The position numbers and the translations under genes are program-made. Shown piece by piece: positions 1 through 64,000 of a stretch of DNA of 64,000 nucleotides. The notes under the pieces are model-generated. The model was not told the origin of the DNA. It worked only from the letters and a program-made list of their open reading frames with translations, and did not search any database. Position 1 is the first letter of the stretch. Each line of letters starts with the position of its first letter. This stretch comes from Dyella jiangningensis (GTDB lineage: Bacteria > Pseudomonadota > Gammaproteobacteria > Xanthomonadales > Rhodanobacteraceae): NCBI RefSeq assembly GCF_003264855.1, contig NZ_NFZS01000002.1:62001-126000 (forward strand). The letters are read 5' to 3'.

Positions 1-77
1 TAAAGGACTCTTCCACAAGTTTGCCGCTGTCGAATGCGCGTCGGCGGCGCAACCTGCGTTCAGGCAGCTTGCGATAC

Positions 78-566
78 TCAACCCGAGGCGGCGTGGTCCG
101 CCGTGCACCAGCCCGCGACCGCGGAACGCCACGACGTGCAACTGTCCGACTCGCCCGTCGCGAGCCATTGCCGATGCAGCCGTTCAAGCGCGCGAATCAG
201 CCCCTGCGCGGTAAAAGGTGCAAGCAGCCCGCCGGCAAGGAAGGGACGCGCCTGCTCGAAGCGCTCCAGTGCCACGGTCGAATCGAACAACACCATCAGC
301 GGCAGGAAAGGTGCGCGCCCCTCCTTGCGCACCTTGTTCAGACGCGAGAAGTTCGCGCGCCACAGGTGGCTCTCGATGATCACGAAGCCTACGGGGTGAG
401 GCGTTTCCCTGCTCTCCCGCGTGCGAAGCAGGCGCGATAGTTCATTGACGCAACGAACCGTGAGAACCATGTTGCGCAGACCCGCTTCGTTGAGCTGCGT
501 GCGGATCTGCTGTGCGCGTTCAGGTTCTTTGACGACGAGGACGATGGTAGGCCATTCAGGCATCAT
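78..566 (-). CDS. Degenerate response-regulator receiver protein
   Basis: A 162-residue protein whose first 130 residues follow a CheY-like receiver pattern: a hydrophobic first strand (TIVLVVKEPE), a third strand ending VIIESHLW, and a later hydrophobic strand. The aspartate expected at the end of strand three is absent (ESH instead), and the usual acidic pair after strand one is replaced by KEPE. It probably cannot be phosphorylated in the normal way and may work as a pseudo-receiver that only binds a partner. No output domain follows. There is no clear Shine-Dalgarno sequence before either of the two adjacent ATG codons, so the exact start is uncertain. It lies in a region rich in signalling genes but is not in an operon with any of them. 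Confidence 0.6.
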   Translation of the reverse strand: MMPEWPTIVLVVKEPERAQQIRTQLNEAGLRNMVLTVRCVNELSRLLRTRESRETPHPVGFVIIESHLWRANFSRLNKVRKEGRAPFLPLMVLFDSTVALERFEQARPFLAGGLLAPFTAQGLIRALERLHRQWLATGESDSCTSWRSAVAGWCTADHAASG

Positions 567-634
567 GGAGGCGACGCTGGATTGTGGGACATTCCAACAG
601 ACGCAAGTCGCGTGCCATCACAGCGCGAGTCGGG

Positions 635-1132
635 TCAACTCATGACCGTGGGCTTGTCGAAAGGCAGTCGTGTGGCGCCGAGCGCCGCCAGCGAATCATC
701 GACGCGATGAAGCACATCGCGCGGCGCATCCACCACGATGAGGATGCGGCCCAGCGAAATCTCTTCCTGGAACTGCCGTCGCACCGGATCCGGCACGGCG
801 GACCCCGCCAGTGCCGTCGCCCATCCACCGACGGCCGCGCCACCCAGCGTCATCGCGGCCGCACCGGCAAGCGTGATGCCCAATGGAGGGATGGCGATGG
901 CGATCAAGCCCGCCAGCAGGCCCGTAGCCGCACCTCCCGCGACGCCACGGATCGCCGCGGGGTAGAAGTCGCCCTCGACGACCTTGCGCTCGTCGGGTAT
1001 CACATCGAGCTCGATATCCGATCGCGCGATCAGGGAAATATCCTCGTCGGCCGCACCGCCGTCGCGTGCAGCCGCCATTGCCGTACTGGCCGCCGCCACA
1101 TCCGGCACGCTGAACACATGTCGCGTCTTCAT
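635..1132 (-). CDS. Hypothetical protein with glycine-rich membrane-type segment
   Basis: A 165-residue protein. Residues 1-45 look like a small alpha/beta unit (RHVFSVPDVAAAS...ISLIARSD) reminiscent of the YflT/DUF1269 class of stress proteins. Residues 62-110 form a long Gly/Ala/Ile-rich hydrophobic stretch broken by IPPLG, probably a hairpin membrane segment. The C-terminal part returns to a soluble strand-helix pattern (GRILIVVDAPRD). Such proteins are common near stress genes, but I cannot name a family with confidence and no enzymatic motif is visible. It appears to be a single-gene unit read away from the antiporter gene to its right. Confidence 0.6.
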   Translation of the reverse strand: MKTRHVFSVPDVAAASTAMAAARDGGAADEDISLIARSDIELDVIPDERKVVEGDFYPAAIRGVAGGAATGLLAGLIAIAIPPLGITLAGAAAMTLGGAAVGGWATALAGSAVPDPVRRQFQEEISLGRILIVVDAPRDVLHRVDDSLAALGATRLPFDKPTVMS

Positions 1133-1329
1133 GGTTCCAGTGCTCCGTCATCTGGCACCACCCTAGCCACGCACAAGTAAAAGCGGCGGCAAGCCCGCGT
1201 GGCTGTCGCGCCACGTTCAGCGGGAAGATTTTTCCGACGCGGGAACTTCATGCCATGTTGGCGGCACGCAGACGCCGGCACGACAAGCCACGCCTGACCC
1301 TGCATGCATCACCACGGCGGACAAACCAC

Positions 1330-2676
1330 GTGAGCATCCAGGCCTGGCTGCTGTTGCTCGGCATCCTGCTGTTGATCTCCTCCCTGCTGGGAGGATGGAT
1401 CCGGCGTACGCCGATGACGCCATTCGTGCTGTATGTGGTGGCCGGCGTCGCGCTCGGTCCGTGGCTCGCCGACCAGGCGCGCGTCGACCTGGTGAAATAT
1501 GCGCCGGTGCTCGAACGCGCGACCGAACTGGCGCTCGTGGTCTCACTGTTCATCGGTGGCCTCAAACTGCGCGCGCTGTGGCATGAAATGTCGTGGAGCA
1601 CCGGTGTCAGGCTGGCGGTGCCAGCCATGCTGCTCACCGTGGGCGCCATGACGCTCGCCGCACACGCGCTGTTCGCCGCCAGCTGGCCCATGGCGCTGTT
1701 GTTCTCGGCCGCCGTGGCGCCCACCGACCCCGTGCTGGCCAGCCTGGTGTCGGTGGACGATGCGGACGACACCGACGGCCTGCGCGTCGCGCTGTCGACC
1801 GAAGCGGGCCTGAACGATGGCGCCGGCATGCCGCTGCTTCTGCTCGCCCTGCTGCTGTTCCATGAATCCACGGCACGCGCGGATCTGTGGAACTGGTTCC
1901 TGCGCGACGTCGTCTGGGCGCTGCCCGCCGGCATCGCGGTCGGTTTCGGTCTCGCGCTGCTGACGGGCGCACTCGCCACGCATATCAAGGCACGCAGCCA
2001 GGACACCGGCCCGAACGATTTCCTCGCGCTCGCCCTGCTCGCCATCACCTACGCCGCCGCACAGTACCTGCACGCATCGGTCTTCCTTGCCTCGTTCGCC
2101 GCGGGCCTGGGACTTCGGCATGCCGAGTGGCGCGTGGTGCAGCGCCATCCCAGCCCGCACAGCAAGGGCAGCTCGGACGTCCATCCACCCGCGGAGGTGC
2201 TCATCAATCCCAACCAGCGTGACAGTGAAGTGGCGAAACATCCGTGGGCGTCGATCGGCCTGGTGGTGTCCGATGCGCTGTCGTTCGGCGACACGCTGGA
2301 ACGCCTTATCGGCGCCGGCGTGCTGTTGTTCCTCGGCATCGCACTGGCCAGCTATGCCAGCCTTTCGGCAGTCGTGCTGGCGGCGCTGCTGTTCCTGGTG
2401 GTGCGTCCCCTCGCGGTGCTCGCGGTAACGGGACATTGCGGGCTTCGCTGGCCACGCAGGCTGCTGCTCGGCTGGCTCGGCATCCGCGGACTGGGCAGCC
2501 TGAGTTATCTCGCCTACGCGATCACGCACGGCCTGCCTTCGTCGGCGGCCACGCAACTGAGCGAATGGATCGTGACCCTCGTGGTGCTGAGCATCCTCGT
2601 GCATGGCACCAGCACGCAGCCCTTGATGGCGTGGCGCGCCTCGCGCATGGCGCAGCGACGCAGCCACGGATCGTAG
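1330..2676 (+). CDS. Cation:proton antiporter (CPA1-type)
   Basis: A 448-residue inner-membrane protein with about 12 hydrophobic helices starting VSIQAWLLLLGILLL. The pore-helix signature is SAAVAPTDPVLASLV, close to the APTDPV motif of Na+/H+ exchangers of the CPA1 group, and a second helix holds STEAGLNDGAGMPLL with the conserved acidic residues. It should exchange Na+ or K+ for protons and so help pH and salt balance. I chose the GTG at 1330 because the first membrane helix begins there; an ATG 25 codons upstream would add a basic leader of low plausibility. A polar loop (HPSPHSKGSSDVHPP) interrupts the helices midway. It is a single gene. Confidence 0.82.
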   Translation: MSIQAWLLLLGILLLISSLLGGWIRRTPMTPFVLYVVAGVALGPWLADQARVDLVKYAPVLERATELALVVSLFIGGLKLRALWHEMSWSTGVRLAVPAMLLTVGAMTLAAHALFAASWPMALLFSAAVAPTDPVLASLVSVDDADDTDGLRVALSTEAGLNDGAGMPLLLLALLLFHESTARADLWNWFLRDVVWALPAGIAVGFGLALLTGALATHIKARSQDTGPNDFLALALLAITYAAAQYLHASVFLASFAAGLGLRHAEWRVVQRHPSPHSKGSSDVHPPAEVLINPNQRDSEVAKHPWASIGLVVSDALSFGDTLERLIGAGVLLFLGIALASYASLSAVVLAALLFLVVRPLAVLAVTGHCGLRWPRRLLLGWLGIRGLGSLSYLAYAITHGLPSSAATQLSEWIVTLVVLSILVHGTSTQPLMAWRASRMAQRRSHGS

Positions 2677-2855
2677 CGCCGTGGCCGCGACGTTGAGCGT
2701 GCGCCAAGGGTTCGTGTGCGTGGAACCTCCCGCTGATGCGCAGCGCGCATCGCCCGAGCGGTGGCATGGAGCTTGCGGTCTCCCGATGGCCGCGTCGCGA
2801 TGCATCGCCTGCGCGTCCCCCACGTTTTCCCGCGCTTTCGAAGGAGGAATCCCCG

Positions 2856-3731
2856 ATGTTCGCTCACAACAAAAAGCTGCAGTATTCCGTGCATGTCGAA
2901 GAATGCAATCCGGGCCTGGCCAACCTGATGCTCGAGCAGTTTGGCGGACCACAGGGCGAGCTCGCCGCTGCGATGCGCTATTTCACGCAGGCCTTGGCCG
3001 AGGAAGACCCCGGCAGAAAGGACATGCTGCTCGACATCGCCACGGAGGAGCTCAGTCATCTGGAAGTCATCGGCTCGATCGTGGCCATGCTCAACCGCGG
3101 CGCCAAGGGCGAGCTGGCGGAGGCCGTCGCTGCCGAAGCCGATCTGTACCGGGCCATGCAAGGTGCCGGCAATGATTCCCATGTGACGCAATTGCTCTAT
3201 GGCGGAGGCCCCGCCCTCATCAACTCCGGCGGCATGCTGTGGACGGCCGGCTACATCGATTCCATCGGCGACCCGACGTGCGACCTGCGATCGAACATCG
3301 CGGCCGAAGCGCGGGCCAAGATCATTTACGAGCGCCTCATCAACGTGACGGCGGATGCCGGCGTGAAGGATGCGCTCGGCTTTCTCATGACCCGGGAAAT
3401 CTCGCACCAGCAGTCCTTCGAAAAGGCGCTGTATGCCATCGAACCCAACTTCCCGCCCGGGAAGCTGCCTGGCAATCCGGAGTTTGCCAATGTCTATGTC
3501 AACACTTCGCAAGGCGATGGCGACATGCGCGGTCCATGGAACAGCGACGACAACTTCCGCTACGTCAGCGACCGCGAAGCCCAGCTGGCCATGGACGGCG
3601 GCGACGGCAAGCCTTCGGTGAAACTCGGCAAGCAACAACAGGAATGCCTGTCGGCATTCGCGGGCCGCACCGCCTCGGAAACCGACAGCAATCCCACCAC
3701 GGGCGCCGAGCTTGGGAAACAGGACTATTGA
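2856..3731 (+). CDS. Manganese catalase (non-haem)
   Basis: This 291-residue protein has the four-helix ferritin-like fold of dimanganese catalases, which turn hydrogen peroxide into water and oxygen in the cytoplasm. Ligand positions match the family: Glu35 (QGELAAAMRY), Glu65 and His68 (ATEELSHLE), Glu151 (IAAEARAK) and His184 (EISHQQSF). The C-terminal tail with GPWN and DREAQ elements is also usual. The start is the ATG preceded by a strong AAGGAGG; an in-frame codon 40 residues upstream would add an unrelated Arg/Pro-rich leader. It forms its own unit and is followed by a strong GC hairpin. Its presence among stress genes suggests stationary-phase or oxidative-stress control. Confidence 0.93.
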   Translation: MFAHNKKLQYSVHVEECNPGLANLMLEQFGGPQGELAAAMRYFTQALAEEDPGRKDMLLDIATEELSHLEVIGSIVAMLNRGAKGELAEAVAAEADLYRAMQGAGNDSHVTQLLYGGGPALINSGGMLWTAGYIDSIGDPTCDLRSNIAAEARAKIIYERLINVTADAGVKDALGFLMTREISHQQSFEKALYAIEPNFPPGKLPGNPEFANVYVNTSQGDGDMRGPWNSDDNFRYVSDREAQLAMDGGDGKPSVKLGKQQQECLSAFAGRTASETDSNPTTGAELGKQDY

Positions 3732-3748
3732 TCCTTCGTGCGCGAAGA

Positions 3749-3776
3749 GAGCGACCACCCCGCGGGGTGGCCGCTC
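3749..3776 (+). terminator. GC hairpin after manganese catalase
   Basis: The sequence GAGCG-a-CCACCCC-GC-GGGGTGG-c-CGCTC forms a 12-pair stem with one opposed mismatch and a minimal loop, 18 bases after the catalase stop. There is no T run, so intrinsic termination is only likely, not certain. Confidence 0.55.
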
Positions 3777-3926
3777 CAGCGAAGCCGGCTATCGCCGCTT
3801 GCGGTACGCATGCGCCACGACAACGCGCGACGCTCGCCCGTTCGTGGCCAGCCCACGTGCCTCGCCTTCTTGCGAATACCGCGCGAACGCGTCGTCCTCG
3901 ACGGCTACCTCTGCATCGTCGACTGA

Positions 3927-4133
3927 TTACTCGATCTCGCCATAGTTCTTCATCACATCCTGGGGACCACCGTAGTGCTCGTCCTTGAGCTGCTTGACCA
4001 CGTCGAGCTCCTCCTTGGGCGCGCCATTGCGTTCCGCCTGCTTGATCAGGGTCTGCTTGTCGGTGGGGTAGCTCACGTCGTGAAGATATTTCTGCACGTT
4101 CGCGGGCGACGAACCTCCCAGGCCTCGTGTCAT
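3927..4133 (-). CDS. DUF2795 domain protein
   Basis: A 68-residue soluble protein with the DUF2795 pattern: SPANVQKYLHDVSYPTDKQ followed by a helix with NGAPKEELDVVKQL and an ending YGGPQDVMKNYG. The role of the family is unknown; in many proteobacteria these small proteins belong to stress-induced sets. The start is set by GAGGAGGGCG a few bases before the ATG; longer readings add an Arg-rich stretch without family likeness. It faces the manganese catalase gene across the hairpin at 3749-3776. Confidence 0.8.
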   Translation of the reverse strand: MTRGLGGSSPANVQKYLHDVSYPTDKQTLIKQAERNGAPKEELDVVKQLKDEHYGGPQDVMKNYGEIE

Positions 4134-4438
4134 GTTTCGCCCTCCTCGGCTCGGGTTGGCTGTTCCTGGGCTCTTGCGCAGCGCGGCTGCCGAGTACATC
4201 GATGTGTACCCGGCGATCTTCGATGCAACGCCGGTGCCAGCCCGTGGCGATGACGCCGCAACGGCGTGGCTCGCGCGGGATGGCCATGGGCGGTGCCGGC
4301 GCGTTGCCCCCGTCGGTACATAACGACCATCTGCCGGCAACAATGACCGACCCGCTTTTCAAATCCGCATGAGCGATGGCCGATACGGTCCGGTACGGCA
4401 ATTGCTTGCTCTTCTTGCCACCTGATTCAGGAATCGAC

Positions 4439-5056
4439 ATGCGCGACGCCTCCTGTTCCGCCCTCATGGGCCATCCTTCGATCGCCCGTGGCAGGAATGC
4501 GGGCCGCCGGCATGGGTCCGCACTTATCCCGCCTTCGATCGCCGCCATGGCACGCGATCGCCTCGACAGCCAGAACGTCATCGGCGGCATGTATTACCTG
4601 TGCCTGGAACGTTGTGCCGCCTGCAGCGATCCGCTGATGAGCGGCCTCGATCCGGCACGCCTGCGCGCCTTCCGCCTTGGGGATGCACCTTTCGCCCGGG
4701 ATCTCAGGCGCATGCTCACGGTGTTCTCGTTCTGCGGCCGCATCGACAGCGTATCCAGTGGCATCGTGCTGCCGCAGATCCGTGCACTGGCCGACTGCAT
4801 GAAGACCACCCGTCCGGATGGTGTGGACTCGCTGCGGCTCGTGCTGAGTGCCGAGCAGGTCGACGAAACCGCATGGGGGTTGCTGCTGGCGCTGGTGAAG
4901 GACGCGGAGCTGACCACGCTCAGCGAAGTCACCGAGGCGCTGTATGCGGCGCAACGCATGCAACGCCAGCTCGTACAGCAACACTACGAGGAGCTCATGC
5001 TGCTGCTGTCGCGCATGGCGGAGGGGCCGTACCGCGAGCATCGCCGCCTGTACTGA
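4439..5056 (+). CDS. Hypothetical helical protein
   Basis: I do not recognise this 205-residue protein. It appears mostly alpha-helical and soluble, with a cysteine-containing element (YYLCLERCAACSD) near residues 50-62 that might bind metal, and a long amphipathic C-terminal helix (LYAAQRMQRQLVQQHYEELMLL). I chose the ATG at 4439 because AGGAAT precedes it at good spacing; an in-frame ATG 21 codons upstream lacks one. Codon bias matches the neighbours, so it is likely real. No partner gene is evident. Confidence 0.55.
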   Translation: MRDASCSALMGHPSIARGRNAGRRHGSALIPPSIAAMARDRLDSQNVIGGMYYLCLERCAACSDPLMSGLDPARLRAFRLGDAPFARDLRRMLTVFSFCGRIDSVSSGIVLPQIRALADCMKTTRPDGVDSLRLVLSAEQVDETAWGLLLALVKDAELTTLSEVTEALYAAQRMQRQLVQQHYEELMLLLSRMAEGPYREHRRLY

Positions 5057-5265
5057 TGGACAACGGCAAAGGCACCGGATGAATGCCCGGGAAGGCCTGA
5101 CGCAAGGCAATCGCCGAAGGTAAGCCCTGCCGTCGAAGGAAACTTTTTCCGCGCCGGAGCCCGCGAATCACGCCGAAATGCCGCTACAGAGCGGTTTCTG
5201 CCGTGGCACGGATGTTGCCCGTACAGGATTGCGTCGATAGGAGCGCGCCAAACCGGATTTCGATC

Positions 5266-5556
5266 ATGCCTACCCAGAACACGTCCCTGACTCCCCGAGG
5301 CTTCGCTGCGATGGATTCCGAGCGGCAACGCGAAATATCCAGCATCGGCGGCCGCGCTGCGCACGCCGGAGGCCACGCCCATCGTTTCACTTCCGAAGAG
5401 GCCCGTGCCGCTGGACGCAAGGGTGGCAGCGCGGTAAGCCGCGACCGCGAACACATGGCGACCATTGGCCGTCGCGGCGGTCGTAGCCGCAGTCGCGCGA
5501 AAGAACCGGATGAAGCACCCTCCGCAGCCATCAAGGAGTTCGCCCATGAGGCTTAA
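5266..5556 (+). CDS. KGG-repeat stress protein (GsiB-like)
   Basis: A 96-residue hydrophilic protein with repeated KGG-type units: TPRGFAAMDSERQREISSIGG near the N-terminus, then SEEARAAGRKGGSAVSRDREHMATIGRRGG. The family includes Bacillus GsiB-type general stress proteins, thought to act as hydrophilic protectants. This copy differs from the other two in the window by an extra central unit and an acidic tail. The ATG used gives the family N-terminus, but its Shine-Dalgarno sequence is weak. Its last four codons overlap the next gene by 11 bases, so the two are probably translated together. Confidence 0.78.
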   Translation: MPTQNTSLTPRGFAAMDSERQREISSIGGRAAHAGGHAHRFTSEEARAAGRKGGSAVSRDREHMATIGRRGGRSRSRAKEPDEAPSAAIKEFAHEA

Positions 5557-6115
5557 GCAGCGACTTTCCGTCCTCGCGCTGGCGCTGGCGAGTCTCGCGC
5601 TTGCGGGCTACCTGCATGCGCAAAGCAGCGCGTCGGGCACCGATACCTCGAGCCCCAGCGCGACGGACCAGACCTTCCTTCGCAAGGCGGCCACCGATGG
5701 CGCCACCGAGGTGGCGCTGGGCCAGCTGGCCATGCAGCATGCCCAGTCCAGCTCCACCAAGGACATGGCGCAACGCCTGGTGACCGACCACCGCAAGGCG
5801 AATGACGAACTCGCCAGCATCGCCATGCGAAAGCATGTCGAGGTGTCGGCGCGCCCCGATGCCGATGCGCTGGCCAAGGAAAAATCGTGGGGCTCGGGTG
5901 CTTCCTACGACCGCGCCTATGCGCAGACCATGGTCAAGGACCATCGCGAAGCGGTGAACCTGTTCACCAAGGCGACCGAGAGCAAGGATGCGGACATCCG
6001 GCAGTTCGCGCAGACCACGCTGCCCGTGCTCAAGCAGCACCTGTCCATGGCCGAGGACCTGACCAAGGGCGGTGAGACGCACTCCTCCGGTGCAGGAAGC
6101 GCAGGTACGCCATAG
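5546..6115 (+). CDS. DUF4142 exported ferritin-like protein
   Basis: A 189-residue protein with a signal peptide (MRLKQRLSVLALALASLALAG, cleavage near LHA-QSS) and a DUF4142 helical domain. Typical phrases are ATDGATEVALGQLAMQHAQS, DMAQRLVTDHRKANDELASIA and DRAYAQTMVKDHREAVNLF, with His and Glu residues spaced as in ferritin-like bundles. It should sit in the periplasm; its function is unknown, although the family is common in stress and biofilm gene sets. The start has AAGGAG eight bases upstream, inside the end of the KGG gene it overlaps. Confidence 0.85.
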   Translation: MRLKQRLSVLALALASLALAGYLHAQSSASGTDTSSPSATDQTFLRKAATDGATEVALGQLAMQHAQSSSTKDMAQRLVTDHRKANDELASIAMRKHVEVSARPDADALAKEKSWGSGASYDRAYAQTMVKDHREAVNLFTKATESKDADIRQFAQTTLPVLKQHLSMAEDLTKGGETHSSGAGSAGTP

Positions 6116-6235
6116 CCGCACGCGAGAGCCATTCGAACGAAGCTTGCACGCGGCCTCTACCTTGAACGGGGCATGCTCCGGAAGGTAGGGCCGCTTCATG
6201 CCCGTCTCATTCAGGGTTGCAAGGAATACTCGAAT

Positions 6236-7585
6236 ATGGCTCAAGCCGCTCCGTCGGTCCTCCTGGTCGACGACGACCACACCTTTCTCAGTTCGGCGCG
6301 CGATTACGCGAGGCTCAAGGGCTGCGAGGTCCATACCGCCTCCACGGTGAGGGACGCCATGCTCACGGTCGAGCAGTGCGCGCCGCCGGATCTCATGCTG
6401 CTGGACCTGTCGCTGCCCGACGGCAGCGGGTTGGACCTGTTGGATCACCTGGACGCCAGGGATTGCGGCGAGATCGTGGTACTCACCGGCGAGCCCGGCG
6501 TCGACACGGCGGTGCGCGCCATGCGGCTGCGCGTGGACGACTACGTGGTCAAGCCCATGCGCGGCGGTTATTTCGACACGCTGCTGCAGCGGGCCACCCG
6601 GCGTGCGCAGTCACGCCTGCTCAGCAGCCCGCTGGCCAGCAGCCAGTGCGGCGACCTGCTCGGCAATTCGCTGATCATGCGACGCATGTTCAAGCTGATC
6701 GAACGCGTCGCGCCCACCGACAATACCGTGCTGGTGCACGGCGAAAGCGGCGCCGGCAAGGAGCTGGTCGCTCGCGCCATCCACCAGTACAGCGACCGGC
6801 GCGGACGATTCGTGGCCATCAACTGCGGTGCGGTGCCTCCCGACCTCATCGGCAGCCAGCTGTTCGGGCATGAGCGCGGAAGCTTTACCGGCGCCATTCG
6901 CGACCATGCAGGCTATTTCGAGCAGGCGCAGGGCGGCACGCTGCTGCTCGACGAATTCACCGAAATGCCGATGTCCATGCAGACCTACCTGTTGCGCGTA
7001 CTGGAAACGCGCGACATCACGCGCATCGGCGCACGCACCAAGCATCATGTGGACGTGCGCGTCATCGCGGCCTGCAATCGCGATCCGGCGGCGGCCGTGC
7101 GTGACGGCGTGCTGCGCGAGGACTTGTACTATCGTCTCGCCGACTTTCCCATCGAGGTGCCACCCCTGCGTTCGCGCGGCGACGATGCGCACCTGCTGGC
7201 CGGCCGCTTCCTGCGTGCACTCAATGACGAACACGGCACGAACCACGGCTTTTCAGCGGCCTCGGAAGAATTCATTTCGCAATATGCGTGGCCCGGCAAC
7301 GTGCGCGAACTGTTGCACGCCGTGCGACGCGCCTACCTCATGGCCGAAGACGGCAAGATCGAACTGGCTGCCTACCCCGACCCCGCCGTGCTGGGCGCCA
7401 GGGCGTCGCGCGGCGACCTGCGCTGGTCGGGGCAGACGCTGGAAGAACTGGAGCGCGAGGCGATCGAAGCCGCGCTCGCGCGTTGCGGCAACGACAAGAC
7501 GCATGCCGCGCGCCTGCTTGGCGTCAGCGTGAAAACCGTCTACAACAAGCTGGTCCGCTACAAGAAGCAAGGCCCGGACGCCTAG
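6236..7585 (+). CDS. NtrC-family sigma-54-type response regulator
   Basis: A 449-residue regulator with three parts. Residues 8-120 form a receiver with the acidic patch VDDDH, phosphoacceptor Asp57 (LLLDLSLPDGSG) and Lys106 (VVKPMRGG). Residues 140-370 form an AAA+ domain with Walker A (GESGAGKE), a sigma-54 contact loop of the form GSFTGA rather than GAFTGA, and Walker B (GGTLLLDEF). The C-terminus (about 405-445) is a Fis-type helix-turn-helix (THAARLLGVSVKTVYNKLVRY). It should activate sigma-54 promoters when phosphorylated. No kinase gene is adjacent, so its partner is elsewhere or one of the kinases 2-7 kb away. The start follows AAGGAAT. Confidence 0.9.
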   Translation: MAQAAPSVLLVDDDHTFLSSARDYARLKGCEVHTASTVRDAMLTVEQCAPPDLMLLDLSLPDGSGLDLLDHLDARDCGEIVVLTGEPGVDTAVRAMRLRVDDYVVKPMRGGYFDTLLQRATRRAQSRLLSSPLASSQCGDLLGNSLIMRRMFKLIERVAPTDNTVLVHGESGAGKELVARAIHQYSDRRGRFVAINCGAVPPDLIGSQLFGHERGSFTGAIRDHAGYFEQAQGGTLLLDEFTEMPMSMQTYLLRVLETRDITRIGARTKHHVDVRVIAACNRDPAAAVRDGVLREDLYYRLADFPIEVPPLRSRGDDAHLLAGRFLRALNDEHGTNHGFSAASEEFISQYAWPGNVRELLHAVRRAYLMAEDGKIELAAYPDPAVLGARASRGDLRWSGQTLEELEREAIEAALARCGNDKTHAARLLGVSVKTVYNKLVRYKKQGPDA

Positions 7586-7612
7586 CCGACGGGCCTGGAC
7601 TGACTTCTCCGC

Positions 7613-7819
7613 TCAGCACCACACCTGCACGCGCGGGTCGAGCGCAGCCGGGTCGCGCAAGGGTATGGGCAGGTCGAGATACTCCGGCTCGATGCACGGC
7701 TCGATCCCTGGCCGCGGTGCGCGCTTGCCGCGCTCGCCCTTGCGCGGCTCGCCCGGCCGCGGGGTGCGACCGATATCGATCGAAATACCGATATCGACGC
7801 CGTCGGGTTCATATCTCAT
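7613..7819 (-). CDS. Small hypothetical protein coupled to lipoprotein gene
   Basis: A 68-residue protein, MRYEPDGVDIGISIDIG followed by a charged Pro/Arg/Gly-rich middle (RPGEPRKGERGKRAPRPG) and an ending YLDLPIPLRDPAALDPRVQVWC. No family is recognised and no membrane segment is present. Evidence that it is real is positional: its ATG overlaps the stop of the upstream lipoprotein gene in an ATGA arrangement, and it ends 27 bases short of the convergent NtrC-type gene. Confidence 0.5.
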   Translation of the reverse strand: MRYEPDGVDIGISIDIGRTPRPGEPRKGERGKRAPRPGIEPCIEPEYLDLPIPLRDPAALDPRVQVWC

Positions 7820-8031
7820 CGCGTACTTCCGCTGGTGGCCGGTTGCGCACTCGTGCTCGACGGGGTCGGGCTGCTGGTGGCGGGAGGCGGATTGTTGGTC
7901 GGCGCATACGGGGTGGCCGCCGTCGCCGAAGACGACGGATGCGTGCCCGGCTCGGTGCCATCGTCGTTGCGATGGCAACCGGCGAGCGTGCACATGCCAA
8001 ACAGTACAGCGGTAACAAGGTAACGATTCAT
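7816..8031 (-). CDS. Small Ser/Thr/Pro-rich lipoprotein
   Basis: A 71-residue lipoprotein. A short signal peptide (MNRYLVTAVLFGMCTLAGC) ends in the lipobox LAGC with the modified Cys at residue 19; the rest is a disordered Ser/Thr/Pro/Ala tail. GGGAG precedes the ATG. The stop overlaps the next small gene by four bases (ATGA). It probably sits in the cell envelope. No function can be given. Confidence 0.65.
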   Translation of the reverse strand: MNRYLVTAVLFGMCTLAGCHRNDDGTEPGTHPSSSATAATPYAPTNNPPPATSSPTPSSTSAQPATSGSTR

Positions 8032-8128
8032 GAGCGTTCTCCCAGTGGCATGGGACGGCGATCGCCCCGTGGGGTGCCGACACAGACGGCGCGGCATGGC
8101 CTGCACCGTCCGCTCCGGCACGCATCGG

Positions 8129-8314
8129 TCAGCGATTCTTGTGACTCTGCTCGCCAGCGCGCACGTGCTGCTCGTGGCTTCCGCCGCGGCTACCGGCGCT
8201 CTTGCTCTCCTTGCCCTGCCCGCCATGGCTCGCCTTGCCACCCTTGCTGGCGATCTCGCGTTGCTTCTCGTCGCTCATCGCGCCGAATCCGCGCTTGCTG
8301 TGTTCATTGGCCAT
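8129..8314 (-). CDS. KGG-repeat stress protein
   Basis: A 61-residue very hydrophilic protein beginning MANEHSKRGFGAMSDEKQ, then EIASKGGKASHGG, and ending SHEQHVRAGEQSHKNR. It is a close paralogue of the KGG protein at 15654-15857, which shares the first ten residues and the SHEQHV...SHKN tail. AGAGGA lies upstream of two in-frame ATGs two codons apart; I use the second because it gives the family N-terminus and better spacing. Probably a general stress protectant. Confidence 0.8.
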   Translation of the reverse strand: MANEHSKRGFGAMSDEKQREIASKGGKASHGGQGKESKSAGSRGGSHEQHVRAGEQSHKNR

Positions 8315-8458
8315 CGTCATGTTTCCTCTGTGGTGCCGGGCGCCAAGGCCGCGACGTGGCTTTAGGTTGCGCAACCCGCGCGCAAACGGATGCGCAGTAG
8401 CCATAAACGGCCTCTTTCACACGCGGCCGCGTTCAGCAGAGGTGTAACGACGAATGGT

Positions 8459-10036
8459 TCAGTGCGTCGATCCGGCGTCGCCGGACTCGGGCGGATCGCA
8501 GATCGGGAAGGACAGCGTCACGCGCGTCCCTTCGCCGGGCATGGAATGCAGCGCGACGGTGCCGTGCGATTGCTCGACGAAGCCATGCACCATCGACAGG
8601 CCCAGGCCGGTGCCTTGTCCCAGCGGCTTGGTGGTGAAGAACGGATCGAACGCCTTGGCGGCCATTTCCTTGGGCATGCCGATGCCTTCGTCCTCCACGA
8701 CCAGACAGGCATGCGCGGGCTTGCCTTCGCCGCCGACCACGATGCCGGTGGAGATATACACGGTGCCGCCGTTCGGCATGGCATCGCGCCCATTGATGAC
8801 CAGGTTCACCAGGGCCGTCTCCAGCTGATGTGCATCGCAGAGCACCCAGAGGGGCTCGGGCGCCAGGTTCCAGCGAATGCTCACGCGCGGCCCTACGGTG
8901 CGCCCCAACAACTCGGTCATCGAGGCGACCAGCTGGCCGAGATCGATGCGCATGGGCATCAATGGCTGGCGCCGCGCAAACGCGAGCAGGCGTCGAACGA
9001 GGTGCGTGGCGCGATCCACCGAGCGCGACACGCTGTCGATCTGGGGTATCGCCTTGGCGGCATCGCCGCGCTCCAGATGCAGCGAGGCGACATCGAGATG
9101 ACCGGTGATCGCCTGCAGGATGTTGTTGAAGTCGTGCGCCACGCCGCCGGTGAGCTGGCCGAGCGCGTCGAGCTTCTGCGCCTGCTGCAGCTGCTCCCGC
9201 GTGGACTCCAGGGCCGCTTCGGTCGCGCGCTGACCACTGATGTCCCTCAGCAGGAAGGCGAACCCATGCAGCACGCCCTCCTTGTCCCTCAGTGCGCGCA
9301 TGGTCATTTTCGCGAGGGAGTGCGAGCCGTCCTTGCGGAGGTAGCCATGCTCGTCTTCGTGGCGGCCCTTATCGGAAGCTTGCCTTAGCAGGGAAATATC
9401 CACCCCTGCCGAGCGATCATCGCCACTGAAGAGAAAGCCGACAGGCTTGCCGACGATTTCGCGTGCAGCATAACCCGTCATGCGCTCCGCACCTTCGTTC
9501 CAGTCCTGCACGAACCCGTCGTGGTCGAGCATGCAGAGCGCGTAGTCGACCGCGCCTTCGGCAAACAGGCGAAAACGGCGCTCGCTCTGCTCCAGTCGCA
9601 CCTGTGCCTCCCAGCGCGCCGTGACGTCCCGGGTAACCTTGGCATAGCCAAGCAGCTGCCCATCGGCGTTGCGGATCGCATCAATGGCCACCATCGCGCG
9701 GAACCGGCTGCCGTCGCGCCGTACCCGCCATGCCTCGCCGTTGTAACGCCCCTCCTTCGCGGCAATCGCCAGCACGCGATCCGGCATGCCGCGCGCACGA
9801 TCGTCCTCCGTATAGAACAGCGAAAAATGCCGGCCGAGCACCTCTTCGGCCGTATAGCCCTTGATGTGCTGAGCGCCGCTGTTCCAGCTGGCGATGTGAC
9901 CTCGCGGATCCAGCATGTAGATCGCGTAGTCCACCACGGATTGGACGAGCAGCTCGAAGCGGTGCTCCATCGTGTCCGTGCCGGGCAGTTCAGCGGTGCA
10001 TTCCACCGGCGTTGTGCGCAATATCCGTTCTTCCAT
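8459..10036 (-). CDS. PAS-PAS sensor histidine kinase
   Basis: A 525-residue kinase without membrane helices. Two PAS domains follow each other (about 10-135, with DYAIYMLDPRGHIASWN, and 140-265, with DYALCMLDHDGFVQDWN). A HisKA dimerisation helix follows with the phosphoacceptor His in LTGGVAHDFNNILQ, then a HATPase domain with N-box (LVNLVINGRDAM), G1 (VEDEGIGM) and G2 (GQGTGLGLSMV). It should be cytoplasmic and sense a soluble signal such as redox state or light. It lies seven bases downstream of the response-regulator gene at 10044-10415 and is clearly in its operon. The start ATG is a compact choice right after that gene. Confidence 0.9.
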   Translation of the reverse strand: MEERILRTTPVECTAELPGTDTMEHRFELLVQSVVDYAIYMLDPRGHIASWNSGAQHIKGYTAEEVLGRHFSLFYTEDDRARGMPDRVLAIAAKEGRYNGEAWRVRRDGSRFRAMVAIDAIRNADGQLLGYAKVTRDVTARWEAQVRLEQSERRFRLFAEGAVDYALCMLDHDGFVQDWNEGAERMTGYAAREIVGKPVGFLFSGDDRSAGVDISLLRQASDKGRHEDEHGYLRKDGSHSLAKMTMRALRDKEGVLHGFAFLLRDISGQRATEAALESTREQLQQAQKLDALGQLTGGVAHDFNNILQAITGHLDVASLHLERGDAAKAIPQIDSVSRSVDRATHLVRRLLAFARRQPLMPMRIDLGQLVASMTELLGRTVGPRVSIRWNLAPEPLWVLCDAHQLETALVNLVINGRDAMPNGGTVYISTGIVVGGEGKPAHACLVVEDEGIGMPKEMAAKAFDPFFTTKPLGQGTGLGLSMVHGFVEQSHGTVALHSMPGEGTRVTLSFPICDPPESGDAGSTH

Positions 10037-10043
10037 GTGCCTG

Positions 10044-10415
10044 TCATGCCCCCCTGCGTGCACGGCTGCACGCTTCGCCGACCACTTCGAGCAGGGTGCG
10101 GCGGCCATAGGGCTTGGCGAGAAACTGCATGTCGTCGTCCAGCGGCGTATCGGACCACCCCAGGTCGCCCGACACCACCACGAACGATGCGCGGCTGCCG
10201 CGCGCCTTGATTTCCTGTGCCAGCTCGATGCCGTTGCGGTCCTCGCGAAGGTTGACGTCGGTGAAAACGACATCGATATCCCCGCGCGCCTGGACGATGT
10301 TCAGCGCCTGCGACGAACTCTCCGCCGCAAGCACTTCATAACCTGCGTCTTCCAGCAAAAGACCCGTCGCCTCCCGGACGTCGGGATCGTCTTCCACCAC
10401 CATCACCACGTTCAT
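10044..10415 (-). CDS. Single-domain response regulator
   Basis: A 123-residue CheY-like receiver with no output domain: acidic patch VEDDPDV, phosphoacceptor Asp in VVFTDVNL, the Ser switch in VVVSGD and Lys in LAKPYGRRTLL. GGAG lies eight bases before the chosen ATG. It is the first gene of a two-gene operon with the PAS-PAS kinase downstream. It probably relays phosphate to another protein or tunes the kinase. It shares the KPY-RRTLL ending with the receiver at 10700-11125, suggesting that the two systems are duplicates. Confidence 0.88.
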   Translation of the reverse strand: MNVVMVVEDDPDVREATGLLLEDAGYEVLAAESSSQALNIVQARGDIDVVFTDVNLREDRNGIELAQEIKARGSRASFVVVSGDLGWSDTPLDDDMQFLAKPYGRRTLLEVVGEACSRARRGA

Positions 10416-10699
10416 CCACTGTCTCCGCGCCATACCCACGACACCCGTCACCCGAAGGGTGAGCAGCTGTCACTCGGAACAGCTGCAGCTCCGGCATGGC
10501 CAGTGATGGTTTGCCATCGGACATGCCAACACGGTCTATGGTTACACAACATGAATAAAACGATGCAAGTCGAATTTTTGTCTCGTTGCACGGATGGAGT
10601 GTGATATCGATTCGTTTCTTTCACGCGACGCATACATGCATGGGACGAAACGTATACAGAGGTGCATCCATGTTCACGGTCTTCGATACGGAGAGACAC

Positions 10700-11125
10700 A
10701 TGGGTGCTGTACTGGTCGTGGATGACGAAGTCACGGTACTGGAGGCAACTACAGCCATGCTGAGCGCCTCGGGCTACGACACCTATCCTGCGCGATCGAG
10801 CGCCGATGCGCTGCAGGCGCTTGCCCGCCATCCGGCCATCGACGTGGTCGTCGCCGACGTCACGCTGGCAGGCGACGACAGCGGCGTGCTGCTGGCGCGT
10901 CGACTGGCGCATTCGGCGTGGCCGGGGGCACTCGTGCTCGTATCGGGAGACTCGGAAGCGGGGCTGCATACGGAAGACCGCCCGCCGCACTCGCTCTTCC
11001 TCGCTAAACCCTACAGCCGCCGGACGCTGCTGCATGCCATCGATCACGCGCGGCAGCTCGGCAAGCAACCAGCGGCCGCGCCAGGCAACCCGCGCCCGCC
11101 CGGCGCCCCGGCCAGACAGCCGTGA
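10700..11125 (+). CDS. Single-domain response regulator
   Basis: A 141-residue receiver protein: MGAVLVVDDEVTVLEA, phosphoacceptor Asp in VVVADVTLAGDD, Ser in LVLVSGDSE and Lys in FLAKPYSRRTLL. A Pro/Ala-rich tail of about 20 residues follows. GAGAG precedes the ATG; an in-frame ATG ten codons upstream is a less likely start. Its TGA overlaps the GTG start of the hybrid kinase gene by four bases, so translation is coupled. It is read away from the paralogous pair at 8459-10415 across a 284-base shared upstream region. Confidence 0.87.
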   Translation: MGAVLVVDDEVTVLEATTAMLSASGYDTYPARSSADALQALARHPAIDVVVADVTLAGDDSGVLLARRLAHSAWPGALVLVSGDSEAGLHTEDRPPHSLFLAKPYSRRTLLHAIDHARQLGKQPAAAPGNPRPPGAPARQP

Positions 11126-13056
11126 CCCGTGAGCTTTCTCCCGGCCCACAACCGGCCTCGGCCTCCTGCGCGGTGTTCCTGCTCAACCGCAACGGGCGCG
11201 TGCTTGCATGCAACGTCGAGGGCATCCTCGGCGGGACGTTCCGCGCCGAAGACCTGATCGGCCACGACTTTCTTTCGCTGTACATACCCGAGGGCGACAG
11301 CCGAACACTGGTACGCGATGCCCTGCATCGGGTGCGCACGGGTGGTCGCCACGTATTGCACGATGTGCAACTGAGGCGCCGCGGCGGCGGCACGTTTTCC
11401 GCGATCGTCACGGTCGACGCCTTGCGCACGCTCGATGGCAGGCCGCGCGCGTTCGCCGTAATCATCTGCGACCGCAGCGATCGCAAGAAAGCGGAAGAGC
11501 GCCTGCGCGAAAGCGAGCGACGGTTCCGACTGTTCGTCAACGGCGTATCCGATCACGCCATATGCATGCTGGACCCCGATGGCGTCATCCTCGACTGGAA
11601 TCTCGGGGCGCAGCGGCTGACGCTGTTCCATACCGCGGAGGCCACCGGCAAGCACTACCGGATGTTCTTCCGTGAGATCGAGCGCATCGAGGAACAACCC
11701 GAACGGCTGATCACGCACGCCGCGCAGCGTGGCCACGTCGAATACCAATGCGAGATCACCCGCCGCGACGCGACGCTGTTTCCAGCCTGCATGACGCTCG
11801 AATCCATCCGCGACAGCGATGGACGCCTGCTCGGTTTCGCCTGCATCATCTGGGACGCCACCAAGCAACGGGTGATGGAGGGACGCATCCACGATGCGCA
11901 TGCCCAGGCCGCCCATTGGCAGAAGGTGGAGGCCATCGGCCAGCTCACCGGCGGCATCGCGCACGACTTCAACAACAGCCTGCAGGGCATCATCAGCGCG
12001 CTTGAAATGGCGACGATCCACCTCGGTTGTGACCAGCCGAAGAACGCGCAGCACTACGTCACGATGGCATTGGATGCCGCCACGCGCGCGGGCGATCTCA
12101 CGCAACGCCTGCTGGGCCTGTCGCGCCGTCGCGCGCAGCCGAGCCAGCAGATTGCGCTTGCCCCGCTGCTGGCTTCCATCCAGGAAGTGCTCGGCCGCGT
12201 GCTAGGCGATTCGGTCACTCTGGACGTGAGGGTGGAACCCGAACTGCCGCCCGTGGCCTGCGACGGCAACCAGCTGGAGAGCGCGATCCTCAACCTCGCC
12301 ATCAATGCCCGCGACGCCATCAACGGCAAAGGCGAACTCGTGCTGAGCGCGCGGGCCCGGGCATCGGAGCAGACGCGCGGCGTATTCGCGCATGGGCGGC
12401 TGGCGCGCCAATACATCGAGATCAGCGTCGCCGACAACGGGCAAGGCATGGATGGCGACACGCTGCGCCGCGCCTGCGAACCCTTCTTCACCACGAAGGC
12501 GAAGGACCGCGGAACAGGGTTGGGCCTGGCGATGGTGGCCGGTTTCGTCGCCCAGCATGGCGGTTCGATGGACATCCACAGCGCCGTCGGCGTCGGCACC
12601 ACCGTGTCGCTCTTCCTGCCCTGTGGTGAAGACGTCACGGTGGCCGAGCTGCCACCGCAGCTCAGCGAGAGCGATTCCGACATTGCCGGCCTCAGGGTCC
12701 TGGTGGTGGAGAACGACCACGCCGTGCGCACTTCCATCAGTGCGCGGCTGAGGCAGCTGGGATGCCAGGTGCATGAAGCCGGCGGGGGGCGGGAAGCCGT
12801 CTACCGACTCGCGGAAAGCCCGTCCTGGGATCTGCTGCTGGCGGATATCGACCTGCCGGAGCTCGACGGTTACGAACTCGCGCGCGAAGCTCGCCGCCAG
12901 TTTCCCAAGCTGCGCGTGATCCTGATGACGGGCTATGCTGACAGTGAGCTGGTGGGCAGCGAGTTCGCCGATGGCAACACGCAAAGCCTGATCAAGCCGT
13001 TCGACATCGGCGCCTTGCTCACGAAGTTGCGCCTGCTGGTCGGCAGCGGCGACTAA
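11122..13056 (+). CDS. Hybrid PAS-PAS histidine kinase with C-terminal receiver
   Basis: A 644-residue soluble hybrid kinase. Order: PAS (about 10-110), PAS (125-250, NGVSDHAICMLDPDGVILDWN), HisKA with the His in LTGGIAHDFNNSLQ, HATPase with N-box (ILNLAINARDAI) and G2 (DRGTGLGLAMV), then a receiver from about 530 with VVENDH, Asp in LLLADIDLPELDG and Lys in LIKPFD. The GTG start overlaps the upstream regulator gene as GTGA. The built-in receiver plus the separate one upstream suggests a branched phosphorelay. Its end overlaps the convergent uracil-DNA glycosylase gene by four bases. Confidence 0.9.
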   Translation: MTRELSPGPQPASASCAVFLLNRNGRVLACNVEGILGGTFRAEDLIGHDFLSLYIPEGDSRTLVRDALHRVRTGGRHVLHDVQLRRRGGGTFSAIVTVDALRTLDGRPRAFAVIICDRSDRKKAEERLRESERRFRLFVNGVSDHAICMLDPDGVILDWNLGAQRLTLFHTAEATGKHYRMFFREIERIEEQPERLITHAAQRGHVEYQCEITRRDATLFPACMTLESIRDSDGRLLGFACIIWDATKQRVMEGRIHDAHAQAAHWQKVEAIGQLTGGIAHDFNNSLQGIISALEMATIHLGCDQPKNAQHYVTMALDAATRAGDLTQRLLGLSRRRAQPSQQIALAPLLASIQEVLGRVLGDSVTLDVRVEPELPPVACDGNQLESAILNLAINARDAINGKGELVLSARARASEQTRGVFAHGRLARQYIEISVADNGQGMDGDTLRRACEPFFTTKAKDRGTGLGLAMVAGFVAQHGGSMDIHSAVGVGTTVSLFLPCGEDVTVAELPPQLSESDSDIAGLRVLVVENDHAVRTSISARLRQLGCQVHEAGGGREAVYRLAESPSWDLLLADIDLPELDGYELAREARRQFPKLRVILMTGYADSELVGSEFADGNTQSLIKPFDIGALLTKLRLLVGSGD

Positions 13057-13712
13057 TCGCCCGCTTTCCCGCCGGCCATGAAGCGCTTGAGGTCGGCGAC
13101 CAGTTCGCGATAGCGCTGTTGGCGACTGGCCGCATCGGGTGTGCGCAGCACCGCCGATGGATGCCACGTCGCCATGCCGAGCACGCCGCCGGGCAGTTCC
13201 ACCCACTCGCCATGCCGCGTCGTCAGCCGGAACCGCGTGCCGAATGCCGCCTTCGATGCCATCGCGCCCAAGGCGAGGATGCGCTTGGGATGCACCTCCC
13301 TCAACTCGGCGGCCAGCCATTGCCGGCAGATGGCCTGCTCCCGCGCGCTCGCGCGCTGATGCAGGCGACGCTTGCCGCGCGGCTCGAACTTGAAGTGCTT
13401 CACCGCATTGGTCAGGTACAGCTGTTCGCGTCGCAGCCCGGCCTCTGCCAGCGCACGATCGAGCAGGTTGCCTGCTGGGCCCGTGAAAGGCTCGCCTTGC
13501 TGGTCTTCCTGGTCGCCGGGCTGCTCGCCGATCAGCATCATGTCGGCACGCGCCGGGCCTTCGCCAAACACCGTCTGCGTCGCGTGCTGCCACAAAGGGC
13601 AGGCACGGCAGGCCTTGGCCTTCTTCCGCAACGCCGGAAGCGAGCCTGTAGGCGCCGGGGACGCGGGAAGCATGGTGAGCGGATAGATCCAATCGGTTCG
13701 GCGAGCCGGCAT
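13053..13712 (-). CDS. UdgX-type uracil-DNA glycosylase
   Basis: A 219-residue member of the family-4 uracil-DNA glycosylase group. Motif A is GEQPGDQED (residues 62-70), the UdgX form, and the extra R-loop is GKRRLHQ with His118, the residue that in mycobacterial UdgX forms a covalent bond to the abasic site after uracil removal. Iron-sulphur ligands Cys35, Cys38 and Cys129 are present, while the usual VKC position holds His106, as I recall for UdgX. Motif B is WHPSAVLR (183-190). It should excise uracil and stay bound to DNA. The start has AGGAGG six bases upstream. Single gene. Confidence 0.88.
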   Translation of the reverse strand: MPARRTDWIYPLTMLPASPAPTGSLPALRKKAKACRACPLWQHATQTVFGEGPARADMMLIGEQPGDQEDQQGEPFTGPAGNLLDRALAEAGLRREQLYLTNAVKHFKFEPRGKRRLHQRASAREQAICRQWLAAELREVHPKRILALGAMASKAAFGTRFRLTTRHGEWVELPGGVLGMATWHPSAVLRTPDAASRQQRYRELVADLKRFMAGGKAGD

Positions 13713-13889
13713 CTTCGGCCTCCTCATCTTCCGGCCGCCACTTTCCCGATGCCGCCATGAAGCGCCCGAGACCGAGGCGTCAACAGGCGCGAGCATAACG
13801 AAGGCCAACCGCGACGCAGGGTTCTTGACGCGCCCCCGACGTCGCAACGCCGAAGGTGAATTCGTCTCCGGTCACGACACGAGGTTCGT

Positions 13890-14366
13890 ATGCTGACGTC
13901 CTGGCTGATCACCGAAGATCCGTGGTGGACCTACGCCGTGCGCGGCGCGCTGACCTATCTGGGCCTGCTCGTGCTCATGCGGCTCGCGGGCAAGCGCGCG
14001 TTCGGCGACCTGTCCGCCTTCGACGTGATCCTGCTGGCGCTCGCGGGCGGCACGTTGCGCACGGCGGTCATCGGCCACGATGCATCGATCACCAGCGCGT
14101 TCATCGGCGTGATCAGCATGCTGGCCACCGACAAGGCGCTGGGATGGCTGAGCGCGAGGTACAAGCGCGTCAATCGCGTGTTCGAGGGCTACCCCGTCGA
14201 GATCGTGCGCGACGGCCGCCGCCTGCCCGATGCCTTGCGGCGCGTGAACCTGCCCGACGCCGCGCTGGATCGCGCACTGCATTCGGCGGGTCGCGAAACG
14301 GAGGCGGACGTGCTGCTCGGTCGTCTCGAACCCAACGGCAAGATCACCTTCATCGTCCGCGAGTAG
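13890..14366 (+). CDS. DUF421 (YetF-type) membrane protein
   Basis: A 158-residue protein with three N-terminal membrane helices (to about residue 85, with MRLAGKRAFGDLSAFDVILLALAG, the DUF421 hallmark) and a small cytoplasmic domain (EIVRDGRRLPDALRRVNLPDAALDRALHSAGRETEADV). The family belongs to YetF/YcaP-type proteins, small membrane proteins of unclear role, often in stress regulons. GAGG precedes the ATG at good spacing. It stands alone between the convergent SDR gene and the divergent udgX gene. Confidence 0.83.
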   Translation: MLTSWLITEDPWWTYAVRGALTYLGLLVLMRLAGKRAFGDLSAFDVILLALAGGTLRTAVIGHDASITSAFIGVISMLATDKALGWLSARYKRVNRVFEGYPVEIVRDGRRLPDALRRVNLPDAALDRALHSAGRETEADVLLGRLEPNGKITFIVRE

Positions 14367-14399
14367 CGGCGCCCTGTTCGACGCGCATGCGCATCATGC

Positions 14400-15401
14400 T
14401 CAGCCGGTGGGCCCGCCCATCACCGGAAGAATCGCGCCGGAGATGTAGCTCGCGCAGCTGGGCGCGGCCAGGAACACATACGCCGGCGCCACCTCTTCCG
14501 GCTGCGCCGGCCGCCCCATCGGGTTCGATTCGCCGAAGCTCTTTACCTGCTCCGCCTTGCGATCGGCCGGGTTGAGCGGCGTCCATACCGGTCCGGGCGC
14601 CACCGCATTCACGCGGATACCGCGCTCCACCAGGTTGGACGCAAGCGAGCGCGTGAAGGCATGGATGGCGCCCTTGGTCGCCGAATAGTCCAGCAGCTTG
14701 GGATTGCCGAAGAAGCCGGTCTCCGAACCGGTGTTGATGATGCTGCCGCCCTTGCCCAGATAGGGAACCACCGCGCGCGCCATGTGGAAGTAGCCGTAGA
14801 TGTTGGTGCGGATGGTGAGATCCAGATGTTCCTCGGTCAGCGCTTCCAGCGTGTCCGAGTGTTCCTGGAAGGCGGCGTTGTTCACCAGGATGTTGAGGTG
14901 GCCGAAGTGCTCGACCGTTTGCGCCACGGCGTCGTCGCAGAACATCGCATCGCTCACGTCGCCCGCGATCACCAGGCATTCGCGCCCTTCCGCTTCCACC
15001 GCCTGCCGCGTGGCCTCGGCGTCGTCGTGTTCGTTGAGATAGACGATCGCGACATTGGCGCCTTCGCGCGCGAACAACACGGCGACGGCCCTGCCGATGC
15101 CCGAGTCGCCGCCGGTGACGAGGGCGACCATGTCATCGAGCTTGCCGCTGCCCACGTACTCCGGCGCCTTGAACTGCGGTCGAGGCCGCAGCCTGGACTC
15201 CTTGCCCGGTTTTTCCTGGTGCTGGGCCGGCAGCGGATTGGACGGATGGTGGCGTGCACCCGCCTGCTTCGCCTTCTTGGCCGAGCCGGAAGCCTTGGCC
15301 GGCTTGGCGCGCTCCTGGCTCTCGACCTGTTTCTGCACGCTCTTGTGCTTGCTGGCTGTCGCTTTGGTTTGTTTCGTCGCGCGTTTCGTCGTGGTCGCCA
15401 T
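14400..15401 (-). CDS. SDR oxidoreductase with lysine-rich extension
   Basis: A 333-residue short-chain dehydrogenase. The first 75 residues are an unusual Lys/Ala/Ser-rich tail (TTTKRATKQTKATASKHK...) unlike the enzyme core, resembling a histone-like DNA- or RNA-binding arm. The core has the NAD(P) site TGGDSGIGRA, NNAAF, catalytic Ser in TGSETG and the YxxxK pair in DYSATK. The core resembles general stress SDRs of the YhdF/YhxC group. Its paralogue lies at 17830-18831. It is monocistronic and convergent with the DUF421 gene. Confidence 0.87.
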   Translation of the reverse strand: MATTTKRATKQTKATASKHKSVQKQVESQERAKPAKASGSAKKAKQAGARHHPSNPLPAQHQEKPGKESRLRPRPQFKAPEYVGSGKLDDMVALVTGGDSGIGRAVAVLFAREGANVAIVYLNEHDDAEATRQAVEAEGRECLVIAGDVSDAMFCDDAVAQTVEHFGHLNILVNNAAFQEHSDTLEALTEEHLDLTIRTNIYGYFHMARAVVPYLGKGGSIINTGSETGFFGNPKLLDYSATKGAIHAFTRSLASNLVERGIRVNAVAPGPVWTPLNPADRKAEQVKSFGESNPMGRPAQPEEVAPAYVFLAAPSCASYISGAILPVMGGPTG

Positions 15402-15653
15402 GATCCGGGCCCATCCGCATTGGATGATGCCGATGCTGCGAACAGCCCGGTTGACGTCGCGTCAAATCGATGCGCCGCTTGCGTGTCGACACGCGATCTG
15501 TCGCCGAAGAGGTTCATCGACTTCAGTTGCGCTTTGACATCGGCCGAACGATGCACTGACACGCGTTGCGAATAATCGAAACCCTGCCTGGTGAAGGGCG
15601 CGACGGCAGACGCATGGTTATGGTTCCTTCGCCGCTTCAGGAGTCAAGCGATA

Positions 15654-15857
15654 ATGGCTAACGAACACAGCAAGCGCGGTTTTGCATCCATGGACCCCAA
15701 TAAGCAGCATGAGATTGCTTCGAAGGGCGGTAAGGCCGGTGGCGGCGATCATGCGTCTCACGAGCAGCATGTGCAGGCTGGCAAGAAGGGCGGCGGCGAT
15801 CATGCGTCGCATGAGCAGCACGTCCAGGCAGGCAAGCAGAGCCACAAGAATGGTTAA
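15654..15857 (+). CDS. KGG-repeat stress protein with tandem duplication
   Basis: A 67-residue hydrophilic protein beginning MANEHSKRGFASMDPNKQHEI and ASKGGKAGG, then two almost identical 17-residue units and the tail QSHKNG. AGGAG lies about ten bases before the ATG. The His/Gly-rich repeats could bind metal as well as water, but this is inference. A perfect hairpin terminator follows directly. Confidence 0.83.
   Translation: MANEHSKRGFASMDPNKQHEIASKGGKAGGGDHASHEQHVQAGKKGGGDHASHEQHVQAGKQSHKNG
15738..15839 (+). repeat. Two 51-bp in-frame tandem units
   Basis: Two 51-base units (15738-15788 and 15789-15839) each encode GGGDHASHEQHVQAGK plus one residue. They differ mainly at third codon positions, so the duplication is not very recent or has been kept by selection on the protein. 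Confidence 0.85.
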
Positions 15858-15864
15858 AGCCACT

Positions 15865-15891
15865 GCATGCCGCGGCACCGCCGCGGCATGC
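15865..15891. terminator. Bidirectional hairpin terminator
   Basis: GCATGCCGCGG-CACCG-CCGCGGCATGC is a perfect 11-pair stem with a 5-base loop, between the stop of the KGG gene and the stop of the convergent hydrolase gene. It can serve both strands. Confidence 0.75.
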
Positions 15892-15892
15892 C

Positions 15893-16699
15893 TTATCGCT
15901 GCGGTATCGCCGCGGCGGGTGTCGGATCGCCGGCACCATGGGTGGTACCGACACGCACGTGCCCGCGTGCGCCCAGCAACATCTCCTCCAGCCACTTGGC
16001 CAGCAGGGATGAATACGCCTGGCGATCGCGCTCGGAACTCAACGCGTGATCGGCGCCACGGATGAGGCGATAGGTGAGCGAGGATGTCCTCGTGAACGAC
16101 TCGCGATAACTGGCCAGCACGGGCGGCGGCACGATGCGATCGTGTTCGGATTCCACCAGCAGCACGTCGCCCTCGAAGGCGCTGCATGCACGCAGGGCCT
16201 CGTTGTCGCCCGGCCCGTGGCGCTCACTCCGGTAGTCGGCCAGCTGCTGCAAGGCCGCGAGGTCCTTCTTGGGGACCTCCCAGTTCTCGTCGCGATACAA
16301 CGCCGGTGCACGCAATCCCAGCCAGCGCACCGGACGATGGCGCGTGAGCAAGGCGGCCAGGTAACCGCCATAGCTGCTGCCGATCACCGCAACCCGCGAC
16401 GCATCCACCGCCGGATGATCCAGCAGGAAGTCATAGGCGGCGAGCACATCGGCGAGATTGTCCGCGCGCGTCACCACGTCCCGCAGGCGACGCGTGGCGA
16501 CGTGGCCCGAGAGGTCGAAGGTGAGGCACACGCAACCGAGTGCCGCGAGATCCTTCGCACCGGCGCGGTACTGCTCCTGGCTGCCGCCCCAGCCATGCAC
16601 CATGAGCACGCCCGGTATGCTTGGACGCGGCGAGACCAGCGTGCCGGCAAGTTCGCCGCCTCGCACGGACACATGGACGACATCGTCCTGCACGCTCAT
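15893..16699 (-). CDS. Alpha/beta hydrolase (dienelactone hydrolase-like)
   Basis: A 268-residue soluble hydrolase. Visible are the oxyanion-loop element MVHGWGGSQEQY, the nucleophile elbow GSSYGG, the acid in ESEHDRIVP and the His in GADHAL: a complete Ser-Asp-His triad. A short tail beyond residue 245 is unusual for the fold. The substrate is unknown. Its ATG overlaps the stop of the upstream DUF3182-like gene by one base (TGATG), so the two proteins are made together and probably act on the same compound. Confidence 0.82.
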   Translation of the reverse strand: MSVQDDVVHVSVRGGELAGTLVSPRPSIPGVLMVHGWGGSQEQYRAGAKDLAALGCVCLTFDLSGHVATRRLRDVVTRADNLADVLAAYDFLLDHPAVDASRVAVIGSSYGGYLAALLTRHRPVRWLGLRAPALYRDENWEVPKKDLAALQQLADYRSERHGPGDNEALRACSAFEGDVLLVESEHDRIVPPPVLASYRESFTRTSSLTYRLIRGADHALSSERDRQAYSSLLAKWLEEMLLGARGHVRVGTTHGAGDPTPAAAIPQR

Positions 16700-17763
16700 C
16701 AGGCCTCCACCTTGACGTAGGTAAGCGTCGGCGCGTCGCCGTCGCCGCTCGTGGCGCGGTAGACGACCTCTGCCCCTTCCGGGGCGACGGCGTCCGCTTC
16801 GTAGCACTCAACGTACGTGGCTTCCACGCGCTGCCGCTTTCCGTTCGACAGCGCTTCCGCCGCGACGATCTCCGCCGGGCTCGCGCCGCCGATGCGCCAG
16901 GATTGCTCGAGCACGCCCGAATGCCAGTTGCCCCGCGCATCGAAGCCCTGGATGACGTCGTAATTCGCGCGTGAGACCACCAGTTCCGGGAACGCCTCGA
17001 ACATGGCCTCGTGGTACGCACTTGCCTGCTCGACGGCCAGGCGTTCGCGCGGCTCGCCCAAGGTCTCCAGCAGCATCGAAAGGCTGCCGCGGATGCAGCA
17101 CAGGCGGCTGCCGCCATAACGCGATGCACCATGGCGATCGCGCGCCTCGCGCTGATAGCCCAGGTAGGAAAGGCTCAAGGTCGGCAGGACCACGTGTCCC
17201 ACGCTGAGCGTGACCGGCCGTCGCAAGTCACGCTCGACCACGACACCGGCCTCGATGCCCGCGGCCAGGGCCGCTTCGCCTTCGAGCAGCCTCTTCAACG
17301 ATGCGAGATCAGGCACCACCCACTGCTGCCCGCCGCCCCTGCCCTCCGCAAGTTTCAGGCGCACGGCGCCTTCACCGAGCAGCCTGCCGGCGGCTTCATG
17401 CAGATCGGTGACGCTGAACGCGCCCCAGCCCGGCACGACCACGCCCGACAGGCGATGCGGATGCTGGTGGCGCCACCCCTCGGGTGCCGATGCGTGCATG
17501 GCCACCAGCGGATGAGTGACCAGCTTGGTGCCGACGAACGGAAACGGCACGATGCCGCCGAAGAACTGATCGACCCAGTGGATGCCGAGCGCATACGCCT
17601 GCTCGACGCTCAAGGTGTCCGACGGCACCACGTAGGTGCCATCGCGCACGAGATGGCAGGCGAGCCTGGCAACCACCCAGTGATGCGCGGCGAGCTCATG
17701 CTCAGCCAGCTGCCGGCCTTCGACCGGCACATAGACGGGGCCGCCGCCGAAAACACCGATCAT
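16699..17763 (-). CDS. DUF3182-like protein
   Basis: A 354-residue cytoplasmic protein beginning MIGVFGGGPVYVP. The middle part (EGAVRLKLAEGRGGGQQWVV...) and later acidic and Arg-rich strands give an ATP-grasp-like impression, and I believe it matches the DUF3182 family. Its function is unknown. GGGAG lies before the chosen ATG; 20 further codons upstream are open but look non-coding. It is translationally coupled to the alpha/beta hydrolase downstream, so it may be a ligase paired with a hydrolase. Confidence 0.65.
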   Translation of the reverse strand: MIGVFGGGPVYVPVEGRQLAEHELAAHHWVVARLACHLVRDGTYVVPSDTLSVEQAYALGIHWVDQFFGGIVPFPFVGTKLVTHPLVAMHASAPEGWRHQHPHRLSGVVVPGWGAFSVTDLHEAAGRLLGEGAVRLKLAEGRGGGQQWVVPDLASLKRLLEGEAALAAGIEAGVVVERDLRRPVTLSVGHVVLPTLSLSYLGYQREARDRHGASRYGGSRLCCIRGSLSMLLETLGEPRERLAVEQASAYHEAMFEAFPELVVSRANYDVIQGFDARGNWHSGVLEQSWRIGGASPAEIVAAEALSNGKRQRVEATYVECYEADAVAPEGAEVVYRATSGDGDAPTLTYVKVEA

Positions 17764-17829
17764 CCCTGCGCTCCCGCGCCGAGGCTGACGCACGCTGCTG
17801 GCACCATGCCGGCCTCCGCACATCGCGCG

Positions 17830-18831
17830 TCACGGCTGCCCGCGCCCACCCGAGGCACCGAATACCTGCCCCGTGATGTAGCTGGCCTCCGCCGATGCCA
17901 GCAGCACATAGATCGGCGCGAGCTCGGCCGGCTGGCCCGGACGCTCGAAAAGCGTGTCGGCGCCAAAATCGCGCAGCTTCTTCTGGGTCTGCCCGCCAGT
18001 GACCTGCAGTGGCGTCCAGAATGGCCCTGGTGCCACCGCGTTCACGCGGATGCCCTTGTGGCTCATCTGCTTGGCGAGGCTCTTGGTGAACGCCACGATG
18101 GCCGCCTTGGTCATCGAGTAGTCGAGCAGGTTCTCGCCCGGATCGTACGCGTTCACCGAAGCCGTGCTGACGATGGCGCCACCGGAGGCCATCGAGGTGA
18201 CCACTTCGCGCGTGATCCAGAACATCGCATAGAGGTTGGTCTTGAGCGTCCAGTCGAACTGATCCGAGGGAATCTGCTCGATCGAGTCATGGCTCTGCTG
18301 CCGCGCGGCGTTGTTGACCAGGATGTCGATGCCGCCGAGCTGCTCTCGCGCCTTCTGCACCATGCTGCGGCAGAAGGCTTCGTCACGGATGTCGCCGGGC
18401 ACCGTCACCGCCTTGCGTCCCGCCTGCTGAATAAGCTGCACGACTTCTTGCGCGTCCGGCTCTTCCTGCGGCAGATAACTGATGGCGACGTCGGCGCCTT
18501 CGCGCGCATAGGCGATCGCGGCGGCACGCCCGATGCCCGAATCGCCACCCGTGATCAACGCCTTGCGACCACTGAGGCGGCCGCTGCCGCGATAGCTCGT
18601 CTCGCCGTGGTCCGGCCGCGGATGCATCTTGCTGGTGAGCCCGGGCCAGGGTTGCGATTGCTCCTCGAACGGCGGGTGCGGATAGTGGGGCGCCGCGTTG
18701 GCGCCATTGTGTTGCTCACCCATGGCCGCATCGAGGCCCGAGGCCCAGCCCGGATAGGCAAGCGACGCCATCACACCTAGCGACGCATGTTGCACGAGGC
18801 GCCTGCGCGCCGGGGAAACCGGGTCGTGCAT
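17830..18831 (-). CDS. Exported-type SDR oxidoreductase
   Basis: A 333-residue short-chain dehydrogenase whose first 30 residues (PARRRLVQHASLGVMASLAYPGW) look like a Tat-type or membrane leader, which is odd for a nucleotide-using enzyme. The core holds TGGDSGIGRA, NNAAR, Ser in STASVN and the pair in DYSMTK, plus the YhxC/YhdF-type segment (PHPPFEEQSQPWPGLTSKM) before the fold. It is a paralogue of the SDR at 14400-15401. Its leader may be non-functional, or the protein may sit at the membrane. Confidence 0.85.
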   Translation of the reverse strand: MHDPVSPARRRLVQHASLGVMASLAYPGWASGLDAAMGEQHNGANAAPHYPHPPFEEQSQPWPGLTSKMHPRPDHGETSYRGSGRLSGRKALITGGDSGIGRAAAIAYAREGADVAISYLPQEEPDAQEVVQLIQQAGRKAVTVPGDIRDEAFCRSMVQKAREQLGGIDILVNNAARQQSHDSIEQIPSDQFDWTLKTNLYAMFWITREVVTSMASGGAIVSTASVNAYDPGENLLDYSMTKAAIVAFTKSLAKQMSHKGIRVNAVAPGPFWTPLQVTGGQTQKKLRDFGADTLFERPGQPAELAPIYVLLASAEASYITGQVFGASGGRGQP

Positions 18832-18841
18832 GGAATCACCT

Positions 18842-19120
18842 CTATTCTCCGGATGTGCCCGATGCCCAGCGCCGTGCGCTTGCGGGAGGCACGCTCTTCA
18901 ACCACTGATTGGGGGAAAGGCCATATCTCGCCAGGATGGCTTCGATCGACGTACGTACCCATGCCTGGTCGCTTTCGCTTGCACTCAGCAGCACATCGCA
19001 CGCGAGGCCAGAAAGCTCCGTCACGAATGCCGTCGTACCCGCGTAATGGCGATGCAGCGTTGCCGCGTCCACCTCCAACCGAACCAAGTCCCGTTTCAAA
19101 TGCGCCACTGTCCTGTTCAT
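18842..19120 (-). CDS. Small hypothetical protein
   Basis: A 92-residue protein, mostly helical (MNRTVAHLKRDLVRLEVDAATLHRH...) with a segment DQAWVRTSIEAILARYGLSPNQW. I do not recognise it. The start is uncertain: no strong Shine-Dalgarno sequence is visible, and a TTG ten codons upstream is possible. It lies ten bases upstream of the SDR gene on the same strand and may be in its operon. Confidence 0.5.
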   Translation of the reverse strand: MNRTVAHLKRDLVRLEVDAATLHRHYAGTTAFVTELSGLACDVLLSASESDQAWVRTSIEAILARYGLSPNQWLKSVPPASARRWASGTSGE

Positions 19121-19271
19121 GACTACGGAGACTAGAGGCAGCTTGATCAACGACCCGGCAAATTTGCATGGTGGTTTCGCTTACCCATTCCTGAAGCAGC
19201 ACGGTGCGCGTTGACACGAGTCTGACGATGCGTTGGGTGAAGTCGCCGCGGGAGTCACTCAGGAGCGCCCC

Positions 19272-19442
19272 ATGAACCGCCGCACCGAAGAAGACAAGGC
19301 CAAGCCGCGACGCCCCGCCGGAACGTCCGGCTATCCCGAGCCGCAGCCGACGCCACGGCACAAGGACACATCGCTGCCGGACGCGAACTCGCCGCATGAA
19401 CCGCAGAACAATCCACGCCAGAAGCCGAAGCCTTCGTCGTGA
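19272..19442 (+). CDS. Small disordered Pro/Lys-rich protein
   Basis: A 56-residue protein of very low complexity, rich in Pro, Lys, Asn and Gln (MNRRTEEDKAKPRRPAGTSG...), probably unfolded. AGGAGCGCCCC precedes the ATG, which supports translation. Such peptides often accompany stress genes in this order. No function can be given; it is convergent with the PfpI-type gene. Confidence 0.5.
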   Translation: MNRRTEEDKAKPRRPAGTSGYPEPQPTPRHKDTSLPDANSPHEPQNNPRQKPKPSS

Positions 19443-19448
19443 ACAAGG

Positions 19449-19994
19449 TCAGGCAGCGAGCACTTCGATCACGGCGCTGGCGAACGCGGGAATATCGTCG
19501 GGCTTTCGACTGGTGATGAGCTGGCCATCGGCGACGACTTCTTCGTCGACCCACTGCGCGCCGGCATTTTCCAGGTCTTTTTTCAACGACGGCCACGAGG
19601 TCATCTTGCGGCCCTTCACCAGCCCCGCATCGATCAGCGTCCACGGGCCGTGGCAGATCGCGGCGATCGGCTTCTTCATGCTGGAGAACGACTGGACGAA
19701 GCTGATGGCCTCGGGAATCTGCCGAAGCTTGTCCGGATTCATCACGCCGCCGGGCAGCACCAGCGCATCGAACTCTTCCGCATGAGCCTTTTCCAGCGGC
19801 TGGTCGACCTTGACCTTATCGCCCCAGTTCTTGAGGTTCCAGCCGGTGATCTCCGCGCGATCGCCAGGTGCGATCACGGTTACCTGTGCTCCCGCCTCTT
19901 CCAGCAGACGCTTCGGCTCGGTGAGCTCGGATTGTTCGAACCCATCCGTGGCGAGCATCGCCACCTTGCGACCATTGAGTTGCGACTGGGCCAT
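19449..19994 (-). CDS. DJ-1/PfpI family protein
   Basis: A 181-residue protein of the YhbO/PfpI type. The nucleophile Cys lies in AAICHGPW, the conserved Glu in the N-terminal TDGFEQSEL, and the family region is VLPGGVMNPDKLR. Related proteins act as glyoxalases or chaperone-like enzymes that remove methylglyoxal damage, and the YhbO branch is stress-induced; this activity is debated. GGAG lies eight bases before the ATG. Single gene. Confidence 0.9.
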   Translation of the reverse strand: MAQSQLNGRKVAMLATDGFEQSELTEPKRLLEEAGAQVTVIAPGDRAEITGWNLKNWGDKVKVDQPLEKAHAEEFDALVLPGGVMNPDKLRQIPEAISFVQSFSSMKKPIAAICHGPWTLIDAGLVKGRKMTSWPSLKKDLENAGAQWVDEEVVADGQLITSRKPDDIPAFASAVIEVLAA

Positions 19995-20132
19995 GGCTCT
20001 TACTCCGATCGAGGACCAGCGCGCATGATGAAGCGATCGATATGCCGATCGCGTCGCGTGCGCGTCGGCAGTTCGTGATGCGATGCTGCCCCCGAGGCGG
20101 CGAATGCCCCCCGCATCACGCGGTAGCGCAGA

Positions 20133-20169
20133 CGAGGCATGGCCGCCCGAAACGGACGGCCATGCCTCG
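20133..20169 (-). terminator. 13-bp stem hairpin after DUF3309 gene
   Basis: CGAGGCATGGCCG pairs perfectly with CGGCCATGCCTCG across an 11-base loop, 14 bases after the stop of the small DUF3309 gene on the minus strand. It is a likely terminator, although no T tail is present. Confidence 0.65.
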
Positions 20170-20182
20170 GCGCTGGAAGATG

Positions 20183-20335
20183 CTAGATGCGTCCCATCAC
20201 CGCGAGGATGATCAGGATGATGAGGATCAGTCCGAGGCCGCCGCTGGGCCAGTAGCCCCATGAACGGCTGTACGGCCACGCGGGGATGGCACCGATGAGC
20301 AACAGGACAAGAATGATCAGAAGTATGGTCGACAT
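20183..20335 (-). CDS. DUF3309 small membrane protein
   Basis: A 50-residue peptide too short for common gene-calling cut-offs. It has two hydrophobic helices, STILLIILVLLLIG and GLGLILIILIILAVMG, joined by the conserved AWPYSRSWGYWPSGG turn, the DUF3309 hallmark. AGAGGAG stands right before the ATG and a strong hairpin follows the stop. It should be an inner-membrane peptide; the family is widespread in proteobacteria and has no known function. Confidence 0.85.
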   Translation of the reverse strand: MSTILLIILVLLLIGAIPAWPYSRSWGYWPSGGLGLILIILIILAVMGRI

Positions 20336-20581
20336 ATCGGCTCCTCTGCCTCAGGCGCGCTCGACTCGTGTGCGACGTCGAGTGGCTCGTCTCATATCCA
20401 GCGACATTCGATTGTGCGGAGGAACCATCGCACCCGCCAACTGAAGCAGGTGTACCCGACGCATCAACGGACTCATCCACAACGCGTGCGGCTCGCCGAT
20501 TCAATGCGAACACGATCTTCGCGTACGCCCGTTCGCGCGCGGATACCTCGACGCGCCGACGTGGCCACCCAGGACCAAAAC

Positions 20582-20812
20582 CTATCCCGGCTTTTGCGGA
20601 ATGCGCGGCCGCAGTGGATCAAGCAGCGACTTCAGGCCGTTGTGATCGAGTTCGAGCGAGAGCGCCAACAACCTTCCCAGGTCTCCCGGCGGAAATCCCT
20701 TGCGTGCGAACCATGCCAGGTAGGCGCCGGGCAGATCGGCGATCAGGCGCCCCTTGTACTTGCCGTACGGCATGGCGACGGTCACCAGGCGTTGCAGGTC
20801 TTCGGCCTTCAT
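20582..20812 (-). CDS. DUF3820 family protein
   Basis: A 76-residue protein with the DUF3820 core ([28 protein letters not shown]). The family has been described as putative quorum-sensing-regulated virulence factor-like; its biochemical role is unknown. Its ATG overlaps the stop of the upstream VOC gene as ATGA, so both are made from one message. Confidence 0.8.
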
Positions 20813-21231
20813 TTGGCGAACAGCTTGGAGCGGTCCGCAAAGGCCTTGAACTCCAGCGCGTTGCCGCAGGGATCGCACAGGAACATGGTGGCCTGCTCGC
20901 CAGGCTGACCCTTGAAGCGAACATGCGGCGCCACGATGAAACGCACGCCTGCCGCCTGCAGCCGTTCCGCCAATGCATGCCAGTCGATCATCGACAGCAC
21001 CACGCCGAAGTGGCGCACCGGCACGTCGTCGCCATCCACGTCGTGCGCGGCCACAGCCCGCGTTTCCTCAGGCGCGAGGTGCGCCACGATCTGATGGCCG
21101 TAGAAATTGAAATCCACCCAGCTGTCGCTGGAACGGCCTTCCGGACAACCGAGCAGCTCTCCGTAGAAGGCGCGAGCCAGCTCCAGCGAGGTCACGGGAA
21201 ACGCTAGATGGAACGGCGACAGATCGTGCAT
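20809..21231 (-). CDS. Glyoxalase/VOC family protein
   Basis: A 140-residue single-chain VOC protein with two beta-alpha-beta-beta-beta modules: [22 protein letters not shown] at the start and [15 protein letters not shown] at the end. Potential metal ligands are the N-terminal His, a central His (RHFGVVL) and the C-terminal Glu in ALEF. Close relatives are often labelled lactoylglutathione lyase-like without proof. It is the first gene of a two-gene operon with the DUF3820 gene. Confidence 0.83.
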
Positions 21232-21324
21232 GGACGAAGCCGGTGGCGATGGCATCCGCTTTAATACCATCCGCACGCCGCTTTACAAGCCCGGGCGCGC
21301 CAGGGCCGCGGCAAATGGCGCGCT

Positions 21325-22242
21325 TCAGGCGGATCCGCGCTTGCGCGTGGACTTCTTCGCCGCCGTTTTCCTTGCGCTCTTGCGCGGCGCCTTGCGCCGG
21401 GGCGGTTTCTCCTCGGCCTCCTCGCCACCGCCCTTGGCAGGCGTACGGCGCTTGGACTTGAGGCTCTGCTGGAGCAGCGCCATGAAATCGACCACGTTGG
21501 TCGCGGCGTTTTCGGGTGCCGCCTCCTCTTCGGGCGTCACCACCACGCCCTTGGACTTCATGCGCTTCTCGATGACCTTGCGCAGGCGATCGCGGAATTC
21601 GTCGCGGAACGCATCGGGCTGCCATTCGTCGCTCATCGACTCGATGAGCTGCTGCGCCATGTCGATCTCCTTGGGCGAGACGCGGTAGTCGGCCGGCTTG
21701 CCTTCCGGTATCGAGTATTCGCCGGCGTCGATGAGCTCCTGCGGATAGCGCAGCAACATCAGCAACAGGCTGTCGCCCTTGGGCATCACGGCCGACAGGT
21801 ATTCACGCGTGCGTATCACCACGCGCGCGATGCCGATCTTTCCCGTTCGCTTGAGCGTCTCGCGCAGCAGTACATAGCCCTTTTCCGCCTTCTTACCGGG
21901 CACCAGGTAGTAGGGTTTCTCGAAGTATTCCGCGCCGATGGCCCCGGCATCGACGAAAGTCTCCACCTCCACCGCCTCCCTGCCCTCCGGCGACGCCGAC
22001 CGGATATCTTCCGGCTCCAGCACCACATAGCTTCCCTTCTTGTATTCGAAGGCTTTCACCACGTCCTTCCACGGGACCTCTTCGCCGGTTTCCGCATTGA
22101 CCCTCTCATAGCGCACGGGCGTATTGCTGCGGCTGTCCAGCATGCGGAAATGCAGGTCCACGCTCCGCTCGGCGGACATGAGCGAGACGGGCACATTGAG
22201 AAGACCGAACGACAAGGTTCCGGTCCATATGGGGCGGGCCAT
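21325..22242 (-). CDS. ku: Ku protein for non-homologous end joining
   Basis: A 305-residue bacterial Ku. It begins MARPIWTGTLSFGLLNVPV, the family signature, continues with the ring-forming core (EYFEKPYYLVPGKKAEKGYVLLRE, MPKGDSLLLMLLRYP) and ends in a long Lys/Arg-rich tail that should bind DNA and recruit LigD. Bacterial Ku homodimers thread onto broken DNA ends. No ligD gene lies in the window, so the partner is elsewhere. GGAG lies seven bases before the chosen ATG; an ATG two codons earlier is too close to it. Confidence 0.95.
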   Translation of the reverse strand: MARPIWTGTLSFGLLNVPVSLMSAERSVDLHFRMLDSRSNTPVRYERVNAETGEEVPWKDVVKAFEYKKGSYVVLEPEDIRSASPEGREAVEVETFVDAGAIGAEYFEKPYYLVPGKKAEKGYVLLRETLKRTGKIGIARVVIRTREYLSAVMPKGDSLLLMLLRYPQELIDAGEYSIPEGKPADYRVSPKEIDMAQQLIESMSDEWQPDAFRDEFRDRLRKVIEKRMKSKGVVVTPEEEAAPENAATNVVDFMALLQQSLKSKRRTPAKGGGEEAEEKPPRRKAPRKSARKTAAKKSTRKRGSA

Positions 22243-22429
22243 GACCATGCTCCATCGACTGGCAGATAAAGCATGGAACCGCTGCGCGCGTGAACCACCT
22301 GTGATACGGCGCGTGACGATTGGCGTTGGGTAAGCCCGCCGTGAACGAAGGCGCGCCGCTTACGCCCGCGTCACACGACGATAGCGATGGATGGCCAACC
22401 ATGAATGGCCCGCAACACGGAGCCGCATC

Positions 22430-22864
22430 ATGACCGACCTAGTCATCGCCCAATTCGAGACCCAGTTCGCCGCCACGTCCGCGCTGGAGAAACTGTTGTC
22501 GCGCGGCATGCGTCGTGATCGTGGCGTGGTGTGTTCCAGCGAGAGCGTGGGCGGCTCGTCGGCGAGTTCAAGCGCGCCGACGACCGTGGTTTCGCGGTTC
22601 AGCCATCACGCGACCCCGCGCAACGAAATCCGCGCGCCCGCGGAACCGACCGATCCCGCAAGCTTCGCCCACGCCACCCTGACGGTCGAGCTCGCCGGGC
22701 CGGTGGCGCTGGAGGACATCATGCAGATCATGAAGCGATCGGGCGCCTGCGGCGTGCACTTCCTGATCAACCAGCGACTCGACCGGGAAGATTCGCAGTG
22801 GTTTCCCGAGGTCGAGTACGGATCGCCCGGTGACGTCGCCAGGGCAGTCGACGCGTCCAGATAG
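22430..22864 (+). CDS. Hypothetical protein, YflT-like start
   Basis: A 144-residue soluble protein. The start (TDLVIAQFETQFAATSALEKLLSRGMRRD) resembles the alpha/beta unit of YflT-type stress proteins and mirrors the N-terminus of the protein at 635-1132. A Ser-rich linker follows, then a second unit (HATLTVELAGPVALEDIMQIM). GGAG lies at good distance before the ATG. It is divergent from ku and shares its upstream region; a link to DNA repair is inference only. Confidence 0.55.
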   Translation: MTDLVIAQFETQFAATSALEKLLSRGMRRDRGVVCSSESVGGSSASSSAPTTVVSRFSHHATPRNEIRAPAEPTDPASFAHATLTVELAGPVALEDIMQIMKRSGACGVHFLINQRLDREDSQWFPEVEYGSPGDVARAVDASR

Positions 22865-22916
22865 CTTGCATCGAAAGACATCGCTACGCGCCGCGCGCGT
22901 GGCGCAGCGTTGAGGC

Positions 22917-23996
22917 TCAGGTTTTCCCGGCCGGACAAGGCGCGGTCGATCCCCGCACCACCAGGTCGGCCGACAGCACTCGCTTGCGTGGCGGCACCTC
23001 CGGGTCGTTGAGCAGTTCGATGAGCATGCTCATCGCCTCGCGGCCCAGTGCGTTCTTCGGCTGCGCGATGGTGGTCAGCGCCGGGGTCATGTAGCGGGAA
23101 AAGCGGATGTCGTCGAAGCCGACCACCGATATGTCCTGCGGCACGCGCAACCCGCGCGAGGCGAGCGCACGCATGGCGCCGATCGCCATCTCGTCGTTGG
23201 AACAGAACACCGCGGTGAACGACTGCCCTTGCGACAGCAGCAATTCGATCGCCCGTTCGCCCGCCTCGATGGAAAAATCCCCGACGGCCGTCAAGGCCGG
23301 ATTGCACGGCAGCCCTGCGGCATCGAGGGCCAGCCGGTAACCCTGCTCCCGATCGATGCAGATGGGGCTGGCCGGCGGCCCGGCGACGAAGGCGATGTCG
23401 CGATGCCCCAGCGTCACCAGGTAATCGACGGCCGCGCGCGCCGCGGTGACGTTGTCGACATAGACGCTGGAGATCTGCTGATCCTTCACGTATTCGCACG
23501 CGTTGACCACCGGCAGGCGCCCCTGCATGGGGATCGCGGGCACGCGATGGGACATGGTGATGATGCCGTCGGCCTGCCTGGCCGCGACCATGTCCGCATA
23601 GGCCTGCTCGCGCACCAGGCTGCTCTGCGTTTCGCCGAGCAATACCGAGTAGCCGTTTTCGTGGGCCACCTGCTCGATGCCACGGATGACCTGCGAGAAG
23701 AACGGGTTGGCGATGTCCGGCAGCAGGGCGACGATCAGGCGCGTGCGTGCCGTGCGCAGGTTGCGCGCCAATGCATTGGGCGTATAGCCCAGGCGTTTCA
23801 CCACCTCCTGGATATGCAGGCGCGTGGCTTCGCTGACGATCTCCGGCCGCTGCAGCGCACGCGACACCGTCGCCACCGACACGTTGGCGGCAGCGGCGAT
23901 TTCCTTGACCGTCCTTACGCGGCCTGGCGCCGCCGCGCCAGCCGCCGGATCGCCCTTGCCGACTTGTCGCTTGCGCCTGGACCCATCCGCACTCAC
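22917..23996 (-). CDS. LacI-family transcriptional regulator
   Basis: A 359-residue regulator. The helix-turn-helix TVKEIAAAANVSVATVSRALQ lies at residues 29-49, after an atypical basic, Ala-rich leader of 28 residues. A periplasmic-binding-protein-like sensor domain follows (LLPDIANPFFSQVIRGIEQVA... VVGFDDIRFSRYMTPALTTI). The best start is the GTG at 23996. It is divergent from the 24428-32970 operon, and two matching operators sit between them, so it very likely represses that operon until an inducing sugar or keto-sugar arrives, and probably itself. Confidence 0.92.
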   Translation of the reverse strand: MSADGSRRKRQVGKGDPAAGAAAPGRVRTVKEIAAAANVSVATVSRALQRPEIVSEATRLHIQEVVKRLGYTPNALARNLRTARTRLIVALLPDIANPFFSQVIRGIEQVAHENGYSVLLGETQSSLVREQAYADMVAARQADGIITMSHRVPAIPMQGRLPVVNACEYVKDQQISSVYVDNVTAARAAVDYLVTLGHRDIAFVAGPPASPICIDREQGYRLALDAAGLPCNPALTAVGDFSIEAGERAIELLLSQGQSFTAVFCSNDEMAIGAMRALASRGLRVPQDISVVGFDDIRFSRYMTPALTTIAQPKNALGREAMSMLIELLNDPEVPPRKRVLSADLVVRGSTAPCPAGKT

Positions 23997-24114
23997 GCGT
24001 TCCGCCTCCTGTTTTGCTGCTGTGCTCCGGACCGCCCCAGCGGCGTTCGGCCCGCCGGCCTGCGGAGAATCGCCCCGTCGCCGGCGTCACCCGACGCCGC
24101 CGTTGTGCAGTGCA

Positions 24115-24130
24115 ATGTAATGGATTACAT
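24115..24130. promoter_or_regulatory. LacI-type operator O1
   Basis: ATGTAATGGATTACAT: perfect 7-base inverted arms around GG. The shape and size fit LacI/GalR-family operators. It lies 119 bases upstream of the regulator's start. Confidence 0.75.
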
Positions 24131-24137
24131 GAAATCG

Positions 24138-24167
24138 TTGCACGTGCATTTGGACATCTGCTACATA
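24138..24167 (+). promoter_or_regulatory. Candidate sigma-70 promoter of the operon
   Basis: TTGCAC (24138-24143) and TACATA (24162-24167) with an 18-base spacer lie between the two operators, where repressor looping would block it. Based on consensus likeness only. Confidence 0.35.
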
Positions 24168-24250
24168 CTTTAGCCACTTTCCGTCGTTTGTCGCGTGCAG
24201 GGTTGTCGCGTCGAGCCAGGAAACATCGCAAGAACCCAGTTTTCATGCGG

Positions 24251-24266
24251 ATGTAATCGAATACAT
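24251..24266. promoter_or_regulatory. LacI-type operator O2
   Basis: ATGTAATCGAATACAT shares the left half of O1 exactly and has the central CG usual for the family; the right half has one mismatch to a perfect palindrome. Its centre is 136 bases from that of O1, close to 13 helical turns. Confidence 0.7.
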
Positions 24267-24427
24267 TTCTGACGGCAACGACGTTTCGGAGGGGAAATGG
24301 CAGGCCAGCCCGCATCGACCGGCGCCAGGGCGGCGCCCAGTGCATCCGCTTCATCCCTCCTTCGCGTCACCGTCGACCCTGCGTGCCGGAACCGCTGCAT
24401 GGGGCCATCGTCCCGGCCGGTGATCGC

Positions 24428-25621
24428 ATGAAAAAGCTCGGCATGGGCCTGGTCGGCCCCGGCTTCATCGCAGCCCATCATCTCGATGCCGTACGTCGCC
24501 TGGGCGACGTGGACATCGCCGGCATTGCCGGCTCCAGCCCCGAATCCGCGAAAAAACGCGCCCGTGAACTGGGCGTCGGCCATGCGTACGCGAATTACCG
24601 CGAACTGCTGGCCGATCCGGCCGTGCACGTGGTGCACAACACCACGCCCAATCACCTGCACAAAGAGGTTTCGCTCGCTGCCTTGCGCGCGGGCAAGCAC
24701 GTGATTTCGGACAAGCCGCTCGCCGGCAGCGCGCAGGAAAGCCGCGAACTGTTCGAGGCCGCACGCGATGCCGGCGTGGCGCACGTGGTCACCTTCAACT
24801 ATCGCGGCCATGCGCTGGTGCAGCAGGCCCGCGCGATGGTCGCCAAGGGCAAGCTCGGCGCGCCCGTGTTCGTGCATGGCCGCTACCTGCAGGACTGGCT
24901 GACCGACGAGAACACCTACTCGTGGCGCCTCGATCCCAAGCTGGGCGGCGCCAGTTCCGCGCTCGGCGATATCGGTTCGCACTGGTGCGATCTCGCCGAG
25001 CATGTCACCGGATCGCGCATTACGGCCGTGCTGGCCGATCTGCATACCGCGGTGCCCATGCGCCATGCGCCCGCCGAATCGACCAAGGCGTTCGCCACGT
25101 CGAAGTCGGCGAAACGGCGCGAGGTGAAGATCACCAGCGAAGACATCGCCAGCGTACTGCTGCGCTTCGACAACGGCGCGCGCGGCTGCGTGGTCGTCGG
25201 CCAGGTATTGCCCGGCCACAAGAACGACCTTCGCCTGGAAGTGAACGGCCGCCTCGCCTCCGTGGCGTGGCAGCAGGAAGCGCCCAACGAGCTTTGGATC
25301 GGTCATCACGCGCAGGGCAACACGCTGCAGGCGCGGGACCCGGCAACGCTCGATCCATCGGCACGCGGCTATGCACACCTGCCCGCCGGCCATCCGGAAG
25401 CCTGGAGCGATGCGTTCCGCAACCTGATCGCCGACGCGTACGCATGGATTCGCAGCGGTGGCGCAGCCAAGAAAAAGCCGGACGCATTGCCGACCTTCGC
25501 CGACGGCTATCGCAACAGCCTGGTCATCGACGCGATGCTCAAGAGCCACGCCGCGGGAGGCGTCTGGCAGAACGTGGAAGATCCATTCGGGCCGCAACGC
25601 AAAAAGGGGAAACGGGGATGA
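24428..25621 (+). CDS. Gfo/Idh/MocA family oxidoreductase
   Basis: A 397-residue NAD(P)-dependent sugar dehydrogenase. The Rossmann motif is GLVGPGFIAAHH, the family Lys-Pro lies in ISDKPLAGS, and the second-domain signature is GDIGSHWCDLAEH. No export signal, so it is cytoplasmic. Members of this family act on keto-sugars, including 3-keto-glycosides. It is the first gene of the LacI-controlled operon and probably reduces the imported keto-sugar or oxidises a sugar in the same route. The start places the first strand at residue 5; its stop overlaps the MFS gene as ATGA. Confidence 0.9.
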   Translation: MKKLGMGLVGPGFIAAHHLDAVRRLGDVDIAGIAGSSPESAKKRARELGVGHAYANYRELLADPAVHVVHNTTPNHLHKEVSLAALRAGKHVISDKPLAGSAQESRELFEAARDAGVAHVVTFNYRGHALVQQARAMVAKGKLGAPVFVHGRYLQDWLTDENTYSWRLDPKLGGASSALGDIGSHWCDLAEHVTGSRITAVLADLHTAVPMRHAPAESTKAFATSKSAKRREVKITSEDIASVLLRFDNGARGCVVVGQVLPGHKNDLRLEVNGRLASVAWQQEAPNELWIGHHAQGNTLQARDPATLDPSARGYAHLPAGHPEAWSDAFRNLIADAYAWIRSGGAAKKKPDALPTFADGYRNSLVIDAMLKSHAAGGVWQNVEDPFGPQRKKGKRG

Positions 25622-26835
25622 AGTGGCGCCTTCGGTTGATGATGCTGTTCGAATACGCGATCTGGGGCGCCTGGTACGTCACGGTCGGCACCTGGCTGGG
25701 CAAGACCCTGCACTTCAGCGGCCAGGAGATCGGCGCGGTAGCCGGCACCACGGCGATCGGCGCGATGATCTCGCCGCTGTTCGTCGGACTGATGGCAGAC
25801 CGCCTGTTCGACACGCGCCGCGTACTCGCCGCGCTGCATATCATCGGCGCCGTGCTGCTGGTGGTCGCCGCGAAGCAGAGTTCGTTCGCGCTGGTGTATG
25901 CCGCACTGCTGGCCTACAGCCTCTGCTACATGCCTACGCTGGCGCTCACCACCTCGCTTGCCATGCGACACATCACCGACCCGCGCGAGGAGTTCGGCGC
26001 GATCCGCGTGTTCGGCACCATCGGCTGGATCGTGGTGGGCCTGATCGTCGGCGCCTGGGGCGTGGAGGCAACCGCTTCGCCGCTGCATCTCGCGGCCGGT
26101 CTCTCCGTGGTGATGGCGGGCTATTGCTTCACCCTGCCCTCGACGCCGCCGCTTGCGCGCAACCAGCGCTTCGAACTGCGCCACGCATTGCCGCTGGAAT
26201 CGCTGCACCTGCTGCGCGACCGGTCGATGGCGGTGTTCGCCCTAGCGTCGTTCCTGATCTGCATTCCGTTGCAGTTCTATTACGCCTTCACCAACCTGTT
26301 CCTCAACGAGGTCGGCGTGGTCAACGCCGCCGGCAAGATGACCGGCGGTCAGATGTCGGAAATCCTGTGCATGCTGCTCATCCCCTGGTTCTTCCGCCGG
26401 CTGGGCGTGAAGTACATGCTCGCCGTCGGCATGCTGGCCTGGGTACTGCGCTACGCCATGTTCGCCTTCGGCGGCACCGGCGAGCTGATGTGGATGCTGT
26501 GGCTGGGCATCGTGCTGCACGGCATCTGCTTCGACTTCTTCTTCGTCGTCGGCCAGATCTACATCGATCGCGAAGCGCCGCCCGCGCTGCGTGCCGCCAC
26601 GCAAGGCCTGATCACCTTCCTCACCTACGGCCTGGGCATGTTCGTCGGCTCGTGGCTGTCCGGCGTGGTCGTGGACACCTACGCCAAGACCGGCGCCGAA
26701 GGCGTCGCCGCGCATGACTGGCACGCGATTTGGCTGATCGCCGGTGGCTGCGCCGCCTTCGTGCTCGTGCTGTTCGTGCTGATGTTCAAGGATCGACGGG
26801 AAGCGTCGGCCGCCCCCGTCACCACCACCGCCTGA
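25618..26835 (+). CDS. MFS permease of the nucleoside/sugar:H+ symporter group
   Basis: A 405-residue membrane protein with about 12 helices, beginning MKWRLRLMMLFEYAIWGAWYVTVGTWLG, which is typical of the NupG-like nucleoside:H+ symporter family. In sugar operons of Bacteroidetes and Xanthomonadales, such permeases sit beside keto-sugar enzymes and probably carry those sugars, not nucleosides. Translation is coupled to the upstream dehydrogenase by a four-base overlap. It should bring the product made by the exported GMC enzyme into the cytoplasm. Confidence 0.87.
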   Translation: MKWRLRLMMLFEYAIWGAWYVTVGTWLGKTLHFSGQEIGAVAGTTAIGAMISPLFVGLMADRLFDTRRVLAALHIIGAVLLVVAAKQSSFALVYAALLAYSLCYMPTLALTTSLAMRHITDPREEFGAIRVFGTIGWIVVGLIVGAWGVEATASPLHLAAGLSVVMAGYCFTLPSTPPLARNQRFELRHALPLESLHLLRDRSMAVFALASFLICIPLQFYYAFTNLFLNEVGVVNAAGKMTGGQMSEILCMLLIPWFFRRLGVKYMLAVGMLAWVLRYAMFAFGGTGELMWMLWLGIVLHGICFDFFFVVGQIYIDREAPPALRAATQGLITFLTYGLGMFVGSWLSGVVVDTYAKTGAEGVAAHDWHAIWLIAGGCAAFVLVLFVLMFKDRREASAAPVTTTA

Positions 26836-26872
26836 CTCCCCCACCCACCTGGCTCTCCAGGAGAATGTTTTC

Positions 26873-27748
26873 ATGATGAATCGCAGGCAGTTTCTCGCTC
26901 GATCCGCCATGTTCGGCGGCGCGGCGTGGCTCGCCGCCAGCGCGCCCGGCAAGCTTCTCGCCGCTGCGGCGCAGGGCAAGCCGCTCGGCATCCAGCTCTA
27001 CATGGTGCTGAAGGCCTACCAGGACGATCCGATGGGCACGCTCAAGACGCTCAAGGCCATCGGCTACAGCGAAATCGAAGCCATCGTCACCTCGACCGCG
27101 AAGACGCTGCGCGACCAGTTGAACGAAGCCGGCCTCGGCTGCCCCAGCCTGCACTTCGACAGCCTGGGCATCGAGCCCGGCATCGAAGCCGCGCACACGC
27201 TGGGCACGCAGTATTTCGTCAGCAGCATGCTGCCCTCGTTCATGGAGAAGATGAGCGGCGGCACCAAGGCCACCTATTCGCGCGACGACGCCAAGCGCAC
27301 CGCCGACTTCGCCAACCAGATCGGCGAGAAGGCCAGGCAGGCGGGCCTGCAGTACGCGTACCACAACCACCATCTCGAATTCACCGAGGTCGGCCAGGGG
27401 CAGACGTTCTACGACGTGCTGCTCAAGGAAACCGATCCGAAGCTGGTGAAGTTCGAACTCGATTGCGGCTGGGTACATGCAGGCGGCAAGAATCCGGCCG
27501 ACATCTTCAAGGCGAACCCGGGCCGCATTCCGCTGATGCACGCCAAGGATTTCCTACCCTCTTCCAAGCCCGACGAATATCCCGGCGCGGAACTGGGGCG
27601 CGGCACGGTCGACTACAAACCGATCATGGCCGCCGCGGACAAGGCTGGACTGAAGCATTGCTTCGTCGAGCAGGAAGGTCCGTTCTCGCGCATGAGCCAG
27701 CTCGACGCCGCGCGCGTCGACTTCGCCTACCTGCGTCCGCTGCGCTGA
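26873..27748 (+). CDS. Tat-exported TIM-barrel sugar isomerase/epimerase
   Basis: A 291-residue protein with a Tat signal (NRRQFLARSAMFGGAAWLAAS) and an AP-endonuclease-2-type TIM barrel. Likely metal ligands sit in AYHNHHLEF, KFELDCGWV and LMHAKDF. Family members are xylose isomerase-like epimerases or isomerases, and some act on or cleave 3-keto-sugars. Its export agrees with the Tat-bearing GMC complex that follows. AGGAG lies upstream of two adjacent ATG codons; the first is used. Confidence 0.88.
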   Translation: MMNRRQFLARSAMFGGAAWLAASAPGKLLAAAAQGKPLGIQLYMVLKAYQDDPMGTLKTLKAIGYSEIEAIVTSTAKTLRDQLNEAGLGCPSLHFDSLGIEPGIEAAHTLGTQYFVSSMLPSFMEKMSGGTKATYSRDDAKRTADFANQIGEKARQAGLQYAYHNHHLEFTEVGQGQTFYDVLLKETDPKLVKFELDCGWVHAGGKNPADIFKANPGRIPLMHAKDFLPSSKPDEYPGAELGRGTVDYKPIMAAADKAGLKHCFVEQEGPFSRMSQLDAARVDFAYLRPLR

Positions 27749-27791
27749 CCCAGCGCTTACACATTCGACCGATCGCTTGTTTCAAGGGGCC

Positions 27792-29486
27792 ATGATGGAC
27801 AAGAACACGTACGACGCCATTGTTGTCGGTACCGGCGTCAGCGGTGGCTGGGCAGCCAAGGAGCTCACGGAAAAGGGACTCAAGACCCTCGTGCTCGACC
27901 GTGGCCGCATGGTCAAGCACGGCGAATACCCCACGGCGACGAAGGCGCCCTGGGAACTGCCGTATGCGAACGAGCCCACGCAGGAAGACGTGCGCAGGCA
28001 TCCGATCCACACGCGTCCGTCGTTCTACGGCATCACGCAGGCCACAAAGCACTGGTTCGTCGATGACCTCGACAACCCCTACGTCGAAACCAAGCCGTTC
28101 GACTGGTTCCGCGGTTATCACGTCGGCGGCCGCTCGCTGATGTGGGGTCGCCAGAGCTATCGCTTCAGCGACATCGACTTCGAGGCGAACGGCAAGGAAG
28201 GCGTCGGCGTCGACTGGCCGATCCGCTACGCCGACATCGCGCCCTGGTACGACTACGTCGAGAACTTCATCGGCGTGAGCGGCGCCACCGATCACCTCGC
28301 GCAGTTGCCGGACGGCCAGTTCCTGCCTCCGATGGAACTCAATTGCGTGGAGAAGGAGTTCCGCGGCCGCCTCGCCGACAAGTTCAACCGCAAGCTGATC
28401 ATCGGTCGCACGGCCAACCTTTCCGGCCCGCTCAAGCACGATCAGAGCCCACAGCGCGCCACCTGCCAGTACCGCAACCAGTGCATGCGCGGCTGCCCGT
28501 TCGGCGCCTACTTCAGCAGCAACTCCTCGACCCTGCCGTCGGCCGAACGCACCGGCAACATGACGATCGTGCCCAACGCCATCGTCTACGAGATGATCTA
28601 CGACAACGCCAAGGGCAAGGCGACCGGCGTGCGCGTGCTCGACGCCGAAACCGGCCACCAGACCGAATACTTCGCCCGCGTGATCTTCCTGTGCGCCTCG
28701 ACCTTCGGCACCACGCATATCCTGCTGAACTCGACCTCGACCCGCTTCCCCAACGGCTTCGGCAACGACAGCGGCGAGCTGGGCCACAACGTGATGGATC
28801 ACCTGTTCGGCACTGGCGCCATGGCCAGCGTGGACGGACACCTCGACCGCTACTACAGCGGCCGCCGTCCCAATGGCTTCTATATTCCGCGCTACCGCAA
28901 CATCGGCTCGGACAAGCGCCCTTACCTGCGCGGCTTCGGCTACCAGGGCAGCGCGAGCCGTCGCAACTGGTCGCGTTTCGTGGACGAGAACCTGATCGGC
29001 GACGAGCTCAAGCGCGCCGCGGAAGAGCCCGGCCCGTGGACGCTGTCGATGGGCGGCTTCGGCGAGATGCTGCCCGCGCACCAGAACTTCGTATCGCTGG
29101 ACCGCAACCGCAAGGACAAGTACGGCCTGCCGGTGCTCAACTTCGACGTCACGCACCGCGAGAACGAGCGCCTGATGGCCAAGGAGATCGTCAGCGACGC
29201 GGTCGAGATGATGACCGCCGCCGGCTACAAGGACGTGAAGCCCTACCACGTCGATGCCAACGTCGGCGCCGCGATCCACGAAATGGGCACCGCACGCATG
29301 GGTCGCGATCCCAAGACCTCGGTGCTCAACTCGTGGAACCAGATGCACGCATCGAAGAACGTGTTCATCACCGACGGCTCGTGCATGGCCTCGTCCGCGT
29401 GCCAGAACCCGTCGTTGACCTACATGGCCTTGACGGCGCGTGCCGCCAGCCATGCGGTGGAAGAACTCAAGCGCGGAAACATCTGA
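27792..29486 (+). CDS. GMC oxidoreductase, glucoside 3-dehydrogenase-like catalytic subunit
   Basis: A 564-residue FAD enzyme. The dinucleotide site is VVGTGVSGGWAAKEL (residues 11-25), a Cys cluster CQYRNQCMRGC holds Cys225, Cys231 and Cys235, which recalls the [3Fe-4S] site of bacterial FAD glucose dehydrogenase, and the active-site His region is IHEMGTARMG (about 492-501). It has no signal peptide; in this family it is carried across the membrane by the Tat-bearing small subunit encoded next. Related enzymes oxidise the C3 hydroxyl of glycosides. The start has AAGGGG upstream. Confidence 0.9.
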   Translation: MMDKNTYDAIVVGTGVSGGWAAKELTEKGLKTLVLDRGRMVKHGEYPTATKAPWELPYANEPTQEDVRRHPIHTRPSFYGITQATKHWFVDDLDNPYVETKPFDWFRGYHVGGRSLMWGRQSYRFSDIDFEANGKEGVGVDWPIRYADIAPWYDYVENFIGVSGATDHLAQLPDGQFLPPMELNCVEKEFRGRLADKFNRKLIIGRTANLSGPLKHDQSPQRATCQYRNQCMRGCPFGAYFSSNSSTLPSAERTGNMTIVPNAIVYEMIYDNAKGKATGVRVLDAETGHQTEYFARVIFLCASTFGTTHILLNSTSTRFPNGFGNDSGELGHNVMDHLFGTGAMASVDGHLDRYYSGRRPNGFYIPRYRNIGSDKRPYLRGFGYQGSASRRNWSRFVDENLIGDELKRAAEEPGPWTLSMGGFGEMLPAHQNFVSLDRNRKDKYGLPVLNFDVTHRENERLMAKEIVSDAVEMMTAAGYKDVKPYHVDANVGAAIHEMGTARMGRDPKTSVLNSWNQMHASKNVFITDGSCMASSACQNPSLTYMALTARAASHAVEELKRGNI

Positions 29487-29496
29487 GGATATCGCC

Positions 29497-30087
29497 ATGA
29501 ATCGTCGCGAATGGTTGAAGTGTGTTTCCGCGCTTGCCGTCGGCACGGTGGCCGCGCCCACGTTGCTGGCCGCCTTCGATGCCTACGCCGCCGCGCAAGT
29601 GCCCGGCGCCACCCCGCAGTTCTTTACGCGTCCGCAGCTGGACCTGATCTCCTCGGTGGTCGACATCATCATTCCCCGCAGCGACACGCCCGGCGCGGTC
29701 GACGTGGGCGTGCCCCGCTTCATCGACGAGATGTTCGCCAACGTCTACGCCAAGGCCGACCAGGAGCGTTACATGAGCGCATTGGCCGCGTTCGACCAGG
29801 CGGGCGGCAAGCCCTTCCTCCAGCTGAGCGAGGCGCAACGCAAGGCGCTGGTGATGAAGCTGCATGCCGAGGCCCTGGCGGATCCGAAAGACACCGCCAC
29901 GGCCCTGGCGGCCTCTTCGGTGCTGATGAACAAGAAGCTCGCCATGATGGGTTTCTTCCTGTCACAACCCGGCTGCACCGAAGTGCTGCAGTATTCGGCG
30001 GTGCCCGGGGCATACCACGCCGACATACCGCTGGCGAAGGCCGGCAACGGCAAGGCCTGGGCCGTCGAAACGGTACTGATGTTCTGA
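29497..30087 (+). CDS. Gluconate 2-dehydrogenase subunit 3-like small subunit (Tat)
   Basis: A 196-residue protein with a Tat leader (MNRREWLKCVSALAVGTVAAP) and the subunit-3 fold seen in membrane-bound sugar dehydrogenases (FFTRPQLDLISSVVDIIIPRSDTPGA). It is the partner of the GMC protein encoded ten bases upstream and should carry it to the periplasm. A cytochrome c subunit, the usual third partner, is not encoded in this operon. Confidence 0.9.
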   Translation: MNRREWLKCVSALAVGTVAAPTLLAAFDAYAAAQVPGATPQFFTRPQLDLISSVVDIIIPRSDTPGAVDVGVPRFIDEMFANVYAKADQERYMSALAAFDQAGGKPFLQLSEAQRKALVMKLHAEALADPKDTATALAASSVLMNKKLAMMGFFLSQPGCTEVLQYSAVPGAYHADIPLAKAGNGKAWAVETVLMF

Positions 30088-30122
30088 CCCATGGCTTACC
30101 CGCACGAACCAGGTGATCACGC

Positions 30123-31178
30123 ATGAAGACACTCAAGGGACCGGGCATTTTCCTCGCCCAGTACGCGGGAGACGCGGCGCCCTTCAACACGCTGCCCGAT
30201 ATCGCGCGATGGGCGGCGTCGCTGGGCTTCGTCGGCTTGCAGATTCCCACCAACGACCGGCGCCTGTTCGATCTCGAACAGGCCGCGGCGAGCAAGACGT
30301 ATTGCGACGACATCGCGGGCATGCTGGCCGAGCACGGATTGTCGGTGACCGAGCTTTCCACGCACCTGCAAGGCCAGCTGGTGGCTTCGCATCCCGCCTA
30401 TGACCGCCTGTTCGATGGCTTCGCGCCCGAGCATCTGCGTGGCCATGGCAAGGAACGCCAGGCGTGGGCCGTGCAGCAGCTCAAGCTCGCGGCCACGGCA
30501 AGCCGGCATTTCGGCCTCTCCGCGCACGCCACCTTTTCGGGCGCGCTGGCGTGGCACCTGTTCTATCCGTGGCCGCAACGTCCAGCCGGCCTGATCGAAG
30601 AAGCCTTCGCCGAGCTCGGCAGGCGCTGGCGCCCGATCCTCGATGCGTTCGGCGAAGCGGGCGTGGACGTGTGCTACGAACTGCATCCCGGCGAGGACCT
30701 GCACGATGGCGCCACCTTCGAGCGCTTCCTCGATGCCGTGGATCACCACCCGCGCGCCAACATCCTTTACGACCCCAGCCACATGGTGTTGCAGCAGCTG
30801 GACTACCTCGCCTTCATCGATCTCTATCACGAGCGCATCCGCGCCTTCCACGTGAAGGACGCCGAGTTCCGTCCCAATGGACGCGCTGGCGTCTATGGCG
30901 GCTACCAGAGCTGGATCGATCGCCCCGGTCGTTTCCGCTCGCTGGGCGACGGGCAGATCGACTTCATCGCCATCTTCAGCAAGATGGCGCAATACGACTA
31001 CCCGGGCTGGGCCGTGCTCGAATGGGAGTGCTGCCTGAAGGACCCCATCCAGGGCGCCACCGAAGGCGCGCGCTTCATTCGCGACCACATCATCAAGGTC
31101 ACGGATCGCGCGTTCGACGACTTCGCGGCCACTGGCGCCGACCAGGCGTTCAATCGCCAGATCCTTGGCCTCGACTGA
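30123..31178 (+). CDS. Sugar phosphate isomerase/epimerase (TIM barrel)
   Basis: A 351-residue cytoplasmic TIM-barrel protein. The metal-binding set of this fold is visible: Glu in VCYELHPGED, Asp and His in ILYDPSHMVL, His in AFHVKDAEF and Glu in AVLEWECCL. It resembles IolE/IolI-type enzymes and a subgroup found in keto-sugar operons. Its likely work is isomerising or dehydrating the keto-sugar delivered by the MFS permease. AGGTGA precedes the ATG. Confidence 0.88.
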   Translation: MKTLKGPGIFLAQYAGDAAPFNTLPDIARWAASLGFVGLQIPTNDRRLFDLEQAAASKTYCDDIAGMLAEHGLSVTELSTHLQGQLVASHPAYDRLFDGFAPEHLRGHGKERQAWAVQQLKLAATASRHFGLSAHATFSGALAWHLFYPWPQRPAGLIEEAFAELGRRWRPILDAFGEAGVDVCYELHPGEDLHDGATFERFLDAVDHHPRANILYDPSHMVLQQLDYLAFIDLYHERIRAFHVKDAEFRPNGRAGVYGGYQSWIDRPGRFRSLGDGQIDFIAIFSKMAQYDYPGWAVLEWECCLKDPIQGATEGARFIRDHIIKVTDRAFDDFAATGADQAFNRQILGLD

Positions 31179-31250
31179 ACATTGCGCGCCATGCGACATC
31201 CCACGCCGCTTCATCCATCCACTCGTCGATGCCCGAGGAACGCCTAGGCC

Positions 31251-32153
<903 letters not shown>

Positions 32154-32172
32154 CCAGTCATCGGGGACATCC

Positions 32173-32970
32173 ATGAAACGACCATTCGCCGCCGCGCTGA
32201 CGTTGTGCGCCCTCGCAACCTCCATGGCATGGGCGCAGTCCACCGCCCCAGCCGCGACTGCCGAGCCCACCGATCCCAAGGCCACCGAGCAGTGGGAGCC
32301 CGTTCCGAAGATCGTCACGCCGGGTGCGCAGGACAGCGCGCCACCGTCGGATGCCATCGCGCTGTTCGACGGCCACGACCTCAGCCAATGGGAAGCCTCC
32401 AAGGACCACTCGCCCGCGCACTGGAACGTGCACGACGGCGTGATGACGGTCGACAAGACCACCGGCAACATCCAGACCAAGCGGCACTTCAGGAGCTACC
32501 AGCTGCATCTGGAATGGCGCGTCCCCAAGGACATCACCGGCGAAGGCCAGGCGCGCGGCAACAGCGGCGTGTTCCTCGCATCGACCGGACCGGGCGATGA
32601 AGGTTACGAAGTCCAGATCCTGGATTCATGGAAGAACACGACCTACGTCAACGGCCAGGCCGCCAGCATCTACAAGCAGGCGCCGCCGCTGGCCAACGCG
32701 ATGCGCCCGCCGGGCGAATGGCAGACCTACGACGTGGTCTGGACGGCGCCGGTATTCGCCGCGGATGGAACGCTGAAGTCGCCGGCCTACGTCACGCTGT
32801 TCCACAACGGCGTGCTGGTGCAGAACCACACCCAGCTCGCCGGCGAAACGTTCTACATCGGCAAGCCCAGGTACAAGCCGTACGACGCGGCGCCGATCAA
32901 GCTGCAGGCGCATGGCGATCACTCGCAGCCCATCAGCTTCCGCAATATCTGGGTGCGCCCGCTGGACTGA
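32173..32970 (+). CDS. DUF1080 protein, candidate 3-keto-glycoside hydrolase
   Basis: A 265-residue secreted protein: signal peptide (RPFAAALTLCALATSMAWA) and a DUF1080 jelly-roll domain (ALFDGHDLSQWEAS, YQLHLEWRVPKD, RGNSGVFLAS, GYEVQILDSW). DUF1080 members were recently assigned as 3-keto-disaccharide hydrolases or lyases; this role fits the operon, since the GMC complex would create the keto group and this protein cleave the bond. It is the last gene of the operon. Confidence 0.9.
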   Translation: MKRPFAAALTLCALATSMAWAQSTAPAATAEPTDPKATEQWEPVPKIVTPGAQDSAPPSDAIALFDGHDLSQWEASKDHSPAHWNVHDGVMTVDKTTGNIQTKRHFRSYQLHLEWRVPKDITGEGQARGNSGVFLASTGPGDEGYEVQILDSWKNTTYVNGQAASIYKQAPPLANAMRPPGEWQTYDVVWTAPVFAADGTLKSPAYVTLFHNGVLVQNHTQLAGETFYIGKPRYKPYDAAPIKLQAHGDHSQPISFRNIWVRPLD

Positions 32971-32987
32971 GCGCCTCGATGCCGCCG

Positions 32988-33404
32988 TTACCTCGGCGGC
33001 ATCGTTTCGAATGCCGGCACGGACGGATGTTGCATGTCCCAGGCCGGACGCCGGATGGCATACGTCACCGCCTGCGGCTGGTAACGCTTCGTGTCGTCGA
33101 GGCTGGCCGCATGGATGGTGAACAGGTCCGGCATCGCGGCGAAGGTGAGATACACCGGTGAGCCGCAACGCGGGCAGAACGCATGCGTCTTGACGTTGCC
33201 GCTGTCGGCGATGATGTCCCATGACGACGCCTGTCCTTCCACGCGAACCGCTTTGCGATCGGGAAAGGTGAGATAGGAGCCATGCCCGGTACCGCTGCGT
33301 TGCTGGCAGTCGCGGCAATGGCATTCGTTCATGAACAACGGTTCCGCAGCGATGGTGTAGCGCACGGCGCCGCAAGCGCAGCCGCCGGTATAGGCGTCAC
33401 TCAT
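32988..33404 (-). CDS. GFA family zinc protein
   Basis: A 138-residue protein with the cysteine pattern of the GFA/CENP-V fold: GGCACGAVRY, NECHCRDCQQRSG and AFCPRCGSPVY. These bind zinc. The family name comes from a glutathione-dependent formaldehyde-activating enzyme, but most members have unknown substrates. AGGAG lies before the ATG. It is convergent with the keto-glycoside operon and probably unrelated to it. Confidence 0.9.
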   Translation of the reverse strand: MSDAYTGGCACGAVRYTIAAEPLFMNECHCRDCQQRSGTGHGSYLTFPDRKAVRVEGQASSWDIIADSGNVKTHAFCPRCGSPVYLTFAAMPDLFTIHAASLDDTKRYQPQAVTYAIRRPAWDMQHPSVPAFETMPPR

Positions 33405-33446
33405 GGGAATCTCCTGGGATGAAAGCGCGGACGTTCCGCGCCTGTA

Positions 33447-33929
33447 TCAATGACGCGTGGGTGGAACGTCTTGTCCGCCGACGAGCATGTCGAGCCTTTC
33501 CAAAACCTTGGTCCAGCCTTCGCTCATGTTGCGATAAGCCGTGTCGTTCTTCGGCAGCACGAAGCCGGAATGGACCAGTCGCAGGCGCGTGCCCTGGTCC
33601 ACCCGGGTCAGGAGCCAGGTGACGACCGTTTCCAGCCGCGAGCCGTAACCCTCATTGCTTTCGTGGCCGCCTTTCCACGAATAGACGAAGCGCTCGTTCG
33701 GCACCACGTCGAGTACCTCGCAGCGGATCACGCCGTCCCACTCACCGGCCGGTTTCGTGGTGAAGGTGAAGCGATTGCCGACGACGGGCTCGAACCCGCT
33801 GGGCGGCATCAGCCAGCGCGCGATCAACGCCCCATCGGTCAGCGCCTTCCACAGCGCCGCGGGCGCGTGCGGAAAGATCTCGTCGACCACGATGTCCCGG
33901 TAGTCCGCAGTCACGGCGGCGTCGCTCAT
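33447..33929 (-). CDS. SRPBCC (AHSA1-type) protein
   Basis: A 160-residue START-like fold protein with the AHSA1 pattern: IFPHAPAALWKALTDGALIARWLMP, GVIRCEVLDVVPNERFVYSW and a C-terminal helix GWTKVLERLDMLV. Such proteins bind hydrophobic ligands in a deep cavity. It overlaps the ArsR gene by four bases (ATGA); ArsR-SRPBCC pairs are very common and the pair is likely self-regulated. Confidence 0.88.
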   Translation of the reverse strand: MSDAAVTADYRDIVVDEIFPHAPAALWKALTDGALIARWLMPPSGFEPVVGNRFTFTTKPAGEWDGVIRCEVLDVVPNERFVYSWKGGHESNEGYGSRLETVVTWLLTRVDQGTRLRLVHSGFVLPKNDTAYRNMSEGWTKVLERLDMLVGGQDVPPTRH

Positions 33930-34255
33930 GGATCGATCTCCTTCATCAGTGCACGCAGGGCATCGAAGCGCTCACGCCAGAACACGCCGTAGCCGGCCAT
34001 CCAGTCGGCCAGCGGCGCCAGTCCATCGGGCTGGGCGCGGTAGTAGACGTTGCGGCCTTCCGGTCGCTCGACGACCAGGCCAGCCTGTTTCAGCGACTTC
34101 AGGTGCTGCGACACGGCGCTCTGGGAGACGCCACTGCCACGCGTGAGGTCGGCGACCGACATCTCCTCGGCACTCGCAATCCGCTCGTAGACCGACCGCC
34201 GCGTGGGGTCGGCGAGGGCGCGCATCACGTCGTTGAGGCTGACTGCTTCAGGCAT
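33926..34255 (-). CDS. ArsR-family repressor
   Basis: A 109-residue winged-helix regulator: LNDVMRALADPTRRSVYERIAS, recognition helix VSQSAVSQHLKSLKQAGLV and wing RPEGRNVYYRAQPDG. No Cys metal-site motif (CVCDL) is present, so the signal is probably not a metal. It is the first gene of a two-gene operon with the SRPBCC gene and has an inverted repeat just upstream. Confidence 0.9.
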   Translation of the reverse strand: MPEAVSLNDVMRALADPTRRSVYERIASAEEMSVADLTRGSGVSQSAVSQHLKSLKQAGLVVERPEGRNVYYRAQPDGLAPLADWMAGYGVFWRERFDALRALMKEIDP

Positions 34256-34278
34256 GGCTAAAAGATTAGTATCCGCTT

Positions 34279-34294
34279 ATTGATTAGTCAATAC
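34279..34294. promoter_or_regulatory. ArsR-type operator
   Basis: TATTGA-TTAG-TCAATA is a perfect inverted repeat 24 bases upstream of the ArsR start, in an A+T-rich island. Shape and place fit autoregulation by ArsR. Confidence 0.6.
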
Positions 34295-34341
34295 TGATGG
34301 TTCAGATGCCCGCGGCGCGAGGCCGGCAGCGCCGCCCTGCC

Positions 34342-36786
34342 TCAGGCCGCGTGTTGTGGCCCGCTGCCTGCGGGAGCCCGCCAGGTCGCGTCGCGCAACA
34401 GAAAGTGCGACAGGGCCGGGATCAGCACCAGGGCGCCCACCATGTTCCACAGGAACATGAAGGTGAGCAGGATGCCCATGTCGCCCTGGAACTTGATCGG
34501 CGAAAACGCCCAGGTCACCACGCCGGCGGCGAGCGTGACGCCCACCAGCGCCACCACCTTGCCGGTGAACTGCACGGCATGGCGATACGCCTGCACCAGC
34601 GGCACGCCGGCGCGCTGCTGCGCGAGCTGGATCGACAGCAGGTACAGCGCATAGTCCACGCCGATGCCCACGCCCAACGCAATGACCGGCAGCGTCGCCA
34701 CCTTCACGCCGATGCCCAGCCACACCATCAGCGCTTCGCACAGAATGGAGGTCAGCATCAGCGGAACCACCGCCACCACCACCGCGCGCCACGAGCGGAA
34801 CGTCACGAAGCAAAGCAGGATCACCGCGCCGTACACGTAGAACAGCATGGTGTGGTCGGCTTCGCGCACCACGATGTTGGTCGCCGCATCGATGCCCGCA
34901 CTGCCGGCGGCCAGCAGATACTGGCGATCCGTGGCGCCGTGCGCGGCCGCGAACGAAGCTGCCGCCTTGACGACGCGATCGAGCGTTTCCGCGCGATGAT
35001 CGGCGAGATAGGCGATCACCGGCATGATCGAACAGGCGTTGTTGAACAGGTCCGGGTTGTTCACCGAGGCCTGTTGCGCGCCGTAATTGAGCACGTCCTG
35101 GTTGCGCGCGATGGTGAGCCACTTCGGGCTCCCTTCATACGAACCGGCCGTGATCTGGCGCACCGCATCACCCAGGAAGGTGGTGGCCTGCACGCCCGGC
35201 ACCTGGCGCAACGCCCAGGCCAGCCGGTCGGCTTCGACCAGGGTCGGGTATTTCAGGCAGCCTTCGGGCGGTGTCTTCACGATGACGGCGAACACATCAC
35301 TGGACAGCGAGTAGTTGCCGGTGATGTAGGCGTTGTCGCGGTTGTAGCGCGAATTGGCGCGCAACTCGGGCGCGCCCGGTTCCAGGTCGCCGATCTTCAG
35401 GTGCGTGCTGACCATGAAACCCGCGACCGCAAGCACCGCGGATGCGCCGAGCACGGCCACCGCCCAGCGACGCGAGGTGAAGCGATCCAGCCATTGCCAC
35501 GCCGAGCGGCCGCCCTTCCCTTCGAGCTGACTACGCTCGGCATGCAGGCTTCGTTCCGCCGCGGCGGGGTCGACGCCCGTGAACGACAGCAGCACCGGCA
35601 ACAGCAGCAGGTTGGTGAAGATCAGCACGGCGACGCCGATGCTCGCGGTGAGCGCGAGGTCCTTGATCACCGGGATATCGATCACCATCAGCACGCCAAA
35701 GCCCACGGCGTCCGCCAGCAATGCGGTGACGCCGGCCAGGAACAGGCGACGGAACGTGTAGCGCGCCGCGACCAGCCGATGCGTGCCGCGGCCGATGTCC
35801 TGCATGATGCCGTTCATCTTCTGCGCGCCATGCGAGACACCGATCGCGAAGATCAGGAACGGCACGAGGATCGAGAACGGATCGAGCGAAAAACCCAGCA
35901 CCGCAACCAGCCCGAGCTGCCAGACCACGGCCACGATGGAACACAGTATGACCAGCGCGGTGCTGCGCAGGCAGCGCGTGTAGCCAAAGATCACCCCGAT
36001 GGCGATCAAGGCGGCGATGCCGAAGAAGCCCATCACCTTGACCAGGCCGTCGATCAGGTCGCCGACCAGCTTGGCAAAGCCGATCACGTGGAGATGCACC
36101 TTCACGCCCGGCGTGGCCTCGTAACGCGCACGAATGTCATCCAGCGACCGCGACAACGCGCGATAGTCGATGGGCTTGCCGGTTTCCGGATTCCTGTCGA
36201 GCAGCGGCACGAAGATCATGCTCGACTTGAAATCGTTGCCGACAAAGCGGCCGACGATGCCCGAGCGCGCGATGTTGAGCTTCAGCTGCGCCGTGCCTTG
36301 CGGCGAACCATCGTAGCCGTCCGGCATGACCGGGCCACCGCGGAAACCCTCTTCCGTCACCTCGGTCCAGCGCACCGAGGGCGTCCACAACGACTTGACC
36401 CAGGCGCGATCGACGCCGGGCGTGAGGAACAGGTCGTCGTTGATCTTCTTCAGGACGTCCTGGTACTTCGGGTCGAAGATGCTGCCGTCCTGGTTTTCCA
36501 CCACCACGCGCAACGAGTTGCCCAGGCCGCGCAGTTCGCCCGCGTTGTCGAGGTAGTTGCGGATGTAGGGATGGTGGCTCGGGATCATCTTCTCGAAGCT
36601 GGCGTTGAAGCTCAGCCGCGTCACCGCCAGCCCCCCGAGGATCGCCGTGGCGATCACGCAGGCGATGACCATGATGAGGCGGTGATTGAACACCAGCCGC
36701 TCCAGCAGGTTGCCGGAGCGCGTGTCGAAAGCCTCGACGGATCGCACCACGGGCATGCGATCGATGGACTCGGACGAAACATTCAT
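34342..36786 (-). CDS. RND/MMPL-family hydrophobe transporter
   Basis: An 814-residue inner-membrane protein in two repeats, each one helix, a large periplasmic loop and about five helices. Landmarks are FNHRLIMVIACVIATAILGGLAVTRLSF at the first helix, VSHGAQKMNGIMQDIG after helix 5, and IALGVGIGVDYALYLLS in the second half with a conserved Asp. Members of this group accompany YCF48, DUF1329 and DUF1302 proteins in loci for hydrophobic compounds and are thought to move lipids or hydrophobic substrates. GAGGAG is eight bases before the ATG. It lies 21 bases after the YCF48-like gene. Confidence 0.88.
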   Translation of the reverse strand: MNVSSESIDRMPVVRSVEAFDTRSGNLLERLVFNHRLIMVIACVIATAILGGLAVTRLSFNASFEKMIPSHHPYIRNYLDNAGELRGLGNSLRVVVENQDGSIFDPKYQDVLKKINDDLFLTPGVDRAWVKSLWTPSVRWTEVTEEGFRGGPVMPDGYDGSPQGTAQLKLNIARSGIVGRFVGNDFKSSMIFVPLLDRNPETGKPIDYRALSRSLDDIRARYEATPGVKVHLHVIGFAKLVGDLIDGLVKVMGFFGIAALIAIGVIFGYTRCLRSTALVILCSIVAVVWQLGLVAVLGFSLDPFSILVPFLIFAIGVSHGAQKMNGIMQDIGRGTHRLVAARYTFRRLFLAGVTALLADAVGFGVLMVIDIPVIKDLALTASIGVAVLIFTNLLLLPVLLSFTGVDPAAAERSLHAERSQLEGKGGRSAWQWLDRFTSRRWAVAVLGASAVLAVAGFMVSTHLKIGDLEPGAPELRANSRYNRDNAYITGNYSLSSDVFAVIVKTPPEGCLKYPTLVEADRLAWALRQVPGVQATTFLGDAVRQITAGSYEGSPKWLTIARNQDVLNYGAQQASVNNPDLFNNACSIMPVIAYLADHRAETLDRVVKAAASFAAAHGATDRQYLLAAGSAGIDAATNIVVREADHTMLFYVYGAVILLCFVTFRSWRAVVVAVVPLMLTSILCEALMVWLGIGVKVATLPVIALGVGIGVDYALYLLSIQLAQQRAGVPLVQAYRHAVQFTGKVVALVGVTLAAGVVTWAFSPIKFQGDMGILLTFMFLWNMVGALVLIPALSHFLLRDATWRAPAGSGPQHAA

Positions 36787-36807
36787 GCGTTGTCTCCTCG
36801 CGCCCGC

Positions 36808-37875
36808 TCAGTGCAGCGGCCTGGCGTTCACGCCAAGCGCACCGGCGGTCACGATCACGTCGCCGGCGACGGCCACCGCCGATGCCGGTGCCGGCTTGGC
36901 CGGACGATGGGTAACGAAGTGCTCGCCGCCATCGCGGCTGACCAGCACGGTGCCGGCCTGGCTCACCAGCGCGAGGCCGTGTGCGCCAAAGCGGGTGCCA
37001 CCGGTGAGGCCTTCCTGCACGCCGGTGTCGATCGCGCTCCAGTGCGCACCAGCATCGATGCTGCGATAGGCGTTGCCGCGCAGCCCGTACACGACGACGG
37101 ATGCGCCGTCGCCGACGACGCCGAAATAGGTGCCTTTGTAAGGCGTATCCACCACGCGGAAGCGACCGGCATCGCGATCGAGCTTCAGCACCAGGCCCTG
37201 CTCGCCGGTGATATAGACGTCCGCACCGATACCGCGTACCGCGTAAAGATGCAGGCGCTGCGGGTTCTCGGTGCGGTCGAACCACGACGTCCAGGTCTGG
37301 CCGCCGTCGGTGGTTTCAAAGATCAGGTTGAAGGCGCCGACGATGTAGCCGTGGCGCGCATCGGCAAACCACACGTCGAGGAAGGGATTCTCGACGCCCT
37401 GCGAGGCGATGCGGCCTGCTTCGTCGACCAGCTTGCCCGCTTCGTCCTGGTCGCCCGGTTCGCCCTTGCCCGCGCGCGCGCGAAGCTGTTCGAGCATCAG
37501 CGCACCGGCACGACGTCCATCCAGCTGCAGCGACCAGGTCGCACCGCCGTCGGCCGTATGCAACACGACGCCATCGTGCCCCACGGTCCAACCTTGCTGC
37601 GGCGTGGGAAAACTCACCGCCACCAGATCGGAGGACACCGGCACCTTGGCCTGCTGCCAGCTGGCGCCGTTGTCGTCGGAAGTGACGATGTGCCCGCGTT
37701 GCCCCACCGCGACCATTCGCTTGCCCGCCACCGCCAGTCCGTTGAGCAGCGTTTTCGACGCCAACGCACTCACGCCGGCGGACGTATCCAACACATCGGC
37801 AAAACCCGCGACAGCGATGGCCGGCAGCGCGAAGGCGAGCGCGACCAGCGCGCGACGGAGGAATGGCGTGTACAT
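36808..37875 (-). CDS. YCF48-related BNR/beta-propeller protein
   Basis: A 355-residue exported protein: signal peptide (RRALVALAFALPAIAVAGF) followed by Asp-box-like repeats (TSDDNGASW, TADGGATWSL, TTDGGQTWTSW, SIDAGAHWSAID, SRDGGEHF) giving a six- or seven-bladed propeller. Homology to the photosystem II factor YCF48 is only of fold; in bacteria these sit beside RND transporters and probably act as their periplasmic partner. It is directly upstream of the RND gene and downstream of the DUF1329 gene. Confidence 0.88.
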   Translation of the reverse strand: MYTPFLRRALVALAFALPAIAVAGFADVLDTSAGVSALASKTLLNGLAVAGKRMVAVGQRGHIVTSDDNGASWQQAKVPVSSDLVAVSFPTPQQGWTVGHDGVVLHTADGGATWSLQLDGRRAGALMLEQLRARAGKGEPGDQDEAGKLVDEAGRIASQGVENPFLDVWFADARHGYIVGAFNLIFETTDGGQTWTSWFDRTENPQRLHLYAVRGIGADVYITGEQGLVLKLDRDAGRFRVVDTPYKGTYFGVVGDGASVVVYGLRGNAYRSIDAGAHWSAIDTGVQEGLTGGTRFGAHGLALVSQAGTVLVSRDGGEHFVTHRPAKPAPASAVAVAGDVIVTAGALGVNARPLH

Positions 37876-38114
37876 CGGGTGCCCCAACAATCCAAGGCCG
37901 GTTTCGCCCTGCCCCGTCGCCGACACACCGGCATACCGGCGATCACGAACCATGCAGAACCGACGAAACAGCCAACCAACAAGGTGCGTGGCAGATGGCG
38001 GTGGGGCGCTACCCATGCGGGTGACGGCGTTTGGCGCACCCTCCCCCGAGAGGCGGCCTTCGTCACCGCGGTCATGTGGCATTCGCCTCACCACCGCCAT
38101 TGCCATGCGAGTGC

Positions 38115-38146
38115 GTCGCGGAGCGACCGGGCGGCCGCTCCGCGAC
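38115..38146 (-). terminator. Hairpin after DUF1329 gene
   Basis: GTCGCGGAGCG pairs perfectly with CGCTCCGCGAC over a 10-base loop, 28 bases beyond the DUF1329 stop on the minus strand. It could end or attenuate transcription before the YCF48-like gene, which begins about 240 bases further on. Confidence 0.55.
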
Positions 38147-38174
38147 AGGTCTTACGATCGCCCTGCGAGGGCCA

Positions 38175-39524
38175 TCAACGAATGCCCGAACCGGCCAGCG
38201 ATTCCGGCGCCCAATCGCGTTCCGACATCGGCTTGGTGTATCGCACGCCACCCGTCTCGCCGGAGAAGCCCGTCAGCGAATACGAGCCCGCGATGACGTC
38301 GTAGATGCCATGCAGGTCGGCCACCGGCGCCGGCATGTCATAGGCGGGCGTGATGTAGGCAAAACCCGCGCGGAACAGCTGGCCACGCGCGTCGTACGCA
38401 TCGGACGCCACGGCCGCCCAGCTGTCCTCGTCGAGGTAGAACGTGCGCTTGCTGTAGATGTGGCGCTTGCCGGCGACCAGCGTCGCCTCGATCACCCACA
38501 CGCGATGCATTTCCCAGCGCACGTCGGCCGGGTTGAGGAAGTTCGGCTTCAGCAGGTCGTCGGCCTTCGACTCGTAGGCCATCTTGTAGTCGTTGTACGG
38601 AACGTACATTTCCTTCTTGCCGACCAGCTTGAAGTCGTAACGATCCATCGAGCCGTTGAACAGGAACACGTCATCGAAGGTCGACGCGCCGCCCGAACCC
38701 GGGTTGGGCGTGTCGAAGGCGAGATCCGGCGCGACCTTCACGCGGCGCTGGCCCGGCAGGTACTGCCACGCCTTGCGGCCCTTGTCGCTGTAGTTGAGCG
38801 GGTCGACGATCTGCATGGCCTCGCCCGCGCGACGGGCCGGGCCGGTGTAGGTCAGGCGCTGCTGCCAGAACACGTCGGCGTTCGGCTTGCTGGTGTCCCA
38901 ATAGGGATATTCCTCGACCGCGTTGCCTTCGGTGGACAGCGTTGCATGGCCCGATGCGTCGACGTTGTAGTTGCGGTACTTGGTGTCGTACGCCACGCCG
39001 TTGAAACGGACCAGGTGGTTCCACATCGCTTCAAAACCGGTCTGCGGCATCGGGAACGGGAAGCCGGCGTGGCAGCCGCTCATCGAACGGCCGCCCGCAT
39101 CGGTCTTTGCTTCCACCGCGCACTTGGCGGTGTTTTCCACGACGAACTTCGGGAACGCCGCCGAACGATGCGTCGGATAGACGTCGATGTGATAGCCCGG
39201 ATATTTCTTCATCAGGGCCTTGGTGCCCTCGGTCAGGTTGGCCGAGTACTTGTCCATGTTCTTGGCATCGATCGTGAGCACCGGCTTTTCGGCGGCATAC
39301 GGATCCGGCCGGATGCCGCTGCCAGCCTTGAATCCCGCGGGCGCCGTGGTCATGCCGCCGCTGTAGGCGGGAATGGCGCCATCGGCGCTGCCGGCCATGT
39401 CTGCTCCGACGCCGGTAAGCGTGGTGCCGAGCTTCTTCGCTTCGTCGGACGAAACGCCGGCGTGGCCCACGCCGGAAATCAGGACAGCTACGGCCCCAGC
39501 TATCAGGGCTTTGCGGAATTGCAT
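38175..39524 (-). CDS. DUF1329 outer-membrane-associated protein
   Basis: A 449-residue exported protein: signal peptide (MQFRKALIAGAVAVLISGVGHA) and the DUF1329 domain, with GQRRVKVAPDLAFDTPNPGSGGASTFDD and MYVPYNDYKMAYESK typical. The fold is LolB-like, so it may bind a lipophilic substrate in the periplasm. DUF1329 and DUF1302 genes are usually neighbours; here the DUF1302 gene lies 10.7 kb away across the catabolic genes. GAGGAG before two nearby ATGs supports the second (39524). Confidence 0.92.
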   Translation of the reverse strand: MQFRKALIAGAVAVLISGVGHAGVSSDEAKKLGTTLTGVGADMAGSADGAIPAYSGGMTTAPAGFKAGSGIRPDPYAAEKPVLTIDAKNMDKYSANLTEGTKALMKKYPGYHIDVYPTHRSAAFPKFVVENTAKCAVEAKTDAGGRSMSGCHAGFPFPMPQTGFEAMWNHLVRFNGVAYDTKYRNYNVDASGHATLSTEGNAVEEYPYWDTSKPNADVFWQQRLTYTGPARRAGEAMQIVDPLNYSDKGRKAWQYLPGQRRVKVAPDLAFDTPNPGSGGASTFDDVFLFNGSMDRYDFKLVGKKEMYVPYNDYKMAYESKADDLLKPNFLNPADVRWEMHRVWVIEATLVAGKRHIYSKRTFYLDEDSWAAVASDAYDARGQLFRAGFAYITPAYDMPAPVADLHGIYDVIAGSYSLTGFSGETGGVRYTKPMSERDWAPESLAGSGIR

Positions 39525-39866
39525 GCGCATGCTCCTCACGATGTGATTCGAGTTTCTGGAGGTGGCTTTGCATCGCCACCCCATGGCTGAGCACAGGCCT
39601 CGTCACGTCGCGACCGGCATCACTCCACCGGGACAGCGGTGCGTGTCTTCGCACCGCCGCGCTCACCACGCTGCCTCACTCTTGTGCCGACAACCGTGCC
39701 CCGGCTTTGCGGCCGGGACACGCGAAAGCGGTCGATACCCATTGTTCGGAGCGGCGGGAGCCATACCCCCCCCAAAACGTCGGGGGAGGGGGAAAGGAAT
39801 CCAGGAGGGGTGGCGATTCGGCCGTTGCATTCACGCCCAAAGCGGCCAAGACGGACGCCGGAAGAC
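39525..39866. other. Gap between MalT-type regulator and DUF1329 gene
   Basis: A 342-base gap. It contains a G/C-run hairpin (C8 at 39766-39773 and a run of G from 39782) after the regulator's stop, a possible terminator, and the promoter region of the DUF1329 gene. I see no gene in it. Confidence 0.5.
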
Positions 39867-42554
39867 CTATTCCATGCCCTGGATGAGACCGAGCAGTTGC
39901 GCGCGGTGAACGACGTGCCGGCGCGTGCCCACGCCCAGCTTGCCGAACAGGTTCTTGAGATGCCATTTCACGGTGGCCTCGCCCACGGCCATGGCCTGGG
40001 CGATTTCCTTGTTCGACAGGTTGCGCGCAAGGAACTCCAGTACCTCGCGCTCCTTGGGCGTCAGCACCATGCTGGGCATGACGCGCGGGCCACCCTGGCG
40101 CAGCTCCATCGGCGGCGGGATCACGCGTGATGGCGACGCGGTACCCACCGAGGATTCACCGCTCGCCTCCTCCATCACGCGATAGGCCCAGTCGGTGAGC
40201 ACGGGATGGGTGTCGGTGATGATGCGCATGAAGCCATACGTCTTGGCCAGGCTCATGGCCTCGACCATGAGGTCGCGGCCGTCCTCGCCATTGCGATCCA
40301 TGGCAAAGGCGCGCAGCGCCATGCATTCGATGCGGAAGCGTCCCAGTTTTGCCTGCTCGGCCAGCGGTGCGGCGCGCGACACCGATTCGAGCACGCCGGG
40401 CCAGTCCTGCGATACCATGGCGCCGTAGGCATGCGCCATGGCGCTCACCAGCTCCACGTTGCGTCGCCACAGCGGCCCGCGACGCGGACTTTCGGCGGCC
40501 ACCAGCTCATCGATCCTGCCGATCAGTGCGCTGCAGGTTTCGCGACGGAAACGGCTCGCGTGCATGCGTACCTGCTCACCCAGGCTGGCTACGCACAGCC
40601 GTGGCAGGCGCCGTGCCACGCCGATGGCATACGAGGCTTCCAGCATGTCCAGCGCGCGATGCTCTTCGCCCTGCGCCGCGGCGACGCGCGTTACCGTGCG
40701 GTAGCCGACGAGGATGGCTTCGGGCGCACCGACGCGCTCCAGCACGTCCAGGCGGTTGGCGAGCAAGGCCACCGCTTCGTCCAGGCGATCGCGCTCGTAG
40801 GCGATCGAGGCGAGCAATGCGGCGAACATGCACGAAAGCGGGTGGCGACGGCCGAACTTGGCATCGATCGAGGTGAGCGCCGAACGCAGGCCATCTTCCG
40901 CCAGGAGGATCTGCCCTTCCCATGCGAAGCTCAGGCCCATGATGAATTCACGCCAGCGTGCCGCGTAATCCGGCTCGCGCGCGTGGTCCGCACCTCCAGT
41001 GGCGCACAGCCGCCGCGCTTCGGCAGGGTCGCCCTGCAGCAAGGCCATCATCGCCAGCCGGTTGACGTGCATGCGCTGGAACTTGGGTTCGCTGCCCGGC
41101 TCGGCATCCTTCCACGGCGCCAGCATGCCGACGCAGCGATCCGGATCATCCGCGTAGTAGGCTGCGCCGCTGGCGATCAGCACGCACTCGTAGCGCAAGG
41201 CGAGATCGACATCCGGGCGCGAAAGGATCAGACCCACCATGCGCTCGGCCTCTTCGTGCCGCTCGCTCACGGCCAGCGACCAGGCGGCCGCGAGACGCAA
41301 CTGCGGATGCTGGTCGAGCACGGACTCGGGCAGCACGTCCAGCCATTCCCGCATCGTGCCCATGTGGCCCTGGATCACCGCTTCGTACAGCCCTTTCTGC
41401 GCGAGATCGACGGCCACGCCTTCCTTGCCCGCCTCGCGCGCATGCCGCGCCGCCTGCGTGAGCATGCCGTGCGCGGCCAGCCAGTCCTGCGCGCGGCCAT
41501 GCAATTCGGCGCGCTCGGCATCGGGCAGTTCGGCCAGGCGCAATCGCAAGGCATCCAGCGCGAGCATATGCAGGCGATACCATTCGGAATCTTCGCCGAC
41601 CACGAAGATCGGCGTCTCGCGCGACAGTCGCGCCAGTCGTTGCGGTGCGTCGTCATCACGCGTCAGCGCGATGCAAAGATCGGGATGCAGCTGATCGACG
41701 ACGGCGACGCGGGTGAGGAAGGCCACATCCTCCGGCGCCAGTTTCGCCGTCAGCGCTTCCACCAGCGGGTTGCGCGAATCGGGCGCGTGCGCACTCACCA
41801 CGCTGCGCAGGTCGCTGCCCCGCTCCATCGCAGCGAGCACCAGCTGCAGGCCGAGCGGCCAGCCTTCGGTCATTTCATGGAGGCGCGCGCAGGTATCCGC
41901 GTCGGCCTTGCTGCCGATGCGGTTGCGCACCAGGCCGATGGTCTCTTCCAGGGTGAAGCGCAGCACCTCCACGCCTACTGAGGTGCACAAGCCATACGCA
42001 CGCAGATCGGCGGCCGTCTCGTCGAATTCGCCGCGGCCGGCAGCAACCACGCGCAGGTTCGGCGGCGCGTTGTGCAGCAGGTAGTTCAGCGCCGCCTGGC
42101 TGCTGGCATGCAGGCGTTCGGCTTCGTCGATCATCAGCACCATCGACAGCGACGATTGCGCGACCTCGCTCAGCCACGCGGTGACGCCTTCGTACTCGCC
42201 GAACGCCACGGAGGCGCTCTCGATCAAGGTCGCGCCGAACGAAGGACGGCCGCAGCCCATGCGCACCGCCAGCACGAGGCTGTGCAGCATGCGCTGCGGA
42301 TCGGGACTGCCGTCCGCGGAGATCCACGCCACTGCCCAGCCTCGCGCGAGGTATTCGTGGCGCCATTGCGCGAGCAGCGAGGTCTTGCCGAATCCGGCCG
42401 GCGCCCGCACCAAGATGAACGGGCGATCGCGGAATTGTTCGTCGTCCAGGCTCAGTCGTGGACGCGCAAGCAGGTAACGCGGCGCGCGGGGCGGCGTGGT
42501 TTTCAGAACGAGTTCGGCGATGGCGGGAGCGGCCCCGCCCGGCGTCACGGCCAT
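39867..42554 (-). CDS. MalT/LAL-type LuxR transcriptional regulator
   Basis: An 895-residue regulator. Walker A is APAGFGKTSL at 51-60, Walker B VLMIDEAERL about 140; a middle region (about 380-780) is built of TPR-like helical repeats, and the C-terminus is a LuxR helix-turn-helix (LTPKEREVLEFLARNLSNKEIAQAMAVGEATVKWHLKNLF). Such large ATP-dependent activators (MalT, AlkS) respond to a small inducer and activate catabolic operons. It lies between the two arms of the hydrophobe locus and is the natural regulator of both. The start is uncertain; a TTG 33 codons upstream is possible. Confidence 0.9.
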   Translation of the reverse strand: MAVTPGGAAPAIAELVLKTTPPRAPRYLLARPRLSLDDEQFRDRPFILVRAPAGFGKTSLLAQWRHEYLARGWAVAWISADGSPDPQRMLHSLVLAVRMGCGRPSFGATLIESASVAFGEYEGVTAWLSEVAQSSLSMVLMIDEAERLHASSQAALNYLLHNAPPNLRVVAAGRGEFDETAADLRAYGLCTSVGVEVLRFTLEETIGLVRNRIGSKADADTCARLHEMTEGWPLGLQLVLAAMERGSDLRSVVSAHAPDSRNPLVEALTAKLAPEDVAFLTRVAVVDQLHPDLCIALTRDDDAPQRLARLSRETPIFVVGEDSEWYRLHMLALDALRLRLAELPDAERAELHGRAQDWLAAHGMLTQAARHAREAGKEGVAVDLAQKGLYEAVIQGHMGTMREWLDVLPESVLDQHPQLRLAAAWSLAVSERHEEAERMVGLILSRPDVDLALRYECVLIASGAAYYADDPDRCVGMLAPWKDAEPGSEPKFQRMHVNRLAMMALLQGDPAEARRLCATGGADHAREPDYAARWREFIMGLSFAWEGQILLAEDGLRSALTSIDAKFGRRHPLSCMFAALLASIAYERDRLDEAVALLANRLDVLERVGAPEAILVGYRTVTRVAAAQGEEHRALDMLEASYAIGVARRLPRLCVASLGEQVRMHASRFRRETCSALIGRIDELVAAESPRRGPLWRRNVELVSAMAHAYGAMVSQDWPGVLESVSRAAPLAEQAKLGRFRIECMALRAFAMDRNGEDGRDLMVEAMSLAKTYGFMRIITDTHPVLTDWAYRVMEEASGESSVGTASPSRVIPPPMELRQGGPRVMPSMVLTPKEREVLEFLARNLSNKEIAQAMAVGEATVKWHLKNLFGKLGVGTRRHVVHRAQLLGLIQGME

Positions 42555-43018
42555 CGAACAGATCCAGTTGGGTTGGCTCGGCTTTCCCGTACCAACGACG
42601 CCACGTCGCGTACCCCATGCATCACGCAACTCCCTCGCCAACGTGCGTCTCAAACCATTGTAGGCACGCCGCCGGCGGCGTAGCCACTCATCACCCGCCC
42701 TTCACGGCGCTCCCCCTCCTTGCCGGGGGGGGATTCGATGACTGCCGGTACCTAGCCTTGATTCCGTGACAAAACAGGTCTGGCGTGCAGTCGCTTGGCG
42801 GCTGCGGCCGGGTTGGAGGAAAGGCCAACGCGGCAGGGATGGAGTTCCGGCATGAGCCTCGCACGCCGAGGTTCGACCAAGCGGCTGGCACGGCGCCGAA
42901 AGCAAGGGACGGTGGATTCCATCGCCATCCACGCAAGGACACATGTTCCGGCGGCCATCGCAGGGTGCGGTGGGCCTGGCGCCCGGCGTCACGGGTAGCA
43001 CACCTGTCTGGAGTCTGC
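42555..43018. other. Divergent gap before UspA-hemerythrin gene
   Basis: A 464-base gap between the MalT-type regulator and the UspA fusion. A run of C and G (about 42711-42733, CCCCCTCCTTGCCGGGGG) could fold. No convincing gene or operator is visible; the left 100 bases may be the N-terminus of the regulator if it starts at its upstream TTG. Confidence 0.5.
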
Positions 43019-44014
43019 ATGTACCGTCATCTGCTCGTTCCCCTCGATGACAGCGATCGCGCGATCGAAACGGTCAACAAGGCCGTGAATCTCGCGCGCA
43101 CGCTCGGGGCACGGGTGAGCTTTCTGCACGTGCACGACCACCATGACGCGCCCATCGACGGCGCCGCCATGCCGAGCGGCTATGCGGCCACGCATCACGA
43201 GCGCGCCCTCGCACTGCTGACCAAGGCCGAAGCCGCTGCGCGCGCGCTTGGCGTGCCATGCGACTCGGTCATCCTCGAAGGGCCCCGGCCCCACGAAGTC
43301 ATCCTCGATACCGCCCGCAAGACCGGCTGCGACCTCATCTTCATGGCGCCGCACAGCCGCAAGGGTGCACGCGGCGAAGCACTCGGTTCGCAGACCGTGC
43401 AGGTGCTGACCGCGGGCGAGACGCCGGTACTGGTGTCGGCGGCGCAAGACGCCGACGTCGCGCATCCGATGGTCGACCTGATCCGCGGCGAACATCGCGC
43501 GCTCGCCGCCGTACTGCACGCATGGCTGCATCTGTTGAACAACACCACGCCGCAGGATTCGACGACAGTCATCGAGCTGATGCGGGCGATGGCGCACTAC
43601 ATCATCAAGTTCCCTCTCGCACTGCACCGGCCCAGCGAACACGACTACCTGTTCTTCGTGCTGCGCGGACGCACCGCCGTGGTCCATGCCGAGCTGGATG
43701 AACTGGAGCGCCAGCACGAACGCGAACGCGCCATGGCCGAAACCCTGGGCGACGAGGTCGAGCATTACGCGCTGGGCCAGGCCACCCTGGGCCAGCTCCG
43801 CGATGCCGTCGAAACCTATGCGCATTTCATGTGGGAACACATGGGGCGTGTGGAAGGCGTGGTGCTGCCCGCCGCGCAACGCTACCTCTCGGAGGTCGAC
43901 TGGAACGAAATCCAGGCCACGGCCACCCGCCCCGGCAGCTTCCGCGCCAATGCCGCCGCGCAGGCCGCCTATCGACAACTGTTTGCGCGCATTGCGCATC
44001 TTGCGCCGCCGTGA
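43019..44014 (+). CDS. UspA-hemerythrin fusion protein
   Basis: A 331-residue two-domain protein. Residues 1-140 are a universal stress domain (YRHLLVPLDDSDRAIETVNKAV, ending in the ATP-loop-like part of TVQVLTAGETPVLV); residues about 150-310 are a hemerythrin-like HHE domain with GEHRALAAVLHAW, LALHRPSEHDYLF and YAHFMWEHMGRVEGVVLP providing His and Glu ligands for a di-iron centre. It may sense oxygen, nitric oxide or iron. It is the first gene before the catabolic series, 68 bases from it. TGGAG precedes the ATG. Confidence 0.87.
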   Translation: MYRHLLVPLDDSDRAIETVNKAVNLARTLGARVSFLHVHDHHDAPIDGAAMPSGYAATHHERALALLTKAEAAARALGVPCDSVILEGPRPHEVILDTARKTGCDLIFMAPHSRKGARGEALGSQTVQVLTAGETPVLVSAAQDADVAHPMVDLIRGEHRALAAVLHAWLHLLNNTTPQDSTTVIELMRAMAHYIIKFPLALHRPSEHDYLFFVLRGRTAVVHAELDELERQHERERAMAETLGDEVEHYALGQATLGQLRDAVETYAHFMWEHMGRVEGVVLPAAQRYLSEVDWNEIQATATRPGSFRANAAAQAAYRQLFARIAHLAPP

Positions 44015-44082
44015 ACGCGGGCAACGCCACGTCAGGAAATACCCGGCGTCATGCGCCGAAGCTTTGAGCGAGGAACACCGTT

Positions 44083-45063
44083 TTGGAACACGCCATACGT
44101 TTTTATGAAGCCGGCAGCCCCGATGTGCTGCGCTACGAGCCGATCCAGGTCGGCGCACCGGGCCCGGGCGAAGTGCGCCTGCGCCACCAGGCGGTGGGCC
44201 TCAACTTCGCCGACACGTATTTCCGCAACGGCACCTATCCCATCCCGCTGCCCAACGGCATCGGCGTCGAAGCCGCCGGCATCGTCGAGGCCGTGGGTGC
44301 GGACGTGCGCAACGTCGCCGTCGGCGACCGCGTGACCTACACAGGCTTCGTCAACACGCTGGGCGCCTACAGCACGGTCCGCTTGGTGCCGGCCGCGCCG
44401 CTCATCCCGCTGCCGGAAGCGATCGACAGCGAAACCGCCGCCGCGATGACCATGCGCGGCCTCACCGCCGCCTACCTGATGCGCCGCATCTACCCGTTCC
44501 AGGCCGGTGAAACGATCCTGCTGCATGCCGCCGCCGGTGGCGTGGGCCTGATCGTCTCGCAGTGGGCGAAGCTGCTCGGCCTGCGTGTCATTGGCACGGT
44601 TTCCACCGAGGAGAAGGCTGCCATCGCGCGTGAACACGGCTGCGATGAAGTCATCAACTACAGCCACGAAAACATCGCCGCACGCGCCCGCGAGCTGACC
44701 GATGGCAAGGGCGTGTCCGTCGTGTTCGACTCGGTGGGCAAGAGCACGTTCATGGCCTCGCTCGATTCGCTGCGCCGACGCGGACTCATGGTCTGCGTGG
44801 GCACTGCCTCCGGCACCGTTCCGCCGTTCGATCCGCAACTGCTCGCCATGAAGGGTTCGCTGTACCTCACGCGCCCTGCCCTGGCCGACTACATCGCCGA
44901 CCCGGCCGACAAGGCCGAGCTCGCCCAGCGGCTGTTCGACCACGTGGCCTCGGGCCGCATCAAGATCGAGATCAACCAGCGCTACGCGCTCGAAGACGCG
45001 GTGCAGGCGCATCGCGACCTGGAAGCGCGCAAGACCACCGGCTCGTCGATCTTCGTCATCTGA
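44083..45063 (+). CDS. NADPH:quinone oxidoreductase (zeta-crystallin type)
   Basis: A 326-residue MDR-family enzyme without zinc: VGLNFADTYFRNGTYPIPLPNGIGVEAAG in the catalytic part and the NADPH site HAAAGGVGLIVSQWAKLLGLRVIG. It should reduce quinones or enone-type substrates by one or two electrons. Start codon TTG at 44083, preceded by GAGGAA at a good distance; no ATG or GTG gives a better N-terminus. Only nine bases separate it from the TauD gene. Confidence 0.88.
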   Translation: MEHAIRFYEAGSPDVLRYEPIQVGAPGPGEVRLRHQAVGLNFADTYFRNGTYPIPLPNGIGVEAAGIVEAVGADVRNVAVGDRVTYTGFVNTLGAYSTVRLVPAAPLIPLPEAIDSETAAAMTMRGLTAAYLMRRIYPFQAGETILLHAAAGGVGLIVSQWAKLLGLRVIGTVSTEEKAAIAREHGCDEVINYSHENIAARARELTDGKGVSVVFDSVGKSTFMASLDSLRRRGLMVCVGTASGTVPPFDPQLLAMKGSLYLTRPALADYIADPADKAELAQRLFDHVASGRIKIEINQRYALEDAVQAHRDLEARKTTGSSIFVI

Positions 45064-45072
45064 GGCAACACC

Positions 45073-45921
45073 ATGCGCATCGAGCAACTCACCTGCAACA
45101 TCGGCGCCGAACTGTTCGACGTCCACCTTGCGGATGCCATCCACGATGACGGCCTGTTCGGCGAGATCAAGGCCGCGCTGCTCAAGCACCGCGTGCTGTT
45201 CCTGCGCGACCAGGACATCACGCGCCAGGAGCATGTCGCTTTCGCGCGCTGCTTCGGCGAGCTGGAAGATCATCCGGTGGCGCCCAGCCACCCGGACGCA
45301 CCGGGTCTCGTGCAGATCTACAAAACGCCCGACGCCCCCATCGAACGCTACGAAAATGCCTGGCATACCGATGCCACGTGGCGCGCGACGCCCCCGATGG
45401 GTTGCGTGCTTCGCTGCGTCGAGTGCCCGCCGGTCGGCGGCGACACCATGTGGACCAACATGGTGGCCGCGTACGACATGCTCCCGGCCCATATCAAGAA
45501 GCAGATTGCCGGCCTGTATGCGCGCCACAGCATCGAGGCCTCGTTCGGCGCCGCCATGCCGATCGAAAAGCGCCATGCGCTGAAGGCGCAGTTCCCCGAC
45601 GCCGAGCACCCGGTAGTGCGCACGCATCCGGAAACGGGCGAGAAGGTGCTGTTCGTCAACGCCTTCACCACCCACTTCACCAACTTCCACACGAAGGACA
45701 ACGTGTGCTTCGGCCAGGACGCCAATCCGGGCTCGAGCCACCTGCTGAACTACCTGATCAGCCAGGCGTACATCCCCGAATTCCAGGTGCGCTGGCGCTG
45801 GAGCGCCAACAGCATCGCCATCTGGGACAACCGTTCCACCCAGCACTACGCGGTCATGGACTACCCGCCCTGCCATCGAAAGATGGAGCGCGCTGGCATC
45901 GTCGGCGACGCGACGTTCTGA
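45073..45921 (+). CDS. TauD/TfdA-type Fe(II)/2-oxoglutarate dioxygenase
   Basis: A 282-residue dioxygenase. The iron triad is His and Asp in ENAWHTDATW and His in STQHYAVMDY, and the 2-oxoglutarate Arg is in HRKMERAGI. Early residues GAELFDVHLADAI match the family. Its relatives hydroxylate taurine, aryloxyalkanoates and alkyl sulphates, often breaking a C-O or C-S bond by hydroxylation. Here it likely attacks the substrate of the locus. GAGG precedes the ATG. Confidence 0.92.
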   Translation: MRIEQLTCNIGAELFDVHLADAIHDDGLFGEIKAALLKHRVLFLRDQDITRQEHVAFARCFGELEDHPVAPSHPDAPGLVQIYKTPDAPIERYENAWHTDATWRATPPMGCVLRCVECPPVGGDTMWTNMVAAYDMLPAHIKKQIAGLYARHSIEASFGAAMPIEKRHALKAQFPDAEHPVVRTHPETGEKVLFVNAFTTHFTNFHTKDNVCFGQDANPGSSHLLNYLISQAYIPEFQVRWRWSANSIAIWDNRSTQHYAVMDYPPCHRKMERAGIVGDATF

Positions 45922-45957
45922 ACCGAACCCCACACTGCAGAGCAACAGGACAAAGCC

Positions 45958-47016
45958 ATGAACTTCCTCGATGGTTCGCTGATTCCCGAATACCAGGACA
46001 AGCTGGTCATCACCGCTGCGCCTTACGGCCCCGAATGGATCCCTTCCGATTTCCCGGAAGACATCCCGGTGACCATGGAGGAACAGATCCAGAAAGCGGT
46101 GGATTGCTACAACGCCGGCGCCAGCGTGCTGCACCTGCATGTGCGTGAACTGGACGGCCGCGGCTCCAAGCGCCTGTCGATGTTCAACGAACTGATCGCC
46201 GGCGTGCGCAAGGCCGTGCCTGACATGGTCATCCAGGTGGGCGGCTCGATCTCCTTCGCCCCCGAAACCGATGGCGCCAGCGCCAAGTGGCTGAAGGACG
46301 ATACGCGCCACATGCTGGCCGAACTCGATCCCAAGCCGGACCAGGTGACGGTCACCGTCAATACGGTGCAGATGAACATCGTCGAGCAGATGGAGATGGC
46401 CGACCTTGCAGGCACCTCCATCGCCGAGCCGCAGACCTACCAGGCCTATCGCGAAATGATCGTGCCTTCGGGCCCGGGCTTCATCGAGGAGCACATCAAG
46501 CGCCTCAGCGCCGCAGGCATCCAGAGCGCTTTCCAGTTCTACAACATCAACAGCTACGAGACGGTGGAGCGACTGATCCGCCGCGGCGTCTACAAGGGCC
46601 CGCTGGTGATGAACTGGGTGGCGATCGGTGGCGGCATGGATGCACCCAACATCTACAACCTGGCCAACTTCCTGCGCGCCATCCCCGACGGCTCCATGCT
46701 CACGGTGGAGAGCAGCATGCGCAACGTGCTTCCCATCAACATGATGGGCATCGCGATGGGCCTGCACGTGCGCTGCGGCATCGAAGACAACCTGTGGAAC
46801 CAGTCGCGCACCGCCAAGATGACGACGGTGGAACAGATCGAACAGCTGGTGCGCATTTCGCGCGAGTTCGGTCGTGAGATCGCCAACGGCAAGGAAGCGC
46901 GCGAGATCCTGAAGATCGGCGTGTTCTACGACACCATCGACGAAACCCTGGCCGCCAATGGCTTTTCGCCGAACCGCAAGCCGGCAAAGCCGGGGCTCGC
47001 CGACCTGGCTGCCTGA
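45958..47016 (+). CDS. BKACE family beta-keto-acid cleavage enzyme
   Basis: A 352-residue TIM-barrel zinc enzyme of the BKACE family (former DUF849). Signatures: VITAAPYGPEWIPSDFPE, the zinc-binding VLHLHVRE and the central ISFQ-type region VGGSISFAPE. BKACE members cleave a beta-keto acid with acetyl-CoA to give acetoacetate and a new acyl-CoA. In the operon it follows the dioxygenase, suggesting that a hydroxylated and oxidised keto acid reaches it. Confidence 0.93.
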   Translation: MNFLDGSLIPEYQDKLVITAAPYGPEWIPSDFPEDIPVTMEEQIQKAVDCYNAGASVLHLHVRELDGRGSKRLSMFNELIAGVRKAVPDMVIQVGGSISFAPETDGASAKWLKDDTRHMLAELDPKPDQVTVTVNTVQMNIVEQMEMADLAGTSIAEPQTYQAYREMIVPSGPGFIEEHIKRLSAAGIQSAFQFYNINSYETVERLIRRGVYKGPLVMNWVAIGGGMDAPNIYNLANFLRAIPDGSMLTVESSMRNVLPINMMGIAMGLHVRCGIEDNLWNQSRTAKMTTVEQIEQLVRISREFGREIANGKEAREILKIGVFYDTIDETLAANGFSPNRKPAKPGLADLAA

Positions 47017-47127
47017 GTCGTAACGGCCCGTCGCGCGGGGAGCCGCGGGCGCCCCGCAGGACAGGCAAAGGCGCGACTACGTCCGTCGCGCGATCACATC
47101 CGGCCCAGCGCCGGCGAGGAGACCGCT

Positions 47128-48450
47128 TTGGGAATGCATTACGTCGAGGCTTCCACGCTTGACACCCCAGCCACGTCCATGGCGGCGCCGCGCGTCTATG
47201 CCTGGCTCGTGTTCGCGCTCACGTTCGGGCTGCTGCTGTCGGACTACATGTCGCGCCAGGTGCTCAACGCGGTCTTTCCCTTGCTCAAGGCCGAATGGGA
47301 CCTGTCGGACACGCAGCTGGGATCGCTCTCCGGCATCGTCGCCCTGCTGGTGGGCGTGCTCACCTTTCCGCTTTCGGTCATGGCGGATCGCTGGGGCCGC
47401 GTGCGCAGCATCCTGCTGATGGCCACGCTGTGGAGCCTTGCCACGCTCGCCTGCGGCATCGCCACCAACTACGGTGAAATGCTGGCGGCGCGCTTCTTCG
47501 TCGGCCTCGGCGAAGCAGCCTACGGCAGCGTCGGCATCGCGCTGATCATCAGCATCTTTCCGACCTACCTGCGCTCCACGCTCACCGGCGCCTTCATGGC
47601 CGGCGGCGCGTTCGGCTCGGTGGTCGGCATGGCGTTTGGCGGCGTGTTCGCCGCACACTTCGGCTGGCGCTCGGCCTTCTTCGCGATGGCGATCTTCGGC
47701 ATTGCGCTGGTCGTGACGTATGCGTTGACGGTCAACGAACGCCGCCTGCGCGGCAGCGATGCGGCCGCCGAACAGCTGCGCCACAGCCGCCCCGGTTTCA
47801 GCATGTCCCTGCGCAACATGTTCGCCGGGCTTTTTTCCACGACCTCGGTGATCTGCGCCTATATCGGCAGTGGACTGCAGCTGTTCATCATGGCTGCCGT
47901 CATCGCCTGGATGCCGAGTTACCTCAACCGCTACTACGCGATGACGCCGGACAAGGCCGGTGTCACCGCCGCCATGTTCGTCCTGATCGGCGCGATCGGC
48001 ATGGTGCTCTGCGGCGTGGTGACCGATCGCGTGTGCCGCCATTCGCCGCCACGCAAGCTGGGCATGGCGATCGCCTACTGCCTGACCACCGCCCTCGTGC
48101 TCGGCATTGCCTTCCAGCTGAAGCCCGGTGTCCTGCAGCTCACCGTCATCGGCATGGGCATGTTCCTGGTGGCAGGCACCTGTGGGCCCGCGGGCGCGAT
48201 GGTCGCCAATCTCACGCCGACGCCGATCCACGCCACGGCTTTCGCCACGCTCACGCTCGCCAACAACCTGCTGGGGCTGGCGCCGGGACCGCTGCTGACT
48301 GGCGTCCTGGCCGACCGTGTCGGCCTGATGGATGCGTTCAAGCTGGTTCCGCTGATGGCGCTGTTCGCGGCCCTGACCTTCTGGATCGGCAGGCACCACT
48401 ACGCGCAGGACATCGCCCGCGTACAGGCCCAGACACGCGCCGAAGCGTGA
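47128..48450 (+). CDS. MFS transporter (ACS-like)
   Basis: A 440-residue carrier with 12 helices, a GALTFGLLLSDY-like first helix, and the MFS loop motif MADRWGRVRS after helix 2. It resembles the anion:cation symporter group used for organic acids and aromatic acids. GAGGAG lies six bases before a TTG at 47128; the ATG two codons later is less well spaced. It probably takes up the substrate or an intermediate of the locus. Confidence 0.87.
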   Translation: MGMHYVEASTLDTPATSMAAPRVYAWLVFALTFGLLLSDYMSRQVLNAVFPLLKAEWDLSDTQLGSLSGIVALLVGVLTFPLSVMADRWGRVRSILLMATLWSLATLACGIATNYGEMLAARFFVGLGEAAYGSVGIALIISIFPTYLRSTLTGAFMAGGAFGSVVGMAFGGVFAAHFGWRSAFFAMAIFGIALVVTYALTVNERRLRGSDAAAEQLRHSRPGFSMSLRNMFAGLFSTTSVICAYIGSGLQLFIMAAVIAWMPSYLNRYYAMTPDKAGVTAAMFVLIGAIGMVLCGVVTDRVCRHSPPRKLGMAIAYCLTTALVLGIAFQLKPGVLQLTVIGMGMFLVAGTCGPAGAMVANLTPTPIHATAFATLTLANNLLGLAPGPLLTGVLADRVGLMDAFKLVPLMALFAALTFWIGRHHYAQDIARVQAQTRAEA

Positions 48451-48469
48451 ACCCGCAGACACCGACGAC

Positions 48470-49033
48470 ATGGATACACATGTGACGAATCCCACCATCC
48501 TGATGGTTCCCGGCCTGCGCGATCACGTGAGCGAGCACTGGCAAACGCTGCTCGAAGCCAGCTTGCCCAACACGCGATCGGTGGCGCCGCTGGAACACCG
48601 CAAGTTGAGCCGCGCCGCGCGGGTAGCTGCGCTCGACAAGGCACTCGCCGCCATCGATGGACCGGTGATTCTCGTTGCCCACAGTGCCGGCGTGATGATC
48701 ACGGTGCATTGGGCTCGCACGCATGACCGCCCCATCCACGGCGCCCTGCTGGTGACGCCGGCCGACCTGGAGTCACCGATGCCGCCGGGTTATCCGACCA
48801 TGGATGTATTGGACGACCATGGCTGGTTGCCCATGCCTCGCGAACCCCTGCCCTTTCCTTCCATCGTCGCTTCCAGCGCGAACGATCCGCTGTGCAGTGC
48901 GCAACGCGCCACCGAATTGGCGAAGTGCTGGGGCAGCCTCATCGTCGATCTCGGCAAGGTCGGCCACCTCAATCCCGCGGCCGGTTACGGCCCGTGGCCA
49001 CAGGCCGAAGCGCTGATCGATTCGTTGCGATGA
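48470..49033 (+). CDS. RBBP9/YdeN-type alpha/beta hydrolase
   Basis: A 187-residue small serine hydrolase: ILMVPGLRDHVSEHWQ at the start, nucleophile Ser in VAHSAG, acid in ASSANDPLC and His in KVGHLNPAAGYG. Substrates in this family are poorly known. Its TGA overlaps the next gene's ATG (ATGA), so they are translated together. Confidence 0.87.
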   Translation: MDTHVTNPTILMVPGLRDHVSEHWQTLLEASLPNTRSVAPLEHRKLSRAARVAALDKALAAIDGPVILVAHSAGVMITVHWARTHDRPIHGALLVTPADLESPMPPGYPTMDVLDDHGWLPMPREPLPFPSIVASSANDPLCSAQRATELAKCWGSLIVDLGKVGHLNPAAGYGPWPQAEALIDSLR

Positions 49034-49707
49034 TCGAACGCGCACCGGGGGCACGTCGAAAGATCGAGATCGACTTCCATTTCGATCTGATCTGCCCGTG
49101 GTGCGTGATCGGCAAGCGACGACTCGAAGGCGCCATCGACCTCATCGCGCTCGCCTACGCCGACGTGGATGTGGTCATCCGCTGGAAGTCGCTGCCGCTG
49201 CTTCCCGCCTTGCCGCCCGAGGGCGTGCCGTACGGCGCGTTCTATCTCCATCGACTCGGCAGTGCCGCGGCGGTGGCCGTGCGTCGTCGACAGATCCGTG
49301 AAGAAGGCCTCGCTGCCGGCGTGACCTTCAACTTCGAACGGATCGAGCGCATGCCCAACACCCTTGCGGCGCACCAGTTGGTGGCGCTTGCCGGCGAGAG
49401 CGGCGGCTCAAGCCTGCAAGGTCCGCTGGTCCAGCGCCTGTTCGACGCCTACTTCCTCCGCGGCGAGGACATCGGCGACGTGGAGCAGCTCGCCACGATC
49501 GGTGAGACGTATGGCATCGAACGCACGCTCAGCCTCGCCCGCATGGAGCCCGCCGTGCGCGAAGCACCGCTGGCAGGTTGGCAGGCAGAAGCCCGGCGCC
49601 TGGGAATTTCGGGCGTACCGACCATCGTGAACGACGGACGCGTACTGCAAGGCGCGCTGCCATCAGGACAGCTCGCCAAAGTCTTGCTGGACGCGTTGCC
49701 GGCCTGA
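49030..49707 (+). CDS. DsbA-family (FrnE-like) oxidoreductase
   Basis: A 225-residue cytoplasmic thioredoxin-fold protein. The active site is DLICPWCVIGKRRLE with a CPWC motif, and the cis-Pro loop is GISGVPTIV. It belongs to the FrnE/HCCA isomerase branch of DsbA proteins, which includes 2-hydroxychromene-2-carboxylate isomerases of aromatic pathways, but the CxxC pair favours a disulphide reductase or isomerase. Last gene before a 484-base gap. Confidence 0.88.
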   Translation: MIERAPGARRKIEIDFHFDLICPWCVIGKRRLEGAIDLIALAYADVDVVIRWKSLPLLPALPPEGVPYGAFYLHRLGSAAAVAVRRRQIREEGLAAGVTFNFERIERMPNTLAAHQLVALAGESGGSSLQGPLVQRLFDAYFLRGEDIGDVEQLATIGETYGIERTLSLARMEPAVREAPLAGWQAEARRLGISGVPTIVNDGRVLQGALPSGQLAKVLLDALPA

Positions 49708-50191
49708 GCCGCAACGCACATCCGCCGCAAATCCGTTGGATCCACGCCGCTGCGTGCGCAGCGAAGTCGCGCCGGCTTACGCCCGCTGCGTCTCATCCGT
49801 CATGCGTGTCGCCGCCTTCCCCTCTCCCCCATCCGAGTGGGGGGGGCCTTCAAGAGAGCGCCACAACACTCTCGTCTAACCGGAGTCGCGTCGCTGGCCA
49901 CCAAGTCGCCGACACAGACGAGCCGGCACGTTCCAGCTCGCGCCGACGGCGCGTGTGCGGAACAGCCGGACCGGGACGGTTTCGCGGGCAGGTGAACGGC
50001 TGCATCGCCGAGCTGGAATGCTTCGGCGGGCGATGACACCGGTCCGCAGGTGGATCAACGACAACGAGGTCGTACGGGGCCCCGGCCCTCATGCGTCGTC
50101 TCTTGTGCCGCCCGCGATGTCGGGTCGCACCGGTGCGGCGGCATGCACAGCGTGACGACCAAAAACGGCACACATGGGGGAGGAGTACGGC
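49708..50191. other. Gap before DUF1302 gene
   Basis: A 484-base gap. It holds a short hairpin at 49826-49843 after the DsbA-type gene and must contain the promoter of the DUF1302 gene, but I see no clear promoter or operator and no convincing gene. Confidence 0.55.
49826..49843 (+). terminator. Short G/C hairpin after DsbA-type gene
   Basis: CCCCCA-TCCGAG-TGGGGG, a 6-pair stem with a further run of G, 119 bases beyond the stop. It resembles hairpins scattered in Xanthomonadales genomes. Weak terminator evidence. Confidence 0.4.
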
Positions 50192-52003
50192 ATGAAGAAC
50201 GTGTATGGGTCGAACAGGGATCGCAGCGGAACAACCATCCGCCTGATGGCATGGGCGGTGGCCGCGGCGCTTGGCACCTCGGGGGCCGTGCATGCAACCG
50301 AGATCGATACCGGCAATCCGGACCTCTCGATCCGCTGGGACAACACGGTTCGTTACAACCTGGGTCATCGCGCGCATTCGCAGGACCAGTCGATCCTCAA
50401 CAGCCCGAACAATGACGATGGCGACCGCAACTTCGGCAACCACGCCATCGTCACCAATCGCGTGGACCTGGTGAGCGAGTTCGACTTCGTCTACAAGCAG
50501 AACTACGGCTTCCGCCTCAGCGCCAACGGCTGGTACGACCAGGCGTACAGCTCACTGGACAACACGCACGTCACCTCGTCCAACCACATCGTCAACGGCA
50601 AGCCGGCACTCGGCCTGCCCAATTACACCGAACGCTATTTCGAAGGCCCGTCGGGCCAGTTGCTCGATGCCTTCGCCTTCGCCAACGTCGACATCGGCGG
50701 CGTGAACATCAATACCAAGGCGGGCCGCTACGACCTGTTCTGGGGCGAGGCGTTGCTCAATCCGATCCATTCGCTGAGCTATGGCCAGTCGCCGCTGGAC
50801 ATCGGCAAGCTGCTTACCGTGCCCGGCGCTACCGCGAAGGAACTGTTCCGCCCGCGCACGCAGGTGTCGGCGCAGGTCCAGGCCACGCCGACGCTTTCGT
50901 TCGAAGGCCAGTACTACCTTCGTTGGGAACAGGTGTACTACCCCGAATCGGGCTCCTACATGGACCCCAATGACGCAGTACTGAAGGGCGGCCAGTCGAT
51001 CTACATCAATGCGACCCAGCGCGCGCTGCGCGGCCAGGACGTGACCCCGCAGGATCACGGTGACTGGGGCCTGGCGATGCACTGGAGTCCCGAGGCCATC
51101 GATTCCACCATCGGCCTCTACTACCGCAACACCTCCGACATCCAGCCGCAGTTCATGCTGGCGCCGGCCGTGGCGCCCAACGTGCCCGCGGCCGCGTGCA
51201 AGGCGCTCGGCTACAAGTCGCTCACGCCGACCATCTGCTACATCAACCCGTCGATGGCCACCGTGCCCCAGGTGCTGGCCGGCAACGTCGGCCAATACAT
51301 GGCGACGTATGCCGATGGCATCGATATCTACGGCGCGAGCTTCGCGAAACAGATCCTGGGCGTCAGCTTCAGTGCGGAAGTGAACTACCGCCACAACATG
51401 CCGCTGGTCAGCATTCCGGTGCAGCTGCTGCCGGCGCCGCTGGCAGGCAGGGTGGTGGGCGCGATCAGCACGATGCCGACCGACGGCAACGTGGCCGGTG
51501 CGCGCGGCGACACCTGGCATGCGGTCACCGACTTCGCCGGCATCGTGCCGAAGACGCCGCTGTTCGATACCGCCAATTACGTGGTGGAGTTCGTATGGAG
51601 CCGCTGGGACAAGGTTACGCAGAACCCCAACGCGTTCGAAGGCACCAGCCCCGGTTACACGGGCATCGACAAGCCGACGAAGAACTACACGGGCACGCAA
51701 CTGAGCTTCACGCCGACCTGGTTCCAGGTGTATCCGGGCGTGGACCTGCTGGCGCCGATGACCTACACGATGGGCCTGTCAGGCAACTCGGCGGTCACGT
51801 TCGGCGGCAACAAGGGCATGGGCAACTTCTCGTTCGGCGTGGGCGCTGACGTGCGCCAGAAATACCGCTTCGACCTGAAGTACATCGGCTATGTGGGCCG
51901 CGTCGCCGTCAACCAGGCCGGCGTGGTCACCTCCAGCGCCGGTCTCGCGTCGTTGCTGCGCGATCGCAACTACATCGACCTTACTTTCCAGACCACGTTC
52001 TGA
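50192..52003 (+). CDS. DUF1302 outer-membrane beta-barrel protein
   Basis: A 603-residue exported protein: signal peptide (RLMAWAVAAALGTSGAVHA) then a DUF1302 domain (GNPDLSIRWDNTVRYNLGHR, RYDLFWGEALLNPIHSLSYGQSP, AGIDIYGASFAKQILGVS-like strands) ending in Phe as outer-membrane barrels do (LTFQTTF). It is probably a substrate channel and the outer-membrane partner of DUF1329. GGGGGAGGAG precedes the ATG. It stands between the catabolic genes and the acyl-CoA synthetase. Confidence 0.92.
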   Translation: MKNVYGSNRDRSGTTIRLMAWAVAAALGTSGAVHATEIDTGNPDLSIRWDNTVRYNLGHRAHSQDQSILNSPNNDDGDRNFGNHAIVTNRVDLVSEFDFVYKQNYGFRLSANGWYDQAYSSLDNTHVTSSNHIVNGKPALGLPNYTERYFEGPSGQLLDAFAFANVDIGGVNINTKAGRYDLFWGEALLNPIHSLSYGQSPLDIGKLLTVPGATAKELFRPRTQVSAQVQATPTLSFEGQYYLRWEQVYYPESGSYMDPNDAVLKGGQSIYINATQRALRGQDVTPQDHGDWGLAMHWSPEAIDSTIGLYYRNTSDIQPQFMLAPAVAPNVPAAACKALGYKSLTPTICYINPSMATVPQVLAGNVGQYMATYADGIDIYGASFAKQILGVSFSAEVNYRHNMPLVSIPVQLLPAPLAGRVVGAISTMPTDGNVAGARGDTWHAVTDFAGIVPKTPLFDTANYVVEFVWSRWDKVTQNPNAFEGTSPGYTGIDKPTKNYTGTQLSFTPTWFQVYPGVDLLAPMTYTMGLSGNSAVTFGGNKGMGNFSFGVGADVRQKYRFDLKYIGYVGRVAVNQAGVVTSSAGLASLLRDRNYIDLTFQTTF

Positions 52004-52188
52004 CGGAGACCGTCCGGCATCGTCGCGTCCGCGTGGCGATGCCGGATGACTCCCTGCCGACAACAACCAGTGGCATCTTCACACAGTCACCCACTGAAGC
52101 GTCGCCCTCCTACCAAGGGACGACACGCCACCGGGGCCTCGCTGGCCCCATTCACGCACCTCCCCTGCCCTTTATGCGGAACACCACG

Positions 52189-53817
52189 ATGATTGGCCTG
52201 ATGATGCAGCAACCGCTGCTTGTCTCGTCCCTGCTGACCCACGCTGCGCGGCATCACGCCGAGCAGGAGATCGTGTCGCGGCGGGTCGAGGGCGACATCC
52301 ATCGTTATCGTTTCGCCGACATGGCGGCACGAGCGCGCCGACTCGCCAAAACGCTTGCCGCACTGGGCATCCGCCAAGGTGATCGCGTGGCCACGCTCGC
52401 GTGGAACGGCTATCGCCACCTGGAGCTCAACTTCGCCGTATCGGGCCATGGCGCGGTGTTGCATACGATCAATCCGCGGCTGCACCTGGATCACATCGCC
52501 TATATCGTCGAGCACGCGGCCGACAAGGCGATCTTCTTCGACCTGACCTTCCTGCCCATCATCGAAGCGCTGCGGTCGCGCCTGAGCACGCCGCGCCTGT
52601 TCGTCGCCATGTGCGATGCGGAGCGCCTGCCGGAAAGCGATGCACTGCTCTGCTATGAGGACCTGATCGACCTCCATGACGACCGGTACGCATGGCCGCT
52701 GCTGGACGAGAACACCGCCTCGTCGCTCTGCTACACCTCCGGCACCACGGGCAACCCGAAGGGCGTGCTGTACAGCCATCGCTCCACCGTGCTGCACTCG
52801 TACGCGGGTGCGCTGCCCGACGCGTTCAATGGTTCCGCACGCGACACCATCCTGCCGGTGGTGCCGATGTTCCACGTCAATGCGTGGGGCTTGCCGTTCA
52901 TCGCCTGCATGGTCGGCGCGAAATTGGTCTTGCCGGGGCCGGCGCTCGACGGCAAATCGCTGCATGAACTGATCGAAGCCGAGCAGGTGACGCTGTCCGC
53001 CGGCGTGCCGACGATCTGGCAAGGCCTGCTCGCGCACGTGGCCGGCCGCAGCCGTGCGTTTTCATCGATGAAGCGCACCGTGATCGGCGGCGCGCCGTGT
53101 CCGACGGCCATGGCGGCGCAGTTCCAGAAAGTGCATGAGGTCGATGTGCTGCATGCCTGGGGCATGACCGAACTGAGCCCGTTGGGCACGGTTTGCAGCT
53201 TCAAGCCCCGGCAGCTCGCGTTGCCCGAGGATCAGCGCTACGCCATCCAGGCCAAGCAGGGGCGCGCCGTGTTCGGCATCGACATGAAGATCGTCGACGG
53301 CCAGGGCAATGAGCTGCCTTGGGATGGCGAAGCCGTCGGCGACCTGATGGTGCGTGGCCCCTGGGTGGCCGCGGGCTACTTCGGCGAATCATCGATGCCG
53401 GTGCATGTCGATGGCTGGTTTCCCACGGGCGACATGGCGCGCATCGATCGCGATGGCTTCATGCAGATCACCGATCGCAGCAAGGACGTGATCAAGTCGG
53501 GTGGCGAATGGATCAGCTCGATCGACATCGAGAACATCGCCTGCCTTCACCCCGGCGTGGCGAGCGCCACCTGCATCGGCGTGCGCCATCCCAAGTGGGA
53601 CGAGCGTCCGTTGCTGCTCATCACCCGCTCATCCGGAAGCACGCTGGACAAGGACGAGCTGCTGGCGTTCTTCGAGGGCAAGCTGGCGCGCTGGTGGAAG
53701 CCGGACGATGTGATCTTCCTGGACGGCTTTCCACTGGGCGCCACCGGCAAGGTGCTGAAGAACAAGCTGCGCGAACAGTACGGCGCGCATTACGCCGGGC
53801 CAGACACACCGGCCTGA
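52189..53817 (+). CDS. Acyl-CoA synthetase (fatty acid-CoA ligase)
   Basis: A 542-residue ANL-family enzyme. P-loop [17 protein letters not shown]5-type region [13 protein letters not shown], motif [12 protein letters not shown], and the catalytic Lys in [12 protein letters not shown]. It uses ATP to activate a carboxylic acid to an acyl-CoA. FadD3-like or medium/long-chain substrates are likely; here it probably activates the acid released from the imported compound. The start is one of two ATGs six codons apart upstream of the conserved fold. Confidence 0.9.
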
Positions 53818-53887
53818 GCCTCCGCGCCGTCCTGCGGCGAAAAGCCCGGCATCTCGCGATTGGATCAACGCGGGTGTAGACTCATTT

Positions 53888-53906
53888 AATGAGAATGACT
53901 CGCATC
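53888..53906. promoter_or_regulatory. Fur-type box over the FTR1 start codon
   Basis: AATGAGAATGACTCGCATC matches a perfect AATGAGAAT-G-ATTCTCATT palindrome at 16 of 19 positions, and is overlapped on its left by the inverted repeat CTCATT-T-AATGAG. It covers the start codon of the iron permease gene. The gene product supports Fur control. Confidence 0.6.
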
Positions 53907-55820
53907 CTCGCTCGACTGACCGCCCTCGTGCTGCTTGGCCTTGTTGCCGTGCTGCCGCCCGTACACGCAGCCGATGCCGCGCCACCCGACGTCAGCCAGA
54001 CCTGGCAGATGCTGGATTACCTGGCGGTCGACTACGCCGGTGCGGTCCGGCAGGGTCAGGTAGTCAGCACGTCCGAGTACGAGGAAATGCGCGAGTTCGC
54101 GCGCCACGCGCGCGACAAGGTCGATGCCCTGCCACCGTCACCCGCATCGCCAGCGTTGCGGACACAGGCAGACCAGCTCGTCACGCTCATCGACGGCAAG
54201 GCCACCGAAGCCGACGTGGCGCGCCAGGCGCATGCCCTGGCGAATGCGTTGCTGCAGGCGTATCCCGTGCCGACCGCACCTGCGCACGCGCCCGATCTCG
54301 CGCGCGGCGCCATGCTGTACCAGGCCCAGTGCGCTGCCTGCCACGGGGCCACCGGGCATGGCGACGGCCCTGCCGGCCTGCAGCTCACGCCGCGCCCGAT
54401 CGACTTCACCGACCCCGCCCGCGCCGATCAGCGCAGCGTGCTTTCGCTCTACGAAGTGATCACCCAGGGCGTCGCCGACACGCCGATGGCCAGCTACAAG
54501 ACGACGCTTTCCGACGACGATCGCTGGGCGCTTGCCTATTACGTGGGAACCCTGGCCTACGCGGATGCATCCCAGCGCGGCGCGCAGGCATGGGAGCAGG
54601 ACGCCAGGGCGCGCGGCGCGATTGCCTCGCCCAGCGAACTGGCGCGCGCCCGCGTCAGCGAACTCGCTGAAACCGTCGGCGCGGACCAGGCGCGGCTGAT
54701 CATCGGCTATCTGCGCGCGCACCCCGATGCCGTACACCAGGCGCTGGAAGGTGTTCCGCTGGCGCGTGCGCGCCTGTCGGCGAGCCTGGACGCCTATCGC
54801 CGCGGTTCCGGCGACGAGGCGCAGCAGCTCGCCCTGTCCGCCTATCTCGACGGCATCGAACCGGTGGAAGCGCGACTCGACGCCCGTGACAGCGCCTTGC
54901 GCTCGCGTATCGAAACGGCGATGGGAGCCTACCGCACCGCCCTTTCCAGAACAGGCAACCAGGAAGCGGTCGCCAGCCAGGCGCATGCCATCGACGGCAT
55001 GCTCGAACAGGCGCATCAGCTGCTGATAGCCGCTGCCGCGAGCCCGGCAGCGACATTCATCGGCGCGCTGACCATTCTCGTGCGCGAAGGCCTGGAAGCC
55101 CTGCTGGTGGTGGTCGCCCTGCTCGCCTTCCTGCGCAAGGCGGATCGGCACGACGCAACGCGCTACGTGCATGCCGGCTGGACGCTGGCGTTGCTCGCGG
55201 GCGCCATCACCTGGGGCGTCGCCAGCTATGCCATCAGCATCAGCGGCGCCAGTCGCGAGTTGACCGAAGGCCTTTCCTCACTGTTCGCCGCCGCCGTGCT
55301 GCTGGGTGTCGGACTGTGGATGCACCAGAAGAGCATCGGCGGACGCTGGCAGTCGTATCTCAAGGCGAAGATGGCCACGGCGCTGGACCGCAAGTCGGCC
55401 TGGTTCGTGTTCGGCCTGACCTTCATTTCGGTGTATCGCGAAGTCTTCGAGACGATCCTGTTCTATACGGCGCTGTGGAACGAAGGCCAGGGCGCATGGC
55501 TGCTGGCCGGGCTCGTCACGGGCGCCGTGTTGCTGGCAGGCATCGCATGGCTGCTGCTGCGCAGCAGCCGTCGTCTGCCGCTCGGTACGTTCTTCTCGGT
55601 CAGTTCGGCCGTCATCGCCGTGCTTGCCGTGGTGCTCACCGGCAAGGGCGTCGCTGCCCTGCAGGAAGCGGGCTGGACCGCCGTCACCACGGCGCCCGCG
55701 CCATCGATCGACTGGCTGGGCATCTATCCGACCTGGCAGTCGCTGCTGGCGCAGCTTGCCGTCACGCTGATGCTGGTCGCCGGCTTCGCCCTCAACCGCT
55801 GGCGTGCGCGAGTTGCCTGA
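53889..55820 (+). CDS. FTR1-family iron permease with cytochrome c domain
   Basis: A 643-residue protein: signal peptide (to about residue 27), a periplasmic part with a cytochrome c haem site CAACH (148-152) and possible Met ligand in DTPMASYKTT, then seven membrane helices with two Fe-binding motifs, REGLEALL (about 397) and YREVFETILF (about 516). It resembles EfeU/FTR1 permeases that take up iron after oxidation; the fused cytochrome could supply that oxidation. The start is uncertain; two ATGs lie inside the Fur box and no clear Shine-Dalgarno is visible, so a leaderless message is possible. Confidence 0.9.
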   Translation: MRMTRILARLTALVLLGLVAVLPPVHAADAAPPDVSQTWQMLDYLAVDYAGAVRQGQVVSTSEYEEMREFARHARDKVDALPPSPASPALRTQADQLVTLIDGKATEADVARQAHALANALLQAYPVPTAPAHAPDLARGAMLYQAQCAACHGATGHGDGPAGLQLTPRPIDFTDPARADQRSVLSLYEVITQGVADTPMASYKTTLSDDDRWALAYYVGTLAYADASQRGAQAWEQDARARGAIASPSELARARVSELAETVGADQARLIIGYLRAHPDAVHQALEGVPLARARLSASLDAYRRGSGDEAQQLALSAYLDGIEPVEARLDARDSALRSRIETAMGAYRTALSRTGNQEAVASQAHAIDGMLEQAHQLLIAAAASPAATFIGALTILVREGLEALLVVVALLAFLRKADRHDATRYVHAGWTLALLAGAITWGVASYAISISGASRELTEGLSSLFAAAVLLGVGLWMHQKSIGGRWQSYLKAKMATALDRKSAWFVFGLTFISVYREVFETILFYTALWNEGQGAWLLAGLVTGAVLLAGIAWLLLRSSRRLPLGTFFSVSSAVIAVLAVVLTGKGVAALQEAGWTAVTTAPAPSIDWLGIYPTWQSLLAQLAVTLMLVAGFALNRWRARVA

Positions 55821-55875
55821 CGCATCCAGGCGGCATTCCGTCGTAACGTGGCGGCATGCTTCTGCCCTCGCACAT

Positions 55876-55955
55876 GTAGGAGCGCACCCAGTGCGCGACC
55901 CCAGCGCCCCAATGGCACGCGCTGCAGGTCCGTCGCGCACAGGGTGCGCTCCCAC
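55876..55955. repeat. Inverted REP pair (BIME-like)
   Basis: GGAGCGCACCCAGTGCGCG (from 55879) is mirrored by GTCGCGCACAGGGTGCGC (from 55932) with one mismatch over about 21 bases and about 32 bases between arms. This is the usual form of the xanthomonad/pseudomonad REP pairs in intergenic DNA. Only one copy is in this window. Confidence 0.65.
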
Positions 55956-56003
55956 AAGAGAAGAGGGGAGACATATCTCACTGTGCGCGAGCCACCACTT
56001 ACT

Positions 56004-56026
56004 CCCTCTCCCCTTTGGGGAGAGGG
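56004..56026. terminator. Strong hairpin between convergent genes
   Basis: CCCTCTCCCC-TTT-GGGGAGAGGG is a perfect 10-pair stem with a 3-base loop, followed by TTGGGGTGAGGGG. It lies between the ends of the FTR1 gene and the GH92 gene and can serve both. It has the form of a dispersed Xanthomonadales hairpin. Confidence 0.7.
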
Positions 56027-56077
56027 TTGGGGTGAGGGGCGGGTGTTCGCGACAGACTCACCTACTTCACGGACCAG

Positions 56078-59000
56078 TCAATGCACTGCCGGCAAGCCAA
56101 GCCACTCGATTTCGGACAGCGCCACATCCTTCGCGCCGACCACACGCCAACGGTAATACGTGTAGTCGCCGGGCTCAGCCACCGCAAAGGCGCGCGTCTG
56201 GCGCCGCCACGGGAAAACTTCGTTGCGACGGCGATCCACCGTCTTCCAATGCTTGCCGTCGGATGACGCTTCCAGCGTCCAGTCGCGCGGATCGTGGCCA
56301 TCCTTCGCCGAGGACGTGAGCGTATACATCGCCACGCGATGCGCCGCATCGAAATGCACCTGCACGTTCGGCGACTTGCCGTGCAGCGTGGCTTCGGTAT
56401 CGGAGATGTTGTCGCTCAGCGCACGCGCTGCCTCCGGATCACCCTCGACGGTGACCGTACCCTTGGCCGCGTCTGCCAGGTCGACCCAGGGCGACGGCGC
56501 GTTCGAACCCGTGGTTACCGAAGGCAAGCCGGCGTCTTCGCCAGCGCCCCAATGCGAAGGCTCGGAACCCATGTCGAACACCAGCGCGGCACCCTGGGTC
56601 AGGTCGGCGTGGCTGAGCCAGCTGCGCTCATACGGTTTGCCGTTGAGCGTCACGCGCTGGATGTAGCGATTGCGATCGCTGACCTTCGGTGCGCGAACGT
56701 CGATGGTCTTGCCGTTTTCCAGATGGATCACCATGTGCGGGAAATACGGCGCGCCGATCGCATAGGTCGGCGTACCCATGCGCAACGGATAGAAGCCCGC
56801 CGCGCTGAACAGCCACCACCCGGACATTTCGCCGTTGTCCTCGTCGCCCGGGTAACCCTGCCCGATTTCGTCGCCCACGTAGAGGCGGGACAACGCATCG
56901 CGCACCTTGTCCTGCGTCTTCCACGGCTGGCCGGCCAGGTCGTACATGTAGAGGATGTGGTGCGACGGCTGGTTGCTGTGGCCGTACTGGCCCATGCGTA
57001 CGTCGCGCGCCTCGAGCATTTCGTGGATCACGTCGCCATAGGCGCCGACGTTGAAATCGTTGCCGGCGGCGAAGAACGCATCGAGCTTCTTGACCAGGCC
57101 GTCGCGACCGCCGTACAGGTTCGCCAGGCCTTGCCCATCCTGCACGCTGTCGAACGACATGTTCCAGGCATTGGTCTCGGTGTAGTCACCGCCCCAGGCC
57201 TTGGGATCGAACTGCGCCGCGTCGGTGCGCCACGTGCCATCCGGCTTTCGGCCCACGAAGAAACCGAGCTGCGGATTGAACAGATGGGCGTAGCCCAGCG
57301 AGCGGCCACGGAAATAGCGTGCGTCTTCCGCATAGTGACTGGCGTAGGGGTCTTTGCCGTCATGCCCATCGGCCAGACTCTGCGCGAGTTCGCCGATGCC
57401 GAAGTCGTTGAGGTAGCCGGCCATCGACCACGACAGGCCTTCATCGGTGCTGTTGTCGACATAACCGTGGAACACCGAGCGCTCGATGCCCTTGCGACCT
57501 GCGCCCGGAACGTCGCTGGGCACCGTCGCGTCCTTCAACGCGGCCTGGTAGAACGAGCGCACATCGAAGTTGCGCACGCCCTTGTTCCATGCATCGGCGA
57601 AGGCCACGTCTGCGCTGGTGCCCACCATGAGGTCGGCGAAACCGGGCGACGACCAGCGCGCGATCCAGCCGCCATCGCGATACTGCTGCACGAAGCCATC
57701 GATCATCTCGCCGGCACGCTCCGGCGTGAGCAATACGTAAGCCGGCCATGCGGTGCGATAGGTGTCCCACAGGCCATTGTTGACGTAGGGCTTGCCGGCA
57801 AGCACACGTGCACCCGTCCGGGTGGGCGTGTCGGCGCCGGCCTTCGCCGAGAACGGACTGGCGTAGTGATAGTCCGGATGGTCCGCCGTGCCGGTGTTCT
57901 CGAACGCCTCGTTGGGATACAGGAAGAGGCGATACAGGTTGGAATAAAGCTGGCGCTTGTCGGCAGCGCTGGCATCGGGCAGCTCCACGCGACCCAGCAG
58001 TTCGTCCCAGCGTGCCGCTGCGCGTGCCTGCACGCTGTCGAAGGTATCGCCCGGCGCGATCTCCATCGCGAGGTTGCGCTTTGCCTGTTCGACGCTGATG
58101 AGCGAGGTGGCGATGCGCATCGTCACCGTCTTTTCTTGCCGCGTGTCGAAGCCGTACCACGCAGCAACATGGTCACGGCCCTGCCCTTCCAGTCGACCGC
58201 TGTCCGTGACCGGACGGTCGAACGTCGCATAAAAAAACAACCGCGTCGCACCAGTAGAGAGGCGACTGGCGACATCCGAATAGCCACTGATGCTCGAGTG
58301 GGGGGTATCGAGCACGACGCTTCCGTGATCGTCGCGGTTGTCAAAAACGAGCTGCGAGCGATCGCCCGCAAACGTGAAACGAAGCATGGCCGCGCGGCTG
58401 GTCGGCGTCATCGCCGCCACGATGCCGTTGTCGAAGCGAACCTGGTAGAGGTCCGCACGCGCCGTCTCGTGATCGTGGGTGAACGGCAACGCGCGCTGCG
58501 CGCGATCGAGCGCAGGAGCGCCGGTGGCGGCTGCCGCAGGCATCACCTGGAACGTCTGGCGGTCACCCATCCACGGGCTGGGCTCGTGGCTCAGCGCAAA
58601 GGCTTCGATGCGCGGATGATTGTTGGCATCGTTGCGCTCCTGGTACTGGTAGATCCAGTTGGAGCCCGCGTTGGTGGTCGGCGTCCAGAAGTTGAAGCCA
58701 TGCGGCGTGGCCACCGCGGGAAAATTGTTGCCACGCGAAAACCGGCTGTTCGCGTTGCTGCCGCGCCGCGTTTCCACATAGTTGTGCGGTGCCATCGTCG
58801 CGTCGGCGACGGCTTCGTCGCCCAGACGCAGATCGTCGAGATAGCCGTGAAACGCCGCGCTGCCGGCCGGCGCATCGGCCACCAGCTCGATCGCTTTCAC
58901 GGTCTTGCCCGCGGCGACCTGGCCCAGGTCGATATCCAGCGCGTTCCACTGGTTGTCGTGCAGCACACGCGAGCCACCCTGCGCCGAGGCGTTGGCCGCG

Positions 59001-59485
59001 ATGCGGTGCTGGTCGCGCGCTTCCGTCGCCGACAATCGCGAACCGTCGTCCAACAGCAGGTCCACGGCGACATATTGCGCCGCGTCGCCAGGCCCCTTGT
59101 CCGGACGCACCGGGAAGATCACGTACGAGAGATGCGTGCGCGGCGTCACCGCCTGCTTGATCTTGAAGAGCGTGACGCGACGCGGCCCCGGCTTGCCGGC
59201 TGTTTCCGCGTCGTAACGCAAGGCGTGCGTGCCGGTGAAGCCGACGTTCGCGGCGGCCGTGAGGACCTCCTCCTTGCTCGGTCCCTGCGCGACCCGCGCC
59301 GCCCAGCCGGCGGCACGCCCGGCCATCAGCGAGGCGTCGCCTTGCTCGAAGGAATTCGAAAATGACTGGCTGGCAGCAGCCGCATCAGCGAAGGCGCAGG
59401 AGCAGGCAAGCGTGACCATCGCCGCACATGCGGACTGCCTCCATCGATGCGTCGCCACAGGATGCCTCGTCGATGCCTTGCTCAT
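56078..59485 (-). CDS. GH92 alpha-mannosidase with C-terminal discoidin-type domain
   Basis: A 1135-residue secreted glycosidase. After a signal peptide (ACAAMVTLACSCAFADA) comes a non-catalytic N-terminal domain (about 30-250, with SFSNSFEQGDASLM), then the GH92 catalytic part with RGSNANSRFSRGNNFPAVATPHGFNFWTP, WDTYRTAWPAYVLL and GYPGDEDNGEMSGWWLFSAAGFYP holding the acid and base carboxylates. The last 110 residues form a F5/8 type C (CBM32-like) sugar-binding domain. It should remove terminal alpha-mannose with calcium, probably in the periplasm. It is downstream of the second GH92 gene in one operon. Confidence 0.92.
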   Translation of the reverse strand: MSKASTRHPVATHRWRQSACAAMVTLACSCAFADAAAASQSFSNSFEQGDASLMAGRAAGWAARVAQGPSKEEVLTAAANVGFTGTHALRYDAETAGKPGPRRVTLFKIKQAVTPRTHLSYVIFPVRPDKGPGDAAQYVAVDLLLDDGSRLSATEARDQHRIAANASAQGGSRVLHDNQWNALDIDLGQVAAGKTVKAIELVADAPAGSAAFHGYLDDLRLGDEAVADATMAPHNYVETRRGSNANSRFSRGNNFPAVATPHGFNFWTPTTNAGSNWIYQYQERNDANNHPRIEAFALSHEPSPWMGDRQTFQVMPAAAATGAPALDRAQRALPFTHDHETARADLYQVRFDNGIVAAMTPTSRAAMLRFTFAGDRSQLVFDNRDDHGSVVLDTPHSSISGYSDVASRLSTGATRLFFYATFDRPVTDSGRLEGQGRDHVAAWYGFDTRQEKTVTMRIATSLISVEQAKRNLAMEIAPGDTFDSVQARAAARWDELLGRVELPDASAADKRQLYSNLYRLFLYPNEAFENTGTADHPDYHYASPFSAKAGADTPTRTGARVLAGKPYVNNGLWDTYRTAWPAYVLLTPERAGEMIDGFVQQYRDGGWIARWSSPGFADLMVGTSADVAFADAWNKGVRNFDVRSFYQAALKDATVPSDVPGAGRKGIERSVFHGYVDNSTDEGLSWSMAGYLNDFGIGELAQSLADGHDGKDPYASHYAEDARYFRGRSLGYAHLFNPQLGFFVGRKPDGTWRTDAAQFDPKAWGGDYTETNAWNMSFDSVQDGQGLANLYGGRDGLVKKLDAFFAAGNDFNVGAYGDVIHEMLEARDVRMGQYGHSNQPSHHILYMYDLAGQPWKTQDKVRDALSRLYVGDEIGQGYPGDEDNGEMSGWWLFSAAGFYPLRMGTPTYAIGAPYFPHMVIHLENGKTIDVRAPKVSDRNRYIQRVTLNGKPYERSWLSHADLTQGAALVFDMGSEPSHWGAGEDAGLPSVTTGSNAPSPWVDLADAAKGTVTVEGDPEAARALSDNISDTEATLHGKSPNVQVHFDAAHRVAMYTLTSSAKDGHDPRDWTLEASSDGKHWKTVDRRRNEVFPWRRQTRAFAVAEPGDYTYYRWRVVGAKDVALSEIEWLGLPAVH

Positions 59486-59543
59486 CACGCTCTCCCCTTG
59501 CCTTCTATCCATGACCCAAACAGAAACGCCTTCGTGCTTCGCC

Positions 59544-61961
59544 TCAACCTTGCGGTGGCGGGAACGACGGCGGAGCCTTCGAGCTATCCGCACCCCAGTG
59601 CGGATTCGCTTGTGCACGCAGATCGAAATACAGCCGACCGCCCTCGGTGGCGAAACGCGCCGACAACCAGGGGCTGTCGTGCGACTTGCCGTCGACCGTC
59701 AGCGCATGGACGAATGGCGTATCGGCCGATGCGCCCGGCGCATCGATGGTCACGTCGCCATTCGAGCGGTGCACCCGCGCATGAGGAAACAGCGGGCTAC
59801 CGATCACCAGCTCCGCCCGGCCCGGAATCGCCGGATACAGGCCAAGCGCGGACCACACGTACCAGGACGACATCTCGCCGAGATCGTCATTGCCCGGAAT
59901 ACCCTCCGGCGCGTTCTTCCACAGCGTGTTCACCACGATGCGCACCGCTTCCTGCGTCTTGTACGGCTGGCCCGCGAACGCATACAACCACGGCGTGCCC
60001 ACCGATGGCTCGTTGTCCAGCTCCGCATGCAACGGACCGGCACCCGTCAGTGCCCAGTGGCCCTGGTCGTCATGGAAGAAGCGATCCAATCGCTCGATCG
60101 CCTTTGCGCGTCCGCCCATGCGATCGAACAGCCCTTGCACATCGAACGGCACCATCCACAGGTAGACCGAGGCGCTTCCCTCGACGAAGCCATCCTCCGT
60201 GTCGGGTGCGAACACCGGCCAGCTGCCATCGGCATTGCGGTTCTGGATATAGCCGGCGCCAGGCGTTGCCGTGGGGTTGTACAGGTTGCGCCAGTAGCCG
60301 GCCCGCGCGAGGAAGCGCCGCTCGCCGTCGTGGTCACCGGCGCGTGCTGCGAGCTGGGACAGCGCAAAGTCCGCCGTGGCGTCTTCCAGCGTCTCGGCCG
60401 CGCCACCCCACGAATGCGATGTCGTGGCGATGTAGTGCAGCGAAAGCCACTGGTCCAGCGATGGACGCTGGCCAACGCACTCCACGTTGCACCCGTCATC
60501 GGACAGGTCGTGTGCCGTCGGCTCCGTCGCGGCCTTGGCCAGCGACGCATACGCGCCCCGCAGGTCGAACGCATGGCCGCCGAAGGCATCGATCGCCGCA
60601 AGCGACGGCACCGCAGGATCACCGCTCATCACGTGCGTCCCGCCGTTGTTGTGCGTCCAGCGATCCCACTCGCCATTGTTCTGCTTTGCCTGGTTGTAGA
60701 GCGACTGCGCGATATCGCTGCCCACGTCGGGATACAGCCAGGTCAGCAGCTGCAGCTGCGAGCGGTAGACATCCCATCCGGAGAAGTTGGCGTACTGCTG
60801 GTGCTGCCCGCCTTCGACGCGATGCAGCTGCTGGTCGAATCCGCGATATTCGCCGTTGACGTCGCTGAACACATTCGGATGCAGCAGCGAGTGATACAGC
60901 GCGGTATAGAACGTGGTGCGCTGCTCGTCGCTGCCACCGGTGACGTCGATCTTCGACAACGCCTGGTTCCATGCCTCGCGCGCCTTGGCTCGCACACGCG
61001 AGATATCGGTGCCCGCAGGGATCTCCGCCTTCAGGTTGGCCCGCGCATTCGCCAGGCTCACATAGGAAATGCCCACCCGCACGTGCACCGGCTTGCCGTC
61101 CGGGCGAAAGCCCAGCCACACCCCGGAGCCCTTGCCGGTGCCGGGAAACCCCTTGTCGTCATAGTTGGTGCCGCCGCTGGCCGTCGCCGCCTTCGGCTTG
61201 AGATCGCCGTCGTGCCAGGCGCCATGCTCGACGATGGGCTGGTCGAACTCGGCGATGAAGTAGAGCGTGTAATAGCTGCGCTGGTCGGCCTTGGCCAGGT
61301 AGCCGCAGAAGTTGCCGCTGGTCACCGAACCCGTGACCTCGCGCGACGACGCATCGACGGCGACGCTCGCGTCGCTGCTGCCCACTTCCGAATCCGACGC
61401 GCGAATGAGCAGGTTGGCGGCTTGCCCGGCAGGAAACGCAAAACTCGCCATGCCGCTCCGCGTGGCGGCCGCCAACTCAACCTGCACGCCGTTGGCCAGG
61501 CGAACGCGATAATCGCCCGCCCTGGCCTGTTCATCGGCGTGGGAGAAATCGCTGGCGTAGACGCTGTCCGTGAGGTCCGCCGACGGCGAACTCGTCACCG
61601 GCGATGTCACCGGCATGAAGGGAATGTCGCCACCCGCGCCACGGCAACCCGCACCCGAAAGGTGCGTGAGGCTGAAACCACGAATGCGCGTGGCGTCGTA
61701 TTGATAGCCGCTGGGCGACGCCGCGCGCGCATGCGTGCCCTTGGTGTTCTCGGGACTCCACTGCAGCATGCCGAACGGCAGCACGACGCCGGGGAAGGTG
61801 TTGCCGCCATGACGGCTGCCGATCAACGGATTGACTTCATCGACCGGTTGCTTCGCCTCGCCGGCCATCACGGCACCCGCAAGCAGACACGCTGCGCCAC
61901 TGGCGAATGCCAGGCTCGCGCCACGCCGGACGCGCCAACCCAAGGACAGCCCCTGCCTCAT
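59544..61961 (-). CDS. GH92 alpha-mannosidase
   Basis: An 805-residue secreted GH92 enzyme: signal peptide (GASLAFASGAACLLAGAVMA), N-terminal sandwich with VNPLIGSRHGGNTFPGVVLPFGM, catalytic landmarks FSGWDVYRSQLQLLTWLYP and GIPGNDDLGEMSSWYVWSALGLYP. It lacks the extra terminal domains of its downstream neighbour, so the two probably act on different linkages or on the same glycan in sequence. GGGGAGAGGG precedes the ATG. A LacI-type operator lies about 45 bases upstream, suggesting induction by mannose oligosaccharides. Confidence 0.93.
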   Translation of the reverse strand: MRQGLSLGWRVRRGASLAFASGAACLLAGAVMAGEAKQPVDEVNPLIGSRHGGNTFPGVVLPFGMLQWSPENTKGTHARAASPSGYQYDATRIRGFSLTHLSGAGCRGAGGDIPFMPVTSPVTSSPSADLTDSVYASDFSHADEQARAGDYRVRLANGVQVELAAATRSGMASFAFPAGQAANLLIRASDSEVGSSDASVAVDASSREVTGSVTSGNFCGYLAKADQRSYYTLYFIAEFDQPIVEHGAWHDGDLKPKAATASGGTNYDDKGFPGTGKGSGVWLGFRPDGKPVHVRVGISYVSLANARANLKAEIPAGTDISRVRAKAREAWNQALSKIDVTGGSDEQRTTFYTALYHSLLHPNVFSDVNGEYRGFDQQLHRVEGGQHQQYANFSGWDVYRSQLQLLTWLYPDVGSDIAQSLYNQAKQNNGEWDRWTHNNGGTHVMSGDPAVPSLAAIDAFGGHAFDLRGAYASLAKAATEPTAHDLSDDGCNVECVGQRPSLDQWLSLHYIATTSHSWGGAAETLEDATADFALSQLAARAGDHDGERRFLARAGYWRNLYNPTATPGAGYIQNRNADGSWPVFAPDTEDGFVEGSASVYLWMVPFDVQGLFDRMGGRAKAIERLDRFFHDDQGHWALTGAGPLHAELDNEPSVGTPWLYAFAGQPYKTQEAVRIVVNTLWKNAPEGIPGNDDLGEMSSWYVWSALGLYPAIPGRAELVIGSPLFPHARVHRSNGDVTIDAPGASADTPFVHALTVDGKSHDSPWLSARFATEGGRLYFDLRAQANPHWGADSSKAPPSFPPPQG

Positions 61962-62004
61962 CGCCCTCTCCCCATCGGCAGGCGCGCCAGCCGATTTCCC
62001 GCGG

Positions 62005-62018
62005 TTAAATCGATCTAA
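62005..62018. promoter_or_regulatory. LacI-type operator upstream of GH92 genes
   Basis: TTAAATCGATCTAA is a 14-base palindrome with one mismatched pair and a central CG, the usual LacI-family shape. It is 44 bases upstream of the GH92 start. Its half-site differs from that of the keto-glycoside operators, so another LacI protein probably binds it. Confidence 0.55.
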
Positions 62019-62209
62019 ACACAACCACCAAAAAAAGGCGAAGAGTTTCCGAGTGCGGCCGGTTGCGGCCCGATCATCGAAACTGATGCCCGCCGCAACT
62101 CTAACCCGTTTTCGCCGGATCATGCTTGCTGCGTTGCGCAAAACAGCGGCTGCCGTCGCTGCCGCGATGGCAGAACGCGCTCAAGGCGCACGGATCTCGT
62201 CGTGAAGAA

Positions 62210-63265
62210 TCAGCGGAGCCCTGTGGAGGGAACGACCTGCCGCAGCTCGATCACCTGCGCCGATTGATAGCCATGTGGATGCATCGATTGCCATCGCCAG
62301 GCATCGGCGCACATGCGCACGAGATCGTGCTGCGCACGCCAGCCAAGCGCCTTCTCCGCACGCGAAGGATCAGCCCAGACTTCCGCGACATCGCCAGGGC
62401 GGCGATCGACGATCTCGTAAGGCACCCGGCAGCCCGACACATGTTCGAAGGCCGAGACCACCTCGAGCACGCTGTAGCCGCGGCCAGTGCCGAGATTGAG
62501 TACATGGCAACCACCGTGGCGCAGCAGCTGCAGGGCCTTGGCGTGCGCGTCGGCCAGATCCATCACGTGGATGTAGTCGCGCACGCCCGTGCCGTCACGC
62601 GTGGGATAGTCACCGCCGAACACGTGCAATCGTTCCTGCAGGCCTGCGGCAACCTGCGAGACGTAAGGCATCAGGTTGGTCGGGACGCCGCACGGATCCT
62701 CGCCCATCAAGCCGCTGGGGTGCGCTCCCGCCGGGTTGAAATAGCGAAGGATCGTGGCGCTGAACGAGGGACGCGCATCGCACACCTCTTCGATCAACTG
62801 CTCCATCACCAGCTTGGAATGGCTGTATGGGTTGCATGCGCGCAAGGGAGCGTCTTCGCTGATGGGCACGACGTCGGGATCGCCATACACCGCGGCCGAC
62901 GAACTGAACACCAGTCGCTGCACGCCGGTCGCCTGCATGGCCTGCAGCAATGTGATCGTGCCGGCGACGTTGTTGTCGAAGTAGAGCAACGGAAACCGGC
63001 AGCTCTCGCTCATGATCTTCAACGCGGCGAAATGCATGACCGCATCGAAGCCCGTGGCGAGCACGGCCTCCAGCGATTCCCTGTCGCGGATGTCGCCTTC
63101 GACGAAACGCACGCTGGCACCGCTCAACTGGCGGATGTGGTCCACGGCGGATATCGATCCATGGCAGAGGTTGTCGTAGATGACGACCTCGTGCCCCTGC
63201 TCGATCAATGCCACGCACGTGTGGCTCCCGATATAGCCGGCACCGCCGCAAACAAGCACTTTCAT
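62210..63265 (-). CDS. galE: UDP-glucose 4-epimerase
   Basis: A 351-residue extended SDR enzyme that interconverts UDP-glucose and UDP-galactose. NAD site GGAGYIGSHTCVALIEQG at residues 7-24, catalytic Ser in FSSSAAVYG and the Tyr-Lys pair in YSHSKLVMEQ; substrate region ILRYFNPAGAHPSGLMGEDP is close to GalE. GGAGAGACC precedes the ATG. It is divergent from the polysaccharide export gene at the right edge and probably supplies its sugar nucleotide. Confidence 0.92.
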   Translation of the reverse strand: MKVLVCGGAGYIGSHTCVALIEQGHEVVIYDNLCHGSISAVDHIRQLSGASVRFVEGDIRDRESLEAVLATGFDAVMHFAALKIMSESCRFPLLYFDNNVAGTITLLQAMQATGVQRLVFSSSAAVYGDPDVVPISEDAPLRACNPYSHSKLVMEQLIEEVCDARPSFSATILRYFNPAGAHPSGLMGEDPCGVPTNLMPYVSQVAAGLQERLHVFGGDYPTRDGTGVRDYIHVMDLADAHAKALQLLRHGGCHVLNLGTGRGYSVLEVVSAFEHVSGCRVPYEIVDRRPGDVAEVWADPSRAEKALGWRAQHDLVRMCADAWRWQSMHPHGYQSAQVIELRQVVPSTGLR

Positions 63266-63840
63266 AGGTCTCTCCGCCGGTCGGTTGATCCGCGAATGAG
63301 GCATCCCTTCCTTGAACATGGATCGCGTTTCGAACGTCCTATACGACGAATCTCATTGGACGTATATACGCCTTAGCAAATATCGCGGATCAGCTGAACC
63401 CAGCCCGATCAGGAGGCGATCTCTCGTCGCAAGAGGCAACGTAGACGCGATCAAGCAACGCGCATCGTGTGCGTGAAAACATAATGAAGTCGACGTACTT
63501 CCGTGCCACTCAAGGCAATCTCGTTTTCTTCAGGCGACATAGCGCGTGCAACGCAACGCGATCGTGCGGCAATGATTCAGGCAGCACCTCTATTTGTAAT
63601 GCTGCGTTCATGCTTTTTATGGCATCACATGTCGCCCTTCTAAATAACCTGCAAAGCCAGGGTTATGTAAGCGGAAGGCCACGCTTGGAAACGTGCCTGT
63701 GCTCGCTCTCCACGCCAGCCCTCCTTCGACCGTTCAGCCGAGCTGAACCTTAATTGCGAGCTCCCGGTGTGCCGACGTATGGCGGCGCCCATGGCACACC
63801 ATTGCTCGTGGAAGGCCTTCTGAATAAGGAGCCAGTGACC
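63266..63840. other. Lower-GC leader of the polysaccharide locus
   Basis: A 575-base gap between galE and the export gene with clearly lower G+C than anywhere else in the window, especially 63320-63380 and 63540-63680. It holds an inverted repeat and presumably a long untranslated leader. A 94-codon frame at 63469-63753 has atypical composition and is not supported as a gene. Confidence 0.6.
63334..63363. promoter_or_regulatory. Inverted repeat upstream of galE
   Basis: ACGTCC and GGACGT frame 18 bases of A+T-rich sequence 69 bases upstream of galE, next to TATATACG. It could be a regulator site. Short arms make this weak. Confidence 0.3.
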
Positions 63841-64000
63841 GTGAAAACGCTATCCGCCTTGTTGATTGCCGGACTCCTGCTTTGTCTGCAGGGATGCGTA
63901 CCAGGACAGTACATGACCAAGGAAGGCTTGACGGAAGGAACACCTACCGACAACAGCCAGATCCAACTGCTGACCATCACTCCGCAGCTCCTGCAGCAAA
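63841..64000 (+). CDS. Polysaccharide export lipoprotein, 5' part (GumB/Wza-like)
   Basis: The first 53 codons of a gene that runs past the window. It encodes KTLSALLIAGLLLCLQGC, a lipoprotein signal with lipobox LQGC, then QYMTKEGLTEGTPTDNSQIQLLTITPQLL, the start of a polysaccharide export domain as in GumB and Wza, the outer-membrane exit channel of exopolysaccharide. AAGGAG lies nine bases before the GTG at 63841; a GTG two codons earlier is too close to it. It is probably the first gene of an exopolysaccharide operon continuing to the right. Confidence 0.75.
   Translation, partial: MKTLSALLIAGLLLCLQGCVPGQYMTKEGLTEGTPTDNSQIQLLTITPQLLQQ

What the first reader, a model, noticed from the sequence alone, without database searches (positions are those of the whole stretch)
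24428..32970. Probable periplasmic 3-keto-glycoside operon
Eight co-directional genes combine a Gfo/Idh/MocA dehydrogenase, a NupG-like permease, three TIM-barrel isomerases (two with Tat signals), a GMC flavoprotein with its Tat-bearing small subunit and a DUF1080 protein. Established knowledge: GMC plus subunit 3 complexes oxidise C3 of glycosides, and DUF1080 proteins have been linked to cleavage of 3-keto-glycosides. Inference: this operon oxidises a glycoside outside the cytoplasm, cleaves or isomerises it there, and imports the keto-sugar for reduction. The two exported isomerases are unusual and may define a new step.
Basis: partly seen in the sequence, partly recalled or inferred. Interest (0 to 1): 0.72.

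Follow-up and report, generated by a model that had tools for sequence, protein, structure and literature searches.

The report
Three-keto-glycoside operon with extra exported isomerase
This is a bacterial gene set for breaking sugar conjugates by oxidising and eliminating instead of hydrolysing them, a route already described in other bacteria, but it carries one extra exported enzyme of unknown job that recurs in the same gene set in unrelated bacteria.

Summary
The eight co-directional genes are real (24428-32970), with a divergent LacI gene and two operator-like palindromes. They fit the known non-hydrolytic 3-keto-glycoside route: GMC plus subunit 3 oxidises; exported TIM barrel g3 keeps six of six active-site residues of the eliminase AtOGE; g6 is cytoplasmic and matches the solved 2-hydroxy-3-keto-glucal hydratase 8ro4 (E 3e-180), so it is no isomerase; DUF1080 is a second exported cleaving enzyme; a NupG-type permease imports; a Gfo/Idh/MocA enzyme reduces. 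Seven of the eight genes match the described Caulobacter lactose cluster. The new part is g7 (TIM3), a Tat-exported TIM barrel with the residues of epimerases/isomerases, not of the lyases. In 299 genomes of the order it occurs in 51, each also with the GMC, hydratase and DUF1080 genes. Among 26 linked rows, its export follows subunit 3: 21 of 21 with it, 0 of 5 without. On a tree the linked, Tat-bearing state needs at least five changes. I propose that TIM3 epimerises 3-keto-glycosides, or shifts their ketone, before cleavage. That chemistry is untested, and 73 of 99 relatives examined are not linked to the pathway genes.

The parts
22917..23996 (-). LacI-family regulator, divergent from the operon
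   Evidence: Pfam LacI and Peripla_BP_3. Matched by tblastn in 11 of 15 related loci searched: L042, L059, L060, L061 (81-90% identity) and L043, L044, L055, L080, L081, L083, L190 (43-46%); no match in L046, L047, L086, L156
24115..24130 (.). Operator-like palindrome 1, ATGTAATGGATTACAT
   Evidence: 0 expected in shuffles; present in 4 of 4 close relatives scanned; the only exact match in the genome. Binding is inferred
24251..24266 (.). Operator-like palindrome 2, ATGTAATCGAATACAT
   Evidence: One mismatch to the pattern; present in the same 4 of 4 relatives
24428..25621 (+). g1, Gfo/Idh/MocA oxidoreductase; inferred 3-keto-glucose reductase
   Evidence: Pfam; best NCBIfam model levoglucosan dehydrogenase, far below cut-off (193 of 650 bits); 29-42% identity to its counterparts in five related loci
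25618..26835 (+). g2, NupG-type (Nuc_H_symport) MFS permease; inferred importer of the keto or unsaturated sugar
   Evidence: Pfam 383 bits
26873..27748 (+). g3 (TIM1), Tat-bearing TIM barrel; inferred 3-keto-O-glycoside beta-eliminase
   Evidence: Matches 8tcd, 8tcs, 8bvk, 8tct; 47 of 123 identical to the printed stretch of 8bvk and six of six AtOGE site residues kept: H164, H166, E195, D197, H223, E266
27792..29486 (+). g4, GMC flavoprotein; inferred glycoside 3-dehydrogenase catalytic subunit
   Evidence: Pfam; solved relatives FDH and GDH large subunits; 58% identity to the GMC of the Caulobacter-type cluster L190
29497..30087 (+). g5, gluconate 2-dehydrogenase subunit 3-like small subunit with Tat motif; inferred carrier of g4 through the Tat route
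   Evidence: Pfam 92 bits
30123..31178 (+). g6 (HYD), cytoplasmic TIM barrel, 2-hydroxy-3-keto-glucal hydratase
   Evidence: 8ro4 over residues 1-350, E 3e-180; no signal sequence
31251..32153 (+). g7 (TIM3), Tat-bearing TIM barrel of the epimerase/isomerase type; the novel part
32173..32970 (+). g8, DUF1080 (3keto-disac_hyd) protein with signal-like N-terminus; inferred second cleaving enzyme
   Evidence: Pfam 153 bits; 4qhz E 4e-82; the only match of this family in the genome

Best explanation
A LacI-controlled operon for the oxidation-elimination-hydration-reduction breakdown of glycosides, split across the inner membrane. Outside: GMC plus subunit 3 oxidises C3 of the glycosyl unit; g7 (TIM3) rearranges the 3-keto-glycoside by proton transfer next to the ketone (C4 or C2 epimerisation, or a 3-keto/2-keto shift) so that more sugars fit the next enzymes; g3 (TIM1) cleaves by beta-elimination to aglycone plus 2-hydroxy-3-keto-glucal, and g8 (DUF1080) cleaves further linkages. 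g2 imports the unsaturated and/or 3-keto sugar. Inside: g6 hydrates the enone to 3-keto-glucose and g1 reduces it to a hexose. Shown here: families, residues, co-occurrence and export pattern. Inferred: every reaction in this organism, the transported compound and the TIM3 chemistry. About 0.85 for the pathway, about 0.45 for TIM3 being a 3-keto-glycoside epimerase or ketone-shifting isomerase.
For: Pathway: g6 matches 8ro4 over its whole length (E 3e-180); g3 keeps six of six AtOGE site residues, as do seven of seven further TIM1 proteins tested (residues from PMC10628242 section 8); GMC, subunit 3 and DUF1080 families; seven of the eight genes stand together in 7 of 7 fetched Caulobacter-type stretches, which fit the published lactose cluster (PMC9007349 section 10). 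TIM3: 51 of 51 TIM3 genomes in the order sample also have HYD, GMC and DUF1080; linkage recurs in separate clades of the TIM3 tree; TIM3 is Tat-type in 21 of 21 linked rows with subunit 3 and in 0 of 5 without; metal set E180, D216, H242, E279 with H219 and R249, His at the third ligand as in YcjR, and no His two residues after E180; fold nearest to the Hyi/OtnI/YcjR group.
Against: No reaction was tested. By score TIM3 is nearer to Hyi-like 3ngf than to YcjR, and YcjR cannot be placed on the tree (branch about 10). The wider TIM3 family is common without the pathway: 73 of 99 rows are not linked, and of 39 unlinked genomes searched only 12 have HYD (some are incomplete MAGs). The co-occurrence counts are not independent of kinship, and the five rows without export are all Caulobacteraceae. 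The Caulobacter-type stretches, which should handle lactose, have no TIM3, so it is not essential. No electron-carrying cytochrome gene is in the operon.
Confidence: 0.8

Rival explanations
1. TIM3 is a general Hyi-like sugar isomerase that acts on a free sugar or a small hydroxy-keto acid outside the cell and has no step of its own in 3-keto-glycoside breakdown; it travels with the operon because both are used on the same food.
For: Best solved match by profile and by fold is Hyi-like 3ngf; NCBIfam hydroxypyruvate isomerase is its best model (109 bits); 73 of 99 relatives are unlinked.
Against: The hydroxypyruvate isomerase score is far under the cut-off (109 of 353 bits). It has His, not the Gln of E. 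coli Hyi and OtnI, at the third metal position. Linkage recurs, and export follows subunit 3.
Confidence: 0.3
2. TIM3 is a second eliminase, for example for alpha-glycosides, beside the beta-specific TIM1.
For: AtOGE prefers beta-glucosides (PMC10628242 discussion), so a partner would make sense; same compartment as TIM1 in the rows examined.
Against: It lacks the catalytic His two residues after the first metal ligand that TIM1 (HNH) has and that g6 (ELH) also shows; TIM3 has E-L-L-N. DUF1080 can fill that role.
Confidence: 0.15
3. DUF1080 (g8) is the main cleaving enzyme and g3 does something else.
For: In Caulobacter the DUF1080 gene CCNA_01705 is needed on lactose (PMC9007349).
Against: g3 keeps six of six AtOGE site residues; the same paper reports that the two sugar epimerase genes of that cluster are also important on lactose, and by my gene match these are TIM1 and HYD.
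Confidence: 0.1
4. The GMC enzyme oxidises a sugar at another position (a fructose or glucose dehydrogenase) and the rest is an unrelated catabolic set.
For: Its solved relatives are fructose and glucose dehydrogenases; C3 preference cannot be read from sequence.
Against: The genes beside it belong to families that act on 3-keto-sugars; 58% identity to the Caulobacter-type cluster GMC, one relative of which is named glucoside 3-dehydrogenase catalytic subunit by its source (P0177).
Confidence: 0.05

Closest known systems
Caulobacter crescentus lactose cluster, lacABC with DUF1080 (PMC9007349, section 10 read)
   Same: Transporter, two TIM barrels, sugar reductase, GMC, subunit 3 and DUF1080; in 7 of 7 stretches that I take for this cluster the same seven genes stand together, and a related LacI gene in L190
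   Different: A cytochrome c gene (LacB by position; that LacB is a cytochrome is recalled) stands in L190 and not here; TIM3 is in the window and in none of those seven stretches; MFS, TIM1, Gfo and subunit 3 are only 31-35% identical to L190
Agrobacterium tumefaciens GlycDH-AtOGE-AtHYD-Gfo operon (PMC10628242, abstract and sections 7, 8, 14 read)
   Same: Oxidation, elimination, hydration, reduction; hydratase (8ro4) and eliminase (8bvk) relatives are here
   Different: Eliminase exported here; DUF1080, NupG-type permease and TIM3 added
Bacteroides BT2156-BT2160 broad-specificity route (Nature 2024 paper not held, recalled; passages on it in PMC11501099)
   Same: A DUF1080 protein, a TIM-barrel lyase and Gfo-type dehydrogenases (recalled; NCBIfam names BT_2158 and BT_2159 as glycoside and disaccharide 3-dehydrogenases)
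   Different: Oxidation there by Gfo-type enzymes (recalled), here by a GMC complex; g8 is only distantly similar to the DUF1080 structures 8rr2 and 8tda (26 bits). PMC11501099 reports no growth defect of BT2157 or BT2158 deletions on raffinose-family sugars
E. coli YcjR, 3-dehydro-D-guloside 4-epimerase (annotation; passages in PMC11543891)
   Different: Cytoplasmic, other operon, low identity (18% in the fold alignment)
Hyi / OtnI isomerases
   Same: Closest by fold and profile score
   Different: Gln in place of His at the third metal position in the E. coli proteins; below NCBIfam cut-offs

Membership tests
Non-hydrolytic 3-keto-glycoside pathway | Flavoprotein C3 dehydrogenase (GMC plus subunit 3) | tested here: inconclusive
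   Families present, 58% identity to the Caulobacter-type GMC; C3 regiochemistry not testable from sequence
Non-hydrolytic 3-keto-glycoside pathway | OGE-type eliminase with its metal and catalytic residues | tested here: met
   Six of six residues in g3
Non-hydrolytic 3-keto-glycoside pathway | 2-hydroxy-3-keto-glucal hydratase | tested here: met
   8ro4, residues 1-350, E 3e-180
Non-hydrolytic 3-keto-glycoside pathway | 3-keto-glucose reductase of the Gfo/Idh/MocA family | tested here: inconclusive
   Family met; specificity open, best NCBIfam model far below cut-off
Caulobacter LacABC lactose dehydrogenase cluster | Cytochrome c subunit gene in the cluster | tested here: not met
   None among the eight genes; the own-genome search with the L190 cytochrome found none, without a positive control
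DUF1080 (PF06439) | Pfam gathering score | tested here: met
   153.2 against 26.8 bits
OGE/CGE lyase, for TIM3 | Catalytic His two residues after the first metal ligand | tested here: not met
   E180-L-L-N in TIM3, against HNH in g3
Hydroxypyruvate isomerase (TIGR03234), for TIM3 | NCBIfam cut-off | tested here: not met
   109.2 of 353.45 bits
YcjR-like 3-keto-glycoside 4-epimerase, for TIM3 | Metal set E/D/H/E with His and Arg in the site (roles recalled from this fold family) | tested here: met
   Same letters at all six positions in YcjR; invariant in the 12 rows of A2
YcjR-like 3-keto-glycoside 4-epimerase, for TIM3 | Groups with YcjR in sequence | tested here: inconclusive
   YcjR branch too long to place; 41.6 bits against 71.8 for 3ngf
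YcjR-like 3-keto-glycoside 4-epimerase, for TIM3 | C4 epimerisation of 3-keto-glycosides | not testable with these tools
   Needs the purified protein and NMR

The most novel reading that the evidence does not exclude
TIM3 is an additional, exported step of the 3-keto-glycoside route: an epimerase/isomerase acting on the intact 3-keto-glycoside, either recoding galactosides and other sugars into 3-keto-glucosides before cleavage or rescuing 2-keto by-products of spontaneous isomerisation. It has become linked to the pathway in several separate clades of its family, and it follows the dehydrogenase between periplasm and cytoplasm. A corollary is that the permease imports the reactive unsaturated sugar 2-hydroxy-3-keto-glucal, because the eliminase is outside and its hydratase inside.
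Probability: 0.4. Interest if true: 0.65.

Novelty: new variant of a known kind. Interest (0 to 1): 0.45.

Why it matters
The oxidation-elimination route for glycosides was recognised only recently, and what it does with sugars other than glucose is open: PMC9007349 calls the fate of the 3-keto-galactose from lactose unknown. An epimerase-type enzyme placed where the sugar is oxidised is a direct candidate for that gap and can be tested with one purified protein. The placing of eliminase outside and hydratase inside also gives a testable claim about which sugar the permease carries.

Tried and rejected
Rejected: g6 as an isomerase (8ro4); GMC as choline dehydrogenase (50 of 605 bits); TIM3 as an OGE-type lyase and as ordinary Hyi.

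Led nowhere: the own-genome palindrome search gave this locus (no and one mismatch) plus four two-mismatch places, of which three are the same sequence within 45 bases of contig ends and one is a different palindrome on C1; I did not annotate them, so no further regulon member was found. No sigma-70-like promoter in 24000-33200 and no terminator-like site after g8. Family scans of nine neighbours of unlinked TIM3 genes in six loci showed no common theme (seven of the nine also). Of seven DUF1080 loci fetched from the genus of G602 (L183-L189; nine of 30 genomes had a match), none has the operon and one (L188) has TIM1 and MFS. The TIM3 model has mean pLDDT 78.6 but residues 1-40 are below 50. 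Fold families not listed are not excluded. A paper search for at least three of five terms on TIM barrels, GMC, subunit 3, hydroxypyruvate isomerase and twin-arginine found no paper. The Nature 2024 paper (doi 10.1038/s41586-024-07574-y) and the Angewandte paper behind the hydratase (doi 10.1002/anie.202410681) are not held; what I say of the former, and that 8tcd, 8tcs and 8tct come from that work, is recalled. That 8bvk is AtOGE is inferred from its residue numbers.

Cut-offs and dropped rows: presence in the order sample means HYD over 500, TIM3 over 200 and DUF1080 over 200 bits and GMC at E<=1e-100; G199 counts for GMC on a partial 400-bit match. A TIM3 row is 'linked' if its stretch also holds GMC and one of HYD, TIM1 or subunit 3; short contigs can make a row look unlinked. 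The 80 named loci are the best 80 of at least 592 matches. From the tree, L089 (same record as L086) and a row with X letters were dropped: 97 of 99 rows plus the window and three E. coli references. The Caulobacter-type stretches are 7 of the 12 genomes with a DUF1080 match among 41; in most of them the stretch ends soon after subunit 3, and I did not search those genomes for TIM3 elsewhere.
Full report
What is there. Eight genes run head to tail from 24428 to 32970 with gaps of 72 bases or less. A divergent LacI gene lies at 22917-23996. Between it and g1 lie two palindromes, ATGTAATGGATTACAT (24115) and ATGTAATCGAATACAT (24251); 100 shuffles of the window gave none, and both stand upstream of g1 in 4 of 4 close relatives scanned. 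The window is C2:62001-126000 of a 4.76-Mb genome. Named proteins among the 120 best matches to g7 come from Dyella, Luteibacter, Frateuria and Rhodanobacter.

What the proteins are. g6 matches the solved 2-hydroxy-3-keto-glucal hydratase 8ro4 over its whole length (E 3e-180) and shows no signal. g3 matches the TIM barrels 8tcd, 8tcs, 8tct and 8bvk. The 8bvk numbering fits the AtOGE residues named in PMC10628242 (section 8), and g3 keeps six of six: H132, H134, E161, D163, H189 and E233 of AtOGE; so do seven of seven further TIM1 proteins of such operons that I tested. g4 and g5 are a GMC flavoprotein and a small subunit with a Tat motif; the nearest solved relatives of g4 are fructose and glucose dehydrogenases. 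g8 is a DUF1080 protein, the only match of that family in the genome. g1 and g2 are a Gfo/Idh/MocA oxidoreductase and a NupG-type permease.

What it is a case of. PMC10628242 (sections 7 and 14 read) describes a four-enzyme route in Agrobacterium: C3 oxidation, beta-elimination, hydration, reduction. [quoted passage not shown] In the genus of G549, 12 of 41 genomes have a DUF1080 match; I fetched 7 of those 12 and all 7 hold DUF1080, MFS, a Tat-type TIM1, Gfo, HYD, GMC and subunit 3. The GMC of one of them (L190) has Caulobacter as its best named match, and a cytochrome c gene lies between its HYD and GMC genes. This fits the published description; the two 'sugar epimerases' there would be TIM1 and HYD. 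So seven of the eight genes here are a known kind of cluster, and an exported TIM1 is not new in itself. HYD, DUF1080 and GMC are 75, 65 and 58% identical to L190; the other four shared proteins only 31-35%.

The eighth gene. TIM3 (g7) is in none of those seven stretches. In the sample of 299 genomes of the order it occurs in 51, and all 51 also have HYD, DUF1080 and GMC; HYD occurs without TIM3 in 5, DUF1080 in 6 and GMC in 11. These genomes are kin, so the counts are not independent. In the phylum sample 17 of 398 genomes have a TIM3 match at E<=1e-30. I fetched wide stretches for 11 of the 17: five hold all eight genes (L080-L084), two a five-gene version GMC, TIM1, HYD, Gfo, TIM3 (L085, L086), one only GMC and subunit 3 beside TIM3 (L079), and three none of the others (L078 and the weaker matches L087, L088). 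In L043, L044 and L055 the eight genes form two convergent halves, with TIM3 beside GMC, subunit 3 and DUF1080. Among the 80 named loci, Hymenobacter rigui (L156) holds all eight and Caulobacter sp. SLTY (L090) and a Brevundimonas MAG (L091) the five-gene version.

Linkage and compartment. On a tree of 101 rows the state 'linked and Tat-bearing' needs five changes, also when only well-supported branches count. The window's TIM3 lies in a supported set of 8 rows (100/99), the L043-type TIM3 in another of 11 rows (100/98). Gains and losses cannot be told apart. Of 26 linked rows, all 21 with subunit 3 have an RR-type N-terminus on TIM3 (19 by script; L116 and L136 by eye), and none of the 5 without subunit 3 has one (4 distinct sequences, all Caulobacteraceae; TIM1 of L085 and L086 also shows no signal). 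TIM3 thus sits where GMC sits, which suggests that it acts on the oxidised glycoside or its first product.

Limits. No reaction was tested. Export was judged by motif and hydrophobicity. Electron transfer from GMC is unexplained: the operon has no cytochrome gene, and the genome search with the L190 cytochrome had no positive control. In the held papers I met no report of TIM3 in this pathway; two central papers are not held.

Noticed in passing
window 21325-22248 (-): Ku (bacterial end-joining) gene, Pfam Ku 143 bits.
   Followed up: no
window 34342-39584 (-) and 50174-53817 (+): MMPL transporter, BNR/YCF48-like, DUF1329 and, further on, DUF1302 and an AMP-binding enzyme.
   Followed up: no
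window 53889-55820 (+): Iron permease FTR1 fused to cytochrome c domains.
   Followed up: no
L042, L043, L080, L083, L156, L190 against the window: The cluster keeps HYD, GMC and DUF1080 well, while the eliminase (TIM1) and reductase (Gfo) slots are filled by distant subfamilies: TIM1 30-35% identical to the window's in five loci, although the L043 TIM1 is 86 of 128 identical to AtOGE's printed stretch.
   Followed up: partly
L103-L168 (Acidobacteriota, Verrucomicrobiota, Planctomycetota, Bacteroidota): A large family of Tat-bearing 'hydroxypyruvate isomerase'-like TIM barrels away from the pathway genes: 40 of 73 unlinked rows are flagged Tat by my script.
   Followed up: partly
L085, L086, L090, L091: An all-cytoplasmic-looking GMC, TIM1, HYD, Gfo, TIM3 operon in Caulobacteraceae, without subunit 3 or DUF1080 in the stretch.
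   Followed up: partly
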